In this document: positions 1 through 43,721 of the stretch, in pieces
Position numbering within the stretch: position 1 is the first letter of the stretch
How the letters are laid out: each line of letters opens with the position of its first letter
Source: an uncultured Oscillibacter sp.
Lineage (GTDB): Bacteria; Bacillota; Clostridia; Oscillospirales; Oscillospiraceae
Direction of reading: 5' to 3'
NCBI GenBank assembly: GCA_950097265.1
Contig: CATNDJ010000011.1
Span: 1-43,721 of the forward strand
DNA length: 43,721 nt
Notes under the pieces: model-generated
Database searches by the model: none
What the model was told of the DNA's origin: nothing
Seen by the model: the letters and a program-made list of their open reading frames with translations, nothing else
Program-made: the position numbers and the translations under genes

Positions 1-62
1 CTCAGGCGATGCTGGCCCAGGCCAACGCTGTTCCTCAGGGCGTGCTGCAGCTCCTGGGCTAA
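1..62 (+). CDS. Flagellin, C-terminal end only
   Basis: Reading from base 3, the last 19 codons give QAMLAQANAVPQGVLQLLG followed by TAA at 60-62. This is the typical C-terminal D0 helix of bacterial flagellins (a Q-x-MLAQAN-x-x-x-QGVL-x-LL pattern), which packs in the filament core. The rest of the gene lies before the window. Identification rests on a short but very characteristic motif. The gene sets the context: the following 20 kb of sugar and methyltransferase genes sit directly behind the filament protein, as flagellin glycosylation loci do in Clostridia and Campylobacter. Confidence 0.85.
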   Translation, partial: QAMLAQANAVPQGVLQLLG

Positions 63-100
63 TCCTCGAGCTGACGCAGAAGCATCAAAACCCAGCGTTT

Positions 101-131
101 ACGGGGCGGGCGCAAGCCCGCCCCGTTTCCC
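101..131 (+). terminator. Hairpin after flagellin, probable terminator or attenuator
   Basis: Bases 101-111 pair perfectly with 116-126 (11 bp, almost all G-C) around a GCAA tetraloop. Only TTT followed by CCC comes after it, so the U-tract is weak. It may end most flagellin transcripts while letting some read through into the glycosylation genes, or it may protect the flagellin mRNA 3' end. Confidence 0.6.
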
Positions 132-179
132 TGTCTTTGGGAAAGCCGTCCCCCTCCGGCCGGTTTTCCCAAGGACAGG
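130..179 (+). promoter_or_regulatory. Long leader hairpin before the first glycosyltransferase gene
   Basis: Bases 130-148 pair with 161-179 in a 19-bp stem with two G-U pairs and a 12-base loop. No T-run follows, so it is not a standard intrinsic terminator. The stem ends inside the purine-rich ribosome site (AGGAGGAAAGGAG) ahead of the ATG at 196, so folding could affect translation start or mRNA stability. Confidence 0.5.
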
Positions 180-195
180 AGGAAAGGAGAACATC

Positions 196-2322
196 ATGGA
201 AAAGAAGCCCGTATTGTCCATCGGCATGATTTTCAAAAACGAGACCCGCTGCCTGGAGCGCTGCCTGGAATCCCTCCGGCCCCTGCGGGAGGCGGTGCCC
301 TGCGAGCTCATCATGGCGGACACCGGCTCCACGGACGGGAGCCGGGAAATTGCGGCGCGGTACGCGGACGACCTCTTCGACTTCCCCTGGGTGAACGACT
401 TTTCCGCCGCCCGGAACGCCGTCATGGACCGGGCCTCCGGCGAGTGGTATCTGTCCATCGACGCGGACGAGTGGCTGGACCCGGACGTCCGCCAGCTGCG
501 GCGTCTCTTCAAGGAGGGGCGGAAGCTGGGGGCCGAGGCGGCGGTGCTGGTGGTCCGCAACTACAAAGGGGATCTCCAGGACGGGGCCTATACGGACGTG
601 TTCATCCCCCGTGTCCTGCGGATGGACACCGGGATGCGCTTCGCGGGGGCGATTCACGAGAGCTGGCCCGTGACCAACCAAAACAAGCTGGAGGCCCTGA
701 CGGAAACCATCCTCCACCATGACGGCTACTCCCGGCTGGGGGCGGAGATCGAGGAAGAAAAGCGGGTGCGGAACGTCACCCTGCTCCATCAGGAGCTGGA
801 AAAGGAGCCGGACAGGCTGCTTACCCTCCTCCAGTACATCGAGAGCGGCCAGAAGGAGGAGGACTACGACGAGGTCCTGCGCCGGGCCGTGGCCCTGGTG
901 GAGAAGAGGGCCAAGGGCTGGGAGCGCTGCGGCGCGCCCATTCTGCGCTACGGCGTCATGAGCGCCCAGGGCCGGGATTACCCGGAGCTGGAGCGGTGGC
1001 TTGCCCTGGCGGAGGAGCGGTTCCCGGATTCCTTCTTCACGCTGATCGACGCCCAGGGCGCGGCCTTTGACCACAGCTGGCAGAAGGGGGACTATGCGGA
1101 CTGCATCCGCCGGGGCGAGACGGCCCTGAAGGCCATCGCCGACTACAACGCGGGCCGGGGGGACCAGCTGACGAAGCTGACCAGCGCCATTTTGCTGGCG
1201 GCCCCCCAGCAGGAGGCCTATCTGCGGCTGTTCATGGCGGGGGCCCACATTGAGCTGGGTCACCCGGAGGAGGCCCTGGCGCTGCTGGGCCAACTGGACG
1301 GCGCGGAGCTGAAGCCCCACCGGGTGGAGAACTTTATGGCCGTGCTCCAGCGGGCCCACGCCATGACGGCGGGGGACGACGGGGCCCTGGTGCTGCGGTT
1401 CTGGGAGCGGATCGGCCTTCCCCAGCCGTCGGAGGACCGGGCCCGGGAGCGCCGGGAGGCGTTCACAAAGGTGGCGGCGGGCTGCTTTGACCCGGCGTAT
1501 CTTCAGAAGGAGCAGCGGGACGGCGCGCCCCGCCCCGCCTATACGCTTTACGAGCCTCTGGCGGGGCAGTGCGAGGTGGGAACGGCAGCGGCCGTCCTGG
1601 CGGCGGGAAGCGTGCCGGAGATGGCGGAGCTGCTGGCCCGGGTGGAGAATTGGGCGGCGCTGCCGCCTCTGGCGCTGGAAAAGGCGCTGCTGTCCGGCGT
1701 GTGCTTCCCCCTGGCGGAGCGGCCGCTGAACCTGGAAGAGATGGACGCTCTGGCCTCCGGCCTGGCTCAGGATCCGGGGACGCTGCATAAGCTGCTGAAC
1801 GAGGCGGCGGGAGAGGACTACGCCGGGAGCTGGCAGACCCTGTCCTGGACCCGGGCGCTGGCCCTGGCGGCGGTACAGTCCTTCGGCTGGAAGAACGGCG
1901 GCCAGGAGGGCCTGGCCCTGGCCCGGACCTTCGCCAAGGTGGAGGGGGCCTTCCTCACGGGGTGCTATGCGCCGGAGGTGCTCCGGGAGGGGAACCTGCT
2001 GGTGCTGCCGCCCATGCACCGCTTCGGCTGGTACTGCGCCCAGGCGTTCAACGCTCTGGAGGCGGGGGATTCCATGGGCTATACCCGGCTGCTGCGGGCG
2101 GGGCTGGAGACGAACCCGGCCATGAAGCCCGTGGTGGAGTATCTGGCGGAGCACACGCCGGAGCTGGAGGACACGGGGGCCAGCCCGGAGCTGCTGGCCC
2201 TGGCGGAGAAGGTGCGGACCATGCTGGCGGCCTACCCGGCGGACGACCCGGCGGTGGCGGCGCTGAAGGCGAGCCCGGCCTACCAGCGGGTGGCCTACCT
2301 GATTGAAGGAGACCGGGGATGA
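196..2322 (+). CDS. GT2 glycosyltransferase with long helical C-terminal region, likely flagellin glycosyltransferase
   Basis: The protein has 708 residues. The N-terminal 230 or so residues are a GT-A fold, family GT2 glycosyltransferase: the start VLSIGMIFKNE, the nucleotide-site DTGSTDGS near residue 42, and the metal-binding DxD at D89-A-D91 in IDADEWLD. The remaining part is an Ala/Leu/Glu-rich helical region that looks like degenerate TPR-type repeats, which in related enzymes bind the protein acceptor. It acts in the cytoplasm. Its place directly after flagellin and at the head of the sugar operon suggests it adds the first sugar to flagellin Ser/Thr; that is inference from context. 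The start ATG follows a strong AAAGGAG site. The stop overlaps the next start by ATGA, so the two are translationally coupled. The sugar donor cannot be read from the sequence. Confidence 0.85.
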   Translation: MEKKPVLSIGMIFKNETRCLERCLESLRPLREAVPCELIMADTGSTDGSREIAARYADDLFDFPWVNDFSAARNAVMDRASGEWYLSIDADEWLDPDVRQLRRLFKEGRKLGAEAAVLVVRNYKGDLQDGAYTDVFIPRVLRMDTGMRFAGAIHESWPVTNQNKLEALTETILHHDGYSRLGAEIEEEKRVRNVTLLHQELEKEPDRLLTLLQYIESGQKEEDYDEVLRRAVALVEKRAKGWERCGAPILRYGVMSAQGRDYPELERWLALAEERFPDSFFTLIDAQGAAFDHSWQKGDYADCIRRGETALKAIADYNAGRGDQLTKLTSAILLAAPQQEAYLRLFMAGAHIELGHPEEALALLGQLDGAELKPHRVENFMAVLQRAHAMTAGDDGALVLRFWERIGLPQPSEDRARERREAFTKVAAGCFDPAYLQKEQRDGAPRPAYTLYEPLAGQCEVGTAAAVLAAGSVPEMAELLARVENWAALPPLALEKALLSGVCFPLAERPLNLEEMDALASGLAQDPGTLHKLLNEAAGEDYAGSWQTLSWTRALALAAVQSFGWKNGGQEGLALARTFAKVEGAFLTGCYAPEVLREGNLLVLPPMHRFGWYCAQAFNALEAGDSMGYTRLLRAGLETNPAMKPVVEYLAEHTPELEDTGASPELLALAEKVRTMLAAYPADDPAVAALKASPAYQRVAYLIEGDRG

Positions 2323-3098
2323 AGGTTGTGATTTTGGCCGGAGGCCTTGGCACCCGCATCAGCGAGGAGAGCCACCTGAGGCCCAAGCCCATGATTGAAA
2401 TCGGCGAGCAGCCCATTTTGTGGCATATTATGAAGTACTATTCCGGCTTTGGATTCCACGATTTCGTGATCTGCTGCGGATATAAGGGCCATGTCATCAA
2501 GGAGTACTTCGCGGACTACTACCTGCACCGCTCCGACGTGACCTTCGATTTCTCGGCGGAGAACCGGATGACGGTCCACGCCAACGTGGCGGAGCCCTGG
2601 CGGGTGACCCTGGTGGACACGGGGCTGAACGCCCAGACCGGGGCCCGGGTGAAGCGGGTGCGGAAGTACCTTGGAGACGAGCCCTTTATGCTGACCTACG
2701 GCGACGGGGTCAGCGACGTGGATTTAAACGCCCTCCTGGACCAGCACCGGACCTCGGGCAAGACGGTGACCCTGACGGGCGTCCAGCCCGGCGGGCGCTT
2801 CGGCGTGCTGGACCTGGATGAGGCGGGGACCACCGTTTCCGGCTTCCGGGAGAAGGCCAAGGAGGACGGCGGCTGGATCAACGGCGGCTTCATGGTAATG
2901 GAGCCCGGGGTGTTCGGCTACCTCAGCGAGGACGAGAGCTGCATTCTGGAGCGCCGTCCCCTGGAGACGCTGGCCCGGGAGGGAAAGCTGGGCATTTATA
3001 AGCACCACGGCTTCTGGCAGTGCATGGACACCCAGCGGGACCGGAGCCGGCTGGAGGAGTTTTGGAAGAGCGGCAGGGCCGCATGGAAGAATTGGTGA
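2319..3098 (+). CDS. rfbF: Glucose-1-phosphate cytidylyltransferase
   Basis: The protein is 259 residues, the usual length for this family. It joins CTP and glucose-1-phosphate to make CDP-glucose, the entry to CDP-3,6-dideoxyhexoses. The N-terminal signature GGLGTR (residues 8-13) followed by RPKP (21-24) is the nucleotidyltransferase phosphate loop, and YGDGVSDVD with D129 is the metal-binding region. The wording LRPKPMIEIG and WHIMKYY is specific to the RfbF/DdhA branch rather than to RmlA or GalU. The start is set by GAAGGAGA a few bases upstream and overlaps the previous stop by ATGA. The product feeds the dehydratase encoded immediately downstream. Confidence 0.93.
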   Translation: MKVVILAGGLGTRISEESHLRPKPMIEIGEQPILWHIMKYYSGFGFHDFVICCGYKGHVIKEYFADYYLHRSDVTFDFSAENRMTVHANVAEPWRVTLVDTGLNAQTGARVKRVRKYLGDEPFMLTYGDGVSDVDLNALLDQHRTSGKTVTLTGVQPGGRFGVLDLDEAGTTVSGFREKAKEDGGWINGGFMVMEPGVFGYLSEDESCILERRPLETLAREGKLGIYKHHGFWQCMDTQRDRSRLEEFWKSGRAAWKNW

Positions 3099-3102
3099 GC
3101 GT

Positions 3103-4170
3103 ATGCTGGATTTTTACCGCGGCAAGCGGGTTTTCATCACCGGGCACACAGGGTTCAAGGGCTCCTGGCTGTGCGTGCTGCTGACCCTGGCGGGGGCGGA
3201 GGTCACGGGTTTCGCCCTGCCGCCGCCGGGGGAAGAAAACCTCTTCAGCCTGTCCGGGGTCGGGGAGCGGGTGCGCTCCGTGTTCGGCGACGTCCGGGAC
3301 TTGGCGGCCCTGAAGGCGGCCTTTGACGGAGCCCGGCCGGAAATCGTCTTCCATCTGGCGGCGCAGCCCATTGTCCGGGAGAGCTACCGGGACCCGGTGG
3401 GCACCTATTCCACCAATGTCATGGGGACGGTGCATATTTTGGAGTGCCTGCGGCAGTCCGCCTCCGTCCGGAGCTTTTTGAACGTCACCACGGACAAGGT
3501 GTATCAAAACGAGCAGTGGCCCTGGGGCTACCGGGAGAGCGACCGGCTGAACGGCTTCGACCCCTACTCCAACTCCAAATCCTGTTCCGAGCTGGTGACG
3601 GCGGGCTACCGGAGCAGCTTTTTCTCCGGGGGCCCCACAGCCGTGAGCACGGCCCGGGCAGGGAATGTCATCGGCGGCGGGGACTTCGCGGCGGATCGGA
3701 TCGTCCCGGACTGCGTGCGGGCCGCCCGGGCGGGGCGGCCCATCCAGGTGCGGAACCCCGCCTCCGTCCGGCCCTATCAGCACGTGCTGGACCCCTTGGC
3801 GGCCTATTTGCTGATTGCCCGGAGGCAGTATGAGGACGGGGCTCTGGCGGGGAGCTATAACGTAGGTCCCGAGAGCGGGGACTGCGTTACCACCGGCGCC
3901 CTGGCGGACCTGTTCTGCCGGGCCTGGGGCGAGGGCGCCCGCTGGGAGCACACCGGGGACAGCGGCCCTCACGAGGCGGCGGTCCTGCGGCTGGACTGCT
4001 CCAAGCTCCAGTCGGTCCTGGGCTGGCGGCCCCGCTGGCGGGTGGACCGGGCGGTGGAGGAGACCGTGGCCTGGACGAAGGCGTGGCTCTCCGGCCGGTC
4101 CGTTCCGGCGTTTATGGAAGAGCAGATCCGGGAATTTTTCAGTGAAGAGAAAGGCTGCGGTTTGATATGA
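3103..4170 (+). CDS. rfbG: CDP-glucose 4,6-dehydratase
   Basis: The protein is 355 residues, an extended short-chain dehydrogenase that converts CDP-glucose to CDP-4-keto-6-deoxyglucose using bound NAD. The NAD loop is TGHTGFKG at residues 13-20, the catalytic pair is Y155 and K159 in PYSNSK, and the TTDK motif of sugar-nucleotide dehydratases is present. The strings GTYSTNVMGT, GNVIGGGDFA and RPYQHVLDPL are characteristic of RfbG. It starts 4 bases after rfbF and overlaps rfbH by ATGA, so the three genes are one unit. Confidence is high that the substrate is CDP-glucose because of both the family wording and the neighbour RfbF. Confidence 0.93.
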   Translation: MLDFYRGKRVFITGHTGFKGSWLCVLLTLAGAEVTGFALPPPGEENLFSLSGVGERVRSVFGDVRDLAALKAAFDGARPEIVFHLAAQPIVRESYRDPVGTYSTNVMGTVHILECLRQSASVRSFLNVTTDKVYQNEQWPWGYRESDRLNGFDPYSNSKSCSELVTAGYRSSFFSGGPTAVSTARAGNVIGGGDFAADRIVPDCVRAARAGRPIQVRNPASVRPYQHVLDPLAAYLLIARRQYEDGALAGSYNVGPESGDCVTTGALADLFCRAWGEGARWEHTGDSGPHEAAVLRLDCSKLQSVLGWRPRWRVDRAVEETVAWTKAWLSGRSVPAFMEEQIREFFSEEKGCGLI

Positions 4171-5507
4171 GAGACCCACAGGCGGTCAGGGAGGAGATCC
4201 TGTCCCTCACGGAAGAATATTACCAGGCCCGGTTCGGCCGGGAGGAGCCCTTCCGGCCCGGAGACCGGATTTCCTACGCCGGCCGGGTCTTCGACCAGGC
4301 GGAGCTCCGGGCTTTGGTAGACGCGTCCCTGGACTTCTGGCTTACGGCGGGGCGCTTTACCCGGCAGTTTGAGTCGGGCCTGGCGGAGTACCTGGGGACG
4401 CGGTACTGCTCCCTTGTCAACTCAGGCTCTTCGGCGAACCTCCTGGCCTTCGCCGCCCTGACGTCCCCCCTGCTGGGAGAGCGGCGGATACAAAAGGGGG
4501 ATGAGGTGCTCACCGCCGCTGCGGGCTTTCCCACCACCGTCGCGCCCATCATCCAGTGCGGCGCGGTCCCGGTGTTTGTGGACATTGCGCTGCCCTGGTA
4601 CAACGTGAGCCTGGAGGCCCTGGAACGGGCCCTTTCCCCCAGGACCAGGGCGGTGATGCTGGCCCACACCCTGGGGAACCCTTTCCCGCTGGAGGCGGTG
4701 CGGCGCTTCTGCGACCGGCACGGCCTCTGGCTGGTGGAGGACAACTGCGACGCCCTGGGAACCGAGTGCCTGGTGGACGGCGCGTGGAGAAAGACCGGCA
4801 GCGTGGGGGACCTGGGGACCTCCAGCTTTTACCCGCCCCACCACATCACCATGGGCGAGGGCGGCGCGGTCTGCACCAGCGACCCGCTGCTGCACCGGAT
4901 TGTGAATTCCCTGCGGGACTGGGGCCGGGACTGCTGGTGCCCGCCGGGGCGGGACGACACCTGCGGCTGCCGGTTTCAGGGCCGCTTCGGGGAGCTCCCG
5001 GAGGGCTACGACCATAAATACGTGTATTCTCACCTGGGCTACAACCTGAAGGCCACGGATATGCAGGCCGCCGTGGGCTGCGCCCAGCTGGAGAAGCTGG
5101 ACGGCTTCGTCCGGGCCCGCCGGAGGAACTGGCGGTATCTCCGGGAGGCGCTGGACGGCCTCTCGGACCTGCTGGTCCTGCCGGAGGAAGCGCCGGAGAG
5201 CCGGGCGAGCTGGTTCGGGTTTATGCTGACGGTCCGGGAGGACGCCCCCTTCCGCCGGGAAGAGCTGGTCCGCCATTTGGAGGGGAAGAACGTCCAGACC
5301 CGGAATCTCTTCGCCGGAAACATGCTCCGCCAGCCCTGCTTTGACGGGATGAGAACGTCCGGGGAGAGCTATCGCGTGTCCGGGGAGCTCTGCAATACGG
5401 ACGCGGTGATGGAGAGGAGCTTTTGGATCGGCGTTTACCCCGGCATGACGGAGGAAAAGCTCCGGTACATGGCGGAGGAAATCCGGGCTTTTTCCCGGGA
5501 GAGATAA
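4167..5507 (+). CDS. rfbH: CDP-4-keto-6-deoxyglucose 3-dehydratase (PLP/PMP, iron-sulfur; E1)
   Basis: The protein is 446 residues, DegT/DnrJ/EryC1 fold. The PLP-anchoring lysine of aminotransferases is replaced by histidine in SFYPPHHITMGEGG (H225-H226), as in the E1 dehydratase, which uses PMP to remove the C3 hydroxyl. All four known [2Fe-2S] ligands can be matched: C194 in NCDALG, then C256, C258 and C266 with the same 2 and 8 residue spacing as in Yersinia and Salmonella E1. The family enzyme needs electrons from a flavin/iron-sulfur reductase (E3, RfbI/AscD type), which is not encoded in the window. Product: a CDP-3,6-dideoxy-4-ketohexose. It overlaps rfbG by ATGA. Confidence 0.93.
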   Translation: MRDPQAVREEILSLTEEYYQARFGREEPFRPGDRISYAGRVFDQAELRALVDASLDFWLTAGRFTRQFESGLAEYLGTRYCSLVNSGSSANLLAFAALTSPLLGERRIQKGDEVLTAAAGFPTTVAPIIQCGAVPVFVDIALPWYNVSLEALERALSPRTRAVMLAHTLGNPFPLEAVRRFCDRHGLWLVEDNCDALGTECLVDGAWRKTGSVGDLGTSSFYPPHHITMGEGGAVCTSDPLLHRIVNSLRDWGRDCWCPPGRDDTCGCRFQGRFGELPEGYDHKYVYSHLGYNLKATDMQAAVGCAQLEKLDGFVRARRRNWRYLREALDGLSDLLVLPEEAPESRASWFGFMLTVREDAPFRREELVRHLEGKNVQTRNLFAGNMLRQPCFDGMRTSGESYRVSGELCNTDAVMERSFWIGVYPGMTEEKLRYMAEEIRAFSRER

Positions 5508-5533
5508 AATAAACGCGCATAGGAGGCGCCGTC

Positions 5534-6715
5534 ATGCCGGACGAGTTGATTTGCCTATCCACCCCCAACTTCCGGGGGAACGAAAAAAAGTACGTAGACG
5601 AGGCCGTCGAGACGGAATGGGTCTCCACCGCCGGGTCCTTCATCAGCCGGTTCGAGGAGCGGATGGCCGCCCGGCTGTCCGTGAAGCAGGCGTGCGCCTG
5701 TCAGTCGGGCACGGCGGGGCTCCATCTCTGCCTGCGGCACTTCGGCGTCTCGGCGGGGGATTTGGTGCTGGTTCCCACCCTGACCTTCATCGCCACCGTC
5801 AACGCCGTGATGTACCAGGCCGCAGAGCCGGTGTTTTTTGACTGCGACAGCCATATGTGCATCGACGTGGACCAGGTGGAGGCGTACCTGGAGCGGGAAT
5901 GCCGCCCGGAGGGCGGAAGGACCGTGGAGATTGCCTCCGGCAGGACGGTGAAAGCCGCCGTCCCGGTCCACGTCTTTGGCGACCACTGCGACATGGACCG
6001 CCTGATGGACCTGGCGGAGCGCTATCACCTGGCGGTCATCGAGGACGCCACGGAGTCCCTGGGGGGCGTTTTCGCCCGGGGGCGGTACGCCGGCCGGGCC
6101 ACGGGCACGGCGGGCCACGCCGGGGTCCTGTCCTTTAACGGCAATAAAATCATCACGACGGGCGGCGGCGGGATGGTGGTGTCGGACGACGTCTCGGCGG
6201 TGGAGCACATGCGCTACCTCTCCCAGCAGGCCAAGGACGACCCGGTGTACTTTGTCCACGAGGAGTGGGGCTACAACTACCGCATGACCAATCTCCAGGC
6301 CGCCCTGGGCCTGGCCCAGCTGGAGGAGCTGGACGGCTTCCTGGAGAGCAAGCGCCGGAACTACGCCCGCTACCGGGAGAGGCTGGCGGGTTGTGACTAT
6401 GGGGAGCTGCTGCCCTTCGGGAGTGGGGAGAACTCCAACCACTGGTTTTACTCCTTCGCCCTCCGGGAGCCCGACGGGGCCAGGCGGGACCGGCTGATCC
6501 AATACCTGAGCGCCCGGAATATCCAGGCCCGGCCCATCTGGAAGCTGAACCACACCCAGACGCCCTTCCGGAAGTACCGGGCCATGGACTGCGGAAGGGC
6601 GCAGCGGTTTTATGACCGCGTCGTCAACATCCCCTGCGGCACGAATCTGACGGAGGAGCAGCTGGACCGGGTCTGCCGGGCCCTGCTGGCCTTTGGAGAA
6701 GAGGACCGGGGATAA
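5534..6715 (+). CDS. legC: LegC-family PLP aminotransferase for amino-sugar synthesis
   Basis: The protein is 393 residues, DegT/DnrJ/EryC1 family. The start LICLSTPNFRGNEKKYV followed by WVSTAG is the LegC-type signature (legionaminic-acid route; transfers an amino group to C4 of a nucleotide-linked 4-keto-6-deoxy-GlcNAc). K205 in SFNGNK is the PLP lysine, followed by the TTGGGG turn. The start has AGGAGG upstream in the 26-base gap after rfbH. The partner dehydratase LegB, which would make its substrate, is not in the window. A related role, such as amination of the keto sugar made by RfbG, cannot be excluded, but the NeuB/NeuC/NeuD genes downstream favour legionaminic-type synthesis. Confidence 0.85.
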   Translation: MPDELICLSTPNFRGNEKKYVDEAVETEWVSTAGSFISRFEERMAARLSVKQACACQSGTAGLHLCLRHFGVSAGDLVLVPTLTFIATVNAVMYQAAEPVFFDCDSHMCIDVDQVEAYLERECRPEGGRTVEIASGRTVKAAVPVHVFGDHCDMDRLMDLAERYHLAVIEDATESLGGVFARGRYAGRATGTAGHAGVLSFNGNKIITTGGGGMVVSDDVSAVEHMRYLSQQAKDDPVYFVHEEWGYNYRMTNLQAALGLAQLEELDGFLESKRRNYARYRERLAGCDYGELLPFGSGENSNHWFYSFALREPDGARRDRLIQYLSARNIQARPIWKLNHTQTPFRKYRAMDCGRAQRFYDRVVNIPCGTNLTEEQLDRVCRALLAFGEEDRG

Positions 6716-6737
6716 GAACAGGAAGGGAGGCGGCGGA

Positions 6738-7787
6738 ATGGACGCCGGCAGATATTTGGTCCCGGAAGAGGTCTCCGTCGCCGAGGCGGTGCGGCGCATC
6801 GACGAGGGAAAAAAGAAGGTGGTCTTCTGCCTGCGGGACGGCCGCCTGAGCGGCAGCTTTACCGACGGCGACATGCGCCGCTACATCCTGCGGGACGGGG
6901 ACATGGGAAAGCCCGTCTCTCAGGCCATGAACCCCTCGCCCATTGTCTTTTCCATGCTCCGGGAGGAGGAGGCCCTGGCCTTCATGCGGAGGAGCCTGAC
7001 GGTGGCGGTCCCCATTGTCAACGAGGACCGGGAGGTGGTGAAAATCTACTTCCGGGACGAGCTGGACGGCGCGGAGGCCGTCCGCCCGTTGCCGGAGGAG
7101 GCGCCCCTGGTCATCATGGCCGGGGGGAAGGGGACGCGGCTGTACCCCTACACCCGCGTCCTGCCGAAGCCCCTGATTCCCATTGGCGAGACGCCCATCA
7201 TGGACCACATCATCGGCCGTTTCGGCCGCTATGGCGTCCGGGAGGTTTATCTGATCCTGAACCACAAGCGGAACATGATCAAGGCGTACTACAACGAAGC
7301 GGACCTGCCCTGCCGGATCCACTACGTGGACGAGGAGCAGTTTCTGGGCACCGGCGGGGGGCTGTCCCTCCTGCGGGGAAAGATGAAAGGAACCTTTTTC
7401 CTCTCCAACTGCGACTGCCTGCTGGACGCGGATTATACCTGCATGTACGAGTACCACAAGCAACACGGGAACGCCCTGACCTTCATCCTGGCGGCCAAGC
7501 GGGTGGGCATCCCCTACGGCGTGGTGGACCTGGACCGGGATGGAGCCATCGAGGCGGTGCGGGAAAAGCCGGAGTACGACTTCCTGGTGAATACGGGCAT
7601 TTACCTGGCGGAGCCCAGCGTGGTGGACTGCCTGGAGGACGGGGAGCATATCGACATGCCGGACATCGCCCGGCGGCTGATGGACCGGGGCTTCCGGGTG
7701 GGGGGCTACCCCATCACGGAGAAGAGCTGGCTGGACATGGGCCAGCTCAGCGAGCTGAAAAATATGATGAAAGAATTGGGACTGTGA
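6738..7787 (+). CDS. ptmE: CBS-domain nucleotidyltransferase, PtmE-like
   Basis: The protein is 349 residues. Residues 1-115 hold a CBS pair (DGRLSGSFTDGDMRRYIL is typical), and residues 125-349 a sugar-1-phosphate nucleotidyltransferase with GGKGTRL at 129-135 and LPKPLIPIG. This architecture matches PtmE of Campylobacter jejuni, which makes GDP-glucosamine at the start of the legionaminic pathway. The GDP preference is inferred from family. The start at 6738 was chosen because GGGAGG lies just upstream; a longer reading to 6693 would overlap legC without its own ribosome site. CBS domains usually bind adenine nucleotides, so activity may respond to energy state. Confidence 0.85.
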   Translation: MDAGRYLVPEEVSVAEAVRRIDEGKKKVVFCLRDGRLSGSFTDGDMRRYILRDGDMGKPVSQAMNPSPIVFSMLREEEALAFMRRSLTVAVPIVNEDREVVKIYFRDELDGAEAVRPLPEEAPLVIMAGGKGTRLYPYTRVLPKPLIPIGETPIMDHIIGRFGRYGVREVYLILNHKRNMIKAYYNEADLPCRIHYVDEEQFLGTGGGLSLLRGKMKGTFFLSNCDCLLDADYTCMYEYHKQHGNALTFILAAKRVGIPYGVVDLDRDGAIEAVREKPEYDFLVNTGIYLAEPSVVDCLEDGEHIDMPDIARRLMDRGFRVGGYPITEKSWLDMGQLSELKNMMKELGL

Positions 7788-7813
7788 AGAGGATTCAGGA
7801 GGATTTTTAATTT

Positions 7814-9001
7814 ATGAAAAGCGAAAAAAAGGAGCTGCTGGAGTTTATTAAAACAGAGCGCAACCGCTCCACTGAATTTGTAGGGCAAGCGAGAAACTAT
7901 ACGGGCGACATTTATTTATATGGAGCCGGATATCATCTTTCATTTACCGTGCAGTTTATGCAAAAATATGGCTTGCCTATCAAAGCGATCTTAGACACGA
8001 ACCGCTCGGGCGAATATTACGGAAGCCCTGATAAGGGCTTCCGTAATGGGGATGAAATCCCCATTATAAAGTTTGATCAATTTTTGGCGGAAAGAGATCC
8101 CATGCGCGAGTGTTGGTTTGTAATTGCGGCTCCTTCTGCGGAGGAAAGCATTCGAAAGACCATAGGGCAGCATTTTCCCCAGGCCTGCGTTTTTTCTTTT
8201 GAAGTACAGCTTTATGCAGTTTATTTTGGCTTGGAAGATATTGAGGCGTACCGCACGTATTTGCTGGAGCACAAAGATGAGATCCTTTTGCTGTATGATA
8301 CGCTTGCCGACGATAAGTCCCGTGAAACGCTTGTGTCCGTGTTAAAGGGAAGGCTCTCTGGAGAACTGGCTTATTTTCAAGGGTGCTGTGTCCCGGACCA
8401 ATATTACCCTTCCGATGTTATTCATCTGTCGGAAGGAGAAGTCATGGTCGAACTGGGTTCATATGACGGCGGGACCTTACTGGAGTTTATCCAGCGCTGT
8501 CCGGGTTACCGGGCCGCCTATTGCTTTGAGCCGGATGTGAAGTTGCAGCCCCAGCTTAAGGCTATCGAAAAACAGCAGGCTGCGCAAGGAAAGCAGGTCC
8601 ATGTTATCCCTAAAGGAGCCTGGGATTGCAGCACGGTACTGAACCTTTCCAGCGAAGGAACTTCAAAGGGCAATACCCGCATCCTGGATAGAGGTGAACT
8701 GGAGCGCAGCTACACAATAGAAACCGCGGCGGTAGACGAGGTAGTTACGGAGCCTGTTTCTTACATGAAGATGGATATTGAAGGCGCAGAAATGCGCGCA
8801 CTTCATGGAGCAGAGAAACAAATCCGGGAAAACCATCCGAAGCTGGCGGTATGCGTATATCACAAAAATGAGGATATACTGGAAATCTGGGATTATTTAC
8901 GGAAACTAGTGCCGGAGTATCGATTCTATTTGCGGCATCACACGATGGCTGGAGCGGAAACGGTGCTGTACGCGGTTCCGCAGGATAAAGGAGAAGCATG
9001 A
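7814..9001 (+). CDS. FkbM-family methyltransferase with N-terminal Rossmann-like domain
   Basis: The protein is 395 residues. Residues about 28-140 form a Rossmann-like domain (IYLYGAGYHLSFTVQF, then AILDTNRSG), and residues 215-390 an FkbM-type SAM methyltransferase: MVELGSYDGGT as SAM motif I, YCFEPD, KMDIEGAEMRAL and CVYHKNEDI are family hallmarks. FkbM enzymes O-methylate sugars, so it likely caps or modifies the flagellar glycan; the acceptor is unknown. The N-terminal domain resembles those of the two paired proteins at 17388 and 18915. The gene is clearly richer in A/T than its neighbours on both sides, with many A/T third positions, which suggests separate acquisition. Confidence 0.83.
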   Translation: MKSEKKELLEFIKTERNRSTEFVGQARNYTGDIYLYGAGYHLSFTVQFMQKYGLPIKAILDTNRSGEYYGSPDKGFRNGDEIPIIKFDQFLAERDPMRECWFVIAAPSAEESIRKTIGQHFPQACVFSFEVQLYAVYFGLEDIEAYRTYLLEHKDEILLLYDTLADDKSRETLVSVLKGRLSGELAYFQGCCVPDQYYPSDVIHLSEGEVMVELGSYDGGTLLEFIQRCPGYRAAYCFEPDVKLQPQLKAIEKQQAAQGKQVHVIPKGAWDCSTVLNLSSEGTSKGNTRILDRGELERSYTIETAAVDEVVTEPVSYMKMDIEGAEMRALHGAEKQIRENHPKLAVCVYHKNEDILEIWDYLRKLVPEYRFYLRHHTMAGAETVLYAVPQDKGEA

Positions 9002-9016
9002 AAGGATGATCTTTCC

Positions 9017-10087
9017 GTGAAAGAAATCGCCCTGACAAGGGATTTGCTGAACGCCCATAAGATTTTGTTCCACTACGGGAACATGCTGGGAGACATCGCC
9101 AAAGGGCATACGGATTTTAACCCCGTCGCCATAGAGGTCCACCCCACGGCGGCTTGTAATCACCGCTGCATCCACTGCTCTTATAAGGAGCGGAACGAGA
9201 GCCGGGCTTCCCTTCCCAAGGAATTGATGGACCGCCTGGTAGAGTCCATCATCCGAATGAAGATTCAAGCCGTATACTTCTCCGGCGGAGGTGAGCCGGC
9301 GCTGTATCCCGGGCTGGCGGGATATATCGAGAAGCTGACCGGTAGCGGCGTGGAATGCTCCATTCTCACAAATGGGTCCTGTTTTGAGGAGATGGGCCTG
9401 ATTCCCGTCGCGGACAGGCTAAACTATATAGCGGTTTCTGTGCCGGGAATTGATGAGGCGACGTTTACGGCAATCACAGGCACAAAGAACATGGAGAAGG
9501 TATTAGCGCTGCCGGGCAAAATTAAGGCGGCCCATGGGGACCGCAGTCCGGTGATTGGTTCCCGCATTGTGCTGACGAATAAGAATTACAGGCAGGTTGG
9601 CGATTTCCTGCGGATCATCAAAGAAAGCAGCTTCGATTATGCCCTTTTCAAAGTCGTTCGGGATTACGAGGATAACGGCCAGGGACTTAGCCGCGAGGAA
9701 GAGGCGCACTTGAGAGAAGAGGTCCAAGCTTACAGGGACCTGGACGACCGCTTTACGAATATCAAGGGCATTTTCGGCTACAAGACTCTACCCGAGTTCA
9801 AGGGCGCCTGCTGGGCAAACCGGTACGGCATGCTGGCAAATGTCAGCACGGACGGAAAGGTTTATCCGAACATTGTGGAAATTGATAAAGAGGAATTCTG
9901 CATCGGCGACTTGCGCGAGGAAACGCTGGAGGAAATGTGGAACGGCCCGCGCCACGCCCAGGTGAAAAAGCGCTCCGATGAGAAGTGGGCCGGCGGGGCG
10001 TGCCGGAACTGCCGGGCCATGGCCTACAACGCTATCATCAACGAGTGGATGGAGCGCCTGCCCGCGTATTTCGACCCGTTTATTTGA
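9017..10087 (+). CDS. Radical SAM/SPASM-domain protein
   Basis: The protein is 356 residues. The radical SAM motif CNHRCIHC (C47, C51, C54) binds the [4Fe-4S] cluster that cleaves S-adenosylmethionine, followed by SGGGEP, the SAM-binding glycine stretch. The C-terminal part has further cysteines (GACWANRYG, EEFCIGDL, GGACRNCRA) in a SPASM-like arrangement for an auxiliary cluster, and GDLREETLEEMWNG is typical of such proteins. The start is GTG at 9017 with AAAGGAT upstream. The substrate is unknown. Given its place between a methyltransferase and the thiamine enzyme, sugar or protein modification in the glycan route is plausible but not shown. Confidence 0.85.
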   Translation: MKEIALTRDLLNAHKILFHYGNMLGDIAKGHTDFNPVAIEVHPTAACNHRCIHCSYKERNESRASLPKELMDRLVESIIRMKIQAVYFSGGGEPALYPGLAGYIEKLTGSGVECSILTNGSCFEEMGLIPVADRLNYIAVSVPGIDEATFTAITGTKNMEKVLALPGKIKAAHGDRSPVIGSRIVLTNKNYRQVGDFLRIIKESSFDYALFKVVRDYEDNGQGLSREEEAHLREEVQAYRDLDDRFTNIKGIFGYKTLPEFKGACWANRYGMLANVSTDGKVYPNIVEIDKEEFCIGDLREETLEEMWNGPRHAQVKKRSDEKWAGGACRNCRAMAYNAIINEWMERLPAYFDPFI

Positions 10088-10110
10088 GCGGAGACAGGGG
10101 GGAACAAACC

Positions 10111-11916
10111 GTGAAAGTATCCGACTATATCATCCGCCGCCTGGAGGAGCACGGCGTGAAGGACGTCTTCCTCCTCAGCGGCGGGGGAATGATGCACCTG
10201 CTGGATTCCCTTTTCCGGAGCGAGCTTATCCGCCCCTGGTGTAATCTGCACGAGCAGGCGTCCTCCGTCTGCGCCAGCGCCTACGCCCAGGCCGCCGGAA
10301 GGCTGGGCGTGTGCATGGTGACCTCCGGCCCGGGGGCCGCCAACGCCGTCACCGGCGCGGTGGACGCCTGGATCGACTCGGAGCCGGTGCTGGTGATCTC
10401 CGGCCAGGCCAAGACCTCGGACTTGGTAGGGGACCGGGGGGTCCGCCAGTGCGGCTCTCAGGAAGTCAATATCACCGCCATGATGAAACCCGTCACCAAA
10501 TACGCGGTGAGCGTCACGGACAAGACGATGGTGAAATACCACCTGGACAAGGCCGTCTACCTGGCCACCCATGGCCGCAAGGGGACCGTGTGGGTGGAGG
10601 TGCCCCTGGACGTCCAGGGCGCCCAGGTGGAGGAGAGCGAGCTGGCGGAGTTCGACCCCGCCGCCGAGGGACTGGTCCCCCAACTGCCCCTTTTGGACGA
10701 GGATGTGGACGAGGTCCTGGACCTGCTGAGAGCGGCGAAACGCCCGCTGGTCCTGGCGGGCAAGGGCGTATTGGCCGGCAGGGCCGGGGAACAGCTGCGG
10801 GAGCTCTGCCGCGCGCTGAGGGTTCCGGCGCTGGCCACCTGGTGCGTGAAGACGCTGTTCGGCTATGAGGACGATCTGTTCTTTGGCTTTCCAGGCGGCC
10901 TGGCGCCCCGCTACTCCAATTGGATCCTGCAAACCTGCGACCTCTTGCTGGTCGTGGGCGCGCGGCTGAACCAGACCGTTACGGCGTTCAACGAGCCCCA
11001 TTTCGCCTGCCGGGCCAAGCGGGTCATGGTGGATATTGATCCCAACGAGATCGCCAAACTGGACATGGAGTTCGCCAAGACGCTGGTCTGCGACGCGGCG
11101 GACTTCATCCCCCGCCTGTTGGAGAGGACGGCGGGAAGGGGGCCGCTGGACACGGCCGGCTGGCTGCGCTTCTGCCGGGCGGCGAAGGCCGCTTATCCCG
11201 CTTGGCGGGAGCCTCAGCCCAAGGCGCAGAAGCAGACGAATATGTATTTGTTCGGGCGTGAGCTGTCCCGGCGTGCTCTTTTGGATGATGTGATAGTAGG
11301 CAGCTCCTCTGGCCGGGCCAGCGTTATCCCCGCAATGAGCTATGAATTTAAAAACGGACAGACCGAGGTCTGCCCGTCTGGGCTTGGAAGCATGGGCTTT
11401 GCCGTACCGTCCGCCATCGGCGCTTGTATCGCCTGCGGAAAACGCCGGACAATCGTACTGGAGGGCGACGGCAGTTTGCAGCACAACCTTCAGGAGCTGG
11501 CGCTGATCCGGGGCTATGACCTCCCCATCAAGCTGTTTATCATGAACAACAACGGCTACTCCTCTATTGCGGCGATGCAGGAAAACCATTTTCAAGGCCG
11601 TTATGCCGGATGTGACGGCGCCAGTGGAGTCTGCTCCTGTGATATGAAGAAGCTGGCGGCGCTATACGATCTGCCATACTATGTGATTCGCGGGGACGGC
11701 GATATCGGGCCGGTTCTGGATTTGATTATGGCCGACGATAGAGCGGTACTTTGCGATGTGCTTTGCGATCGTACGTTTGACGAGGTGCCAAGGGCGATGT
11801 CCCGGCTGAACCCGGACGGTTCTATGTCCTCCTCCATGCTGGAGGACCTGTACCCCTTCCTCCCCCGGGAGGAGACGGAGAAATGGCTGCGCATGGGCCT
11901 GGGAGAGAAGCCATGA
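10111..11916 (+). CDS. Thiamine-diphosphate enzyme of acetolactate-synthase fold, possible YerE-like sugar C2-transferase
   Basis: The protein is 601 residues with the three-domain layout of acetolactate synthase. The N-terminal Pyr domain carries E48 in NLHEQAS, the glutamate that activates thiamine, and VTSGPGAANAVTG. The PP domain has GDG (452-454) followed after about 25 residues by NNNGY, the ThDP/Mg site. A GTG start at 10111 is chosen because AGGGGGGAAC precedes it; a longer frame would overlap the radical SAM gene. In Yersinia, YerE is an enzyme of this family that transfers an acetyl unit from pyruvate to CDP-3,6-dideoxy-4-ketohexose. With rfbFGH nearby the same role is attractive, but the sequence alone cannot separate this from other ThDP carboligases or decarboxylases. 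The 3' third looks lower in GC. Confidence 0.8.
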   Translation: MKVSDYIIRRLEEHGVKDVFLLSGGGMMHLLDSLFRSELIRPWCNLHEQASSVCASAYAQAAGRLGVCMVTSGPGAANAVTGAVDAWIDSEPVLVISGQAKTSDLVGDRGVRQCGSQEVNITAMMKPVTKYAVSVTDKTMVKYHLDKAVYLATHGRKGTVWVEVPLDVQGAQVEESELAEFDPAAEGLVPQLPLLDEDVDEVLDLLRAAKRPLVLAGKGVLAGRAGEQLRELCRALRVPALATWCVKTLFGYEDDLFFGFPGGLAPRYSNWILQTCDLLLVVGARLNQTVTAFNEPHFACRAKRVMVDIDPNEIAKLDMEFAKTLVCDAADFIPRLLERTAGRGPLDTAGWLRFCRAAKAAYPAWREPQPKAQKQTNMYLFGRELSRRALLDDVIVGSSSGRASVIPAMSYEFKNGQTEVCPSGLGSMGFAVPSAIGACIACGKRRTIVLEGDGSLQHNLQELALIRGYDLPIKLFIMNNNGYSSIAAMQENHFQGRYAGCDGASGVCSCDMKKLAALYDLPYYVIRGDGDIGPVLDLIMADDRAVLCDVLCDRTFDEVPRAMSRLNPDGSMSSSMLEDLYPFLPREETEKWLRMGLGEKP

Positions 11917-12794
11917 GACGGATTCTGCTGACCGGGGCGGGCCCCCGGGGATTTGTGGGGCGGAACCTGGCCCCTGCTCTGGGGGAGCGGTATGAGGTGT
12001 TCACACCCTCCAGCCGGGAGCTGGACCTCTGCGACTATGATCGGGTAGCCCGATATTTGGAGATGCACCACGTCGATACGGTTATTCACGGCGCCCTGCA
12101 AAGCGTTCTGCACACGGGTCCGGAGGACGTCATGCTCCACGACCTGCAGATGTTTTACAACCTGGAAAAGCTCAGCGCGGGACTGGAGAAGGTGCTGTAT
12201 TTCGGCTCGGGTGCGGAGTTCGACAAGCGGTTCCCCATGGAGAATATCCGGGAGGAGGACCTGGGCCGCTCGGTCCCGGCGGAATACTACGGACTGGAAA
12301 AATACATCATGGCCCTCCGCGCCCGGGAGAGCCGTAACATCTACAACCTGCGCTTGTTCGGCATCTTCGGGAAGTACGAGCACTGGCAGAGCAAGTTTAT
12401 CTCCAACCTCTGCTGCAAGGCCATGTACGGCCTGCCCCTGAGCATCCGCCAGGACTGCATGTTCGACTATCTGTATGTGGAGGACCTGGCCCCCATTGTG
12501 ATTTGGTTTTTGGAGCATGAGCCGGGGCATCACGATTACAACGTCTGCACCGGCCGCCCGGTCTCCCTGCGGGAGATTGCGGACGCGGTGCTGGAGGTCT
12601 CCGGGAAGACGCTGCCCGTGGCGGCGGCGAAGGAGGGCTGGAATCTCCCCTACACCGCGGACAACAGCCGCCTGGCGGCGGAGCTGGGCCCGCTGGAGCT
12701 GCACAGCCTGAAGGACGCGGTAACGGAGCTGTACGCTTACTATCAAACGTGTAAAGCAGAGATCCCATATGATGAATTGAAGGAGACGCGCTGA
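11913..12794 (+). CDS. NAD(P)-dependent epimerase/reductase (extended SDR)
   Basis: The protein is 293 residues. An N-terminal Rossmann fold (TGAGPRGFVGRNL, residues 6-18), a short-chain dehydrogenase serine region (FGSGAEFD) and a YYGLEK motif with the YxxxK catalytic pair mark an extended SDR of the GDP-fucose-synthase/4-ketohexose-reductase type. The NRLF-G-F-GKYE stretch and the DYLYVEDLA motif agree. The start overlaps the stop of the thiamine enzyme by ATGA. Placed straight after a YerE-like gene, it could reduce the branched keto sugar, as YerF does in Yersinia. Alternatives include a 4-keto reductase or 3,5-epimerase of another branch; it does not look like LegB. Confidence 0.78.
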   Translation: MRRILLTGAGPRGFVGRNLAPALGERYEVFTPSSRELDLCDYDRVARYLEMHHVDTVIHGALQSVLHTGPEDVMLHDLQMFYNLEKLSAGLEKVLYFGSGAEFDKRFPMENIREEDLGRSVPAEYYGLEKYIMALRARESRNIYNLRLFGIFGKYEHWQSKFISNLCCKAMYGLPLSIRQDCMFDYLYVEDLAPIVIWFLEHEPGHHDYNVCTGRPVSLREIADAVLEVSGKTLPVAAAKEGWNLPYTADNSRLAAELGPLELHSLKDAVTELYAYYQTCKAEIPYDELKETR

Positions 12795-12808
12795 AAGGAG
12801 CCGCGCTC

Positions 12809-13450
12809 ATGGAAGACATTGTGATCTTAGGTGCGGGCGGGTTTGCAAAAGAGGCGCTCTGGATATTGGAGCGGAACAATGAGTCCCGCAAGGATTGGAA
12901 TATTCTTGGCTTTGTGGATCAAATGAAAACGGAACAGGAGCCGGTGAAGGGGTACGGCGTGATCGGGGATGATGAGTGGTTGCTGCGTTATCCCCACCCT
13001 ATAAATGTGGTCTGCGGATTTGGGAGCCCCGCCTTGAGACGGAAGGTGGTTCAGAAATATAAAGATGAGGCTTATAACGTTACATTTCCAACGCTTATTT
13101 CCAACGGTGCAAATGTCTCGCGTCATGCGCTTTTGCAGGAAGGTTGTGTGATTTGTTCAGGTACGATGGCCGCTCCGAACGTGAAGCTGGGCAGTTTCGT
13201 GATATTGAACCTGAATTGTACCGTTGGACATGATACGGTCATACAGGAATTTAGCGTGGTCAACCCGGGCGCCAACATTTCCGGGAATGTTGTGATAGGA
13301 AACGACAGTGAAATTGGGACGGGCTCTTGCATTATTCAGGGAAAACGCCTTGGACCGGGGACCATTGTTGGGGCTGGGAGCGTTATCATCCGGGATGTTC
13401 CGGGGCATTGTACGGTAGTCGGAAATCCCGGGAGGATTTTGGAGAAATGA
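12809..13450 (+). CDS. neuD: NeuD/LegH/PglD-like sugar acyltransferase
   Basis: The protein is 213 residues. The N-terminus ILGAGGFAKEALWILE is the small Rossmann-like UDP-sugar-binding domain of PglD/NeuD proteins, and residues 85-213 form a left-handed beta-helix of hexapeptide repeats that binds acetyl-CoA. In legionaminic synthesis the homologue (LegH/PtmH) N-acetylates C4 of the amino sugar made by LegC. The AAAGGAG site 9 bases upstream fixes the start. The gene is lower in GC than most neighbours. Its stop overlaps neuB by ATGA. The acyl group could be other than acetyl. Confidence 0.85.
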   Translation: MEDIVILGAGGFAKEALWILERNNESRKDWNILGFVDQMKTEQEPVKGYGVIGDDEWLLRYPHPINVVCGFGSPALRRKVVQKYKDEAYNVTFPTLISNGANVSRHALLQEGCVICSGTMAAPNVKLGSFVILNLNCTVGHDTVIQEFSVVNPGANISGNVVIGNDSEIGTGSCIIQGKRLGPGTIVGAGSVIIRDVPGHCTVVGNPGRILEK

Positions 13451-14448
13451 AAATGAAACCATATATCATTGCCGAGGCGGGGGTCAACCACAACGGAAAC
13501 CTGGGCCTGGCGCTCAAAATGGTGGAGGCGGCCCATGCCGCTGGGGCCGACTGCGTAAAGTTTCAGACGTTTATCGCGGAAAGCGGGGTCTCCCGGTACG
13601 CGGAAAAAGCCGCCTACCAAAAAGAGACCTGCGGGGAAGCGGAGTCCCAGCTGGACATGGTCAAGAAGCTGGAGCTGCCGTTTCCGGATTTCCTGAAGCT
13701 GAAGGCCCGCTGCGACGAGCTGGGCATCGCCTTTTTGTCCACGCCCTTTGATCTGGAGAGCGTGGCCTTCCTGGATACCGTCGGCATGCCCTTCTGGAAG
13801 GTTCCCTCTGGGGAGGCGACGAACCTCCCCTATCTCCTGGCCGTCGCCAGGACGAGAAAGCCGGTGGTCCTGTCTACCGGCATGTGCGAGATGGAGGAGA
13901 TTCGGGGCGCTATGGACGTGCTGCGGGGCGGCGGCACGCCGGAAATCACCCTGCTGCACTGCAACACGGAGTACCCAACACCCTATGGGGACGTGAACCT
14001 CCGGGCCATGGCGGCCATGCGGGAGCGGTTCGGAGTGGACGTGGGCTATTCCGATCACACGCCAGGCATTGAGGTGCCCATCGCGGCGGCGGCCCTGGGG
14101 GCGGTCATTATCGAGAAGCATTTCACCCTGGACCGGAACATGGAGGGCCCTGACCACAAAGCCAGCCTGGAGCCGGAGGAGCTGGCCGCCATGGTGCGGG
14201 CGGTCCGGCACATCGAGGCCGCCCTGGGAGAGGGGGAGAAAAGGGTGAGCCCCTCCGAGGCGAGGAACCGGGACATTGCCCGGAAGAGCCTGACGGCCCG
14301 CCGGGCCATTAAAAAGGGCGAGGTGTTTACGGAAGAAAACCTCACCGTCAAACGCCCCGGCGTCGGCGTCAGTCCCATGAGGTGGTTCGAGGTCCTGGGG
14401 ACCCGGGCGAAGCGGGATTTTGAGGAAGACGAGAGGATCGAGCTTTGA
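13447..14448 (+). CDS. neuB: Nonulosonic acid synthase (NeuB/LegI family)
   Basis: The protein is 333 residues. It condenses a manno-configured amino sugar with phosphoenolpyruvate to give a nine-carbon acid (sialic, legionaminic or pseudaminic type). The TIM-barrel signature is clear: IIAEAGVNHNGNL at the start, KFQTF, STPFD, STGMC, YSDHT, EKHFTLDR and GPDH with the metal and PEP ligands. Residues 275-333 are a SAF/antifreeze-like domain (ARKSLTARRAIKKGE). The adjacent NeuC, which makes a free ManNAc-type sugar, points to a sialic or legionaminic product rather than pseudaminic. An in-frame ATG two codons later is an equally possible start. Confidence 0.92.
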   Translation: MKMKPYIIAEAGVNHNGNLGLALKMVEAAHAAGADCVKFQTFIAESGVSRYAEKAAYQKETCGEAESQLDMVKKLELPFPDFLKLKARCDELGIAFLSTPFDLESVAFLDTVGMPFWKVPSGEATNLPYLLAVARTRKPVVLSTGMCEMEEIRGAMDVLRGGGTPEITLLHCNTEYPTPYGDVNLRAMAAMRERFGVDVGYSDHTPGIEVPIAAAALGAVIIEKHFTLDRNMEGPDHKASLEPEELAAMVRAVRHIEAALGEGEKRVSPSEARNRDIARKSLTARRAIKKGEVFTEENLTVKRPGVGVSPMRWFEVLGTRAKRDFEEDERIEL

Positions 14449-14462
14449 GAGGGGAGGACAAA

Positions 14463-15653
14463 ATGGCGGTTGGACAAGGTGGACAGCGGTTCCCCGTCTG
14501 CGTGCTCACCACCACCCGGGCGGACTACGGCATCCTGCGGCCTCTGCTGTCCGCACTCTCGAAGGACGGGGACCTGGACCTGCGGCTGGCGGTGACCGGC
14601 GCCCATTTGTCTGAGGCTTTCGGCATGACGGTCCGGGAAATTGAGGCGGACGGCTTTCCCATCGACGTCCGCGTACCGATCCTTCAGGAGAAAGACGGCC
14701 TTTTCCCTCTTATGTCCCAGGCCATGGCCCGGGCGCTGGAGGGCTTCGGAGCGTACTTTCAGGAGCGCCCCCCCGCGCTTTTGATGGTGCTGGGGGACCG
14801 GTACGAGACCTTTGCCGTGTGCGCCGCTGCCGTGTGCGCCTGCGTGCCCATCGCCCATCTCTACGGAGGAGAGACCACGGAGGGCGCGGTGGACGAGTGC
14901 TTTCGCCACAGCATCACGAAAATGAGCTGCCTGCACTTCACCGCCGCCGGGGAGTACCGGAAGCGGGTAATTCAGCTGGGAGAGGACCCGGCCCGGGTGT
15001 TCAACGTGGGGGGCCTGGGGGTGGAGAACGCGCTCCATACGGACTTCCTCACGCCGGAGGAGCTGGAGGCCGATTTGAACTTTCCGCTGTTCCGCAGGCC
15101 CTGTGTGCTGACGACCTTCCACCCCGTGACGCTGGAACCCGGGCAGACGGAGGCGCAGCTGGAAGAGCTGCTGGCGGCGGTTGCCCGGCGGGAGGACCTG
15201 CACTTTTTAATTACGAAGTCCAACGCGGATGCCGGGGGACAGCGCATCAACGAGAGGCTGGATGCCTTCGCGGCGGAGCACCCGCACTGCCGCGTCGTCG
15301 CGTCTTTGGGGATGCGGCGGTACATGAGCGCCCTGAAATACGCCCTGTGCGTCCTTGGGAATTCCTCCAGCGGCTTGGCGGAGGCGCCGTCGTTCGGTGT
15401 GCCCACCATTAACATCGGGGACCGCCAGCGGGGGAGGCTCCAGGCGGAGAGCGTGCTGAACTGCCGGCCGGAGCGGGAGGATATCCTCCGGGCCCTGGAG
15501 CGGGCCTGCACCCCGGAGTTTCGGGCGCGGGCGGCGGCGGCGGTGAATCCCTATGGGGATGGAAATACGTCGGGGAAAATTTGTGAGACCATAAAGCGGG
15601 TTCTTCTGCTGGGGGCGATAGACCTGAAAAAGAAGTTTTATGACATTGCGTAG
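14463..15653 (+). CDS. neuC: Hydrolysing NDP-sugar 2-epimerase (NeuC/LegG family)
   Basis: The protein is 396 residues with a GT-B-like double Rossmann fold. TTTRADYGILRPLL is the family start, GDRYET the catalytic Asp region, HLYGGETTEGAVDE the sugar site, and LGNSSSGLAEAPSFG the C-terminal UDP-binding segment. It hydrolyses an NDP-linked HexNAc with inversion at C2, giving the free sugar used by NeuB. With LegC, NeuD and PtmE present, its likely substrate is the GDP- or UDP-linked 2,4-diacetamido-6-deoxyhexose (LegG function). The ATG at 14463 is preceded by GGGGAGG. It ends the NeuD-NeuB-NeuC block. Confidence 0.92.
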   Translation: MAVGQGGQRFPVCVLTTTRADYGILRPLLSALSKDGDLDLRLAVTGAHLSEAFGMTVREIEADGFPIDVRVPILQEKDGLFPLMSQAMARALEGFGAYFQERPPALLMVLGDRYETFAVCAAAVCACVPIAHLYGGETTEGAVDECFRHSITKMSCLHFTAAGEYRKRVIQLGEDPARVFNVGGLGVENALHTDFLTPEELEADLNFPLFRRPCVLTTFHPVTLEPGQTEAQLEELLAAVARREDLHFLITKSNADAGGQRINERLDAFAAEHPHCRVVASLGMRRYMSALKYALCVLGNSSSGLAEAPSFGVPTINIGDRQRGRLQAESVLNCRPEREDILRALERACTPEFRARAAAAVNPYGDGNTSGKICETIKRVLLLGAIDLKKKFYDIA

Positions 15654-15719
15654 ACGAAGCAGGTATGTATGGCACAGCGCCTTTTTCGTATTCCGATTTG
15701 ACATAAAGGAGGACTGCAT

Positions 15720-17357
15720 ATGGAAGATCAGGCTGTCACGCAGATTTTGGAGCTGATCCGGACGCTCCAGGAGGCCTGCCTGGAGCTGTATCGCAGCGTG
15801 GAGACGGAACAGGAGGCGCCGTTCCAACAGCTCTGCGGAGACGTGGACGCGGGCCTGACCTGCATCTTGAATCTGATTGATGGAGTGGAGACAGAGGGCA
15901 ATCAGAAGCTGGACATGATATGCCGGTCGGCACGGGACTCGTTTGCGCGGATGCGGCTCCATTACCCCGAGAGGCGGGAGCGGTGCCTTCAAAAGATCGA
16001 GTTTGAATGTCTGCCGCTTTTGCAGGAGGCTTACGCGTCCTACTATTTTTACCAGTATCTGGGGGACCATCCGGAGCGGCTTGCTGCCTATGAGAAGAGC
16101 GAAAGGGTCCTGCTGTACGGGAACCCCTATATTGACCAGGCGGTGGAGACGGGCCGGTATCGGTATGAGGTCTCCCTGATGGTCATGGCGTACAACAAGC
16201 TGGAGTACACAAAGCGCTGCGTGGAGAGCCTGCTGGCGAACATCCCCAAGGGCCTGCGCTACGAGCTGATTTTGGTGAACCATGGCTCCAGCGACGGGAC
16301 GAAGGAATACTTTGAGGAAATCGGGCCCCATAAGCAGCTGGATATCGCGGTGAACGGCGGCGGCGCGGCGGCGGCTGGGCGGATTGTGGAGGGAGAATAC
16401 GTCATTGCGATCAGCAACGACGTCGTCGTCACACCCCATGCCATCGAGAACCTCCTGGCCTGTATGCGCTCGGACCCCAGCATTTTGTGGGCGGTTCCTG
16501 CGACTTCCAACGTGAGCAATTTTCAGGCGATCCCGGCGAAGTACTCCTCTGAGGAAGAGCTGATGGAATTTGCCCGGCAAAATAACCGGCAGGATCCCTT
16601 CCGTTGGGAGCAGCGGGTCCGCCTGTGCAATCCGATAGATATCCGCCGGAGCAGTATGTGGTTCGCCACCAGCGGTTTGGAGATATACAGCTGGAGCCTT
16701 CATCCCCTCTTCCCGGGACGGCGTTCCTCTTTCCCGGACGACCGGTGCTCCCTGCTGATACGGCGGAGCGGCTATAAGATGATGCTGGTTAAGGACGCCT
16801 ACTGCCATCATTTCGGCTCCGTGACGCTGCGGCCCCTGATCCAGCGGCAAGGCGAGCAAGAGTACTATCTGGAGGGCCGGCAGGATTTCGCCCGCGCGTA
16901 TGGAGTGGACCCCTGGGGGACGGGCTTCTGCTTTGACGCGGTGTTTATGAACCGGGTGGTTGGTGAGCATACCGGACATGTGGAAATTCTGGGTGTCAAC
17001 TGCGGCCTGGGAAGCAATTCCCTGAAGATTAAGGAACAGGTCAGGGAGTACTGCCGCAATCCGGACGTCCGGCTTACCAACATCACCTGTGAGGACAGAT
17101 TCCTGAAGGACCTGGCGGGCGTCAGCGACGAAGTGAAAAAGATCCGCTCGCAGGGGGAGCTTAAGCGGTTCCTGAACGGGAAGACATTCGATTACATCGT
17201 GTGGGAGGAGCCGTTCCCGCCTGTCAGGGACGGGCAGAAGATGTTGAAGCTCCTGCGGGCAGCTTTGCGTCCCGGAGGGCAGTTGCTGGTAAAGGATTGC
17301 CCGGCCGGAAACGGAGAAGAGGAGCTGGGAGAGCGGTGGAGCCGTCTTGCCGTGTGA
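15720..17357 (+). CDS. GT2 glycosyltransferase fused to a methyltransferase-like domain
   Basis: The protein is 545 residues in three parts. Residues 1-150 are helical with coiled-coil character. Residues 155-400 are a GT2 domain beginning SLMVMAYNKLEYTKRCVESLL with NHGSSDGTKEY and a SNDVVV stretch in place of a strict DxD. Residues about 415-545 resemble a Rossmann methyltransferase (ILGVNCGLGSNSLKIKEQ, FDYIVWEEPF, LLRAALRPGGQLLVKD), though motif I lacks the usual acidic D/E start. It probably adds a later sugar of the flagellar glycan. AAAGGAGG lies before the ATG. It follows neuC after 66 bases with no terminator seen between them. Confidence 0.8.
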   Translation: MEDQAVTQILELIRTLQEACLELYRSVETEQEAPFQQLCGDVDAGLTCILNLIDGVETEGNQKLDMICRSARDSFARMRLHYPERRERCLQKIEFECLPLLQEAYASYYFYQYLGDHPERLAAYEKSERVLLYGNPYIDQAVETGRYRYEVSLMVMAYNKLEYTKRCVESLLANIPKGLRYELILVNHGSSDGTKEYFEEIGPHKQLDIAVNGGGAAAAGRIVEGEYVIAISNDVVVTPHAIENLLACMRSDPSILWAVPATSNVSNFQAIPAKYSSEEELMEFARQNNRQDPFRWEQRVRLCNPIDIRRSSMWFATSGLEIYSWSLHPLFPGRRSSFPDDRCSLLIRRSGYKMMLVKDAYCHHFGSVTLRPLIQRQGEQEYYLEGRQDFARAYGVDPWGTGFCFDAVFMNRVVGEHTGHVEILGVNCGLGSNSLKIKEQVREYCRNPDVRLTNITCEDRFLKDLAGVSDEVKKIRSQGELKRFLNGKTFDYIVWEEPFPPVRDGQKMLKLLRAALRPGGQLLVKDCPAGNGEEELGERWSRLAV

Positions 17358-17387
17358 GGAGATCCCAGAGCGGAGAGGAGGGATCGA

Positions 17388-18863
17388 GTGGAAGGGACGG
17401 TTCACTTTTCCAAAGAACTGAGATTGATCCTGTATGGCGTGAACCTGGTTTCCGAAAGGCTGTATCGCGCCCTGGAAGACGCGGGGTATCATGTCGAGGC
17501 TTTTTTTGACAGAAGATACCGGGAGCTGAACGGGCAGTATCCGGTTCCCGTCCGCGCGCTTTCAGACGATCCCTATGGAGGCATGGAAAAGGACGGGTTC
17601 TGCGTCATTATCCTGCTGCAAAACGCGGCGCAGCACGAACCAATCGCCAGGGACTTCTTGAAACGGGGCTACCGGCGGATCCTGTTCGCGCCGGTGTTGA
17701 GCGAACTCCCGGACGAAACGGCGGCGGCGTTCCGGAAAACTTACAACCTGCTGCTGGAGGGCGAGTATCAGGAGCTGAGGAATATACCGCTGCTCCATGA
17801 CGGCCTTTTTGGGCTGGAAGACTCCGTCCGCCATTCCATCATTGAAAAAGAGGGAAGCCATTTGGTCGTCTGGGCTCCAGTGGAGCTCCTCCACTCCGGA
17901 CTGGTTTTATTGGAGCACCCCGAGCTGACCAATATACCGCTGTCGGCCTATACGCACTATTTGGAGCTGTTTCAATATTTACAGGGAGAAACGGGGAACT
18001 GCCGGGCATATTTGGAATGCTGCGTGGCGCGGGGATATCAGTCCCCCAATTCCTATTCGGATCAGGACGTACTGACGCAGAGGAAGCAGCTCCTGGAGAC
18101 ATACATGACGGAGCTGAACAAAGGCATGGGCTTTTTCATATCCTCGGCGGCAGCGGCGAAATGGAACGACGGCCTAAACGCCTTCAATTTGACGGACGGC
18201 CACCATAGAAGCGTGTTCCTTTTGGCGCGGGGATTCCGGTATATACCGGTGAGAATCTCCGGCGAGGATTTCCGGAAGTGGAATCGCGTCTGCCGGAGCG
18301 AGCGGCTGAGGGCCTGCCTGAACGGCGGCGGGAAACGGCCGCATATCCTGCATCCGGGGTATAAAAAGGCTGGTGAGGTCTCCGACCGGACGGATCTGCT
18401 TCAATTACAGAGCATCCAACGCTGGATGGCGGCGGAACACGGCGGCTGGCTGGAGGGAAAGACGGCTTTGGACCTCAGCGGCGCCCATGGCTATTACGCC
18501 CGTGGCGCCTTGCGGATGCGGGCGCGGGGAGCAGCCGTGTACGCCCCCGAGGGGAAGGAGCTCATAGAGGAGATCGGCGCCCTGGAGGGGTTCCCGTGCG
18601 TGGAGATCCTGGATCGGTGGGACGAGACCGGGAAGACGGCGTATCACACGCTCTTCGTGCTGGGCGCCCTGGCGGATATGCCCGCGGAGGAAAAAGCGCG
18701 GTGGATCGAGCGATGCGCCCAGGCATGCCGGGAGGAGTGCTTTGCGGCCGTACAGGACGCCGGGGAGCTGGAGCTTTGGAAAGATCGCTTCCCGGAGGCG
18801 CGGAGCTTGAGAAAGCTGTTCGACCGGGGAAGGACCGTGGAGCTGTACGCGCTGCGAAAATAA
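17388..18863 (+). CDS. Rossmann / ParB-like / methyltransferase three-domain protein (first of a pair)
   Basis: The protein is 491 residues with no clear characterised match that I recognise. Residues 5-105 are a Rossmann-like domain (LILYGVNLVSERLYRAL, then VEAFFDRRY). Residues 150-320 contain NLTDGHHRSVFLLARGF with D270-G-H-H-R274, the nucleotide-handling signature of ParB/sulfiredoxin-like folds. Residues 340-491 look like a methyltransferase with DLSGAHGYY at D362, but the later acidic SAM-ribose residue is not obvious. GTG start at 17388 is supported by GGAGGG 8 bases upstream. It is homologous end to end with the next gene. Likely role: modification of the flagellar glycan; the reaction is unknown. 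Confidence 0.72.
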   Translation: MEGTVHFSKELRLILYGVNLVSERLYRALEDAGYHVEAFFDRRYRELNGQYPVPVRALSDDPYGGMEKDGFCVIILLQNAAQHEPIARDFLKRGYRRILFAPVLSELPDETAAAFRKTYNLLLEGEYQELRNIPLLHDGLFGLEDSVRHSIIEKEGSHLVVWAPVELLHSGLVLLEHPELTNIPLSAYTHYLELFQYLQGETGNCRAYLECCVARGYQSPNSYSDQDVLTQRKQLLETYMTELNKGMGFFISSAAAAKWNDGLNAFNLTDGHHRSVFLLARGFRYIPVRISGEDFRKWNRVCRSERLRACLNGGGKRPHILHPGYKKAGEVSDRTDLLQLQSIQRWMAAEHGGWLEGKTALDLSGAHGYYARGALRMRARGAAVYAPEGKELIEEIGALEGFPCVEILDRWDETGKTAYHTLFVLGALADMPAEEKARWIERCAQACREECFAAVQDAGELELWKDRFPEARSLRKLFDRGRTVELYALRK

Positions 18864-18914
18864 CGGGGCGGCCTGCCGTGCCGCCGGATATGCGGAACAA
18901 GGGAGGAGCAGCAT

Positions 18915-20483
18915 ATGGAGACATTCCATTTCAAAAAAGAGTATCGCTATTTTATCTATGGCGCTTCCATCCGAGGGAAGGCCGCGCGGAAGGCCCTGGA
19001 AGGGGCCGGGTATCATGTGGAGGCATTTTTCGACAGGAATGCGGACAGTTTTTCGGATATAGACGGCATGAAGGTCTATCACCCGGGCCGGTTTGAGCAC
19101 GGCGGCTTTGAAAGCGCGGTGGTGGTTGTTACAATCACCAATTCCTATGAGCATCCGATGATTGCGGACTATCTGTATGGCCTGGGCTATGACAAGATCG
19201 TTTACCTTCCCTTTGAGGGAAGGCTGGACACGGGGGTGGAGAGCGACAGCTTCCGGAGCGTGTACCATAGGACTTTAAGCGGCTCCATCGGGGAGGAGGA
19301 TTGCTTTTTCAAATACGCCCCGGCCCTGTTTGACGAGCAGTTTCAGGATGGCGCCCTGATCCGCGAGTCGGGAGGGGACGTAGTGGCCTTCCTGCCCATT
19401 GAGTTGTGTTTCGCCGCGGCGGCTTCGGGGAATGGAGGAGAGTCTGCCTGTTCCCTGGGGGAGCGGGTCCCACTTTCCATAGCGAACGGGGACTGCGTCC
19501 GCTATTTTAAGGCGATTTACGGCACTGCCGGCCAGGTTCGCATGGCGGCGGACGAGCTGGTTTGCCGCCGCTTGGGCGCTCACGGAAAGTATGAGCGGAT
19601 AGAGGAGAGCGGGACGGCCCTTCTGATCAACCGGGACGCCATTTTTTGGAGAATGTTCCGGGCCTTTCAATACAGTGGCATGCGGTATTTCATAGACCGT
19701 CCTATTGAAGTCTCGTGGGACGGGGGCGTCTTTTTCGTTCGGGACGGCGTGCAGAGGGTGTGTTTCTTCCTCGCGCTTGGCCTTAGCTCCATTCCGGCGC
19801 GCATGACAAGGGAGGACTATGTCCGCTGGATCCACCGGGATAAACTGGACGCCTGCCTTGCGTACATCAAGGAGGGCCGCGTTGCGGCGGCTTACGCGCC
19901 GATTCCCCACCCTAATTTCCGGTTTTTCCCCGCGTACCGGGATATCGGCGGCTTCACCAGGCTCCAAAAAATCGGAGAGGTCCTGGCCTATAACCGCGTC
20001 CGTGTCCAGGACAAGAAGGTGCTGGACGCGGGTTCCTATTACTGTTACCTGTCCCAGTTTTTCGCCAGACTGGGCGCGCGGGTCACCGCGGTGGAGTACG
20101 AGCCCTCCAGCAGCAGGTTCGGCGCTCTGCTCAACGAGCTGCTGTACTGTTCCGGTATCCGTTCCGTCTGCTGCGGCCTGGACCGGATCGACATTTCCCA
20201 GCGGTTCTCCTTCACCATCATGCTGACCGTGCTGTACTGGTATTTGGACGATCCCTTGGGCCTGGAGATCCTGCGCAATGTTGATGCGGTGACAGAGGAT
20301 TTCCTGATCTGGGAATCCGGCGACCGCCCGGAGGAGGAAATCCGGTTTATTCTGGAGCACTCCTCCTTCAGGACATACCTCCGGCTCGGAGAGACCTTCG
20401 GCACCGGCAAGATCCGGGAAATGGGAATCTTCTGCAAGGAGCATGTGGAGCTCCGTCTGCCGGAGTGGCTTGACCGCCGGTAA
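18915..20483 (+). CDS. Rossmann / ParB-like / methyltransferase three-domain protein (second of a pair)
   Basis: The protein is 522 residues and shares the layout of its upstream neighbour. The N-terminal Rossmann-like part is FIYGASIRGKAARKALEGAGYHVEAFFDRN in pattern, with the same GYHVEAFFDR string. In the middle, the ParB-like signature has become DGVQR (D277-R281), losing both histidines. The C-terminal methyltransferase is better kept here: VLDAGSYYCYLSQ at D371 followed by VTAVEYEPSSSRF, whose E-Y-E fits SAM-ribose binding. So the first copy keeps the ParB-like site and this one keeps the methyltransferase site. GGGAGGAG precedes the ATG. It is the last gene before the strong terminator. 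Confidence 0.72.
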   Translation: METFHFKKEYRYFIYGASIRGKAARKALEGAGYHVEAFFDRNADSFSDIDGMKVYHPGRFEHGGFESAVVVVTITNSYEHPMIADYLYGLGYDKIVYLPFEGRLDTGVESDSFRSVYHRTLSGSIGEEDCFFKYAPALFDEQFQDGALIRESGGDVVAFLPIELCFAAAASGNGGESACSLGERVPLSIANGDCVRYFKAIYGTAGQVRMAADELVCRRLGAHGKYERIEESGTALLINRDAIFWRMFRAFQYSGMRYFIDRPIEVSWDGGVFFVRDGVQRVCFFLALGLSSIPARMTREDYVRWIHRDKLDACLAYIKEGRVAAAYAPIPHPNFRFFPAYRDIGGFTRLQKIGEVLAYNRVRVQDKKVLDAGSYYCYLSQFFARLGARVTAVEYEPSSSRFGALLNELLYCSGIRSVCCGLDRIDISQRFSFTIMLTVLYWYLDDPLGLEILRNVDAVTEDFLIWESGDRPEEEIRFILEHSSFRTYLRLGETFGTGKIREMGIFCKEHVELRLPEWLDRR

Positions 20484-20497
20484 GCACAGGGATAGCA

Positions 20498-20536
20498 AAA
20501 GAGCCAAGGCCCGCGGGCCTTGGCTCTTTGATTTTT
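20498..20536. terminator. Bidirectional intrinsic terminator closing the glycosylation island
   Basis: Bases 20498-20529 form a perfect 32-base palindrome that folds into a 14-bp stem with a four-base loop, followed by TTTGATTTTTT on the plus strand and flanked by AAAA on the other side. It lies between the convergent genes ending at 20483 (plus) and 20541 (minus), so it can serve both. Confidence 0.92.
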
Positions 20537-20540
20537 TGGC

Positions 20541-20924
20541 TCACTCGCCCATGGGCGCGCCGCACTGGGGGCAGAACTTACTGTCGGACTCCGCGCCGCA
20601 GATGGGGCATTTCTTTCCGGCGGGGACCTCTTCGGCTTCCTCGGCGGGCTCCTCCTTCACGGGCTTGCTGGCTTCCAGCTCGGCGATTTTCGCCTTGCTG
20701 GCATTGACGGCCTCCACGGCCTCCCGCACCGCGTCGGGAATTTCGCCCTCGTACTCGCTGACGAACCATTCGCCGATGGCGCGGTAATTCTTGTCGATTT
20801 CCTTCTGTTCTCCGGAGATGGCCACATTGAGCTTTACCAGCTCCGCGGCGTCCTTGGTCCGGTCGGCGGCTTTGTTGGCGACGTCCTTTGCTTTGCGGGT
20901 CAGTTCATCGAAATTAAACGCCAT
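20541..20924 (-). CDS. Coiled-coil zinc-ribbon protein
   Basis: The protein is 127 residues. Residues 1-85 are a long charged helix, probably coiled coil (FNFDELTRKAKDVANKAADR and onward), then an acidic Glu/Pro linker, and residues 104-124 a zinc ribbon with CPICG and CPQCG. No membrane segment or signal peptide is seen, so it should be cytosolic. Small proteins of this type are common and uncharacterised in Clostridia. Its function is unknown. It is transcribed alone, converging on the glycosylation island, and is preceded by AAAGGGG on its own strand. Confidence 0.78.
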   Translation of the reverse strand: MAFNFDELTRKAKDVANKAADRTKDAAELVKLNVAISGEQKEIDKNYRAIGEWFVSEYEGEIPDAVREAVEAVNASKAKIAELEASKPVKEEPAEEAEEVPAGKKCPICGAESDSKFCPQCGAPMGE

Positions 20925-21066
20925 GGTTGTTGATCCCCTTTCATATTCCGGGCCCTCTGGGGGCCGGTATTGGTCACGTCTCAGACTACGAGATCTAGTA
21001 TAGCGTATGCCGCGGCAAAACGCAACAGGAAGCCCAAATGTTTACAGTTCTTTTTCAATCGCAAGC

Positions 21067-22179
21067 TCAGTGGTCCTGCTCCGCCTTGACCACCGCGCCG
21101 GAGGCGGCGTCGATTTCGTACTCGTATTCCGCGGCTCCTGCCTGGAACTCGATTTCATAAACCCAGCGTCCGTCGTCCTCGTTCAGCTCGCACCGGATGT
21201 AGCCCGCGCTTTCAGCGGAGATCCCGGCGTGGGTCAGGGCGGCGCTTTTGGCGGCCTCCTCGCCGATGAAGCTGCCGGGCTGCTGGGGGGTGGCGCTGCT
21301 GTGGTCATGCCCCCAGTCCTGCCCGGCTTTGAGCACCGCGCTGGTGGACGCGTCGATTTCATAGTCATACTCAATGCCGTCCACCCAAAACTCGATTTCG
21401 TAGACCTGGCGGCCGTCCTCCCAGTCCAGCTCGCACTTGGTAACGGAGGCGCCGGCGGCGGAGACCCCGGCGTGGGCGAAGGCGGCGTTTTTCGCGGTTT
21501 CCTCCCCGGAGGCGGCAGGCTGCTGGGCGGGCGTGCCGGAGGCCGGGGCAGAGGGCTTCTGAGTGCCGGAGGCGGGAGCTTGAGCGGGAGCCGGGCCGTT
21601 GGCGGCGGGGACCTCCTGGGGCGCGGCGGCCTGGACGCTCTTCATGATATCGGGAAGGCCCTCCAGCACCTCGCCGCTGTAGGCGTCGATTTTATACTCG
21701 AAGTCCCCCAGGGTGGGGTGGCGGAGCTCCACTTCGTAGTGGGCGGGAGCGTCGTCCAGCTCCGGCTCCGTTTTGCTGGTGACGGAGTCCACCGCCAGGG
21801 TTCCGGCATACGCTTCAGCCGCGTGGGCGGCGGCGGAGAGGCCGACGGGCAGGCCCGGCGCGCCGGTCTCCCAGAGCTGCTCCAGCTCCTGGACGGAGAG
21901 GGCGGCCAGGCCGTCGAAGGACAGGGCAGGATTGAGGGCCTGAACGTCCTCAATCATGGCGGCCTTGCCGTGGGAGACGGCGGCGGAGGGATTCAGGGGC
22001 TCCGCGGCCTGGGGGGCAGCCGGACCGTTTTCGGAATCCGGGGCCAGGGAGCCGTTGTAGCCGTAAGTCTTCCTGCCGAACATCTGCCAGAGCTGGAGGC
22101 ACAGCACCAGCGCCAGCAGGGCGATGGTGGCGATCAGCAGCCAGCGGGTAAGCCTGCCGCTGTTTTTCTCAGAGTTCAT
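21067..22179 (-). CDS. Membrane-anchored protein with three PepSY domains
   Basis: The protein is 370 residues. A single membrane segment near residues 12-30 (LLIATIALLALVLCLQLW) follows a basic start, so the rest should lie outside the cell. Two clear PepSY modules end the protein, each running from AAK-x-AALTHAG to YEYEIDA-x-S-G-x-V, and a more diverged one (YEVELRHPTLGDFEYKIDAYSG) lies before them. An Ala/Pro/Gly-rich linker separates the first from the other two. PepSY domains are often found in protease-inhibitor or envelope-sensing proteins, but this one's target is unknown. It has its own promoter. Confidence 0.82.
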   Translation of the reverse strand: MNSEKNSGRLTRWLLIATIALLALVLCLQLWQMFGRKTYGYNGSLAPDSENGPAAPQAAEPLNPSAAVSHGKAAMIEDVQALNPALSFDGLAALSVQELEQLWETGAPGLPVGLSAAAHAAEAYAGTLAVDSVTSKTEPELDDAPAHYEVELRHPTLGDFEYKIDAYSGEVLEGLPDIMKSVQAAAPQEVPAANGPAPAQAPASGTQKPSAPASGTPAQQPAASGEETAKNAAFAHAGVSAAGASVTKCELDWEDGRQVYEIEFWVDGIEYDYEIDASTSAVLKAGQDWGHDHSSATPQQPGSFIGEEAAKSAALTHAGISAESAGYIRCELNEDDGRWVYEIEFQAGAAEYEYEIDAASGAVVKAEQDH

Positions 22180-22211
22180 ATAGGGTTCACACTCCTTCTT
22201 AGGATGGCCCT

Positions 22212-22240
22212 ATTATAGCACGGGGCCGGAGAAAAGTCCA
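22212..22240 (-). promoter_or_regulatory. Promoter of the PepSY protein gene
   Basis: On the minus strand TGGACT (22235-22240) and TATAAT (22212-22217) are separated by 17 bases, a strong SigA-type arrangement about 30 bases before the ATG at 22179. AAGGAG follows with a rather long 12-base gap to the start. Confidence 0.7.
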
Positions 22241-22263
22241 GAGGGGCCCGGGGGATTTTGGGA

Positions 22264-22292
22264 TTGACAGGCGGGGGGAAAGCGGGTAAAAT
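22264..22292 (+). promoter_or_regulatory. Promoter of tRNA-Arg
   Basis: TTGACA (22264-22269), a 17-base spacer and TAAAAT (22287-22292) lie just before the tRNA, close to the vegetative consensus. Confidence 0.8.
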
Positions 22293-22305
22293 AGAGGCGT
22301 TATCC

Positions 22306-22382
22306 GCCCCGATAGCTCAGTTGGATAGAGCGTCCGCCTCCTAAGCGGAAGGCCGCTGGTTCAAATCCAGTTCGGGGTGCCA
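22306..22382 (+). tRNA. tRNA-Arg, anticodon CCU
   Basis: A complete 77-base cloverleaf: acceptor GCCCCGA with TCGGGGT, D-arm AGCTCAGTTGGATAGAGC, anticodon stem TCCGC/GCGGA around CTCCTAA (anticodon CCT, reads AGG), T-arm CTGG TTCAAAT CCAG, and an encoded CCA end. The first acceptor pair is G-U. Confidence 0.95.
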
Positions 22383-22386
22383 GCTC

Positions 22387-22491
22387 AGAAATTCCCGCCA
22401 CCGCTCCGTTTCCGGCTTTGCCGAAAACTGCGCTATGGGCGGGAATTTCTTCGCTTTCGGCCCGGATTCGCTTCGCTGGATTCCGGGCCGA
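22387..22491. repeat. Two nested inverted repeats after the tRNA
   Basis: AGAAATTCCCGCC (22387-22399) is repeated inverted at 22438-22450, enclosing a smaller GC-rich hairpin. A second inverted repeat, TCGGCCCGGA (22457-22466) with its complement at 22482-22491, follows at once. No reading frame explains them. They look like a REP-like structured element, and part may form the tRNA trailer. Confidence 0.55.
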
Positions 22492-22525
22492 GGGGGAGCG
22501 CCTTTTTCCTCGGATCAGCTGAAAC

Positions 22526-22562
22526 AGCCGTGACCCAAGGCGGGTCACGGCTGCCGTTTTTT
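22526..22562 (+). terminator. Intrinsic terminator of the tRNA-Arg transcript
   Basis: AGCCGTGACCC (22526-22536) pairs perfectly with GGGTCACGGCT (22542-22552) around a 5-base loop, followed by GCCGTTTTTT. Confidence 0.85.
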
Positions 22563-22587
22563 AACCAAGGCGGCTCCCAAGCGCCGC

Positions 22588-23106
22588 TTACAGCTTCTTC
22601 TCGTAGCAGTTCAGGATTTCCTCGATGTACCCCTGGAAGAAGAATTTCGTGGCCCCGGCGAGGCGGTAGCCCAGGGAAGGGTACAGGTGGTTCGCGGGGG
22701 CGTTCCCCTCCCAGGTGTCCAGGCGGATGACGGTTTTGCTCTGGCTCCGGGCCGTCTCCTCGCAGAAAGCCACCATTTGCCCGGCGTATCCCCTGCCGGA
22801 CCGGGCGGGGTGGATGCAGAGGGTGTGGATCACCCCCACCTCCTCCCGCTCCGCCGGGATGCTCCAGGGAATCTGGTCATACTCCGGGAGCTGAATCCCG
22901 TTGAGGTTCACCACGCCCCAGAGGGCGCCGTCCTCCTCGCCCACGTACAGCGTCCCGGCCTCCAGAACCTGCCGGGCGCTGTCCACGGTGGGATAGGTCC
23001 CCCGGAGCCAGTTGGTGTAGACGGGGCCCCGGGCCTCTTGGTCGAAAATCGCCTCGTATATCTCTCCGATGCCGGGGAGGTCGGCGGCGGCGGCTTTACG
23101 GATCAT
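22588..23106 (-). CDS. GNAT-family N-acetyltransferase
   Basis: The protein is 172 residues with the GNAT fold: the start [17 protein letters not shown], motif A VIHTLCIHPARSGRGYAGQM with the R-x-x-G-x-A acetyl-CoA loop, and a C-terminal NHLYPSLGYR. It moves an acetyl group from acetyl-CoA to an amine; the substrate is not predictable. It starts inside the end of ftsH (11-base overlap) with AGGAGGAAG upstream, so it is probably co-transcribed and coupled with ftsH. Confidence 0.85.
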   Translation of the reverse strand: MIRKAAAADLPGIGEIYEAIFDQEARGPVYTNWLRGTYPTVDSARQVLEAGTLYVGEEDGALWGVVNLNGIQLPEYDQIPWSIPAEREEVGVIHTLCIHPARSGRGYAGQMVAFCEETARSQSKTVIRLDTWEGNAPANHLYPSLGYRLAGATKFFFQGYIEEILNCYEKKL

Positions 23107-25255
23107 GGGGCTCTTCCTCCTGCTTTGTCTCCGGTTCCCCGGACTCCTGGGCCTCCTCCGGGGCCATAATCTTCTCGGAAATCATATGGACCTTCTTGGC
23201 CGGAGCCTCGATCTCCGCCGGGCGGGTGGAGGCGTAGGGGTTCTCCACCAGGGCGGGGTCCCGGCCCTCGATGATGGCCACCATCTCCGCGCCGGTGATG
23301 GTCTCCTTTTCCAGCAAGTAGGCCACCACCTTGTCCATGTCCTCCCGGTTCTCTTTGATGACCTCCACGGCGGTCTTGTAGGCCTCGTCCAGCAGGACCT
23401 TCACGGCCTTGTCCATCCGGGCGGCGGTGTCCTGGGCGCAGTCCATGCCGTAGCCCCCGTCCAGATACTGGTTCCGCCGGGAGGCCAGGGCCATCATGCC
23501 AAATTCCTCGCTCATGCCGAACATGGCCACCATGTTCCGCGCCACGTTCGTCGCGTCCTGAATGTCCTGGGAGGCCCCGTTGGTCATGGTGTCCATCACC
23601 ACCTCCTCGGCGGCCCGGCCGCCCATGGAGACGGTGATTTTCGCCATGAGCTCCTCCTTGGTGCGCAGCTCCGTCTTGTCCTCCTCGGGCATCAGCAGGG
23701 TGTAGCCCAGGGAGCCCTGGGTGTGGGGGACGATGGTGATTTTCTGCACGGGCTCCGTGTTCTTCTGCTTGTAGGCCACCATGGCGTGGCCCACCTCGTG
23801 ATAGGCCACCAGCTTTTTTTCGAACTCCGTCAGCACGCTGCCCTTTTTCTCCGTGCCGGCGATGACCAGCTCGAAGGCGGCCAGCATGTCCTCCTGGCTC
23901 ACCAGCTTCCGGCCCTTCCGCACGGCCCGCAGGGCCGCCTCGTTCACCAGGTTCGCAAGGTCCGCGCCCACGCAGCCCGCCGTGGCCAGGGCCACCTTCT
24001 TCAGGTTCACGTCTTCCCCCAGCTTGATGTTCCGGGTGTGGACCTCTAACGTTGCGATGCGCCCGGCCAGGTTGGGCCGGTCAATGGTGATCCGCCGGTC
24101 GAACCGCCCCGGGCGGAGCAGGGCCTGGTCCAGCACCTCCGGGCGGTTGGTGGCCGCCAGGAGGATGACGCCCTTGGTGGGGTCAAAGCCGTCCATCTCC
24201 GCCAGGAGCTGGTTTAAGGTCTGCTCCCGCTCGTCGTTGCCGCCCATGCGGTTGTCTCGGGATTTACCAATCGTATCAATCTCGTCGATGAAGACGATGC
24301 AGGGGGCCACCTTGCTGGCCTCTTTAAAGAGGTCCCGGACCCGGGACGCGCCCACGCCCACGAACATCTCCACGAAGTCGGAGCCGGAGATGGAGAAGAA
24401 GGGCACGTTGGCTTCTCCCGCCACGGCCTTGGCAAGCAGCGTCTTGCCGGTGCCCGGAGGCCCCACCAGCAGCGCGCCCTTGGGCAGCTTTGCGCCGATT
24501 TCCGTGTACTTCCCCGGGTTGTGGAGGAAGTCAATGATTTCCGTCAGGGACTCTTTGGCCTCGTCCTGGCCGGCCACGTCCCGGAAGGTGACGCCGGTCT
24601 GCTTTTCCATATAGACCTTGGCGTTGGATTTCCCCACGCCGCCGATGCCCCCGATGCCGCCCATGCCCTTTTTGGCCATCCAGCTCATCACCAGGCTCAT
24701 CACCAGAATGATAATGAAGAAGGGGGCCAGGTTCACCAGGAACAGCAGGATGGGGCTCATGGGGGGCTGGTAGTCCTGGTTGATGCGGATGCGGTCCCGG
24801 CCCGCCCGGTTGGGGGTGCCGTCGACTTCCCGGATGCGCTCCACAATGGCGTCATAGGACTGGAGCCGGACGGTGAAGAGCTCCAGAGACAGCTTCAGCT
24901 CCCGGCCCTGTTCGTCCACGTGGGTGTAGACGGCGGTCCCGTCCTCCAGGGTGGATTTGGTGTACTGCATCCCCTCGCTGTTGGTATAGACATACCCGTC
25001 CTCCGGGGTGATGATCAATATGGCTTCGCTGTTGTCGAAGTCCACTCCGGCCACCTGGCCCCGGCTGAGCATATTCAAAAACTCGCTGTACTCCAGCTCC
25101 ACGGAGCTTGCCTGGTGGCCCATGCTGGTCATGTAGGTGGTGGCGTAGCTCACCAGCGCCGCCAGCAGCACGGCCCAGCAGATCAGGTGGATAAAGCCCC
25201 GCCAGTTGCTGTTTTTGTTCTGGTCCGGCTTTTTTTTGTTGTTGTTTTGGTCCAT
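23096..25255 (-). CDS. ftsH: ATP-dependent zinc metalloprotease FtsH
   Basis: The protein is 719 residues. Two membrane segments (around residues 21-40 and 175-195) bracket an extracytoplasmic FtsH_ext domain. The AAA+ module has the Walker A GPPGTGKT near residue 268, Walker [10 protein letters not shown] and the second region of homology [18 protein letters not shown]. The peptidase domain carries the zinc site HEVGH near residue 487, a common variant of HEAGH. The N-terminus is unusually rich in Asn/Lys and the C-terminus in Glu/Pro. It degrades misfolded and regulatory membrane and cytosolic proteins. Its promoter region is shared divergently with the rRNA methyltransferase gene. Confidence 0.96.
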
Positions 25256-25327
25256 GTATGGAATCGCTCCTTTCTAGGGAAAAGCGCAAGGCGCCGCAAA
25301 CGGCGATACTCAGAGAAATTATATCGC

Positions 25328-25356
25328 AGTATATCACAGAACCTGGAAACTCACAA
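25328..25356 (-). promoter_or_regulatory. Promoter of ftsH
   Basis: On the minus strand TTGTGA (25351-25356), 17 bases, TATACT (25328-25333). A second possible -10, TATAAT, lies about 12 bases closer to the gene without a good -35. Confidence 0.55.
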
Positions 25357-25407
25357 GGAGGTTTCATGAAGTTTCTGTAAATTCCCGCTTTATTATCCTC
25401 CCCGGCT

Positions 25408-25417
25408 ATGGTATACT
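25408..25417 (+). promoter_or_regulatory. Extended -10 promoter of the rRNA methyltransferase gene
   Basis: ATGGTATACT: the -10 hexamer TATACT at 25412-25417 is preceded by a TGn extension. The -35 (TTTATT, 17 bases upstream) is weak. The start codon is 55 bases downstream. Confidence 0.5.
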
Positions 25418-25471
25418 AAAACTATATCGACAAAATTTTCAGGCCGGACCTCCGGCCGGGAAGGACTCCCT

Positions 25472-26233
25472 ATGGAAAACCGCAGACCCCCCGCCCCCGA
25501 GGCCGACGGGATCATCGAGGGCCGGAACGCCGTCATTGAGGCCCTCCGGGCCGGGACGGCCATTGATAAAATCTACCTCCAGAAAGGCGAGACGGACAAG
25601 ACCCTGGGCCACATCGCCTCCAAGGCCCGCTCCGCCGGGGCCGTGGTGGTGGAGGCGGACCGGCGGAAGCTGGACGCCATGAGCCGCACCCACGCCCACC
25701 AGGGCGTCATCGCGCTCAGCGCCGTCCGGGAGTACGCCAGTGTGGAGGACATTTTGCAGGCGGCGGCGGACAGGGGGGAGGCCCCCCTGCTGGTGGTCTG
25801 CGACGAGCTCTCGGACCCCCACAACCTGGGGGCCGTCATCCGCACGGCGGAGTGCGCCGGGGCCCACGGGGTCATCATCCCCAAGCGCCGGAGCGCCGGG
25901 CTGACGGCGGTGGTGGCCAAGACCTCCGCCGGGGCGGTGGCCCACGTGCCCGTGGCCCGGGTGCCCAACCTTCCGGCCCTGCTGGACGACTTGAAAAAGC
26001 GGGGAATCTGGGTCTTCGGCACGGCGGCGGACGGGACCACGGCCCTCTACGACGCGGATTTGAAGGGCCCCGCCGCCATCGTCATCGGCAGCGAGGGAGA
26101 CGGCATAGGCCGCCTGGTTGCCGAGCGGTGCGACTTCCTGGTCAGCATCCCCATGCGGGGGAAGCTTTCCTCGCTGAACGCCTCCGCCGCCGCGGCCATC
26201 CTGCTCTATGAAGCTGTGAGACAGCGGCTTTAA
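25472..26233 (+). CDS. rlmB: 23S rRNA 2'-O-methyltransferase, RlmB/TrmH (SpoU) family
   Basis: The protein is 253 residues. The N-terminal substrate-binding domain starts IIEGRNAVIEALRAG, and the SPOUT (knotted) methyltransferase domain has all three motifs: DPHNLGAVIRTAE, VIGSEGDGIGRL and IPMRGKLSSLNASAAAAILLYE. It methylates the 2'-OH of a ribose in rRNA using S-adenosylmethionine; the exact nucleotide (Gm2251 in RlmB) is inferred from family. It is cytosolic. It leads a plus-strand group of three genes ending at 29258. Confidence 0.92.
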   Translation: MENRRPPAPEADGIIEGRNAVIEALRAGTAIDKIYLQKGETDKTLGHIASKARSAGAVVVEADRRKLDAMSRTHAHQGVIALSAVREYASVEDILQAAADRGEAPLLVVCDELSDPHNLGAVIRTAECAGAHGVIIPKRRSAGLTAVVAKTSAGAVAHVPVARVPNLPALLDDLKKRGIWVFGTAADGTTALYDADLKGPAAIVIGSEGDGIGRLVAERCDFLVSIPMRGKLSSLNASAAAAILLYEAVRQRL

Positions 26234-26265
26234 ACATCCTCAACCCCTTTTAAGGAGGGACCCCC

Positions 26266-28395
26266 ATGACCCCGAAGGACGACAACCGCATCCCCGTCTC
26301 CGTGCCGGAGGATGATTACTCCCTGGAGGACATTCTGGCGGAGTACGGCGGCAGCTTGGAAAACCACCTGCTCCGCGGAAGCGAGCCGCCGGAGGCGGAC
26401 CAGGAGCCCCCCGCCCCGCCGGAGCCCGCTTCGGCGGAACAAGCGGCCCGGGAGCCGGAAGCGCCCCCTCAGGCGCCCCCGGAAGCCCCTTCCGCCGCCC
26501 CGGAGCCGCCGCCGGAAGCGCCCCAAACGCCGGACCCCCTTCAGGCGGCGGAACAGGCGGCGGAGGCGAACGTGGCGAAACTGAACATTCCACACCCCAA
26601 GCCCATTTCCCTGGAGGACGTGGTGGGCAGCACCGTGGACGCGGTGATGGAGGAGGCGAAGGAGCCCCTCCTGTCCCCCAGGCGGGGCCTGTTCTCCCGG
26701 AAGCCCCTGGAGGAGACGGAAACCCTCCCCCCCCCGCCGGAACCGGAGCCGGAGCCCGACCCGGAGCCCATCGGCCCCGAGCCCACTCTCTGGGAGGCGG
26801 CCCACGACGCCCGGCAGCTCTACATCCGCCGGAAGCACACGGTGCTCCTGCCCCTGGTCACGGCCCTGCCCCCCACGGTCTTCCTGCTGCTGGAGCGGTA
26901 TCAGGTGAAGGTCCCCTACTGGTCCGGGGACCGGGAGGTCCAATGCATGGTCCTGCTGGCCTGCCTGGGGCTGACGGCCCTGCTGTGCCGCCATGTTTTT
27001 CTCAAGGGCTTCGGCATGCTGCTGCGCCGCCGGTGCGTGGCGGAGCTGCTGGTGTCCCTCTCCGTCCTGGTCTCGGGGCTGGACTGCGCCGCCCGGCTTT
27101 TGGGAAAGCAGTCCGGCGGGGCCATGCCCTACGCCTCCGTCAGCTGCCTGGCGCTGGTCTTCGCCCAGTGGGGCGTCCGCCGGGAGAGCAAGGGGAATTA
27201 CGACATGCTCCGGGCCGCCGCCCTGGACGACGACCCGCCGTATCTGGTGGCCGGGACCTCCCGGGGGGCCTGCAAGCAGCGGGGCTCTGTCCCCGGCTTC
27301 TTCACCACGGCCGCCCGGAGCGACGCCGCCACCCTCTGGCAGACGGCGCTGCTGCCCGCCTTCCTGGCGGCGGCCCTGGTCTTCGCGGGCCTGAGCTCCG
27401 CGGGGCAGGAGCGGAGCGGGGACTTTCTCTTGAACCTCTCCGCCATCCTGCCGGCGGCGGCCACCTTCTCTCTCCCCCTGTGCTGGGCCCTGCCCTGGTC
27501 CAAGCTGTCGGAGCACCTGCAAAAGACTGGCTGCGCCGTGGCGGGCTGGTCCGGGGCCCAGAAAATCAGCGCCAGGCGGCGGATGATTGTCACCGATACG
27601 GACCTCTTCCCCCCGGGAGCCGTCCAGCTCAACGGGCGGAAGCTCTACGGCGAGACCCAGGAACGGGCCGTCTCCCTGGCGGCCTCTATGGCCCGGGCCG
27701 CCGGAAGCGGCCTGGAGCGCCTCTTCAACAGCCTGGTCCGCAGCGAGGGGGGCTGCTATGAGAAGGTGGACGACTTCAGCTTTTACGAGGAGGGCGGCTG
27801 GTCCGGAATGGTCAAGGGCGAATCCGTGCTGATGGGCGGCGCGTCCTTCATGCGGAAGATGAACGTGAAGCTGCCCGCAGATGTAAATCTGAAAACCGGC
27901 GTCTACCTGGCGGTGGACAAGGAGCTGGCGGCGGTCTTCGCCGTGAAGTACAGCCCGTCGGAGAACGTGGACTTTGCCCTGAAGATGATGCAGCGCAGCC
28001 GCATTCAGCCCATCCTGGCCTCCCGGGATCCCAATATCACCCCTTCCCTCATCAAGCGGAAGTTCAGCCGGGGCGCCGGCATGGAGTACCCCGGCCTCTC
28101 GGAGCGCATCGCCCTCAGCGAGGCGGAGAAGGACCGGGACCTGCCCCGGGCCCTGCTGTTCCGGGAGGGGCTGCTGCCCTATGCGGAGACGGTGGCGGGA
28201 AGTCTCCGGCTCTGCAAGGCCGTCCGCCGGGCGGCGGCGATTTCGCTGCTGGGAAGCTGGGCGGGAACCCTGCTGACCTTTTACCTCACCAGCCTGGGGG
28301 CCTACGAGCTGCTCAATCCCCTGGCGCTGGAGATTTTCCTGCTGCTGTGGACTCTGCCGGTGCTGCTCATGGCGGACTGGACGGGGCGCTATTAA
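26266..28395 (+). CDS. Membrane protein resembling a P1B-type ATPase without catalytic motifs
   Basis: The protein is 709 residues. Residues 1-175 are a soluble tail very rich in Pro, Glu and Ala. About eight membrane segments follow in the P1B-ATPase pattern: six before and two after a cytosolic domain. At the place of the DKTGT phosphorylation motif it has VTDTDLFPPG (D444): the Asp remains but Lys-Thr-Gly is lost. The later TGD motif is SRD (D588), while VYLAVDKELAAVFAVKY still resembles the family's VYVAVDG-x-LAG stretch. Transport by ATP hydrolysis therefore looks impossible; a sensing or scaffold role is a guess. AAGGAGGG precedes the ATG. Confidence 0.72.
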   Translation: MTPKDDNRIPVSVPEDDYSLEDILAEYGGSLENHLLRGSEPPEADQEPPAPPEPASAEQAAREPEAPPQAPPEAPSAAPEPPPEAPQTPDPLQAAEQAAEANVAKLNIPHPKPISLEDVVGSTVDAVMEEAKEPLLSPRRGLFSRKPLEETETLPPPPEPEPEPDPEPIGPEPTLWEAAHDARQLYIRRKHTVLLPLVTALPPTVFLLLERYQVKVPYWSGDREVQCMVLLACLGLTALLCRHVFLKGFGMLLRRRCVAELLVSLSVLVSGLDCAARLLGKQSGGAMPYASVSCLALVFAQWGVRRESKGNYDMLRAAALDDDPPYLVAGTSRGACKQRGSVPGFFTTAARSDAATLWQTALLPAFLAAALVFAGLSSAGQERSGDFLLNLSAILPAAATFSLPLCWALPWSKLSEHLQKTGCAVAGWSGAQKISARRRMIVTDTDLFPPGAVQLNGRKLYGETQERAVSLAASMARAAGSGLERLFNSLVRSEGGCYEKVDDFSFYEEGGWSGMVKGESVLMGGASFMRKMNVKLPADVNLKTGVYLAVDKELAAVFAVKYSPSENVDFALKMMQRSRIQPILASRDPNITPSLIKRKFSRGAGMEYPGLSERIALSEAEKDRDLPRALLFREGLLPYAETVAGSLRLCKAVRRAAAISLLGSWAGTLLTFYLTSLGAYELLNPLALEIFLLLWTLPVLLMADWTGRY

Positions 28396-28412
28396 AACGA
28401 GGAGTTGATCCC

Positions 28413-29258
28413 ATGGGAAAATTCGACGGCGTGCTGCTGGCCAGCGACTTTGACAACACGCTTTTGTACACCGAGGACGCCCTGCGCACCGGAGCGCCGG
28501 TGCCGCCCCTGCCGGAGCGGAACCGGGAGGCCCTGGAGTACTTTATGGCCCAGGGGGGCCGCTTCGCCATTGCCACGGGCCGGGCCCTTCCGGCCTTTAT
28601 CCGCCACGCGGCGGACGTGCCCATGAACGCCCCCGGCGTGGTGTGCAACGGCGCGGCCATCTACGACTTTGAAAAGGGCGAGTACCTGGAGACCGCCATG
28701 CTGGACGAAGCCGCCCGGCGGCGGGGTCAGGCGGTGCTGGACCGCTTCCCCGCCGTGGCCGTGGAGGCGTACCACATCGACAACGTCATCCACGTGGTCC
28801 ACCCCAACGCCGTCTCCCGCCAGCACGAGCACATGACCCACGCCGAGCTGACGGAGGCCCCCTCCCTGCCGGAGGTGCCCCTGCCCCTGGGGAAGCTCCT
28901 TTTCGAGGCGGACCACGAGACCCTGGAGGAGGTTTTGGCTTTCCTCATTGCCGAGGGGTGGGCGGAGGACTACGAGCTGATCTTCTCCGTCTCCCACCTG
29001 CTGGAGATGACCATTAAGGGGGCCAGCAAGGGCGGCATGGTCCGCCGCCTGGCTGCCCGGCTTGGAATCCCCATGGACCGCGTCTACTGCGCCGGGGACG
29101 AGGCCAACGACCTCTCCATGCTCCGCGCCGCCAGCCGGGGGTTCGCCCCCGCCAACGCCGCCGCCGCCGTCCGGGAGTCCGGGGCCACGGTGGTCTGCGA
29201 CGCCCGGGAAGGGGCCATCGCGGACGTGGTCGCGATCCTGGATAAAACGTACTCCTGA
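28413..29258 (+). CDS. Cof-type HAD-superfamily phosphatase
   Basis: The protein is 281 residues. Motif I SDFDNTL carries the nucleophile D12 and acid D14, the C2B-type cap lies in the middle, K in KGGMVRRL is motif III, and GDEANDLSML (228-237) is motif IV. Family members dephosphorylate sugar phosphates, pyridoxal phosphate or flavin precursors, so the substrate is unclear. An ATG at 28413 with GAGGAG upstream was chosen; a longer reading would overlap the membrane protein gene. The gene ends just before a terminator. Confidence 0.88.
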   Translation: MGKFDGVLLASDFDNTLLYTEDALRTGAPVPPLPERNREALEYFMAQGGRFAIATGRALPAFIRHAADVPMNAPGVVCNGAAIYDFEKGEYLETAMLDEAARRRGQAVLDRFPAVAVEAYHIDNVIHVVHPNAVSRQHEHMTHAELTEAPSLPEVPLPLGKLLFEADHETLEEVLAFLIAEGWAEDYELIFSVSHLLEMTIKGASKGGMVRRLAARLGIPMDRVYCAGDEANDLSMLRAASRGFAPANAAAAVRESGATVVCDAREGAIADVVAILDKTYS

Positions 29259-29277
29259 ATTTTAGCGCATTTTTTAT

Positions 29278-29304
29278 ACCCGGCGGGTCCTCCGCCGGGT
29301 TTTT
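29278..29304 (+). terminator. Intrinsic terminator after the HAD phosphatase gene
   Basis: ACCCGGCGG (29278-29286) pairs with CCGCCGGGT (29292-29300) around GTCCT, followed by TTTT. Confidence 0.9.
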
Positions 29305-29317
29305 CTATCTCCGCCCC

Positions 29318-29345
29318 TTGCAATTTCCCGTGAGAGTGCTACAAT
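29318..29345 (+). promoter_or_regulatory. Promoter of the indolepyruvate oxidoreductase operon
   Basis: TTGCAA (29318-29323), 16 bases, TACAAT (29340-29345), about 60 bases before the first start codon. Confidence 0.65.
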
Positions 29346-29405
29346 AAACGCCGTAGTAAACAAACGCGGCAAAACGATTTCTGAAGAGAGGGTGACACAA
29401 GCAGC

Positions 29406-31289
29406 ATGGAATGGACAATGACGGCCAACGCCCCCGGTCAAATCTGCCTGATGCAGGGCAACGAGGCCATTGTACGGGGCGCGGTGGAGGCCGGGATTCA
29501 CTTCGCCGCCTCCTATCCCGGCTCCCCCTCGTCCCAGGTGCTGGGGATGCTGGGCAAAATCGCCCGGGAGCGGGGCTTTTACGCGGAGTGGTCCACCAAC
29601 GAGGTCTGCGCCCTGCAGGCCTGCACCGGCGCGTCCCTGGCCAACGGGAGGGCCCTGTGCGTGGTGAAGCAGAACGGCCTTTTGTGCGTGGCGGACGCGC
29701 TCCACTGCGCCGCCCAAGCCGGGGTGAAGGGGGGCCTTGTAATCGTCTCCAGCGACGACCCCAGCGCTCACTCCTCCACCAACGAGTTCGACTCCCGCTG
29801 GCAGGCCATGTCGGCGGGCATCCCCCTGCTGGAGCCCACCACCATGCAGGAGGCCAAGGACATGATTCCCTACGCCTTCGACCTCAGCGAAAAGGTGGGA
29901 CAGATTGTGCTGATTCGGGTGACCACCCGGGTCTGCCACGGCCGGGGCAACGTGACCCTGGGCCCCCTGCCGGAGAAGCCCCGGGCCCTGGAGCGGGTCA
30001 GGGAGTGGGACCGGATGGTCTGCGTCTCCTACATGCACGGCCCCGCCCTGGAGAAGCTGGAGACGCTCCGAGGGCTCTTTGAGGCCAGCCCCTGCAACCA
30101 CTATGAGGGCCCGGAGAGTCCGAAAAAGCTGGTCGTCGCCGGGGGCACCGGGCGGCTCTACGGCCAGGAGGCCCTCCGCCGCCTGGGCGTGGATCAGGAG
30201 GCCGGCTTCCTGTCCTTGGGGACCCTTTGGCCCCTGCCCGAGGCCTACATACTGAAATACCTCCGCAGCGCGGAGGAGGTTCTGATTCTGGAGGAGGTAG
30301 ACCCCTTCCTGGAACGGGCGGTCCAGGCCCTGGCGGGACGGGAGGGCCTGCGGGTCAAGTTCCTGGGCCGGGGCGACGCCCTGCCGCCCTTCGGCGAGCT
30401 GGACCCGGACGTGGTCACCGCCGCCATCTGCAAGCTCACCGGCGCGGCCCTGCCCGCGAAGAAGCCCACCGGCGAACTGGAGCTGCCGGCCCGGGAGATG
30501 AGCTTCTGCGCCGGGTGCCCCCACCGGGCCACCTTCTACCTGCTGAAGCGGGCCATGCGCCAGGAGAAGCACCCCGGCGTGGTGGTCGGGGACATCGGCT
30601 GCTACTTCATGGCGGGCCAGTCCGCCGGGCAGTACGCCTGGCAGACCTGCAACTGCATGGGCTCCGGCGTCAGCGTGGCCGAGGGCCTGGGCCAGCTGAC
30701 CAACTACGGCCTGGACCAGAAGGTGGTCACTATGTGCGGCGACTCCACCTTCTTCCACACTATCCTCCCAGGGCTGGTGAACGCCACCTACCACAACGCC
30801 AACATGCTCCTGATCGTCCTGGACAACTCCGCCACGGCCATGACCGGCTTCCAGCCCCACCCGGGCACGGGCCTCACCGCCATGGGGGACCACGTGAAGC
30901 CCATGGACATTCCCAAAATTCTGGATGCCGTGGGCTGCAAGGTAGAGGTAGCTGACCCCTTCGACGTGGTGGAGGCGGAGAAGACCCTCCGCCGGATGCT
31001 GGACCAGCCGGGGATGAACGTGCTGATTATGCGCCAGCCCTGCGCCACCCTCATGACCAAGGAGCGGAGCAAAAAGCCCGTCCGGGTCTACGTGGACCAG
31101 GACGTGTGCATCGGGGACGGCTGCGGCTGCGACAAGTACTGCTCCCGGGTCTGGGGCTGCCCCGGCAACACCTGGGACTTCCAGAAAAACAAGGCGCTCA
31201 TCGACCCGGTCACCTGCGTTGGGTGCGGCGTGTGCGCCAAGCTGTGCCCCTCCGGGGCCATCAAAGTGGAAGGAGGCGAGCAGGCGTGA
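29406..31289 (+). CDS. iorA: Indolepyruvate:ferredoxin oxidoreductase, alpha subunit
   Basis: The protein is 627 residues, the expected size. It oxidatively decarboxylates aryl pyruvates made by transamination of Trp, Phe and Tyr to aryl-acetyl-CoA, passing electrons to ferredoxin. The Pyr domain starts GNEAIVRGAVEAGIHFAASYPGSP-like (YPGSPSS). The thiamine-diphosphate domain has GDSTFFHT and the downstream DNSATAMTG. The C-terminus carries two ferredoxin-type cysteine clusters (CIGDGCGCDKYC with a later CPGN, and CVGCGVCAKLCPSGAI). The ribosome site before ATG 29406 is weak and an in-frame ATG four codons later is possible. Its stop overlaps iorB. Confidence 0.95.
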   Translation: MEWTMTANAPGQICLMQGNEAIVRGAVEAGIHFAASYPGSPSSQVLGMLGKIARERGFYAEWSTNEVCALQACTGASLANGRALCVVKQNGLLCVADALHCAAQAGVKGGLVIVSSDDPSAHSSTNEFDSRWQAMSAGIPLLEPTTMQEAKDMIPYAFDLSEKVGQIVLIRVTTRVCHGRGNVTLGPLPEKPRALERVREWDRMVCVSYMHGPALEKLETLRGLFEASPCNHYEGPESPKKLVVAGGTGRLYGQEALRRLGVDQEAGFLSLGTLWPLPEAYILKYLRSAEEVLILEEVDPFLERAVQALAGREGLRVKFLGRGDALPPFGELDPDVVTAAICKLTGAALPAKKPTGELELPAREMSFCAGCPHRATFYLLKRAMRQEKHPGVVVGDIGCYFMAGQSAGQYAWQTCNCMGSGVSVAEGLGQLTNYGLDQKVVTMCGDSTFFHTILPGLVNATYHNANMLLIVLDNSATAMTGFQPHPGTGLTAMGDHVKPMDIPKILDAVGCKVEVADPFDVVEAEKTLRRMLDQPGMNVLIMRQPCATLMTKERSKKPVRVYVDQDVCIGDGCGCDKYCSRVWGCPGNTWDFQKNKALIDPVTCVGCGVCAKLCPSGAIKVEGGEQA

Positions 31290-31909
31290 AGCTGAAATAC
31301 GATCCCTTAAACATCGTGGTCTGCGGCATCGGCGGACAGGGCAACGTGCTGGCCGCCGAGACCCTGGGAACCGCCATGTGCGACCGGGGCTGCCGGGTGG
31401 CTGTGGGGGAGACCTACGGCGCGTCCCAGCGGGGCGGCTCCGTCATGAGCCACGTCCGGGTCTCCGAGAAGTGGGACCCCAGCGTGCTGATCCCCGCCGG
31501 AGAGGCCCACATCATCATCGGCTTCGAGCCCCTGGAGACCCTGCGCATTGCCCGGAAGTACGCCGGGGCGGACACGGTTACCGTCTACGACCCCCGGCCC
31601 GTCTACCCCTTGGGCGTTCTCCAGGGCGTGCAGACCTATCCGCCCCTGGAGGAGCTCCAGGCGGAGATTGCGCAGCTCTCCACCGTGGCCCTAGCCGTTC
31701 CTGCGGCGGACATCGCCATGGAGGCCGGGGACTCCCGGGCCGCCAACATCGCCTTGCTGGGAGCCTTCAGCCAGCTCTCCGCCGCCCCGCTGAACAGCGA
31801 GGACCTGGAGAAGATTCTGGCCCAGCGTTTCCAGGGCAAGGTTCTGGAGCTGAACCGGAAAGCCTTCGCCATGGGCCGGGAGGCCGCACGGAAAGGGGGC
31901 GCGGTATAA
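31286..31909 (+). CDS. iorB: Indolepyruvate:ferredoxin oxidoreductase, beta subunit
   Basis: The protein is 207 residues, the gamma-type POR domain that pairs with IorA: VVCGIGGQGNVLAAETLG at the start, GETYGASQRGGSVMSHVR in the middle, and GFEPLETLR. Start is GTG at 31286 overlapping the iorA stop (GTGA), which is the usual coupling for this pair; longer readings of the frame run through the iorA ferredoxin region and are not real. The stop overlaps the next start by TAATG. Confidence 0.93.
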   Translation: MKLKYDPLNIVVCGIGGQGNVLAAETLGTAMCDRGCRVAVGETYGASQRGGSVMSHVRVSEKWDPSVLIPAGEAHIIIGFEPLETLRIARKYAGADTVTVYDPRPVYPLGVLQGVQTYPPLEELQAEIAQLSTVALAVPAADIAMEAGDSRAANIALLGAFSQLSAAPLNSEDLEKILAQRFQGKVLELNRKAFAMGREAARKGGAV

Positions 31910-32166
31910 TGGGAACCATTCGCGTGCGCTTTATCAACCCCGAGGAGAGGACGGAACTGACCCTGGACCTGCCCCGGGACGCTTCCTTCGCCTCCCTGAC
32001 GCCCATGCTCCAGGAGCGGGGCTTCGCCGACCGCCGGAAGGCGGGCTGGCGCTGTCTCTACCAGGAGCACCTGTGCGGCATGAAGCACCGGCTCTGCGAC
32101 TACGTGCCGGAGGACGCGGAAGAGATTACCCTGGAGCTCTTCGGCTTCTCCCAGGTGCTGGTGTAA
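31909..32166 (+). CDS. Small beta-grasp-like protein in the ior operon
   Basis: The protein is 85 residues and its function is not recognised. It starts TIRVRFINPEERTELTLDLP, continues with a helix-like stretch (DASFASLTPMLQERGF) and ends EEITLELFGFSQVLV. This strand-helix-strand order suggests a ubiquitin-like (YukD/EsaB-like) beta-grasp fold. It lacks the Gly-Gly end needed of sulfur carriers or conjugated modifiers. The start overlaps the iorB stop, so it is made with the enzyme. It may be an assembly or regulatory factor for it, by position only. Confidence 0.65.
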   Translation: MGTIRVRFINPEERTELTLDLPRDASFASLTPMLQERGFADRRKAGWRCLYQEHLCGMKHRLCDYVPEDAEEITLELFGFSQVLV

Positions 32167-32182
32167 AGGAGGGAATGGGAAC

Positions 32183-33301
32183 ATGTTAAGTACGATTGCG
32201 TTAGACACCCAGGTCCTCCGCCCGGGCCTGTGCACCGGCTGCGGGGCCTGCCAGGGCCTGTGCCCCTACTGGGGCAGCGTGGACGGGCGAACCGTCTGTT
32301 TCTTCGACTGCGAGCGCCTGGACGGCCGCTGCCAGCGGTTCTGCCCCCGGATGCCCACGGATTTAGAAGCCCTGCGGAAGCAGTTCTTCCCGGCGGAAAC
32401 CATCCTGCCGGAAATCGGCCCCTTCCGGGGACTGTATCTGACCCGGGCCGCGGATGCATCCATCCGGGCCAAGGCCCAGCACGGCGGCAGCATGACCGCC
32501 CTGGTGGAGCTGGCTTTGAAAGAGGGCTTCATCGACGCCGCGGCCCTGACCCGCTCTCAGGGTGGTCTGAACCCCGAGGGCGTGCTGGCCACAACGGCGG
32601 CGGAGGTCCGGGCCTGCTCCGGCAGCAGCTTCCAGGTGCCGCCCGCCCTGGCGGTACTGAACCGGGCCCTGAAGGAAGACCAGTACCACAGCATCGGCGT
32701 GGTGGGCACCCCCTGTAAGACCCTGGCGGTTTATAAAATGAAGGCGAACCCCCTGCCGGAAAACGACAACCACGCCGGGAATATCGGCATGATTTTCGGC
32801 CTCTTCTGCGGCTGGGGCCTGGACTGGGACGGCCTGAACGCCCTGGCGGCGAAGCACGCCGACCCGGCCAAGGTCTCCCACGTGGATATTCCACCCAGCA
32901 AGTACCACTCCCTGGAGCTCCGGGAGAATGGGGAGACCGTCTCGGTGAACCTGGACGAGGTGACCCCCCTGGTCCGCTCCGGCTGCCGGTACTGCGCCGA
33001 CATGACGGCGGAATTTGCGGACCTCTCCATCGGCGGAGCGAGAAGCGCCGCCGGCTGGGACGTGGACAAGGGCTGGAACCAGATTATTGTCCGCTCCGAG
33101 AAGGGCGAGCGGCTTTTGAACCTGGCCCGGGAGAAGGGCGTGCTGGAGTTCAAGGACGCCATGGAGGGCGGCTTGGAGAAGCTCAAAAAAGCGTCCCTGG
33201 GCAAAAAACGCACGGCGGTAAAAAACCTCCGGGCCCTCACCGGAAAGCAGGACGACCTGGGCTATCTGAACCCCAACCGGGAATCGTTCAAGGATTTGTG
33301 A
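32183..33301 (+). CDS. FrhB-like iron-sulfur flavoprotein (coenzyme F420 hydrogenase/dehydrogenase beta family)
   Basis: The protein is 372 residues. An N-terminal cluster C17-TGC-GAC-QGLC27 binds [4Fe-4S], and a second Cys group (CERLDGRCQRFCP) follows. The FrhB N-domain has GGSMTALVELALKEG and VVGTPCKT; the C-domain has CRYCADMTAEFADLSIGGA. In bacteria without F420, this family usually moves electrons between ferredoxin and a flavin or acts on other substrates. Co-transcription with iorAB suggests it handles the reduced ferredoxin or a related electron path; that is inference. AAAGGAGGG precedes the ATG. Confidence 0.8.
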   Translation: MLSTIALDTQVLRPGLCTGCGACQGLCPYWGSVDGRTVCFFDCERLDGRCQRFCPRMPTDLEALRKQFFPAETILPEIGPFRGLYLTRAADASIRAKAQHGGSMTALVELALKEGFIDAAALTRSQGGLNPEGVLATTAAEVRACSGSSFQVPPALAVLNRALKEDQYHSIGVVGTPCKTLAVYKMKANPLPENDNHAGNIGMIFGLFCGWGLDWDGLNALAAKHADPAKVSHVDIPPSKYHSLELRENGETVSVNLDEVTPLVRSGCRYCADMTAEFADLSIGGARSAAGWDVDKGWNQIIVRSEKGERLLNLAREKGVLEFKDAMEGGLEKLKKASLGKKRTAVKNLRALTGKQDDLGYLNPNRESFKDL

Positions 33302-33336
33302 GACTGCACCCCCTGTAATCGCGAGGAAAAGGGTGT

Positions 33337-33370
33337 ATGCGGGAAAAAGCACGGCGGGTTTTTCCCGCAT
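33337..33370. terminator. Terminator-like hairpin after the ior operon
   Basis: ATGCGGGAAAAA (33337-33348) pairs perfectly with TTTTTCCCGCAT (33359-33370) around 10 bases. The T-run is inside the stem, so it resembles a bidirectional terminator. Confidence 0.6.
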
Positions 33371-33383
33371 GCGAAATAAAGCC

Positions 33384-33436
33384 GGTCACCAAAAAGAGAG
33401 AGACAGGCTAAGCCTGTCTCTCTCTTTTTGGTGACC
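33384..33436. terminator. Perfect 25-bp inverted repeat: terminator behind the tRNA-Lys remnant
   Basis: Two 25-base arms separated by only TAA. On the minus strand it follows the tRNA 3' end and includes AAAAA and TTTTT blocks, so it was the original tRNA-Lys terminator. Unusually, the arms include the tRNA acceptor end itself (GGTCACC/GGTGACC). The same hairpin can act for plus-strand transcripts. Confidence 0.8.
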
Positions 33437-33473
33437 CGGCGGGGATTCGAACCCCGGACCCACTGCTTAAAAG
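33429..33473 (-). repeat. attL: 3' half of tRNA-Lys(UUU), truncated at the anticodon loop
   Basis: On the minus strand the segment reads CTTTTAA (anticodon loop, UUU), GCAGT, GGGTC, T-arm CGGGG TTCGAAT CCCCG, CCGGGTC, A, CCA. The bases before the loop (TGCGC) cannot pair with GCAGT and no D-arm or acceptor 5' half follows, so it is only the 3' half. A tyrosine integrase gene sits 29 bases away. This is the remnant left when an element enters a tRNA gene at its anticodon loop. Confidence 0.85.
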
Positions 33474-33501
33474 GCGCAGACATAGCCGCTAATACTAAGG
33501 G

Positions 33502-34707
33502 TTACACGGTTTTTTGACTTGCATCCGACTTGCACGGCATTTCTTTCCCGCCCGGCTGGCCGGACAAATAGGCGTCCAGCTTGTCAACGGACTTCCGCTT
33601 GTGTATAGCGTCCAGGTGCGTATAAATCCGTAGCGTGGTGCTCACGTCGGCGTGTCCCATCTGAGCGCACGCCTGAACCACGTCCACCCCGGCCAGATAC
33701 AGCAGCGTGCAGAAGGTGTGCCGGAGCCAGTGCATGGTGATGTTCGGGATCGTCCTGTCCAGCCGCTTGGGCCCCGGCTTGCCGGACCTCCGCCGTTCCA
33801 GGTCCGCCGGGGTCCTGGTCCCGTATTTCTCGTTCAGAAGCCGCATATAGGAGCCCCAGAGTTTTTTCCAGGCTGAGTCCGTCATAACGCCGCCGTGGGC
33901 GCTGGGAATCACCAGCAGATTGTCCCGGGGCAGCTCCGCCATGTAGTCCGCCAGCCGCTGGGGAATATCCACCGTCCGCATACCAGCGGCGGTCTTGGTG
34001 ACGTGCCGGAGGCTGGGGACGCCGCTGGAATCGTACTCCATCACCTTGTTAACGGTGATGGTCCGGGCCTCCAGGTCCACGTCCGCCCAGGTCAGCGCCG
34101 CCAGCTCCCCCCGCCGGAGCCCGGACAGCATCATAATCACCGCTGTGCTTTGGGCCCGGTGGGGTGTGTCCCAAATCCATTGCTGTTCTTCGGCAGTCAG
34201 TGCCCGGCGGTGCTCCTCCTTGCGGCCCACCGCCGTCAGCTCCACCTGTTCCGCCGGATTGGCGGGGATAACCCGGCCCACGGCGCGACGCAGGATTTGC
34301 CGGATTGCGGAGCGGTACAGGCTCACGGTGCGCTGGGAAAGCCCCTGATCCGCCAGAGTGAGCAGCACCCGTTCGATATCGTCCGCCCGGACCTGGCCGA
34401 TTTCGTAACCCTGGAGCTCCTCCTTCCAGAGCTTCACGGCCCGCCGATAGTTGTCCATCTGGCGGCAGGTGATGCGTTCCCGCTCCTTCAGCCGCAGCCA
34501 GTCGTCCGCCCAGGCGGCGAAGCTGTCCCTCTGGGCAAGAACGTCCAGCCCCCGGCCAAGCTGGAGGCGGACGGCGGTTTCCTTTTCCTTCAGCTCCGCC
34601 GGGGACTTGGCGTAGACGCTTTTGTATTGCCGCTTCCCGTTCTCGTCCCGGCCCAGGTATATCTGAGCGCAATAACGCCCGTCCGCTCGTTTCTTGGCCT
34701 TTGCCAT
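33502..34707 (-). CDS. int: Tyrosine-type site-specific integrase
   Basis: The protein is 401 residues. Residues 1-50 are an arm-type DNA-binding domain (DGRYCAQIYLGRDENGKRQY), residues 60-165 the core-binding SAM-like domain, and the C-terminus the catalytic domain with R in SGLRRGELAALTW, H-x-x-R in HWLRHTFCT, and the nucleophile Y in GHADVSTTLRIYTH. It recombines the element with the host tRNA-Lys. I chose ATG 34707, 4 bases after the antitoxin stop; the longer frame to 34764 lies within the antitoxin gene. It ends 29 bases from the att remnant, the usual arrangement. Confidence 0.95.
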   Translation of the reverse strand: MAKAKKRADGRYCAQIYLGRDENGKRQYKSVYAKSPAELKEKETAVRLQLGRGLDVLAQRDSFAAWADDWLRLKERERITCRQMDNYRRAVKLWKEELQGYEIGQVRADDIERVLLTLADQGLSQRTVSLYRSAIRQILRRAVGRVIPANPAEQVELTAVGRKEEHRRALTAEEQQWIWDTPHRAQSTAVIMMLSGLRRGELAALTWADVDLEARTITVNKVMEYDSSGVPSLRHVTKTAAGMRTVDIPQRLADYMAELPRDNLLVIPSAHGGVMTDSAWKKLWGSYMRLLNEKYGTRTPADLERRRSGKPGPKRLDRTIPNITMHWLRHTFCTLLYLAGVDVVQACAQMGHADVSTTLRIYTHLDAIHKRKSVDKLDAYLSGQPGGKEMPCKSDASQKTV

Positions 34708-34711
34708 GCGC

Positions 34712-34924
34712 TCAGTCCCAATTGATGGCGTTTTCGGCCACGTACTCCCCGGCTTCCAATTCACGGGCGGCGAGCTCCATAGCGGCGTGCTCCGCGGGCG
34801 TGGCCTTCGTGTAATCAGGGTCCCAGGCCAGGACCAGCTTTTTCACCAGCTCCAGGGCAAGCGCTTGGTCCGCTTCCGGCAGGATATTGACCATCTGTGC
34901 GATTTGCTGTGCGATTGGCGCCAT
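34712..34924 (-). CDS. Antitoxin of a RelE-type toxin-antitoxin pair
   Basis: The protein is 70 residues, acidic, with a helical start (QQIAQMVNILPEADQALALELVKKL) and an ending AARELEAGEYVAENAINWD typical of small Firmicute antitoxins paired with RelE-like toxins. It should wrap the toxin and block it, and probably represses the operon, although no clear DNA-binding motif is seen. AAGGAGG precedes the ATG. It lies 13 bases after the toxin stop, so the toxin comes first. Confidence 0.78.
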   Translation of the reverse strand: MAPIAQQIAQMVNILPEADQALALELVKKLVLAWDPDYTKATPAEHAAMELAARELEAGEYVAENAINWD

Positions 34925-34937
34925 ACTTAAGCCCTCC

Positions 34938-35201
34938 TTACTTCTTGTAGATGTCTCCCCTGCTTCCTATATCCATGATATACAGGATTTCCAGCTGACT
35001 TTCCACCCCATATCTGTAAACGATTCTATATTTCCCCACACGGAGCCGGAAGCGCCCGTCATGGTACCCCTGCATAGCCTTGATATCACCCAGGGGCGGC
35101 TTTTGTGTCAGCCCGTGGATTCCGGCCCGTATGCGGGCTTTGGTAGGCCTGTCCAGGCTCTCCAACGCCTTTACGGCGGATTTCGCATATCTGATTTCCA
35201 T
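34938..35201 (-). CDS. relE: RelE/ParE-superfamily toxin
   Basis: The protein is 87 residues. YAKSAVKALESLDRPTKARI, then GDIKAMQGYHDGRFRLRVGKYRIVYRY and the end LEILYIMDIGSRGDIYK follow the RelE fold: KYRIVYR and GxRGDIYK are the usual conserved ends. RelE members cut mRNA on the ribosome. Whether this copy is a ribonuclease or a ParE-like gyrase poison cannot be decided from sequence alone, though the R-x-G-K-Y-R-I-x-Y pattern favours RelE. AAAGGAG precedes the ATG, right after a leader hairpin (35220-35242). Confidence 0.85.
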   Translation of the reverse strand: MEIRYAKSAVKALESLDRPTKARIRAGIHGLTQKPPLGDIKAMQGYHDGRFRLRVGKYRIVYRYGVESQLEILYIMDIGSRGDIYKK

Positions 35202-35219
35202 TGGGACGGCTCCTTTCCT

Positions 35220-35247
35220 GCCCTGGGCCTCTGGCCTGGGGCTTTTT
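35220..35247. promoter_or_regulatory. Hairpin in the toxin leader, terminator-like on the plus strand
   Basis: GCCCTGGGCC (35220-35229) pairs with GGCCTGGGGC (35233-35242) with two G-U pairs, followed on the plus strand by TTTTT. On the minus strand it sits a few bases before the toxin ribosome site. It could end an antisense RNA or affect toxin translation. Confidence 0.4.
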
Positions 35248-35611
35248 GCTCGCCAGCGTGCAATCGGTTTTGGTCCCCTATTCTGGGGAGCAATCTCCTA
35301 AATTTTGATCGGTCCAGATTTGGACTGACCTGCACCATTTTCCCGTGGAGCAGCTGCAACCCGGTCAAAAATGTCCGGGTTCACTCTGGGCTCAAAAGGG
35401 TATGTGTTCAAAACCCACCCCTTATCTATCCCTCTCTGGGAACCCTCTCAAATTTGAGTAAGTTGAATTTCAAGCATTTTTGACGGTATCAGGGGGGATC
35501 AAATTTCGTCCCCCTTCGTCCGGAAAACGGACGAAGGGTGTCATTTCAACTGACACCCTCTATTCGGCCTCCTCCGCCCCCTCTGGCGCGTCCTGGGCGG
35601 CGGGGGTATCT
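35248..35611. other. Noncoding stretch between repressor and toxin genes
   Basis: No convincing gene. It holds a perfect 12-base palindrome CTCAAATTTGAG (35447-35458) and two hairpins that share three bases: 35512-35522 with 35528-35538, and 35536-35543 with 35551-35558. The hairpins lie 50-100 bases behind the repressor stop and may trim or end its mRNA, but no T-run follows. Confidence 0.5.
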
Positions 35612-36238
35612 TTAACCTCTGGCGGTGCTGGGGGACGGCTCTGGGGGCGTTTGTGGGGACTCTGCGGGTGGTGGGAAGACCATTTCTTCGGGGGCGCGGG
35701 GGCCAAAGGCTTCCTGCATCAACTTTAGCTCCAAAGTTTTTGCAGCAATCTTCAAGCCATTCTGCGCACAGCTTAGCAACTCGTTCAAATCATCCTTTGA
35801 AATTTCAGAACCGCCATTTTCATATGTGAAGAAATAGTTCCCTCCGGTTTTCATAATGTCGTATCCCATAGAGTTTAGGAGAATTTTTAATGCCGATTCT
35901 TCGTCAGTCAAGGGGTCTAGTGGGGCTAAATGTGGTTTGATGGCATTTATAAAATTTTCATCGTCTTTGGCTTCTTGTCTAAGGGCTTCCTCAAATCGTC
36001 GGGCAACGTAGTCCTTCCACGCTTTGTCTCGGCCTTCTAGTGTACGTCCGTTCATCAGCCAATTAACATCAACATTCAGGGCGGCGGCTATGCGCTGGAG
36101 CTGTTCAATACGGGGCTGGCGCTTCCCGAGTTCATATTGTCGGATTGTGATTTCGCTGGTTCCAGATATAGACCCTAGCTGTTTTTGAGTAAGCCCCTTT
36201 TCATTTCTGGCTTGTCTTATTCGTTCTCCGATAGTCAA
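35612..36238 (-). CDS. CI-like repressor with N-terminal HTH domain
   Basis: The protein is 208 residues from the proposed TTG start. Residues 2-60 are an HTH_3 (Xre/CI) domain, IGERIRQARNEKGLTQKQLG then SEITIRQYELGKRQP, followed by a helical middle and a Pro-rich end. No LexA-like serine protease domain is seen, so RecA-driven self-cleavage is unlikely. I chose TTG at 36238 because AGAGGGGG lies 7 bases before it; an ATG six codons earlier (36256) has no ribosome site and would be nearly leaderless from the promoter at 36263-36291. It probably binds the operators at 36287-36357. Confidence 0.83.
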   Translation of the reverse strand: MTIGERIRQARNEKGLTQKQLGSISGTSEITIRQYELGKRQPRIEQLQRIAAALNVDVNWLMNGRTLEGRDKAWKDYVARRFEEALRQEAKDDENFINAIKPHLAPLDPLTDEESALKILLNSMGYDIMKTGGNYFFTYENGGSEISKDDLNELLSCAQNGLKIAAKTLELKLMQEAFGPRAPEEMVFPPPAESPQTPPEPSPSTARG

Positions 36239-36262
36239 CCCATAACCCCCTCTCATGCAAAT

Positions 36263-36291
36263 ACTATACCACGGAACAAAAAAAGTTTCAA
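36263..36291 (-). promoter_or_regulatory. Repressor promoter (leftward)
   Basis: On the minus strand TTGAAA (36286-36291), 17 bases, TATAGT (36263-36268). The first operator-like palindrome overlaps its -35. Confidence 0.75.
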
Positions 36292-36357
36292 GTGAATCTT
36301 TTCTTGGACTTGACAACTTCACTTGAATCTGCTATACTCACAACAGATTCAATCGAA
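36287..36357. promoter_or_regulatory. Three evenly spaced operator-like palindromes
   Basis: TTCAAGTGAA (36287-36296), TTCACTTGAA (36318-36327) and TTCAATCGAA (36348-36357) share the palindromic pattern TTCA-N2-TGAA (one mismatch in the third). Their centres are 31 and 30 bases apart. The first overlaps the leftward -35, the second lies in the rightward promoter spacer, and the third is just downstream of the rightward start. Confidence 0.72.
36310..36338 (+). promoter_or_regulatory. Rightward early promoter
   Basis: TTGACA (36310-36315), 17 bases, TATACT (36333-36338): near-perfect vegetative promoter reading into the Cro-like gene, with an operator-like palindrome inside the spacer. Confidence 0.85.
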
Positions 36358-36371
36358 ACGGAGGTGAAACT

Positions 36372-36569
36372 ATGAAGGTCAATCGCCGGAAGCTGGAATT
36401 GGCAATGGCGCGGTCCTGTATGAACAGTGCTGACCTTCCCGCCGCTGCCGGTCTCCCCCGGCCCACGGTGCAAAACGCCATTGTCGGCAAGGGTGTCCGG
36501 CCCGCAACCCTGGGCCGCATCGCTAAGGCCCTAAACGTGGACCCGGCGGAGCTGCTGGAGGATGGGTGA
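36372..36569 (+). CDS. Cro-like HTH regulator
   Basis: The protein is 65 residues, a single Xre-type HTH domain: RRKLELAMARSCMNSADLP, then PRPTVQNAIVGKGVRPATLGRIAKALNVDPAELL. First gene of the rightward transcript, with GGAGGTG just before the ATG. In temperate phages the gene in this place counteracts the repressor by binding the same operators; here that is inferred from position and fold. Confidence 0.85.
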   Translation: MKVNRRKLELAMARSCMNSADLPAAAGLPRPTVQNAIVGKGVRPATLGRIAKALNVDPAELLEDG

Positions 36570-36570
36570 C

Positions 36571-36666
36571 ATGAATCTGTTGTTTATGCTGGCCGGGGCT
36601 TGGCAGCTGACAAGCTGGATCATGTCCCTGTTGGACCGGCTGGAAGGAGGGAAGCACAATGCGTAG
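36571..36666 (+). CDS. Possible 31-residue hydrophobic peptide
   Basis: ATG at 36571 opens a frame (MNLLFMLAGAWQLTSWIMSL, then LDRLEGGKHNA) in the gap between the Cro-like and excisionase genes, overlapping the latter's start. It resembles a one-pass membrane peptide. A weak GGAGGATGG site lies upstream. The frame is in the right strand and place for a phage gene but too short to be sure. Confidence 0.4.
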   Translation: MNLLFMLAGAWQLTSWIMSLLDRLEGGKHNA

Positions 36667-36913
36667 AATATCGCGACCCAACAAGCCCCGCCGGGTGATC
36701 TACTCCGTCGACGAATTGCCCGCATACTGCGACTGTTGTGACGTGGGGCTGTATCTCCGGGTAAATCCCGAGGTTGTGGCCCGCATGGCCCGTGAGGGCG
36801 TCCTCCGTGGGGCCAAGATCGGCCAAAGCTGGCGGTTCCGCAAGGAGGACATTCTTGACTACGAACGGCGGCTGTTCGGCCTGGGAGGGGAGGGAAAGCC
36901 CTGCAATGGATGA
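36659..36913 (+). CDS. xis: Excisionase-type DNA-binding protein
   Basis: The protein is 84 residues with a MerR-like winged-helix of the excisionase/helix_turn_helix_17 type: VGLYLRVNPEVVARMAREGVLRGAKIGQSWRFRKEDIL is the familiar pattern, with W as the wing marker. It likely bends att DNA for excision, or acts as a regulator. AGGAGGG lies before the ATG. Its end overlaps the helicase start. Confidence 0.8.
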   Translation: MRRISRPNKPRRVIYSVDELPAYCDCCDVGLYLRVNPEVVARMAREGVLRGAKIGQSWRFRKEDILDYERRLFGLGGEGKPCNG

Positions 36914-38324
36914 TCTCTCTTTCCTGTTGGAAAACGGAATGTCTTCCGGTGAGATACAGCGCCTCCAGGAACAGGGCATCCCCACGGCGGAGATTGCCGC
37001 CAGTGCCCGCCGTTTGATTGACAGCGGACGGCCCCTGACGGACCCCAGGGAAGCCGTCAAGGAGGTCCTGCCGGAGTTCTTTGACGAACGGGGACACTTC
37101 CTGCATAATGTCCTGGGGGATTACCTGACCGAGACCTACGGTTGCTGCAAGATAAATGGAAGCGTCCATATCTACGACGGCGGCGTCTATCGCCCCGGAG
37201 AGGACGCGCTGCACGGGGCAATGGTGGACCTGCTGCCAAGTCTGTCCGACGCCAAGCGCCGGGAGACGTTCAAGTATATTAGAGTTTGCAGGCGCACGCC
37301 GGTGAAGGAGCTGTCCCCGCCAAACCTGATCCCCTTCCGGCATCGGGTGTACGACCTGAAAAGCGGGGAGTTCCTGGACTACTCCAAGGAGTTGGTCTTC
37401 CTGAATCGCTTCCCCTGGGACTTTGACCCAGAGGCCCCGGAGTGCCCCGCCGTCACCGACACGCTGAACGCCATCGCCAACGGGGACGGCGAAGTGGTCA
37501 AGCTCCTGCTGGAATCCTTCGGGAATTGTTTCCACCTGCTGAATAGTTACCGGGGTGCTGTGGCGCTGTACGGGCCCTCCGGCAGCAACGGCAAGTCCAC
37601 CCTGCTGAACATGCTGCGGCAATTGGTGGGCGCTGAAAACGCCTCCTTCCTAAGTTTGCAGGACACGGCGGAGCGCTTCCGGCTGATGGAGGTCTATGGA
37701 AAGGCCGTCAATATCGGCGACGACATCAGTGGGGCGTACCTGCCGGACAGCTCCCTATTCAAAAAACTGGTCACCGGAGAAACCGTCCTCGGGGAGAAAA
37801 AGGGCCAGGACCCGGTATCCTTCCGATCTTACGCGAAGTTCTTCTTTGCTCTGAACGAGCTGCCGCCGGTCAGCGACAAGAGCAGCGCCTTTTTCAGCCG
37901 GATATTGCTAGTGCCCATGACCGCCGACTTTTCCTCCACCAGGAGCCGTGACCCTGGTTTGAAGGACAAGCAGTGGTCCTCGGAGGAAATGACCTATTTG
38001 ACCCGGCTTGCGATGGAGGGGCTGGAGCGGCTGAGAGCGCACGGGGACTTTACCCGGCCTCTGTGTGTGCAACAGGCTATGTCGGAGTATGAGATCGAAT
38101 GTAACCCTGTGCTGGGCTTTCTGCTGGAGTACGACAGCGTTATTGGGGAGCCGACCCAAAAGGTCTATAACGATTTCCGCTCTTGGTGCGAGGACAACGG
38201 ACACCGCAATATTGTCACCCGGAAAAAGTTTACCAAAGAAGTTTGCTATCAGGCGGGCGTTCACAGCGAATCTATCAGGCACACTTATTTCGGAGAGAAG
38301 ACCGGCCGCTGCTTTGTAGAATAG
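36906..38324 (+). CDS. D5-type superfamily 3 helicase of phage/plasmid replication
   Basis: The protein is 472 residues. Walker A is GPSGSNGKST (near residue 222), followed by the SF3 acidic stretch NIGDDISG and the KFFFALNELPPV sensor motif, typical of P4/D5-family helicases. The usual N-terminal AEP primase domain of larger relatives is missing; only about 200 residues of D5_N-type sequence precede the helicase. It should unwind the element's origin, which may be the repeat region right behind it. Start ATG 36906 overlaps the excisionase stop. Confidence 0.88.
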   Translation: MDDLSFLLENGMSSGEIQRLQEQGIPTAEIAASARRLIDSGRPLTDPREAVKEVLPEFFDERGHFLHNVLGDYLTETYGCCKINGSVHIYDGGVYRPGEDALHGAMVDLLPSLSDAKRRETFKYIRVCRRTPVKELSPPNLIPFRHRVYDLKSGEFLDYSKELVFLNRFPWDFDPEAPECPAVTDTLNAIANGDGEVVKLLLESFGNCFHLLNSYRGAVALYGPSGSNGKSTLLNMLRQLVGAENASFLSLQDTAERFRLMEVYGKAVNIGDDISGAYLPDSSLFKKLVTGETVLGEKKGQDPVSFRSYAKFFFALNELPPVSDKSSAFFSRILLVPMTADFSSTRSRDPGLKDKQWSSEEMTYLTRLAMEGLERLRAHGDFTRPLCVQQAMSEYEIECNPVLGFLLEYDSVIGEPTQKVYNDFRSWCEDNGHRNIVTRKKFTKEVCYQAGVHSESIRHTYFGEKTGRCFVE

Positions 38325-38560
38325 CTCGTCACGTAACGTCACACTATCAAAAAACAAATCGTGACATCCGTAACCATTGTGGTGCAATGCTTTCACGCTA
38401 TATGTCACGATGTCACGATTATTTATTATAGTCTGTAAGATTTATACATAGGGCGTTTTACATAAAAGATGTGCGAGTATAGAAAAAAATCGTGACATCG
38501 TGAAAAGTGCCCGCAGCCCTTGCGGCGCAATGCTTTCAAGCGTCACGATTATTTTGAAAA
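38325..38560. other. Repeat-rich candidate replication origin
   Basis: AT-rich noncoding stretch after the helicase gene. TCGTGACAT or its complement occurs at 38358-38366, 38401-38409, 38409-38417 and 38490-38498, with partial copies at 38325-38341 and 38541-38548. A larger unit is present twice (38357-38424 and 38489-38553): TCGTGACAT, then GCAATGCTTTCA (38383-38394 and 38527-38538), then GTCACGATTATTT. Between the two units lies a very AT-rich segment. Iterons plus AT-rich DNA beside the helicase gene fit an origin. Confidence 0.6.
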
Positions 38561-38584
38561 AACGAGACGAAAAGGAGCCTTATC

Positions 38585-38866
38585 ATGAAGGAGGAGAATA
38601 TGAGCTATTACCGGACCTGCCCCCATTGCGGGGCGAACCTGGACCCCGGGGAGAGCTGCGACTGCACGATATCCCAGGTCTGCGCCGAGGCAAGAGCTGT
38701 TTTCCCGGAGCTCTTCACGGGCCGGACTGACCGGGAGATCGTGGGTGAGCTTGTCGGAATTGTCCGGCGGGCAGAAATGAAAAATGCCCCCGCCGATGCT
38801 GCGAACACTGGCGAGGGCGGGGCGGAACAGAATTTGGCCACTGTTTCCGCCTCCGGTATAACCTAA
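38585..38866 (+). CDS. Small zinc-ribbon phage protein
   Basis: The protein is 93 residues. CPHCG (about 14-18) and a later C-x-C (SCDC) near residue 28 form a zinc knuckle; the rest is a helix and a low-complexity tail. Function unknown. Two starts are possible: ATG 38585 with AAAGGAG upstream, or ATG 38600 with AAGGAGGAG. Confidence 0.65.
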   Translation: MKEENMSYYRTCPHCGANLDPGESCDCTISQVCAEARAVFPELFTGRTDREIVGELVGIVRRAEMKNAPADAANTGEGGAEQNLATVSASGIT

Positions 38867-38883
38867 AATGGAGGATTTGTCGA

Positions 38884-39177
38884 ATGAACGATAACCAAAA
38901 GCTGGTGAAGGGGCTGTTAGAATTGCAGCGGACCGATCATGACGGATATTTAGCTATGGCTGCTATCATTCCCGCCATGATGGGGGTTGAAGATATACCC
39001 GTGCCGGAAGGGAACAGCCGCGGCGCTTTCAAGAGAGCCATTCGGAGAATCCGAGCGGTGCAAGCTGGCATGGAAAAGGACCACCCCGAGTGCGTTCCCG
39101 GCTTGAAGAAGGCGGCGGCATTGATTCGCCGGGAGTGGCTGTATAGAGAAGATAGAGTGAAGGAGGCCGGGCCGTGA
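38884..39177 (+). CDS. Hypothetical phage protein
   Basis: The protein is 97 residues, mostly helical, with a basic middle (GAFKRAIRRIRAVQ). I do not recognise it. GGAGGATTT lies before the ATG. Its stop overlaps the next start (GTGA), so it belongs to the same transcript between helicase and resolvase. Confidence 0.65.
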   Translation: MNDNQKLVKGLLELQRTDHDGYLAMAAIIPAMMGVEDIPVPEGNSRGAFKRAIRRIRAVQAGMEKDHPECVPGLKKAAALIRREWLYREDRVKEAGP

Positions 39178-39533
39178 GTGGAAGATCATCGCAGAGAAAG
39201 GGCCGCGCCGCCGAGCTGGAGCTTGTCCGCCTTCTTCGGGCCCAAGGGATACCAGCGGAGCCGGGGAAGCCGGCTTCTTTCGGAGAGACGCCGGACATAA
39301 CCGGGATTCGCGGTATCCATGCGGAGATCAAGCGCCGGGAGAACGTCAACCTGTCGGCGGCGCTGGCCCAGGCGGCGGCGGACCGGAAAAATCAAGAAAA
39401 TGTGGGAAAGGAGGTAGTGAATGACGGAACGGCAAAAACGGGTCTTGGCGGCGCTGTTGACCTCTCCGAGCAAGGCGGCAGCGGCGGAGGCAGCGGGCGT
39501 CACCGTCAGGACCGTACAAAACTATTTGAGTGA
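39174..39533 (+). CDS. PD-(D/E)XK Holliday-junction-resolvase-like protein, C-terminus replaced
   Basis: The 119-residue frame starts SGRSSQRKGRAAELELVRLL and has PD and E-x-K nuclease residues (ETPDITGIRGIHAEIKRRE), then NLSAALAQAAADR, as in phage RusA-independent PDDEXK resolvases. In those proteins the chain goes on with a PVVAHR-like strand and a closing helix; here from about residue 74 it runs out of frame into the next gene (113-base overlap) and becomes Gly-rich nonsense. I think a deletion removed its end. The nuclease may be inactive. Confidence 0.65.
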   Translation: MSGRSSQRKGRAAELELVRLLRAQGIPAEPGKPASFGETPDITGIRGIHAEIKRRENVNLSAALAQAAADRKNQENVGKEVVNDGTAKTGLGGAVDLSEQGGSGGGSGRHRQDRTKLFE

Positions 39534-39789
39534 CCCGGCCTTTCGAGAGGAATATCAAAGTGCCCTGGAAGACGTGGTGATGGATGCGGCGAAACAGGCA
39601 AAGCAATCTCTTTCCCCGGCCCTCTCCACGCTGCGCGAGATCACCGAGGACCGTGGAGAGGACGCACAGGCCCGCATAGGCGCGGCCCGCGCTATTCTCA
39701 CCAGCGGGCTAAAGCTGATCGAAACGGCGGATATTCTGACCCGGCTAAAGGAGCTGGAGGACGCAATAGCAGGAGGTCGTGATGGCTAG
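39421..39789 (+). CDS. HTH protein of phBC6A51/terminase-small-subunit type
   Basis: The protein is 122 residues. An N-terminal HTH (RVLAALLTSPSKAAAAEAAG then VTVRTVQNYL) and a helical rest with AKQSLSPALSTLREI and ARIGAARAILTSGLKL are typical of phage proteins placed before the terminase large subunit. Here no terminase follows. AAAGGAGG precedes the ATG, which lies at the presumed deletion joint of the resolvase gene. Confidence 0.75.
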   Translation: MTERQKRVLAALLTSPSKAAAAEAAGVTVRTVQNYLSDPAFREEYQSALEDVVMDAAKQAKQSLSPALSTLREITEDRGEDAQARIGAARAILTSGLKLIETADILTRLKELEDAIAGGRDG

Positions 39790-40048
39790 TATCGAAGTAC
39801 GGCTTGCCGCCCTGGCGGCGGAGATCCGGCGGCGGCAGTTCGCCAACGAGGGGCCGGTTGACGCCCTATCTCAAAGCTTGTTTGAGCTGGAGGGTGAGCT
39901 TTTGGGCCTGGATGATCTGGGCAAGGCCGCTTTCCTGGCGCAGTTGAACCAGGAAGATGAGGACGGGGCCGGGGGCCTGGGCCTGGAGCCAGAGGACTTG
40001 GAACGGTTAATCGCCAACGTTCGAGAAAACAAAAAAATCATTTGGTAG
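39782..40048 (+). CDS. Hypothetical phage protein
   Basis: The protein is 88 residues, acidic and helical (MASIEVRLAALAAEIRRRQF and on), not recognised. ATG 39782 is chosen over an upstream GTG because AGGAGG lies 5 bases ahead. It overlaps the HTH gene by 8 bases. Confidence 0.65.
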   Translation: MASIEVRLAALAAEIRRRQFANEGPVDALSQSLFELEGELLGLDDLGKAAFLAQLNQEDEDGAGGLGLEPEDLERLIANVRENKKIIW

Positions 40049-40057
40049 GAGGGAAAC

Positions 40058-40411
40058 ATGAGTGATTTTCTGATTGAGCATGAGCCGAAAGTGGTCACTT
40101 CGTTGGGGGAGGTTCCTAACAGCGCACTCCCGGCAGTCCATAGGGCGCTTGCGTCTTTGCCGTCTGAGCCGGAAAAACCACAGCAGCGGCCAGATAAAAA
40201 ATGCCCTTTTCGTGGCGAACGGTATGACGACCTCTGTTCCGTTTCCTGTGCCCTCTATACCGGGACCGGCTGCGGAATCGTGGAACATCGGATGGGGACC
40301 GGGGTGACCTGTCCATTCCAAAACCGTCAATCCTGCGGGGATGGTTGTGCCCTTTATGTCGGCGGCGGCTGTGCCCTGGTGGGGGTAAAGGAGCAGGTAC
40401 ATGGCGAATGA
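40058..40411 (+). CDS. Cysteine-rich protein with two CPF...CALY repeats
   Basis: The protein is 117 residues. After a 45-residue start, two copies of one module follow: CPF-x5-6-C-x3-CALYTGTGCGIV and CPF-x5-C-x3-CALYVGGGCALV, each with four cysteines. Single-module proteins of this kind occur in Clostridia phages; here it is doubled. Metal binding is likely, perhaps zinc or iron-sulfur, but the function is unknown. TAGGAGGG precedes the ATG. The stop overlaps the tape-measure start. Confidence 0.7.
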   Translation: MSDFLIEHEPKVVTSLGEVPNSALPAVHRALASLPSEPEKPQQRPDKKCPFRGERYDDLCSVSCALYTGTGCGIVEHRMGTGVTCPFQNRQSCGDGCALYVGGGCALVGVKEQVHGE

Positions 40412-42635
40412 CGGCACCGTAAAGATCGGCGCGGAAATTGATGAAAAGGAATTTCTGGATAGTCTATCCAAGCTCAGCAAAACCGCGAAATCAGCCCTCA
40501 ATAACATCACAGTCGACATTGAGGTTGACAAAAAAGGTTTTTCCGCTGAGTTATCAAAACTTGGGAAGGACGCTGATCCGGTTGAAGTTCCTGTAGAGGC
40601 CGACACCGACCAATTCAAAAAGGGGCTTGATGACCTTGAAAGGGAAGCGCAGAAAAACGTGACTTCCCTCAAGGAGTTGAACCGGGCCCTGGAGCTCAAC
40701 CCTAAAAGCACGGACTTACTCATCGAGAAGCAAAAACTCCTTCAATCCGCCGTTTCCGCTGCTGCCAAAAAGGCGGATGACCTCAATTCCGCCCTGAAAA
40801 GTGCAAAGGCGTCTGGGGAGGTCGAGAAAAACGCGGAGGCATACCGGAAACTTGTGATTGAGTTTTCAAACGCCGAAGCGGAAGCCAAGAATATGCAAGC
40901 GGAATTGGATGACGTTTCCGCCAAGCTGAAGAATGGGCAGGGCGCAACTGAAGACATGGAGGATGCGACCGATGATCTTGGAAGGTCCTATACCAGTGTC
41001 GGCGATATCATCAAAGGCGTGGCAATCGGAGATCTGATTTCCAACGGTGTGCAAGCTGCAATCGACGGAATTAAGGACCTTGTGGGAAGCCTTTGGAACC
41101 TGGACGACGCCACAAAGGAGTTCCGGGAGGGCCAGGGCAAGCTAAACGCGGCCTTTGAAGCCGCCCATTTGGGCCCGGAGGCCGCAAAACAGGCGTATTC
41201 TGATTTCTACAAAATCCTGGGCGACACAGATACCGCCGTAGAGGCGTCCCAGCTGCTGGCAACCCTGACGAACAGCGAGGAAGACCTTGCTACATGGACG
41301 AACATTGCCGCTGGCGTCTTTGGCACCTTTGGCGATGCTCTGCCCATTGAAGGATTGATTGAAGCCGCGAACGAGACTGCAAAAACCGGGAAAGTTACCG
41401 GCGTGCTTGCCGACGCTTTAAATTGGGCAGGAATCAGTGAAGACTACTTCAATGAGGAATTGAAGTGGGCCGGGTCCGAAAGCATGCGGAATCAGCGTAT
41501 CATGAAGACACTTTCCGTTGCCTATGCTGAGGCGGCGTTAGCTTTTAATCGGAACAACAAGGAGATCATAGCGGCCAGGGAAAACCAAATCCAACTGGAC
41601 GAGGCAATGGCCACGGTGGGAGAGACCATTTCCAAAATCAAAAATTCTTTTTTGAATGAGTTGTCTCCTGTCATCTCCGAAATTGCAGGGAAGTTCGCGG
41701 AACTTGCCGCCTCTGTTGACTGGGAAGAATTGGCGTCCAGGGTTGGTGACTTTGTTGGAAGCATTGACTTGGATTCCATTTTTGACACCATCGAAAACGC
41801 TCTTAGGAACGTGGATTTTGATTCCCTGTTTGACACCATCGGGGATATCATCGGCGGGCTAATTTCCTTTGCACAAGCCATAGCCCCGGTTGTAAGCACT
41901 GTTGCGGAGTTTGGGGCACAGCTCTTTGGATTCTTCGAGCGGATGAACCCGCAAGTAAAACTATTTTTGGTGGGCTTCCTGGGGGCTATCGTGGCTGTTG
42001 GGAAACTGGGCAGCGCAATTTCTTCCGTCGGCGGCGCGGTATCCGGCGTTGGAAAGATTGCCTCTGCGTTCAGCACCGGAGCCGGGGACCAAGTTTACAA
42101 CACGTTCTTAAAGTGGTCCGTCATTATCATCGCTATCATTGCCTCCCTTACGCTTTTGATCGCAATGATCAACACCTTGATGGGAAAAGGCGACGACATG
42201 AAATCGACGCTGAATTCCATGGGTGGAGCAATGAACGGCATGAATGGGGGAGGGGCCATGAAGCCCCGCGCAAAGGCTAAAGCGGCGCCCCCAGCCCTTT
42301 TGGCAGCAGGGCCCGCCAGTGAGGAAGGAGGCGAAGAAGGGGCCAGCATCACGGCGGGAACCTTCGACCGCGCGGCAACCGTCCGGGCGCTGGAGAGCGC
42401 AATTCCGAATGTGGAGGCACGTATGGCCCTGGCAACGGCGAACATGGCCCCGGCGGCGGGGTACTCCGCGCCGCCTATGGCCCATTCCGGCGGCGGCGCG
42501 GATCATCGCCAGCCCGTGCAACAGCCGACCCAGCAGACTATCACGATCAATTTCACTGGAGACTTGGCCCAGCTTGTACGGGTGCTAAAACCTGTCATAG
42601 ACATTGAGAACCGGCGAATTGGGCCCGGAGTTTAA
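40401..42635 (+). CDS. Tape-measure-like phage tail protein
   Basis: The protein is 744 residues, short for a tape measure (a tail of roughly 110 nm if 0.15 nm per residue holds). Its start has three related strand-helix modules: GAEIDEKEFLDSLSKL, DIEVDKKGFSAELSKL and PVEADTDQFKKGLDDL. Residues 85-200 are coiled coil. Hydrophobic segments lie near residues 510-530 and 570-590 (KLFLVGFLGAIVAVG; VIIIAIIASLTLLIAMI). The end is Ala/Pro/Gly-rich and finishes with a beta stretch. This matches tape-measure proteins that set tail length and enter the membrane. No other tail gene lies upstream. Confidence 0.8.
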   Translation: MANDGTVKIGAEIDEKEFLDSLSKLSKTAKSALNNITVDIEVDKKGFSAELSKLGKDADPVEVPVEADTDQFKKGLDDLEREAQKNVTSLKELNRALELNPKSTDLLIEKQKLLQSAVSAAAKKADDLNSALKSAKASGEVEKNAEAYRKLVIEFSNAEAEAKNMQAELDDVSAKLKNGQGATEDMEDATDDLGRSYTSVGDIIKGVAIGDLISNGVQAAIDGIKDLVGSLWNLDDATKEFREGQGKLNAAFEAAHLGPEAAKQAYSDFYKILGDTDTAVEASQLLATLTNSEEDLATWTNIAAGVFGTFGDALPIEGLIEAANETAKTGKVTGVLADALNWAGISEDYFNEELKWAGSESMRNQRIMKTLSVAYAEAALAFNRNNKEIIAARENQIQLDEAMATVGETISKIKNSFLNELSPVISEIAGKFAELAASVDWEELASRVGDFVGSIDLDSIFDTIENALRNVDFDSLFDTIGDIIGGLISFAQAIAPVVSTVAEFGAQLFGFFERMNPQVKLFLVGFLGAIVAVGKLGSAISSVGGAVSGVGKIASAFSTGAGDQVYNTFLKWSVIIIAIIASLTLLIAMINTLMGKGDDMKSTLNSMGGAMNGMNGGGAMKPRAKAKAAPPALLAAGPASEEGGEEGASITAGTFDRAATVRALESAIPNVEARMALATANMAPAAGYSAPPMAHSGGGADHRQPVQQPTQQTITINFTGDLAQLVRVLKPVIDIENRRIGPGV

Positions 42636-42657
42636 ATAAAAATGGGAGGAAATTCCA

Positions 42658-43005
42658 ATGAAGTATTTTATCATCGTCAACGGTGAAACCTGTACGCTAC
42701 CCGCCCGGACACTGGAAATGGATGAGCGGATCGACATGATTCGGGGCCTTGACCGGATGGTCAAGGCCGGCGAAATCACCCGTAGGGAGGCCCGGCAAGA
42801 ACAATACAGCTTTGTCAAGGACTGCATTGCAGAACCCATGCCGCCTTTTGAACAAATGGATATGGGAGACTTGGAGCTCAACGTCTCCGAGATCATCGCC
42901 GCATACCAGCGCCCCGCCACTCAGGCCAAACTTGAAGCGGCGTTGTCCATGCTAAAACATATTGTAAGCCGTCCGGATGTTCAAAAAATGCTTTCAAGGC
43001 CGTAA
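42658..43005 (+). CDS. Hypothetical phage protein
   Basis: The protein is 115 residues, predicted alpha/beta: KYFIIVNGETCTLPART strand pair, then acidic helices. I do not recognise it. It lies 22 bases behind the tape-measure gene with GGGAGGAAA before the ATG, so it is probably a tail or accessory gene of the same transcript. Confidence 0.65.
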   Translation: MKYFIIVNGETCTLPARTLEMDERIDMIRGLDRMVKAGEITRREARQEQYSFVKDCIAEPMPPFEQMDMGDLELNVSEIIAAYQRPATQAKLEAALSMLKHIVSRPDVQKMLSRP

Positions 43006-43056
43006 GAAACGGCGTTTTTCTGCACAAGAAATTATCATAGAAGGAGATCGAAAACC

Positions 43057-43721
43057 ATGAGCAAGTATGCACAATATGCCCAAAAACTGGATACGGCCTT
43101 TAAGGCCGCGCGAGAGAAGTACATGGAAGTCTATGACGCCGTAAAAGCGGCGGAAAAACGGGTTGAAGACGCCAAAAACGAGAAAGACGAATATTTCCGG
43201 GGAGATGCCGACATCCACCGGGCCGAATGTGCGACGGCCCTTCGCAAAGCTGAAATTGTCTTTGAGCGCACAGCAGAGGGGATTTGGCCCGCCTTTGATG
43301 AAGTCCGGGACGAACTGACGGCAAAGCTGCGGGCGGAGATCCAGGCGGACACCATCGCCGCCCCGGAGGACATTGACCCCAACGGCATGACCTTGCTGCA
43401 ATCCGGTATCCTGCGGGTCGATGAACTGGAAGCCCTTGCGGAACGGTATGCCGAAAATTATACAATGCTGCGGATTCTGGGCCAGCATGCCAAGGCCGCC
43501 GCTGACAAAGCGGAGGACACAGAGGCCCGGTGGCGGCTGGTGAATATCAGCCGGGCAGCAGACGGCGGCCCGGGCGTTGTTCTCCAGACCTGGGACGGTC
43601 TGTTGGAGGCTTGCCGGGTTTGTTCCGGGCGCAGACTTGGAGAGAAGCATGGAGACCCGAGCTTTGTTGCCTCCATCTCCAAGACGTGGGAGCGGCTGAC
43701 CGAGGCAACGATTGAATCCTT
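43057..43721 (+). CDS. Hypothetical coiled-coil phage protein, cut by the window end
   Basis: An open frame of 221 codons from ATG 43057 (SKYAQYAQKLDTAFKAAREK start) to the last base without a stop, after GAAGGAGA. The first 95 residues are a charged coiled coil; the later part (TLLQSGILRVDELEALAERY, NYTMLRILGQHAKAAADKA) is helical. No family recognised. Similar helical proteins are found near capsid or tail genes in Clostridia phages, but this is weak evidence. Confidence 0.7.
   Translation, partial: MSKYAQYAQKLDTAFKAAREKYMEVYDAVKAAEKRVEDAKNEKDEYFRGDADIHRAECATALRKAEIVFERTAEGIWPAFDEVRDELTAKLRAEIQADTIAAPEDIDPNGMTLLQSGILRVDELEALAERYAENYTMLRILGQHAKAAADKAEDTEARWRLVNISRAADGGPGVVLQTWDGLLEACRVCSGRRLGEKHGDPSFVASISKTWERLTEATIES

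Follow-up and report, generated by a model that had tools for sequence, protein, structure and literature searches.

The window analysed here, a stretch of 43,721 nucleotides from an uncultured Oscillibacter sp., probably holds a flagellin glycosylation island with a branch pathway of the yersiniose type. Judged from their predicted products, the genes of this pathway, which lie behind a flagellin gene, seem equipped to make a rare branched sugar. The reading as a variant of the yersiniose-type pathway is well supported, and its chemistry is predicted.

Gene content of the flagellin-linked cluster

The cluster consists of the following features.

3..62, + strand: end of a flagellin gene truncated where the contig begins, of which the final 19 codons and the stop codon remain
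196..2322, + strand: family-2 glycosyltransferase (Pfam Glycos_transf_2), probable flagellin glycosyltransferase
2319..3098, + strand: rfbF/ddhA, glucose-1-phosphate cytidylyltransferase (TIGR02623, 392 bits, cut-off 300)
3103..4170, + strand: rfbG/ddhB, CDP-glucose 4,6-dehydratase (TIGR02622, 440 bits, cut-off 278)
4167..5507, + strand: rfbH/ddhC (E1), CDP-4-keto-6-deoxyglucose 3-dehydrase (NF011936, 701 bits, cut-off 423)
5534..6715, + strand: LegC-family aminotransferase of a legionaminic-type route encoded alongside, separate from the branched-sugar route (TIGR04181, 444 bits, cut-off 420)
6738..7787, + strand: protein with CBS and nucleotidyltransferase domains (Pfam NTP_transferase, CBS), presumably PtmE-like, of the co-located legionaminic-type route
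7814..9001, + strand: FkbM-family methyltransferase (PF05050), possible glycan decoration
9017..10087, + strand: radical SAM/SPASM protein (PF04055, PF13186)
10111..11916, + strand: YerE-like thiamine diphosphate (ThDP) enzyme, suggested to attach an acyl group as a branch at C-4 of a CDP-3,6-dideoxy-4-ketohexose
11913..12794, + strand: SDR reductase (extended SDR), candidate for a YerF-like step in which the ketone on the newly added branch would be reduced
12809..13450, + strand: NeuD/PglB-family sugar acetyltransferase of a co-located nonulosonate route (TIGR03570, 205 bits, cut-off 161)
13447..14448, + strand: NeuB-family synthase of the nonulosonate route (TIGR03569, 492 bits, cut-off 400)
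14445..15653, + strand: NeuC-family 2-epimerase/hydrolase of the nonulosonate route (TIGR03568, 426 bits, cut-off 236)

The first-pass annotation had placed this gene set in a flagellin context, and a flagellin tail was indeed present in the same window. Bases 3-62 translate as QAMLAQANAVPQGVLQLLG followed by a stop codon, a flagellin C-terminus; the full flagellins of two congeneric genomes (L050 and L052) close with the same 19 residues, without any difference, and a second flagellin of the genome itself, on contig C7, ends in QAMLAQANAVPQGVLQLLG too. The flagellin stop and the first glycosyltransferase gene are separated by 133 bp (117 and 91 bp in the two congeners, in which a homologue of this glycosyltransferase occupies the same position behind the full flagellin). 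No TPR repeat was found by Pfam in this glycosyltransferase, although it is labelled GT_TPR. Hence, sugar and glycosyltransferase genes adjoin a flagellin gene, and with a flagellin tail here and full flagellins in the congeners the setting is not that of an O-antigen locus.

The rfbF, rfbG, rfbH, ThDP enzyme, and SDR genes described before were all retrieved as open reading frames at the coordinates listed above. The three genes required at the start of yersiniose A formation (ddhA, ddhB, and ddhC) all scored above their NCBIfam cut-offs. The best PDB chains for RfbH were 3bcx and 3bb8, and the catalytic residues previously reported as intact were present, namely two adjacent histidines where aminotransferases carry their lysine, among them the histidine typical of E1, and four aligned cysteines; His225 and the four cysteines were conserved in all 21 aligned rows. 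A relative of E3 (ddhD), searched with one E3 query (from L048; E 0.001), was found neither in the genome itself, the completeness of which (91.5%) makes its absence likely rather than certain, nor in nine others of the 21 genomes searched. Between rfbH and the ThDP enzyme gene lie four genes, as noted earlier; they were then called unrelated, but the LegC-family and PtmE-like products fit a legionaminic acid route. The radical SAM/SPASM protein has an 84% identical neighbour in L015 and a different one in L014.

The thiamine diphosphate enzyme, its coupling to RfbH, and the adjacent SDR

The ThDP protein contains all three Pfam TPP domains (N, M, and C), which is the architecture of the decarboxylase superfamily, and its catalytic residues were found intact, as claimed from the sequence before (Glu48, the GDG motif at 452-454, and Asn480). 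Among the best 25 of 54 NCBIfam families none reached its cut-off, the first one being acetolactate synthase (TIGR00118, 319 bits versus a cut-off of 538). The nearest PDB entry, both by sequence (33% identity) and by fold, was JanthE. In a tree that set YerE-like enzymes against acetolactate synthases and glyoxylate carboligase, with JanthE as the sole characterised YerE-like member, 16 YerE-like rows, including JanthE and the enzyme studied here, formed one side of a branch with a support of 100/100; the point at which the outgroup joins this clade was not fixed by the tree (AU p 0.146). A clade of the Bacillota ThDP enzymes with acetolactate synthases was rejected (AU p 4.3e-5), so that the grouping with IlvB, named by the first-pass annotation as an outcome that would overturn its proposal, did not occur. 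Together with the score far under the family cut-off, this argues against an acetolactate synthase (IlvB/AlsS) identity; by sequence and fold, the protein appears to be a YerE-like enzyme rather than an acetolactate synthase.

The ThDP enzyme gene lies in the same gene run as the genes for a CDP-3,6-dideoxy-4-ketosugar, and the two are coupled across genomes as well. Among 390 other genomes of the class (own genome excluded), RfbH above its cut-off occurred in 26 of the 30 genomes with a relative of the ThDP enzyme (E<=1e-90) versus nine of the 360 without (p 7e-29), leaving four ThDP genomes without RfbH. In a named set of genomes with the own one included, 28 of 30 hold RfbH (21 of 30 within 20 kb) and two do not. 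Moreover, Paenibacillus ferrarius (L019) and Brevibacillus migulae (L034) display the contiguous order ThDP-SDR-rfbF-rfbG-rfbH. The joining of rfbFGH and the ThDP enzyme into one route, formerly an inference and the weak point of the proposal, has thus become its strongest point through co-occurrence and proximity.

The ATG of the SDR gene overlaps the TGA stop of the ThDP enzyme gene, in line with the earlier description. A relative of the SDR was present at 18 of 22 related loci, immediately behind the ThDP enzyme gene at 12 of them. At E<=1e-30 it occurred in only six of 34 ThDP genomes, indicating that ThDP clades farther from this one do not need it. The AlphaFold model of the SDR is nearest to GDP-fucose synthases, which are NADP-dependent nucleotide-sugar keto-reductases, and based on its gene position the SDR is proposed as a candidate YerF-like reductase.

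Proposed pathway and alternative explanations

In the proposed pathway, RfbF would form CDP-glucose, RfbG would convert it into CDP-4-keto-6-deoxyglucose, and RfbH, by stripping off the hydroxyl group at C-3, would yield CDP-3,6-dideoxy-4-ketoglucose. As the search for E3, the usual partner of RfbH, gave no match in the genome, a ferredoxin or flavodoxin system of the host is proposed as the electron source. The YerE-like enzyme would then decarboxylate an alpha-keto acid, for which pyruvate is the simplest candidate, and transfer the resulting two carbons to the ketone at C-4, resulting in a tertiary alcohol with an acetyl branch, which the SDR may convert into a 1-hydroxyethyl group. The flagellin-adjacent family-2 glycosyltransferase would finally put the branched sugar on the filament, perhaps along with a legionaminic-type sugar from the neighbouring genes. 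As a wider proposition, the chances of which are about evenly balanced, a Bacillota-centred YerE-like clade with a paired SDR and without E3 would make C-4-branched 3,6-dideoxyhexoses for flagellin, often beside a nonulosonate route.

A first alternative, unlikely although with an appreciable chance of being correct, is that the donor is a longer alpha-keto acid or that the SDR acts on C-4, so that the flagellin sugar would be erwiniose-like, or unbranched and paratose- or abequose-like. According to PMC12247030, JanthE, YpYerE, and ErwE have been tested as YerE-like enzymes, and donor choice varies widely in this group; YpYerE acts on pyruvate and CDP-3,6-dideoxy-4-ketoglucose, and ErwE uses a longer alpha-keto acid. 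All eight pocket residues of JanthE named in PMC12188165 differ in the ThDP enzyme (V121 to S, Y268 to L, P293 to T, H494 to A, S498 to N, and F564 to E, besides the conservative changes Y297 to F and K567 to R). The folds nearest to the SDR are C-4 keto-reductases, with which the synthesis of an unbranched dideoxyhexose would fit too, and a Clostridium flagellin island has been predicted to yield paratose via RfbF, RfbG, RfbH, and RfbS (PMC13317340). However, no donor-building gene was seen in the cluster, unlike in Pedobacter (L045) and Paucibacter (L048), where a DmpG-type aldolase pair and a galactarate/altronate-type dehydratase, respectively, lie beside the ThDP enzyme gene. Furthermore, the SDR (E<=1e-30) was missing in all 15 genomes with RfbH but without the ThDP enzyme, which favours a branched product.

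Secondly, the branched sugar might be made for another surface polymer, such as a wall polysaccharide or capsule, with the flagellin as an incidental neighbour, which is improbable. Three of 20 searched genomes of this ThDP clade gave no flagellin match, and nine of the 20 carry the flagellin on a different contig from the ThDP cluster, indicating that the link between pathway and flagella is not universal. Two loci without a flagellin match (L024 and L027) had, by eye, a family-2 glycosyltransferase and large membrane-protein-like open reading frames nearby. Against this stand the short distances between flagellin and glycosyltransferase in the window and its congeners, and the order fliW-flagellin-GT-...-ThDP-SDR-rfbFGH-...-flaG-fliD in B. 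migulae, which places the gene set between flagellin and fliD. The same gene set was found near flagellin in several other Gram-positive bacteria, and a flagellin gene lies within 20 kb at nine of the 22 related loci.

Thirdly, the ThDP enzyme and SDR could serve the neighbouring nonulosonate (legionaminic-type) route instead of the RfbH product. A NeuB-family gene accompanies 21 of the 22 related loci, and the legionaminic-type route is incompletely explained, as no LegB above cut-off was found in the genome. Yet, the class-wide association of NeuB with the ThDP enzyme is weak (10/30 versus 58/360, p 0.02) compared with that of RfbH, and seven Bacteroidota, Verrucomicrobiota, and beta-proteobacterial loci (L038, L042-L046, and L048) combine the ThDP enzyme with rfb genes and had no NeuB match in the stretch examined, making this role very unlikely. 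Lastly, that the ThDP protein is simply an acetolactate synthase, or some different housekeeping enzyme with ThDP, brought into the operon by chance, is scarcely credible: acetolactate synthase does rank first among the family models, but under its cut-off, JanthE is the closer relative in sequence, in fold, and in the tree, and it is the two other ThDP proteins of the genome that group with the E. coli acetolactate synthases (support 88).

Comparison with known branched-sugar and flagellin glycosylation systems

If the proposed branched-sugar pathway is correct, it would be, within the literature searched, the first YerE-type branching pathway in Bacillota, mycobacterial ones being known, and the first case of a flagellum that carries a branched dideoxy sugar, with an RfbH chemistry driven by a different electron donor. 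Its occurrence next to flagellin genes across Bacillota predicts flagellin glycans of a new kind and offers a testable origin for unassigned flagellin masses. It would also supply many candidate ketone-branching ThDP enzymes for biocatalysis and, in the SDR, a candidate for the yersiniose reduction step, termed uncharacterised in 2016, and it raises the question of how RfbH functions without its usual reductase.

The novelty claimed before for a Gram-positive flagellum is limited by an earlier prediction. Clostridium flagellin islands with RfbF, RfbG, RfbH, and RfbS, described in 2026 (PMC13317340), are likewise Bacillota loci in which flagellin is accompanied by genes for a CDP-3,6-dideoxyhexose and for family-2 glycosyltransferases, so a 3,6-dideoxyhexose as such had already been predicted there. 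That sugar is unbranched, however, and its predicted route has no ThDP step; the words thiamine, acetolactate, and pyruvate were not found in the main text of that paper, and the branched form was not found in the literature searched.

The yersiniose A pathway (ddhA-D, yerE, and yerF) is known from O-antigen loci of Yersinia pseudotuberculosis and Pseudomonas (PMC4509608). The present cluster resembles it in uniting equivalents of ddhA-C (RfbF, RfbG, and RfbH), a YerE-like ThDP enzyme, and a reductase gene, the latter likened to YerF by gene position, whereas it differs in that no ddhD (E3) relative was found and in lying beside flagellin in Bacillota and not in an O-antigen locus. JanthE of Janthinobacterium sp. 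HH01 (PDB 8rph, 8rpi, and 8rpj), a tested ketone-accepting YerE-like enzyme (PMC12188165, PMC12247030), is the closest solved enzyme by sequence and fold, although it has a CDG motif where the present enzyme has GDG. In the sources cited here, the products of YerE-like branching are sugars of Gram-negative O-antigens or of mycobacterial glycolipids, and the branches of antibiotic sugars are made by other enzymes. Outside Gram-negatives, the mycobacterial YerE-like enzymes MMAR_2332 and MygE (caryophyllose and gastriose; PMC12247030) act on sugars of surface glycolipids, in contrast with flagellin here, a likeness drawn from their description. Similarly, enzymes of the AviB1/AviB2 type from Gram-positive antibiotic producers put an acetyl branch on a 4-ketosugar (PMC4753412, PMC12247030), but these form a complex of the alpha-ketoacid-dehydrogenase type, whereas the ThDP enzyme of the Oscillibacter cluster is a single protein of the decarboxylase type.

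Genes of the dideoxyhexose and proposed branching steps

The contig has a length of 64,397 bp, of which the window represents the first 43.7 kb. The genes named by the first-pass annotation were retrieved in an ORF check of the window, namely rfbF (2319-3098), rfbG (3103-4170), rfbH (4167-5507), a thiamine diphosphate (ThDP) enzyme gene (10111-11916), and a gene for a short-chain dehydrogenase/reductase (SDR; 11913-12794), the start codon of the latter overlapping the ThDP stop codon. The three rfb genes each scored above the NCBIfam equivalog cut-off in a profile search. The structures nearest to RfbH were those of the 3-dehydrase E1 (3bcx and 3bb8). Among rows of more than 45% identity and more than 400 aa, a histidine replaced the lysine of PLP-dependent aminotransferases in 21 of 21 rows compared, and four aligned cysteines, which presumably hold the 2Fe-2S cluster, were kept in all 21.

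An identity of the ThDP enzyme as acetolactate synthase was rejected on family scores, sequence, tree, and fold. A first AU test gave a p value of 0.146, the constrained clade being compatible with a YerE-like clade; the acetolactate synthase rival was rejected in a second AU test that replaced it. The tree for AU testing consisted of 21 of the 48 rows of a larger ThDP tree, with JanthE as the one characterised YerE-like member and with acetolactate synthases and glyoxylate carboligase for comparison, and the catalytic and pocket residues were checked in 25 rows. Matches with at most 480 aligned residues were excluded, and a ThDP fragment of the own genome (L004; 244 aa) was left out of the trees.

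A relative of the SDR was present in 18 of the 22 loci of the window's ThDP clade (L014-L035), directly behind the ThDP gene in 12. At an E value of 1e-30, it was found in none of 15 genomes possessing RfbH without the ThDP enzyme versus 6 of 34 genomes with the ThDP enzyme, indicating that the SDR is a feature of the ThDP clade to which the window's enzyme belongs. Its YxxxK motif was kept in 19 of 20 rows (more than 38% identity and more than 250 aa), two genomes being counted twice (L014/L049 and L015/L051). The predicted model (pLDDT 92.7), with GDP-fucose synthases as its nearest folds, fits a nucleotide-sugar keto-reductase, acting in either C-4 or branch reduction. The ketoreduction in yersiniose formation was termed uncharacterised in a 2016 paper (PMC4753412).

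Co-occurrence of RfbH and the ThDP enzyme

A genome scan with two peptide patterns from the window's own family yielded 35 loci, which are thus akin to the window by construction; behind it stood a set (A1) of 12 homologues, used from the best 120 of 4626. Close rfbF, rfbG, or rfbH neighbours of the ThDP gene occurred in many of these loci. RfbH above the cut-off was found in 28 of the 30 genomes searched, the own genome included, versus none of 14 control genomes, and lay at most 20 kb from the ThDP gene in 21 of the 30; these genome-wide searches, like those for flagellin, left out L034, L035, L036, L039, L040, and L047. Furthermore, a class sample of 391 genomes contained a ThDP relative (1e-90 or better) in 31 and RfbH in 36. 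With the own genome excluded, RfbH was present in 26 of 30 ThDP genomes versus 9 of the remaining 360 (Fisher p 7e-29). Both matches were at most 10 kb apart in 13 of the 26 co-holding genomes, four of these having less than 30 bp between the match ends, were spaced 20 and 50 kb in two, and were on separate contigs in 11. Similarly, among 148 nearer relatives, RfbH occurred in 3 of 6 with the ThDP enzyme versus 6 of 142 without it (p 0.003). The weakest link of the first-pass annotation, the joining of rfbFGH and the ThDP gene into one route, has become strong through this genome-level co-occurrence with RfbH, and the proposal of a putative branched sugar is supported by the sequence data.

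A YerE-like enzyme was also encountered in Pelagibacteraceae (L036, L039-L041, and L047). RfbH above the cut-off was absent from the genome of L041, the one genome of this family examined (best match 307 bits), so that the L041 enzyme may act on another ketosugar.

A link of the ThDP enzyme to a nonulosonate route is unlikely, the class-wide association with NeuB being weak (10 of 30 ThDP genomes versus 58 of 360 others; p 0.02). Within the loci L014-L035, however, 21 of 22 contain a NeuB-family gene. The window itself contains a legionaminic-type gene set (5534-7787 and 12809-15653), and a profile search of the own genome revealed no LegB dehydratase above the cut-off.

Flagellin and further neighbours

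Bases 3-62 of the window encode QAMLAQANAVPQGVLQLLG followed by a stop codon. The identical 19 residues close the full flagellins of two congeners (L050 and L052) and a second flagellin on another contig (C7) of the own genome; both flagellin domains were found in L050 (Pfam). The gene order flagellin, glycosyltransferase, rfbF is the same in both congeners as in the window. Flagellin was located within 20 kb in 9 of the 22 loci (L014, L015, L019, L023, L028, L029, L030, L031, and L034), a raw count, and on another contig in nine more; a match was absent from three searched genomes (L016, L024, and L027), and the genome of L035 fell outside the search. In Brevibacillus migulae (L034), the genes follow as FliW, flagellin, glycosyltransferases, a Polysacc_synt_2 (PseB-type) dehydratase, ThDP enzyme, SDR, rfbF, rfbG, rfbH, an RmlD-type SDR, NeuB, FlaG, and FliD.

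As far as the published texts available in part indicate, paratose or another 3,6-dideoxyhexose has been predicted on Clostridium flagellins (PMC13317340; 2026), for one strain from RfbF, RfbG, RfbH, and RfbS, with TPR glycosyltransferases being named; the main text of that paper mentions neither thiamine nor acetolactate, and the same holds for the available text on Geobacillus flagellin islands (PMC5109656). Genes for CDP-4-keto-6-deoxyglucose lie in flagellin islands of four enterobacterial strains (PMC4875605), and a Pseudomonas O-antigen locus carries ddhA-D, yerE, and yerF homologues (PMC4509608). More than 200 YerE-like enzymes were surveyed in silico by Krug et al. (2024), as cited in PMC12247030, which describes mycobacterial YerE-like enzymes, so that this class is not confined to Gram-negatives. 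Among the open-licence papers listed, none was found uniting flagellin with yersiniose or a branched-chain sugar, or flagellin glycosylation with acetolactate synthase, and the available parts of PMC11004494 and PMC12310338 contain nothing on a branched sugar of flagellin.

Other features of the window were the following:
17388-18863 and 18915-20483, a pair of ORFs that resemble each other at the N-terminus and match nothing in NCBIfam or Pfam
29406-31289, an indolepyruvate:ferredoxin oxidoreductase alpha-like protein, below the cut-off (558 of 651 bits)
33502-43721, an integrated element or prophage, with integrase and D5-like primase (Pfam)
40401-42635, within this element, a tape-measure-like ORF, assigned by eye, with no Pfam match

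Weak relatives of the first two ORFs were present in glycan loci L022 and L032. Radical SAM proteins recurred beside the sugar clusters (window, 9017-10087; L014, 12710-13774; L023, 7893-9521; L029, 15112-16164); these are different genes, confirmed by Pfam in the window and L014 and recognized by eye from the sequence start in the others.

Donor genes and electron supply

In Paucibacter (L048), the ThDP gene is flanked by a galactarate/altronate-type dehydratase, the donor genes at 8372-9904 and 11803-12930 comprising this dehydratase and a mannitol-dehydrogenase-like gene. In Pedobacter (L045), it is flanked by an acetaldehyde dehydrogenase and a DmpG-type (4-hydroxy-2-oxovalerate-type) aldolase (11778-13674). 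In contrast to these two loci, no donor-building gene was recognized in the cluster of the window, and pyruvate is therefore the probable donor here. The length of the branch may be predictable from the ThDP-neighbouring genes.

The known pathway differs from the window in the usual partner of RfbH, the E3-type reductase. Such a reductase lies upstream of rfbF in two (L042 and L048) of three loci from beta-proteobacteria and possesses Fer2, FAD, and NAD domains in L048; in Pedobacter (L045), a reductase with a different domain order adjoins rfbF. Of the 21 genomes searched with the L048 protein, only G171, G175, and G176 gave a match covering most of the query, and the own genome (completeness 91.5%) and nine more gave none. 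RfbH of the window probably uses a different electron donor.
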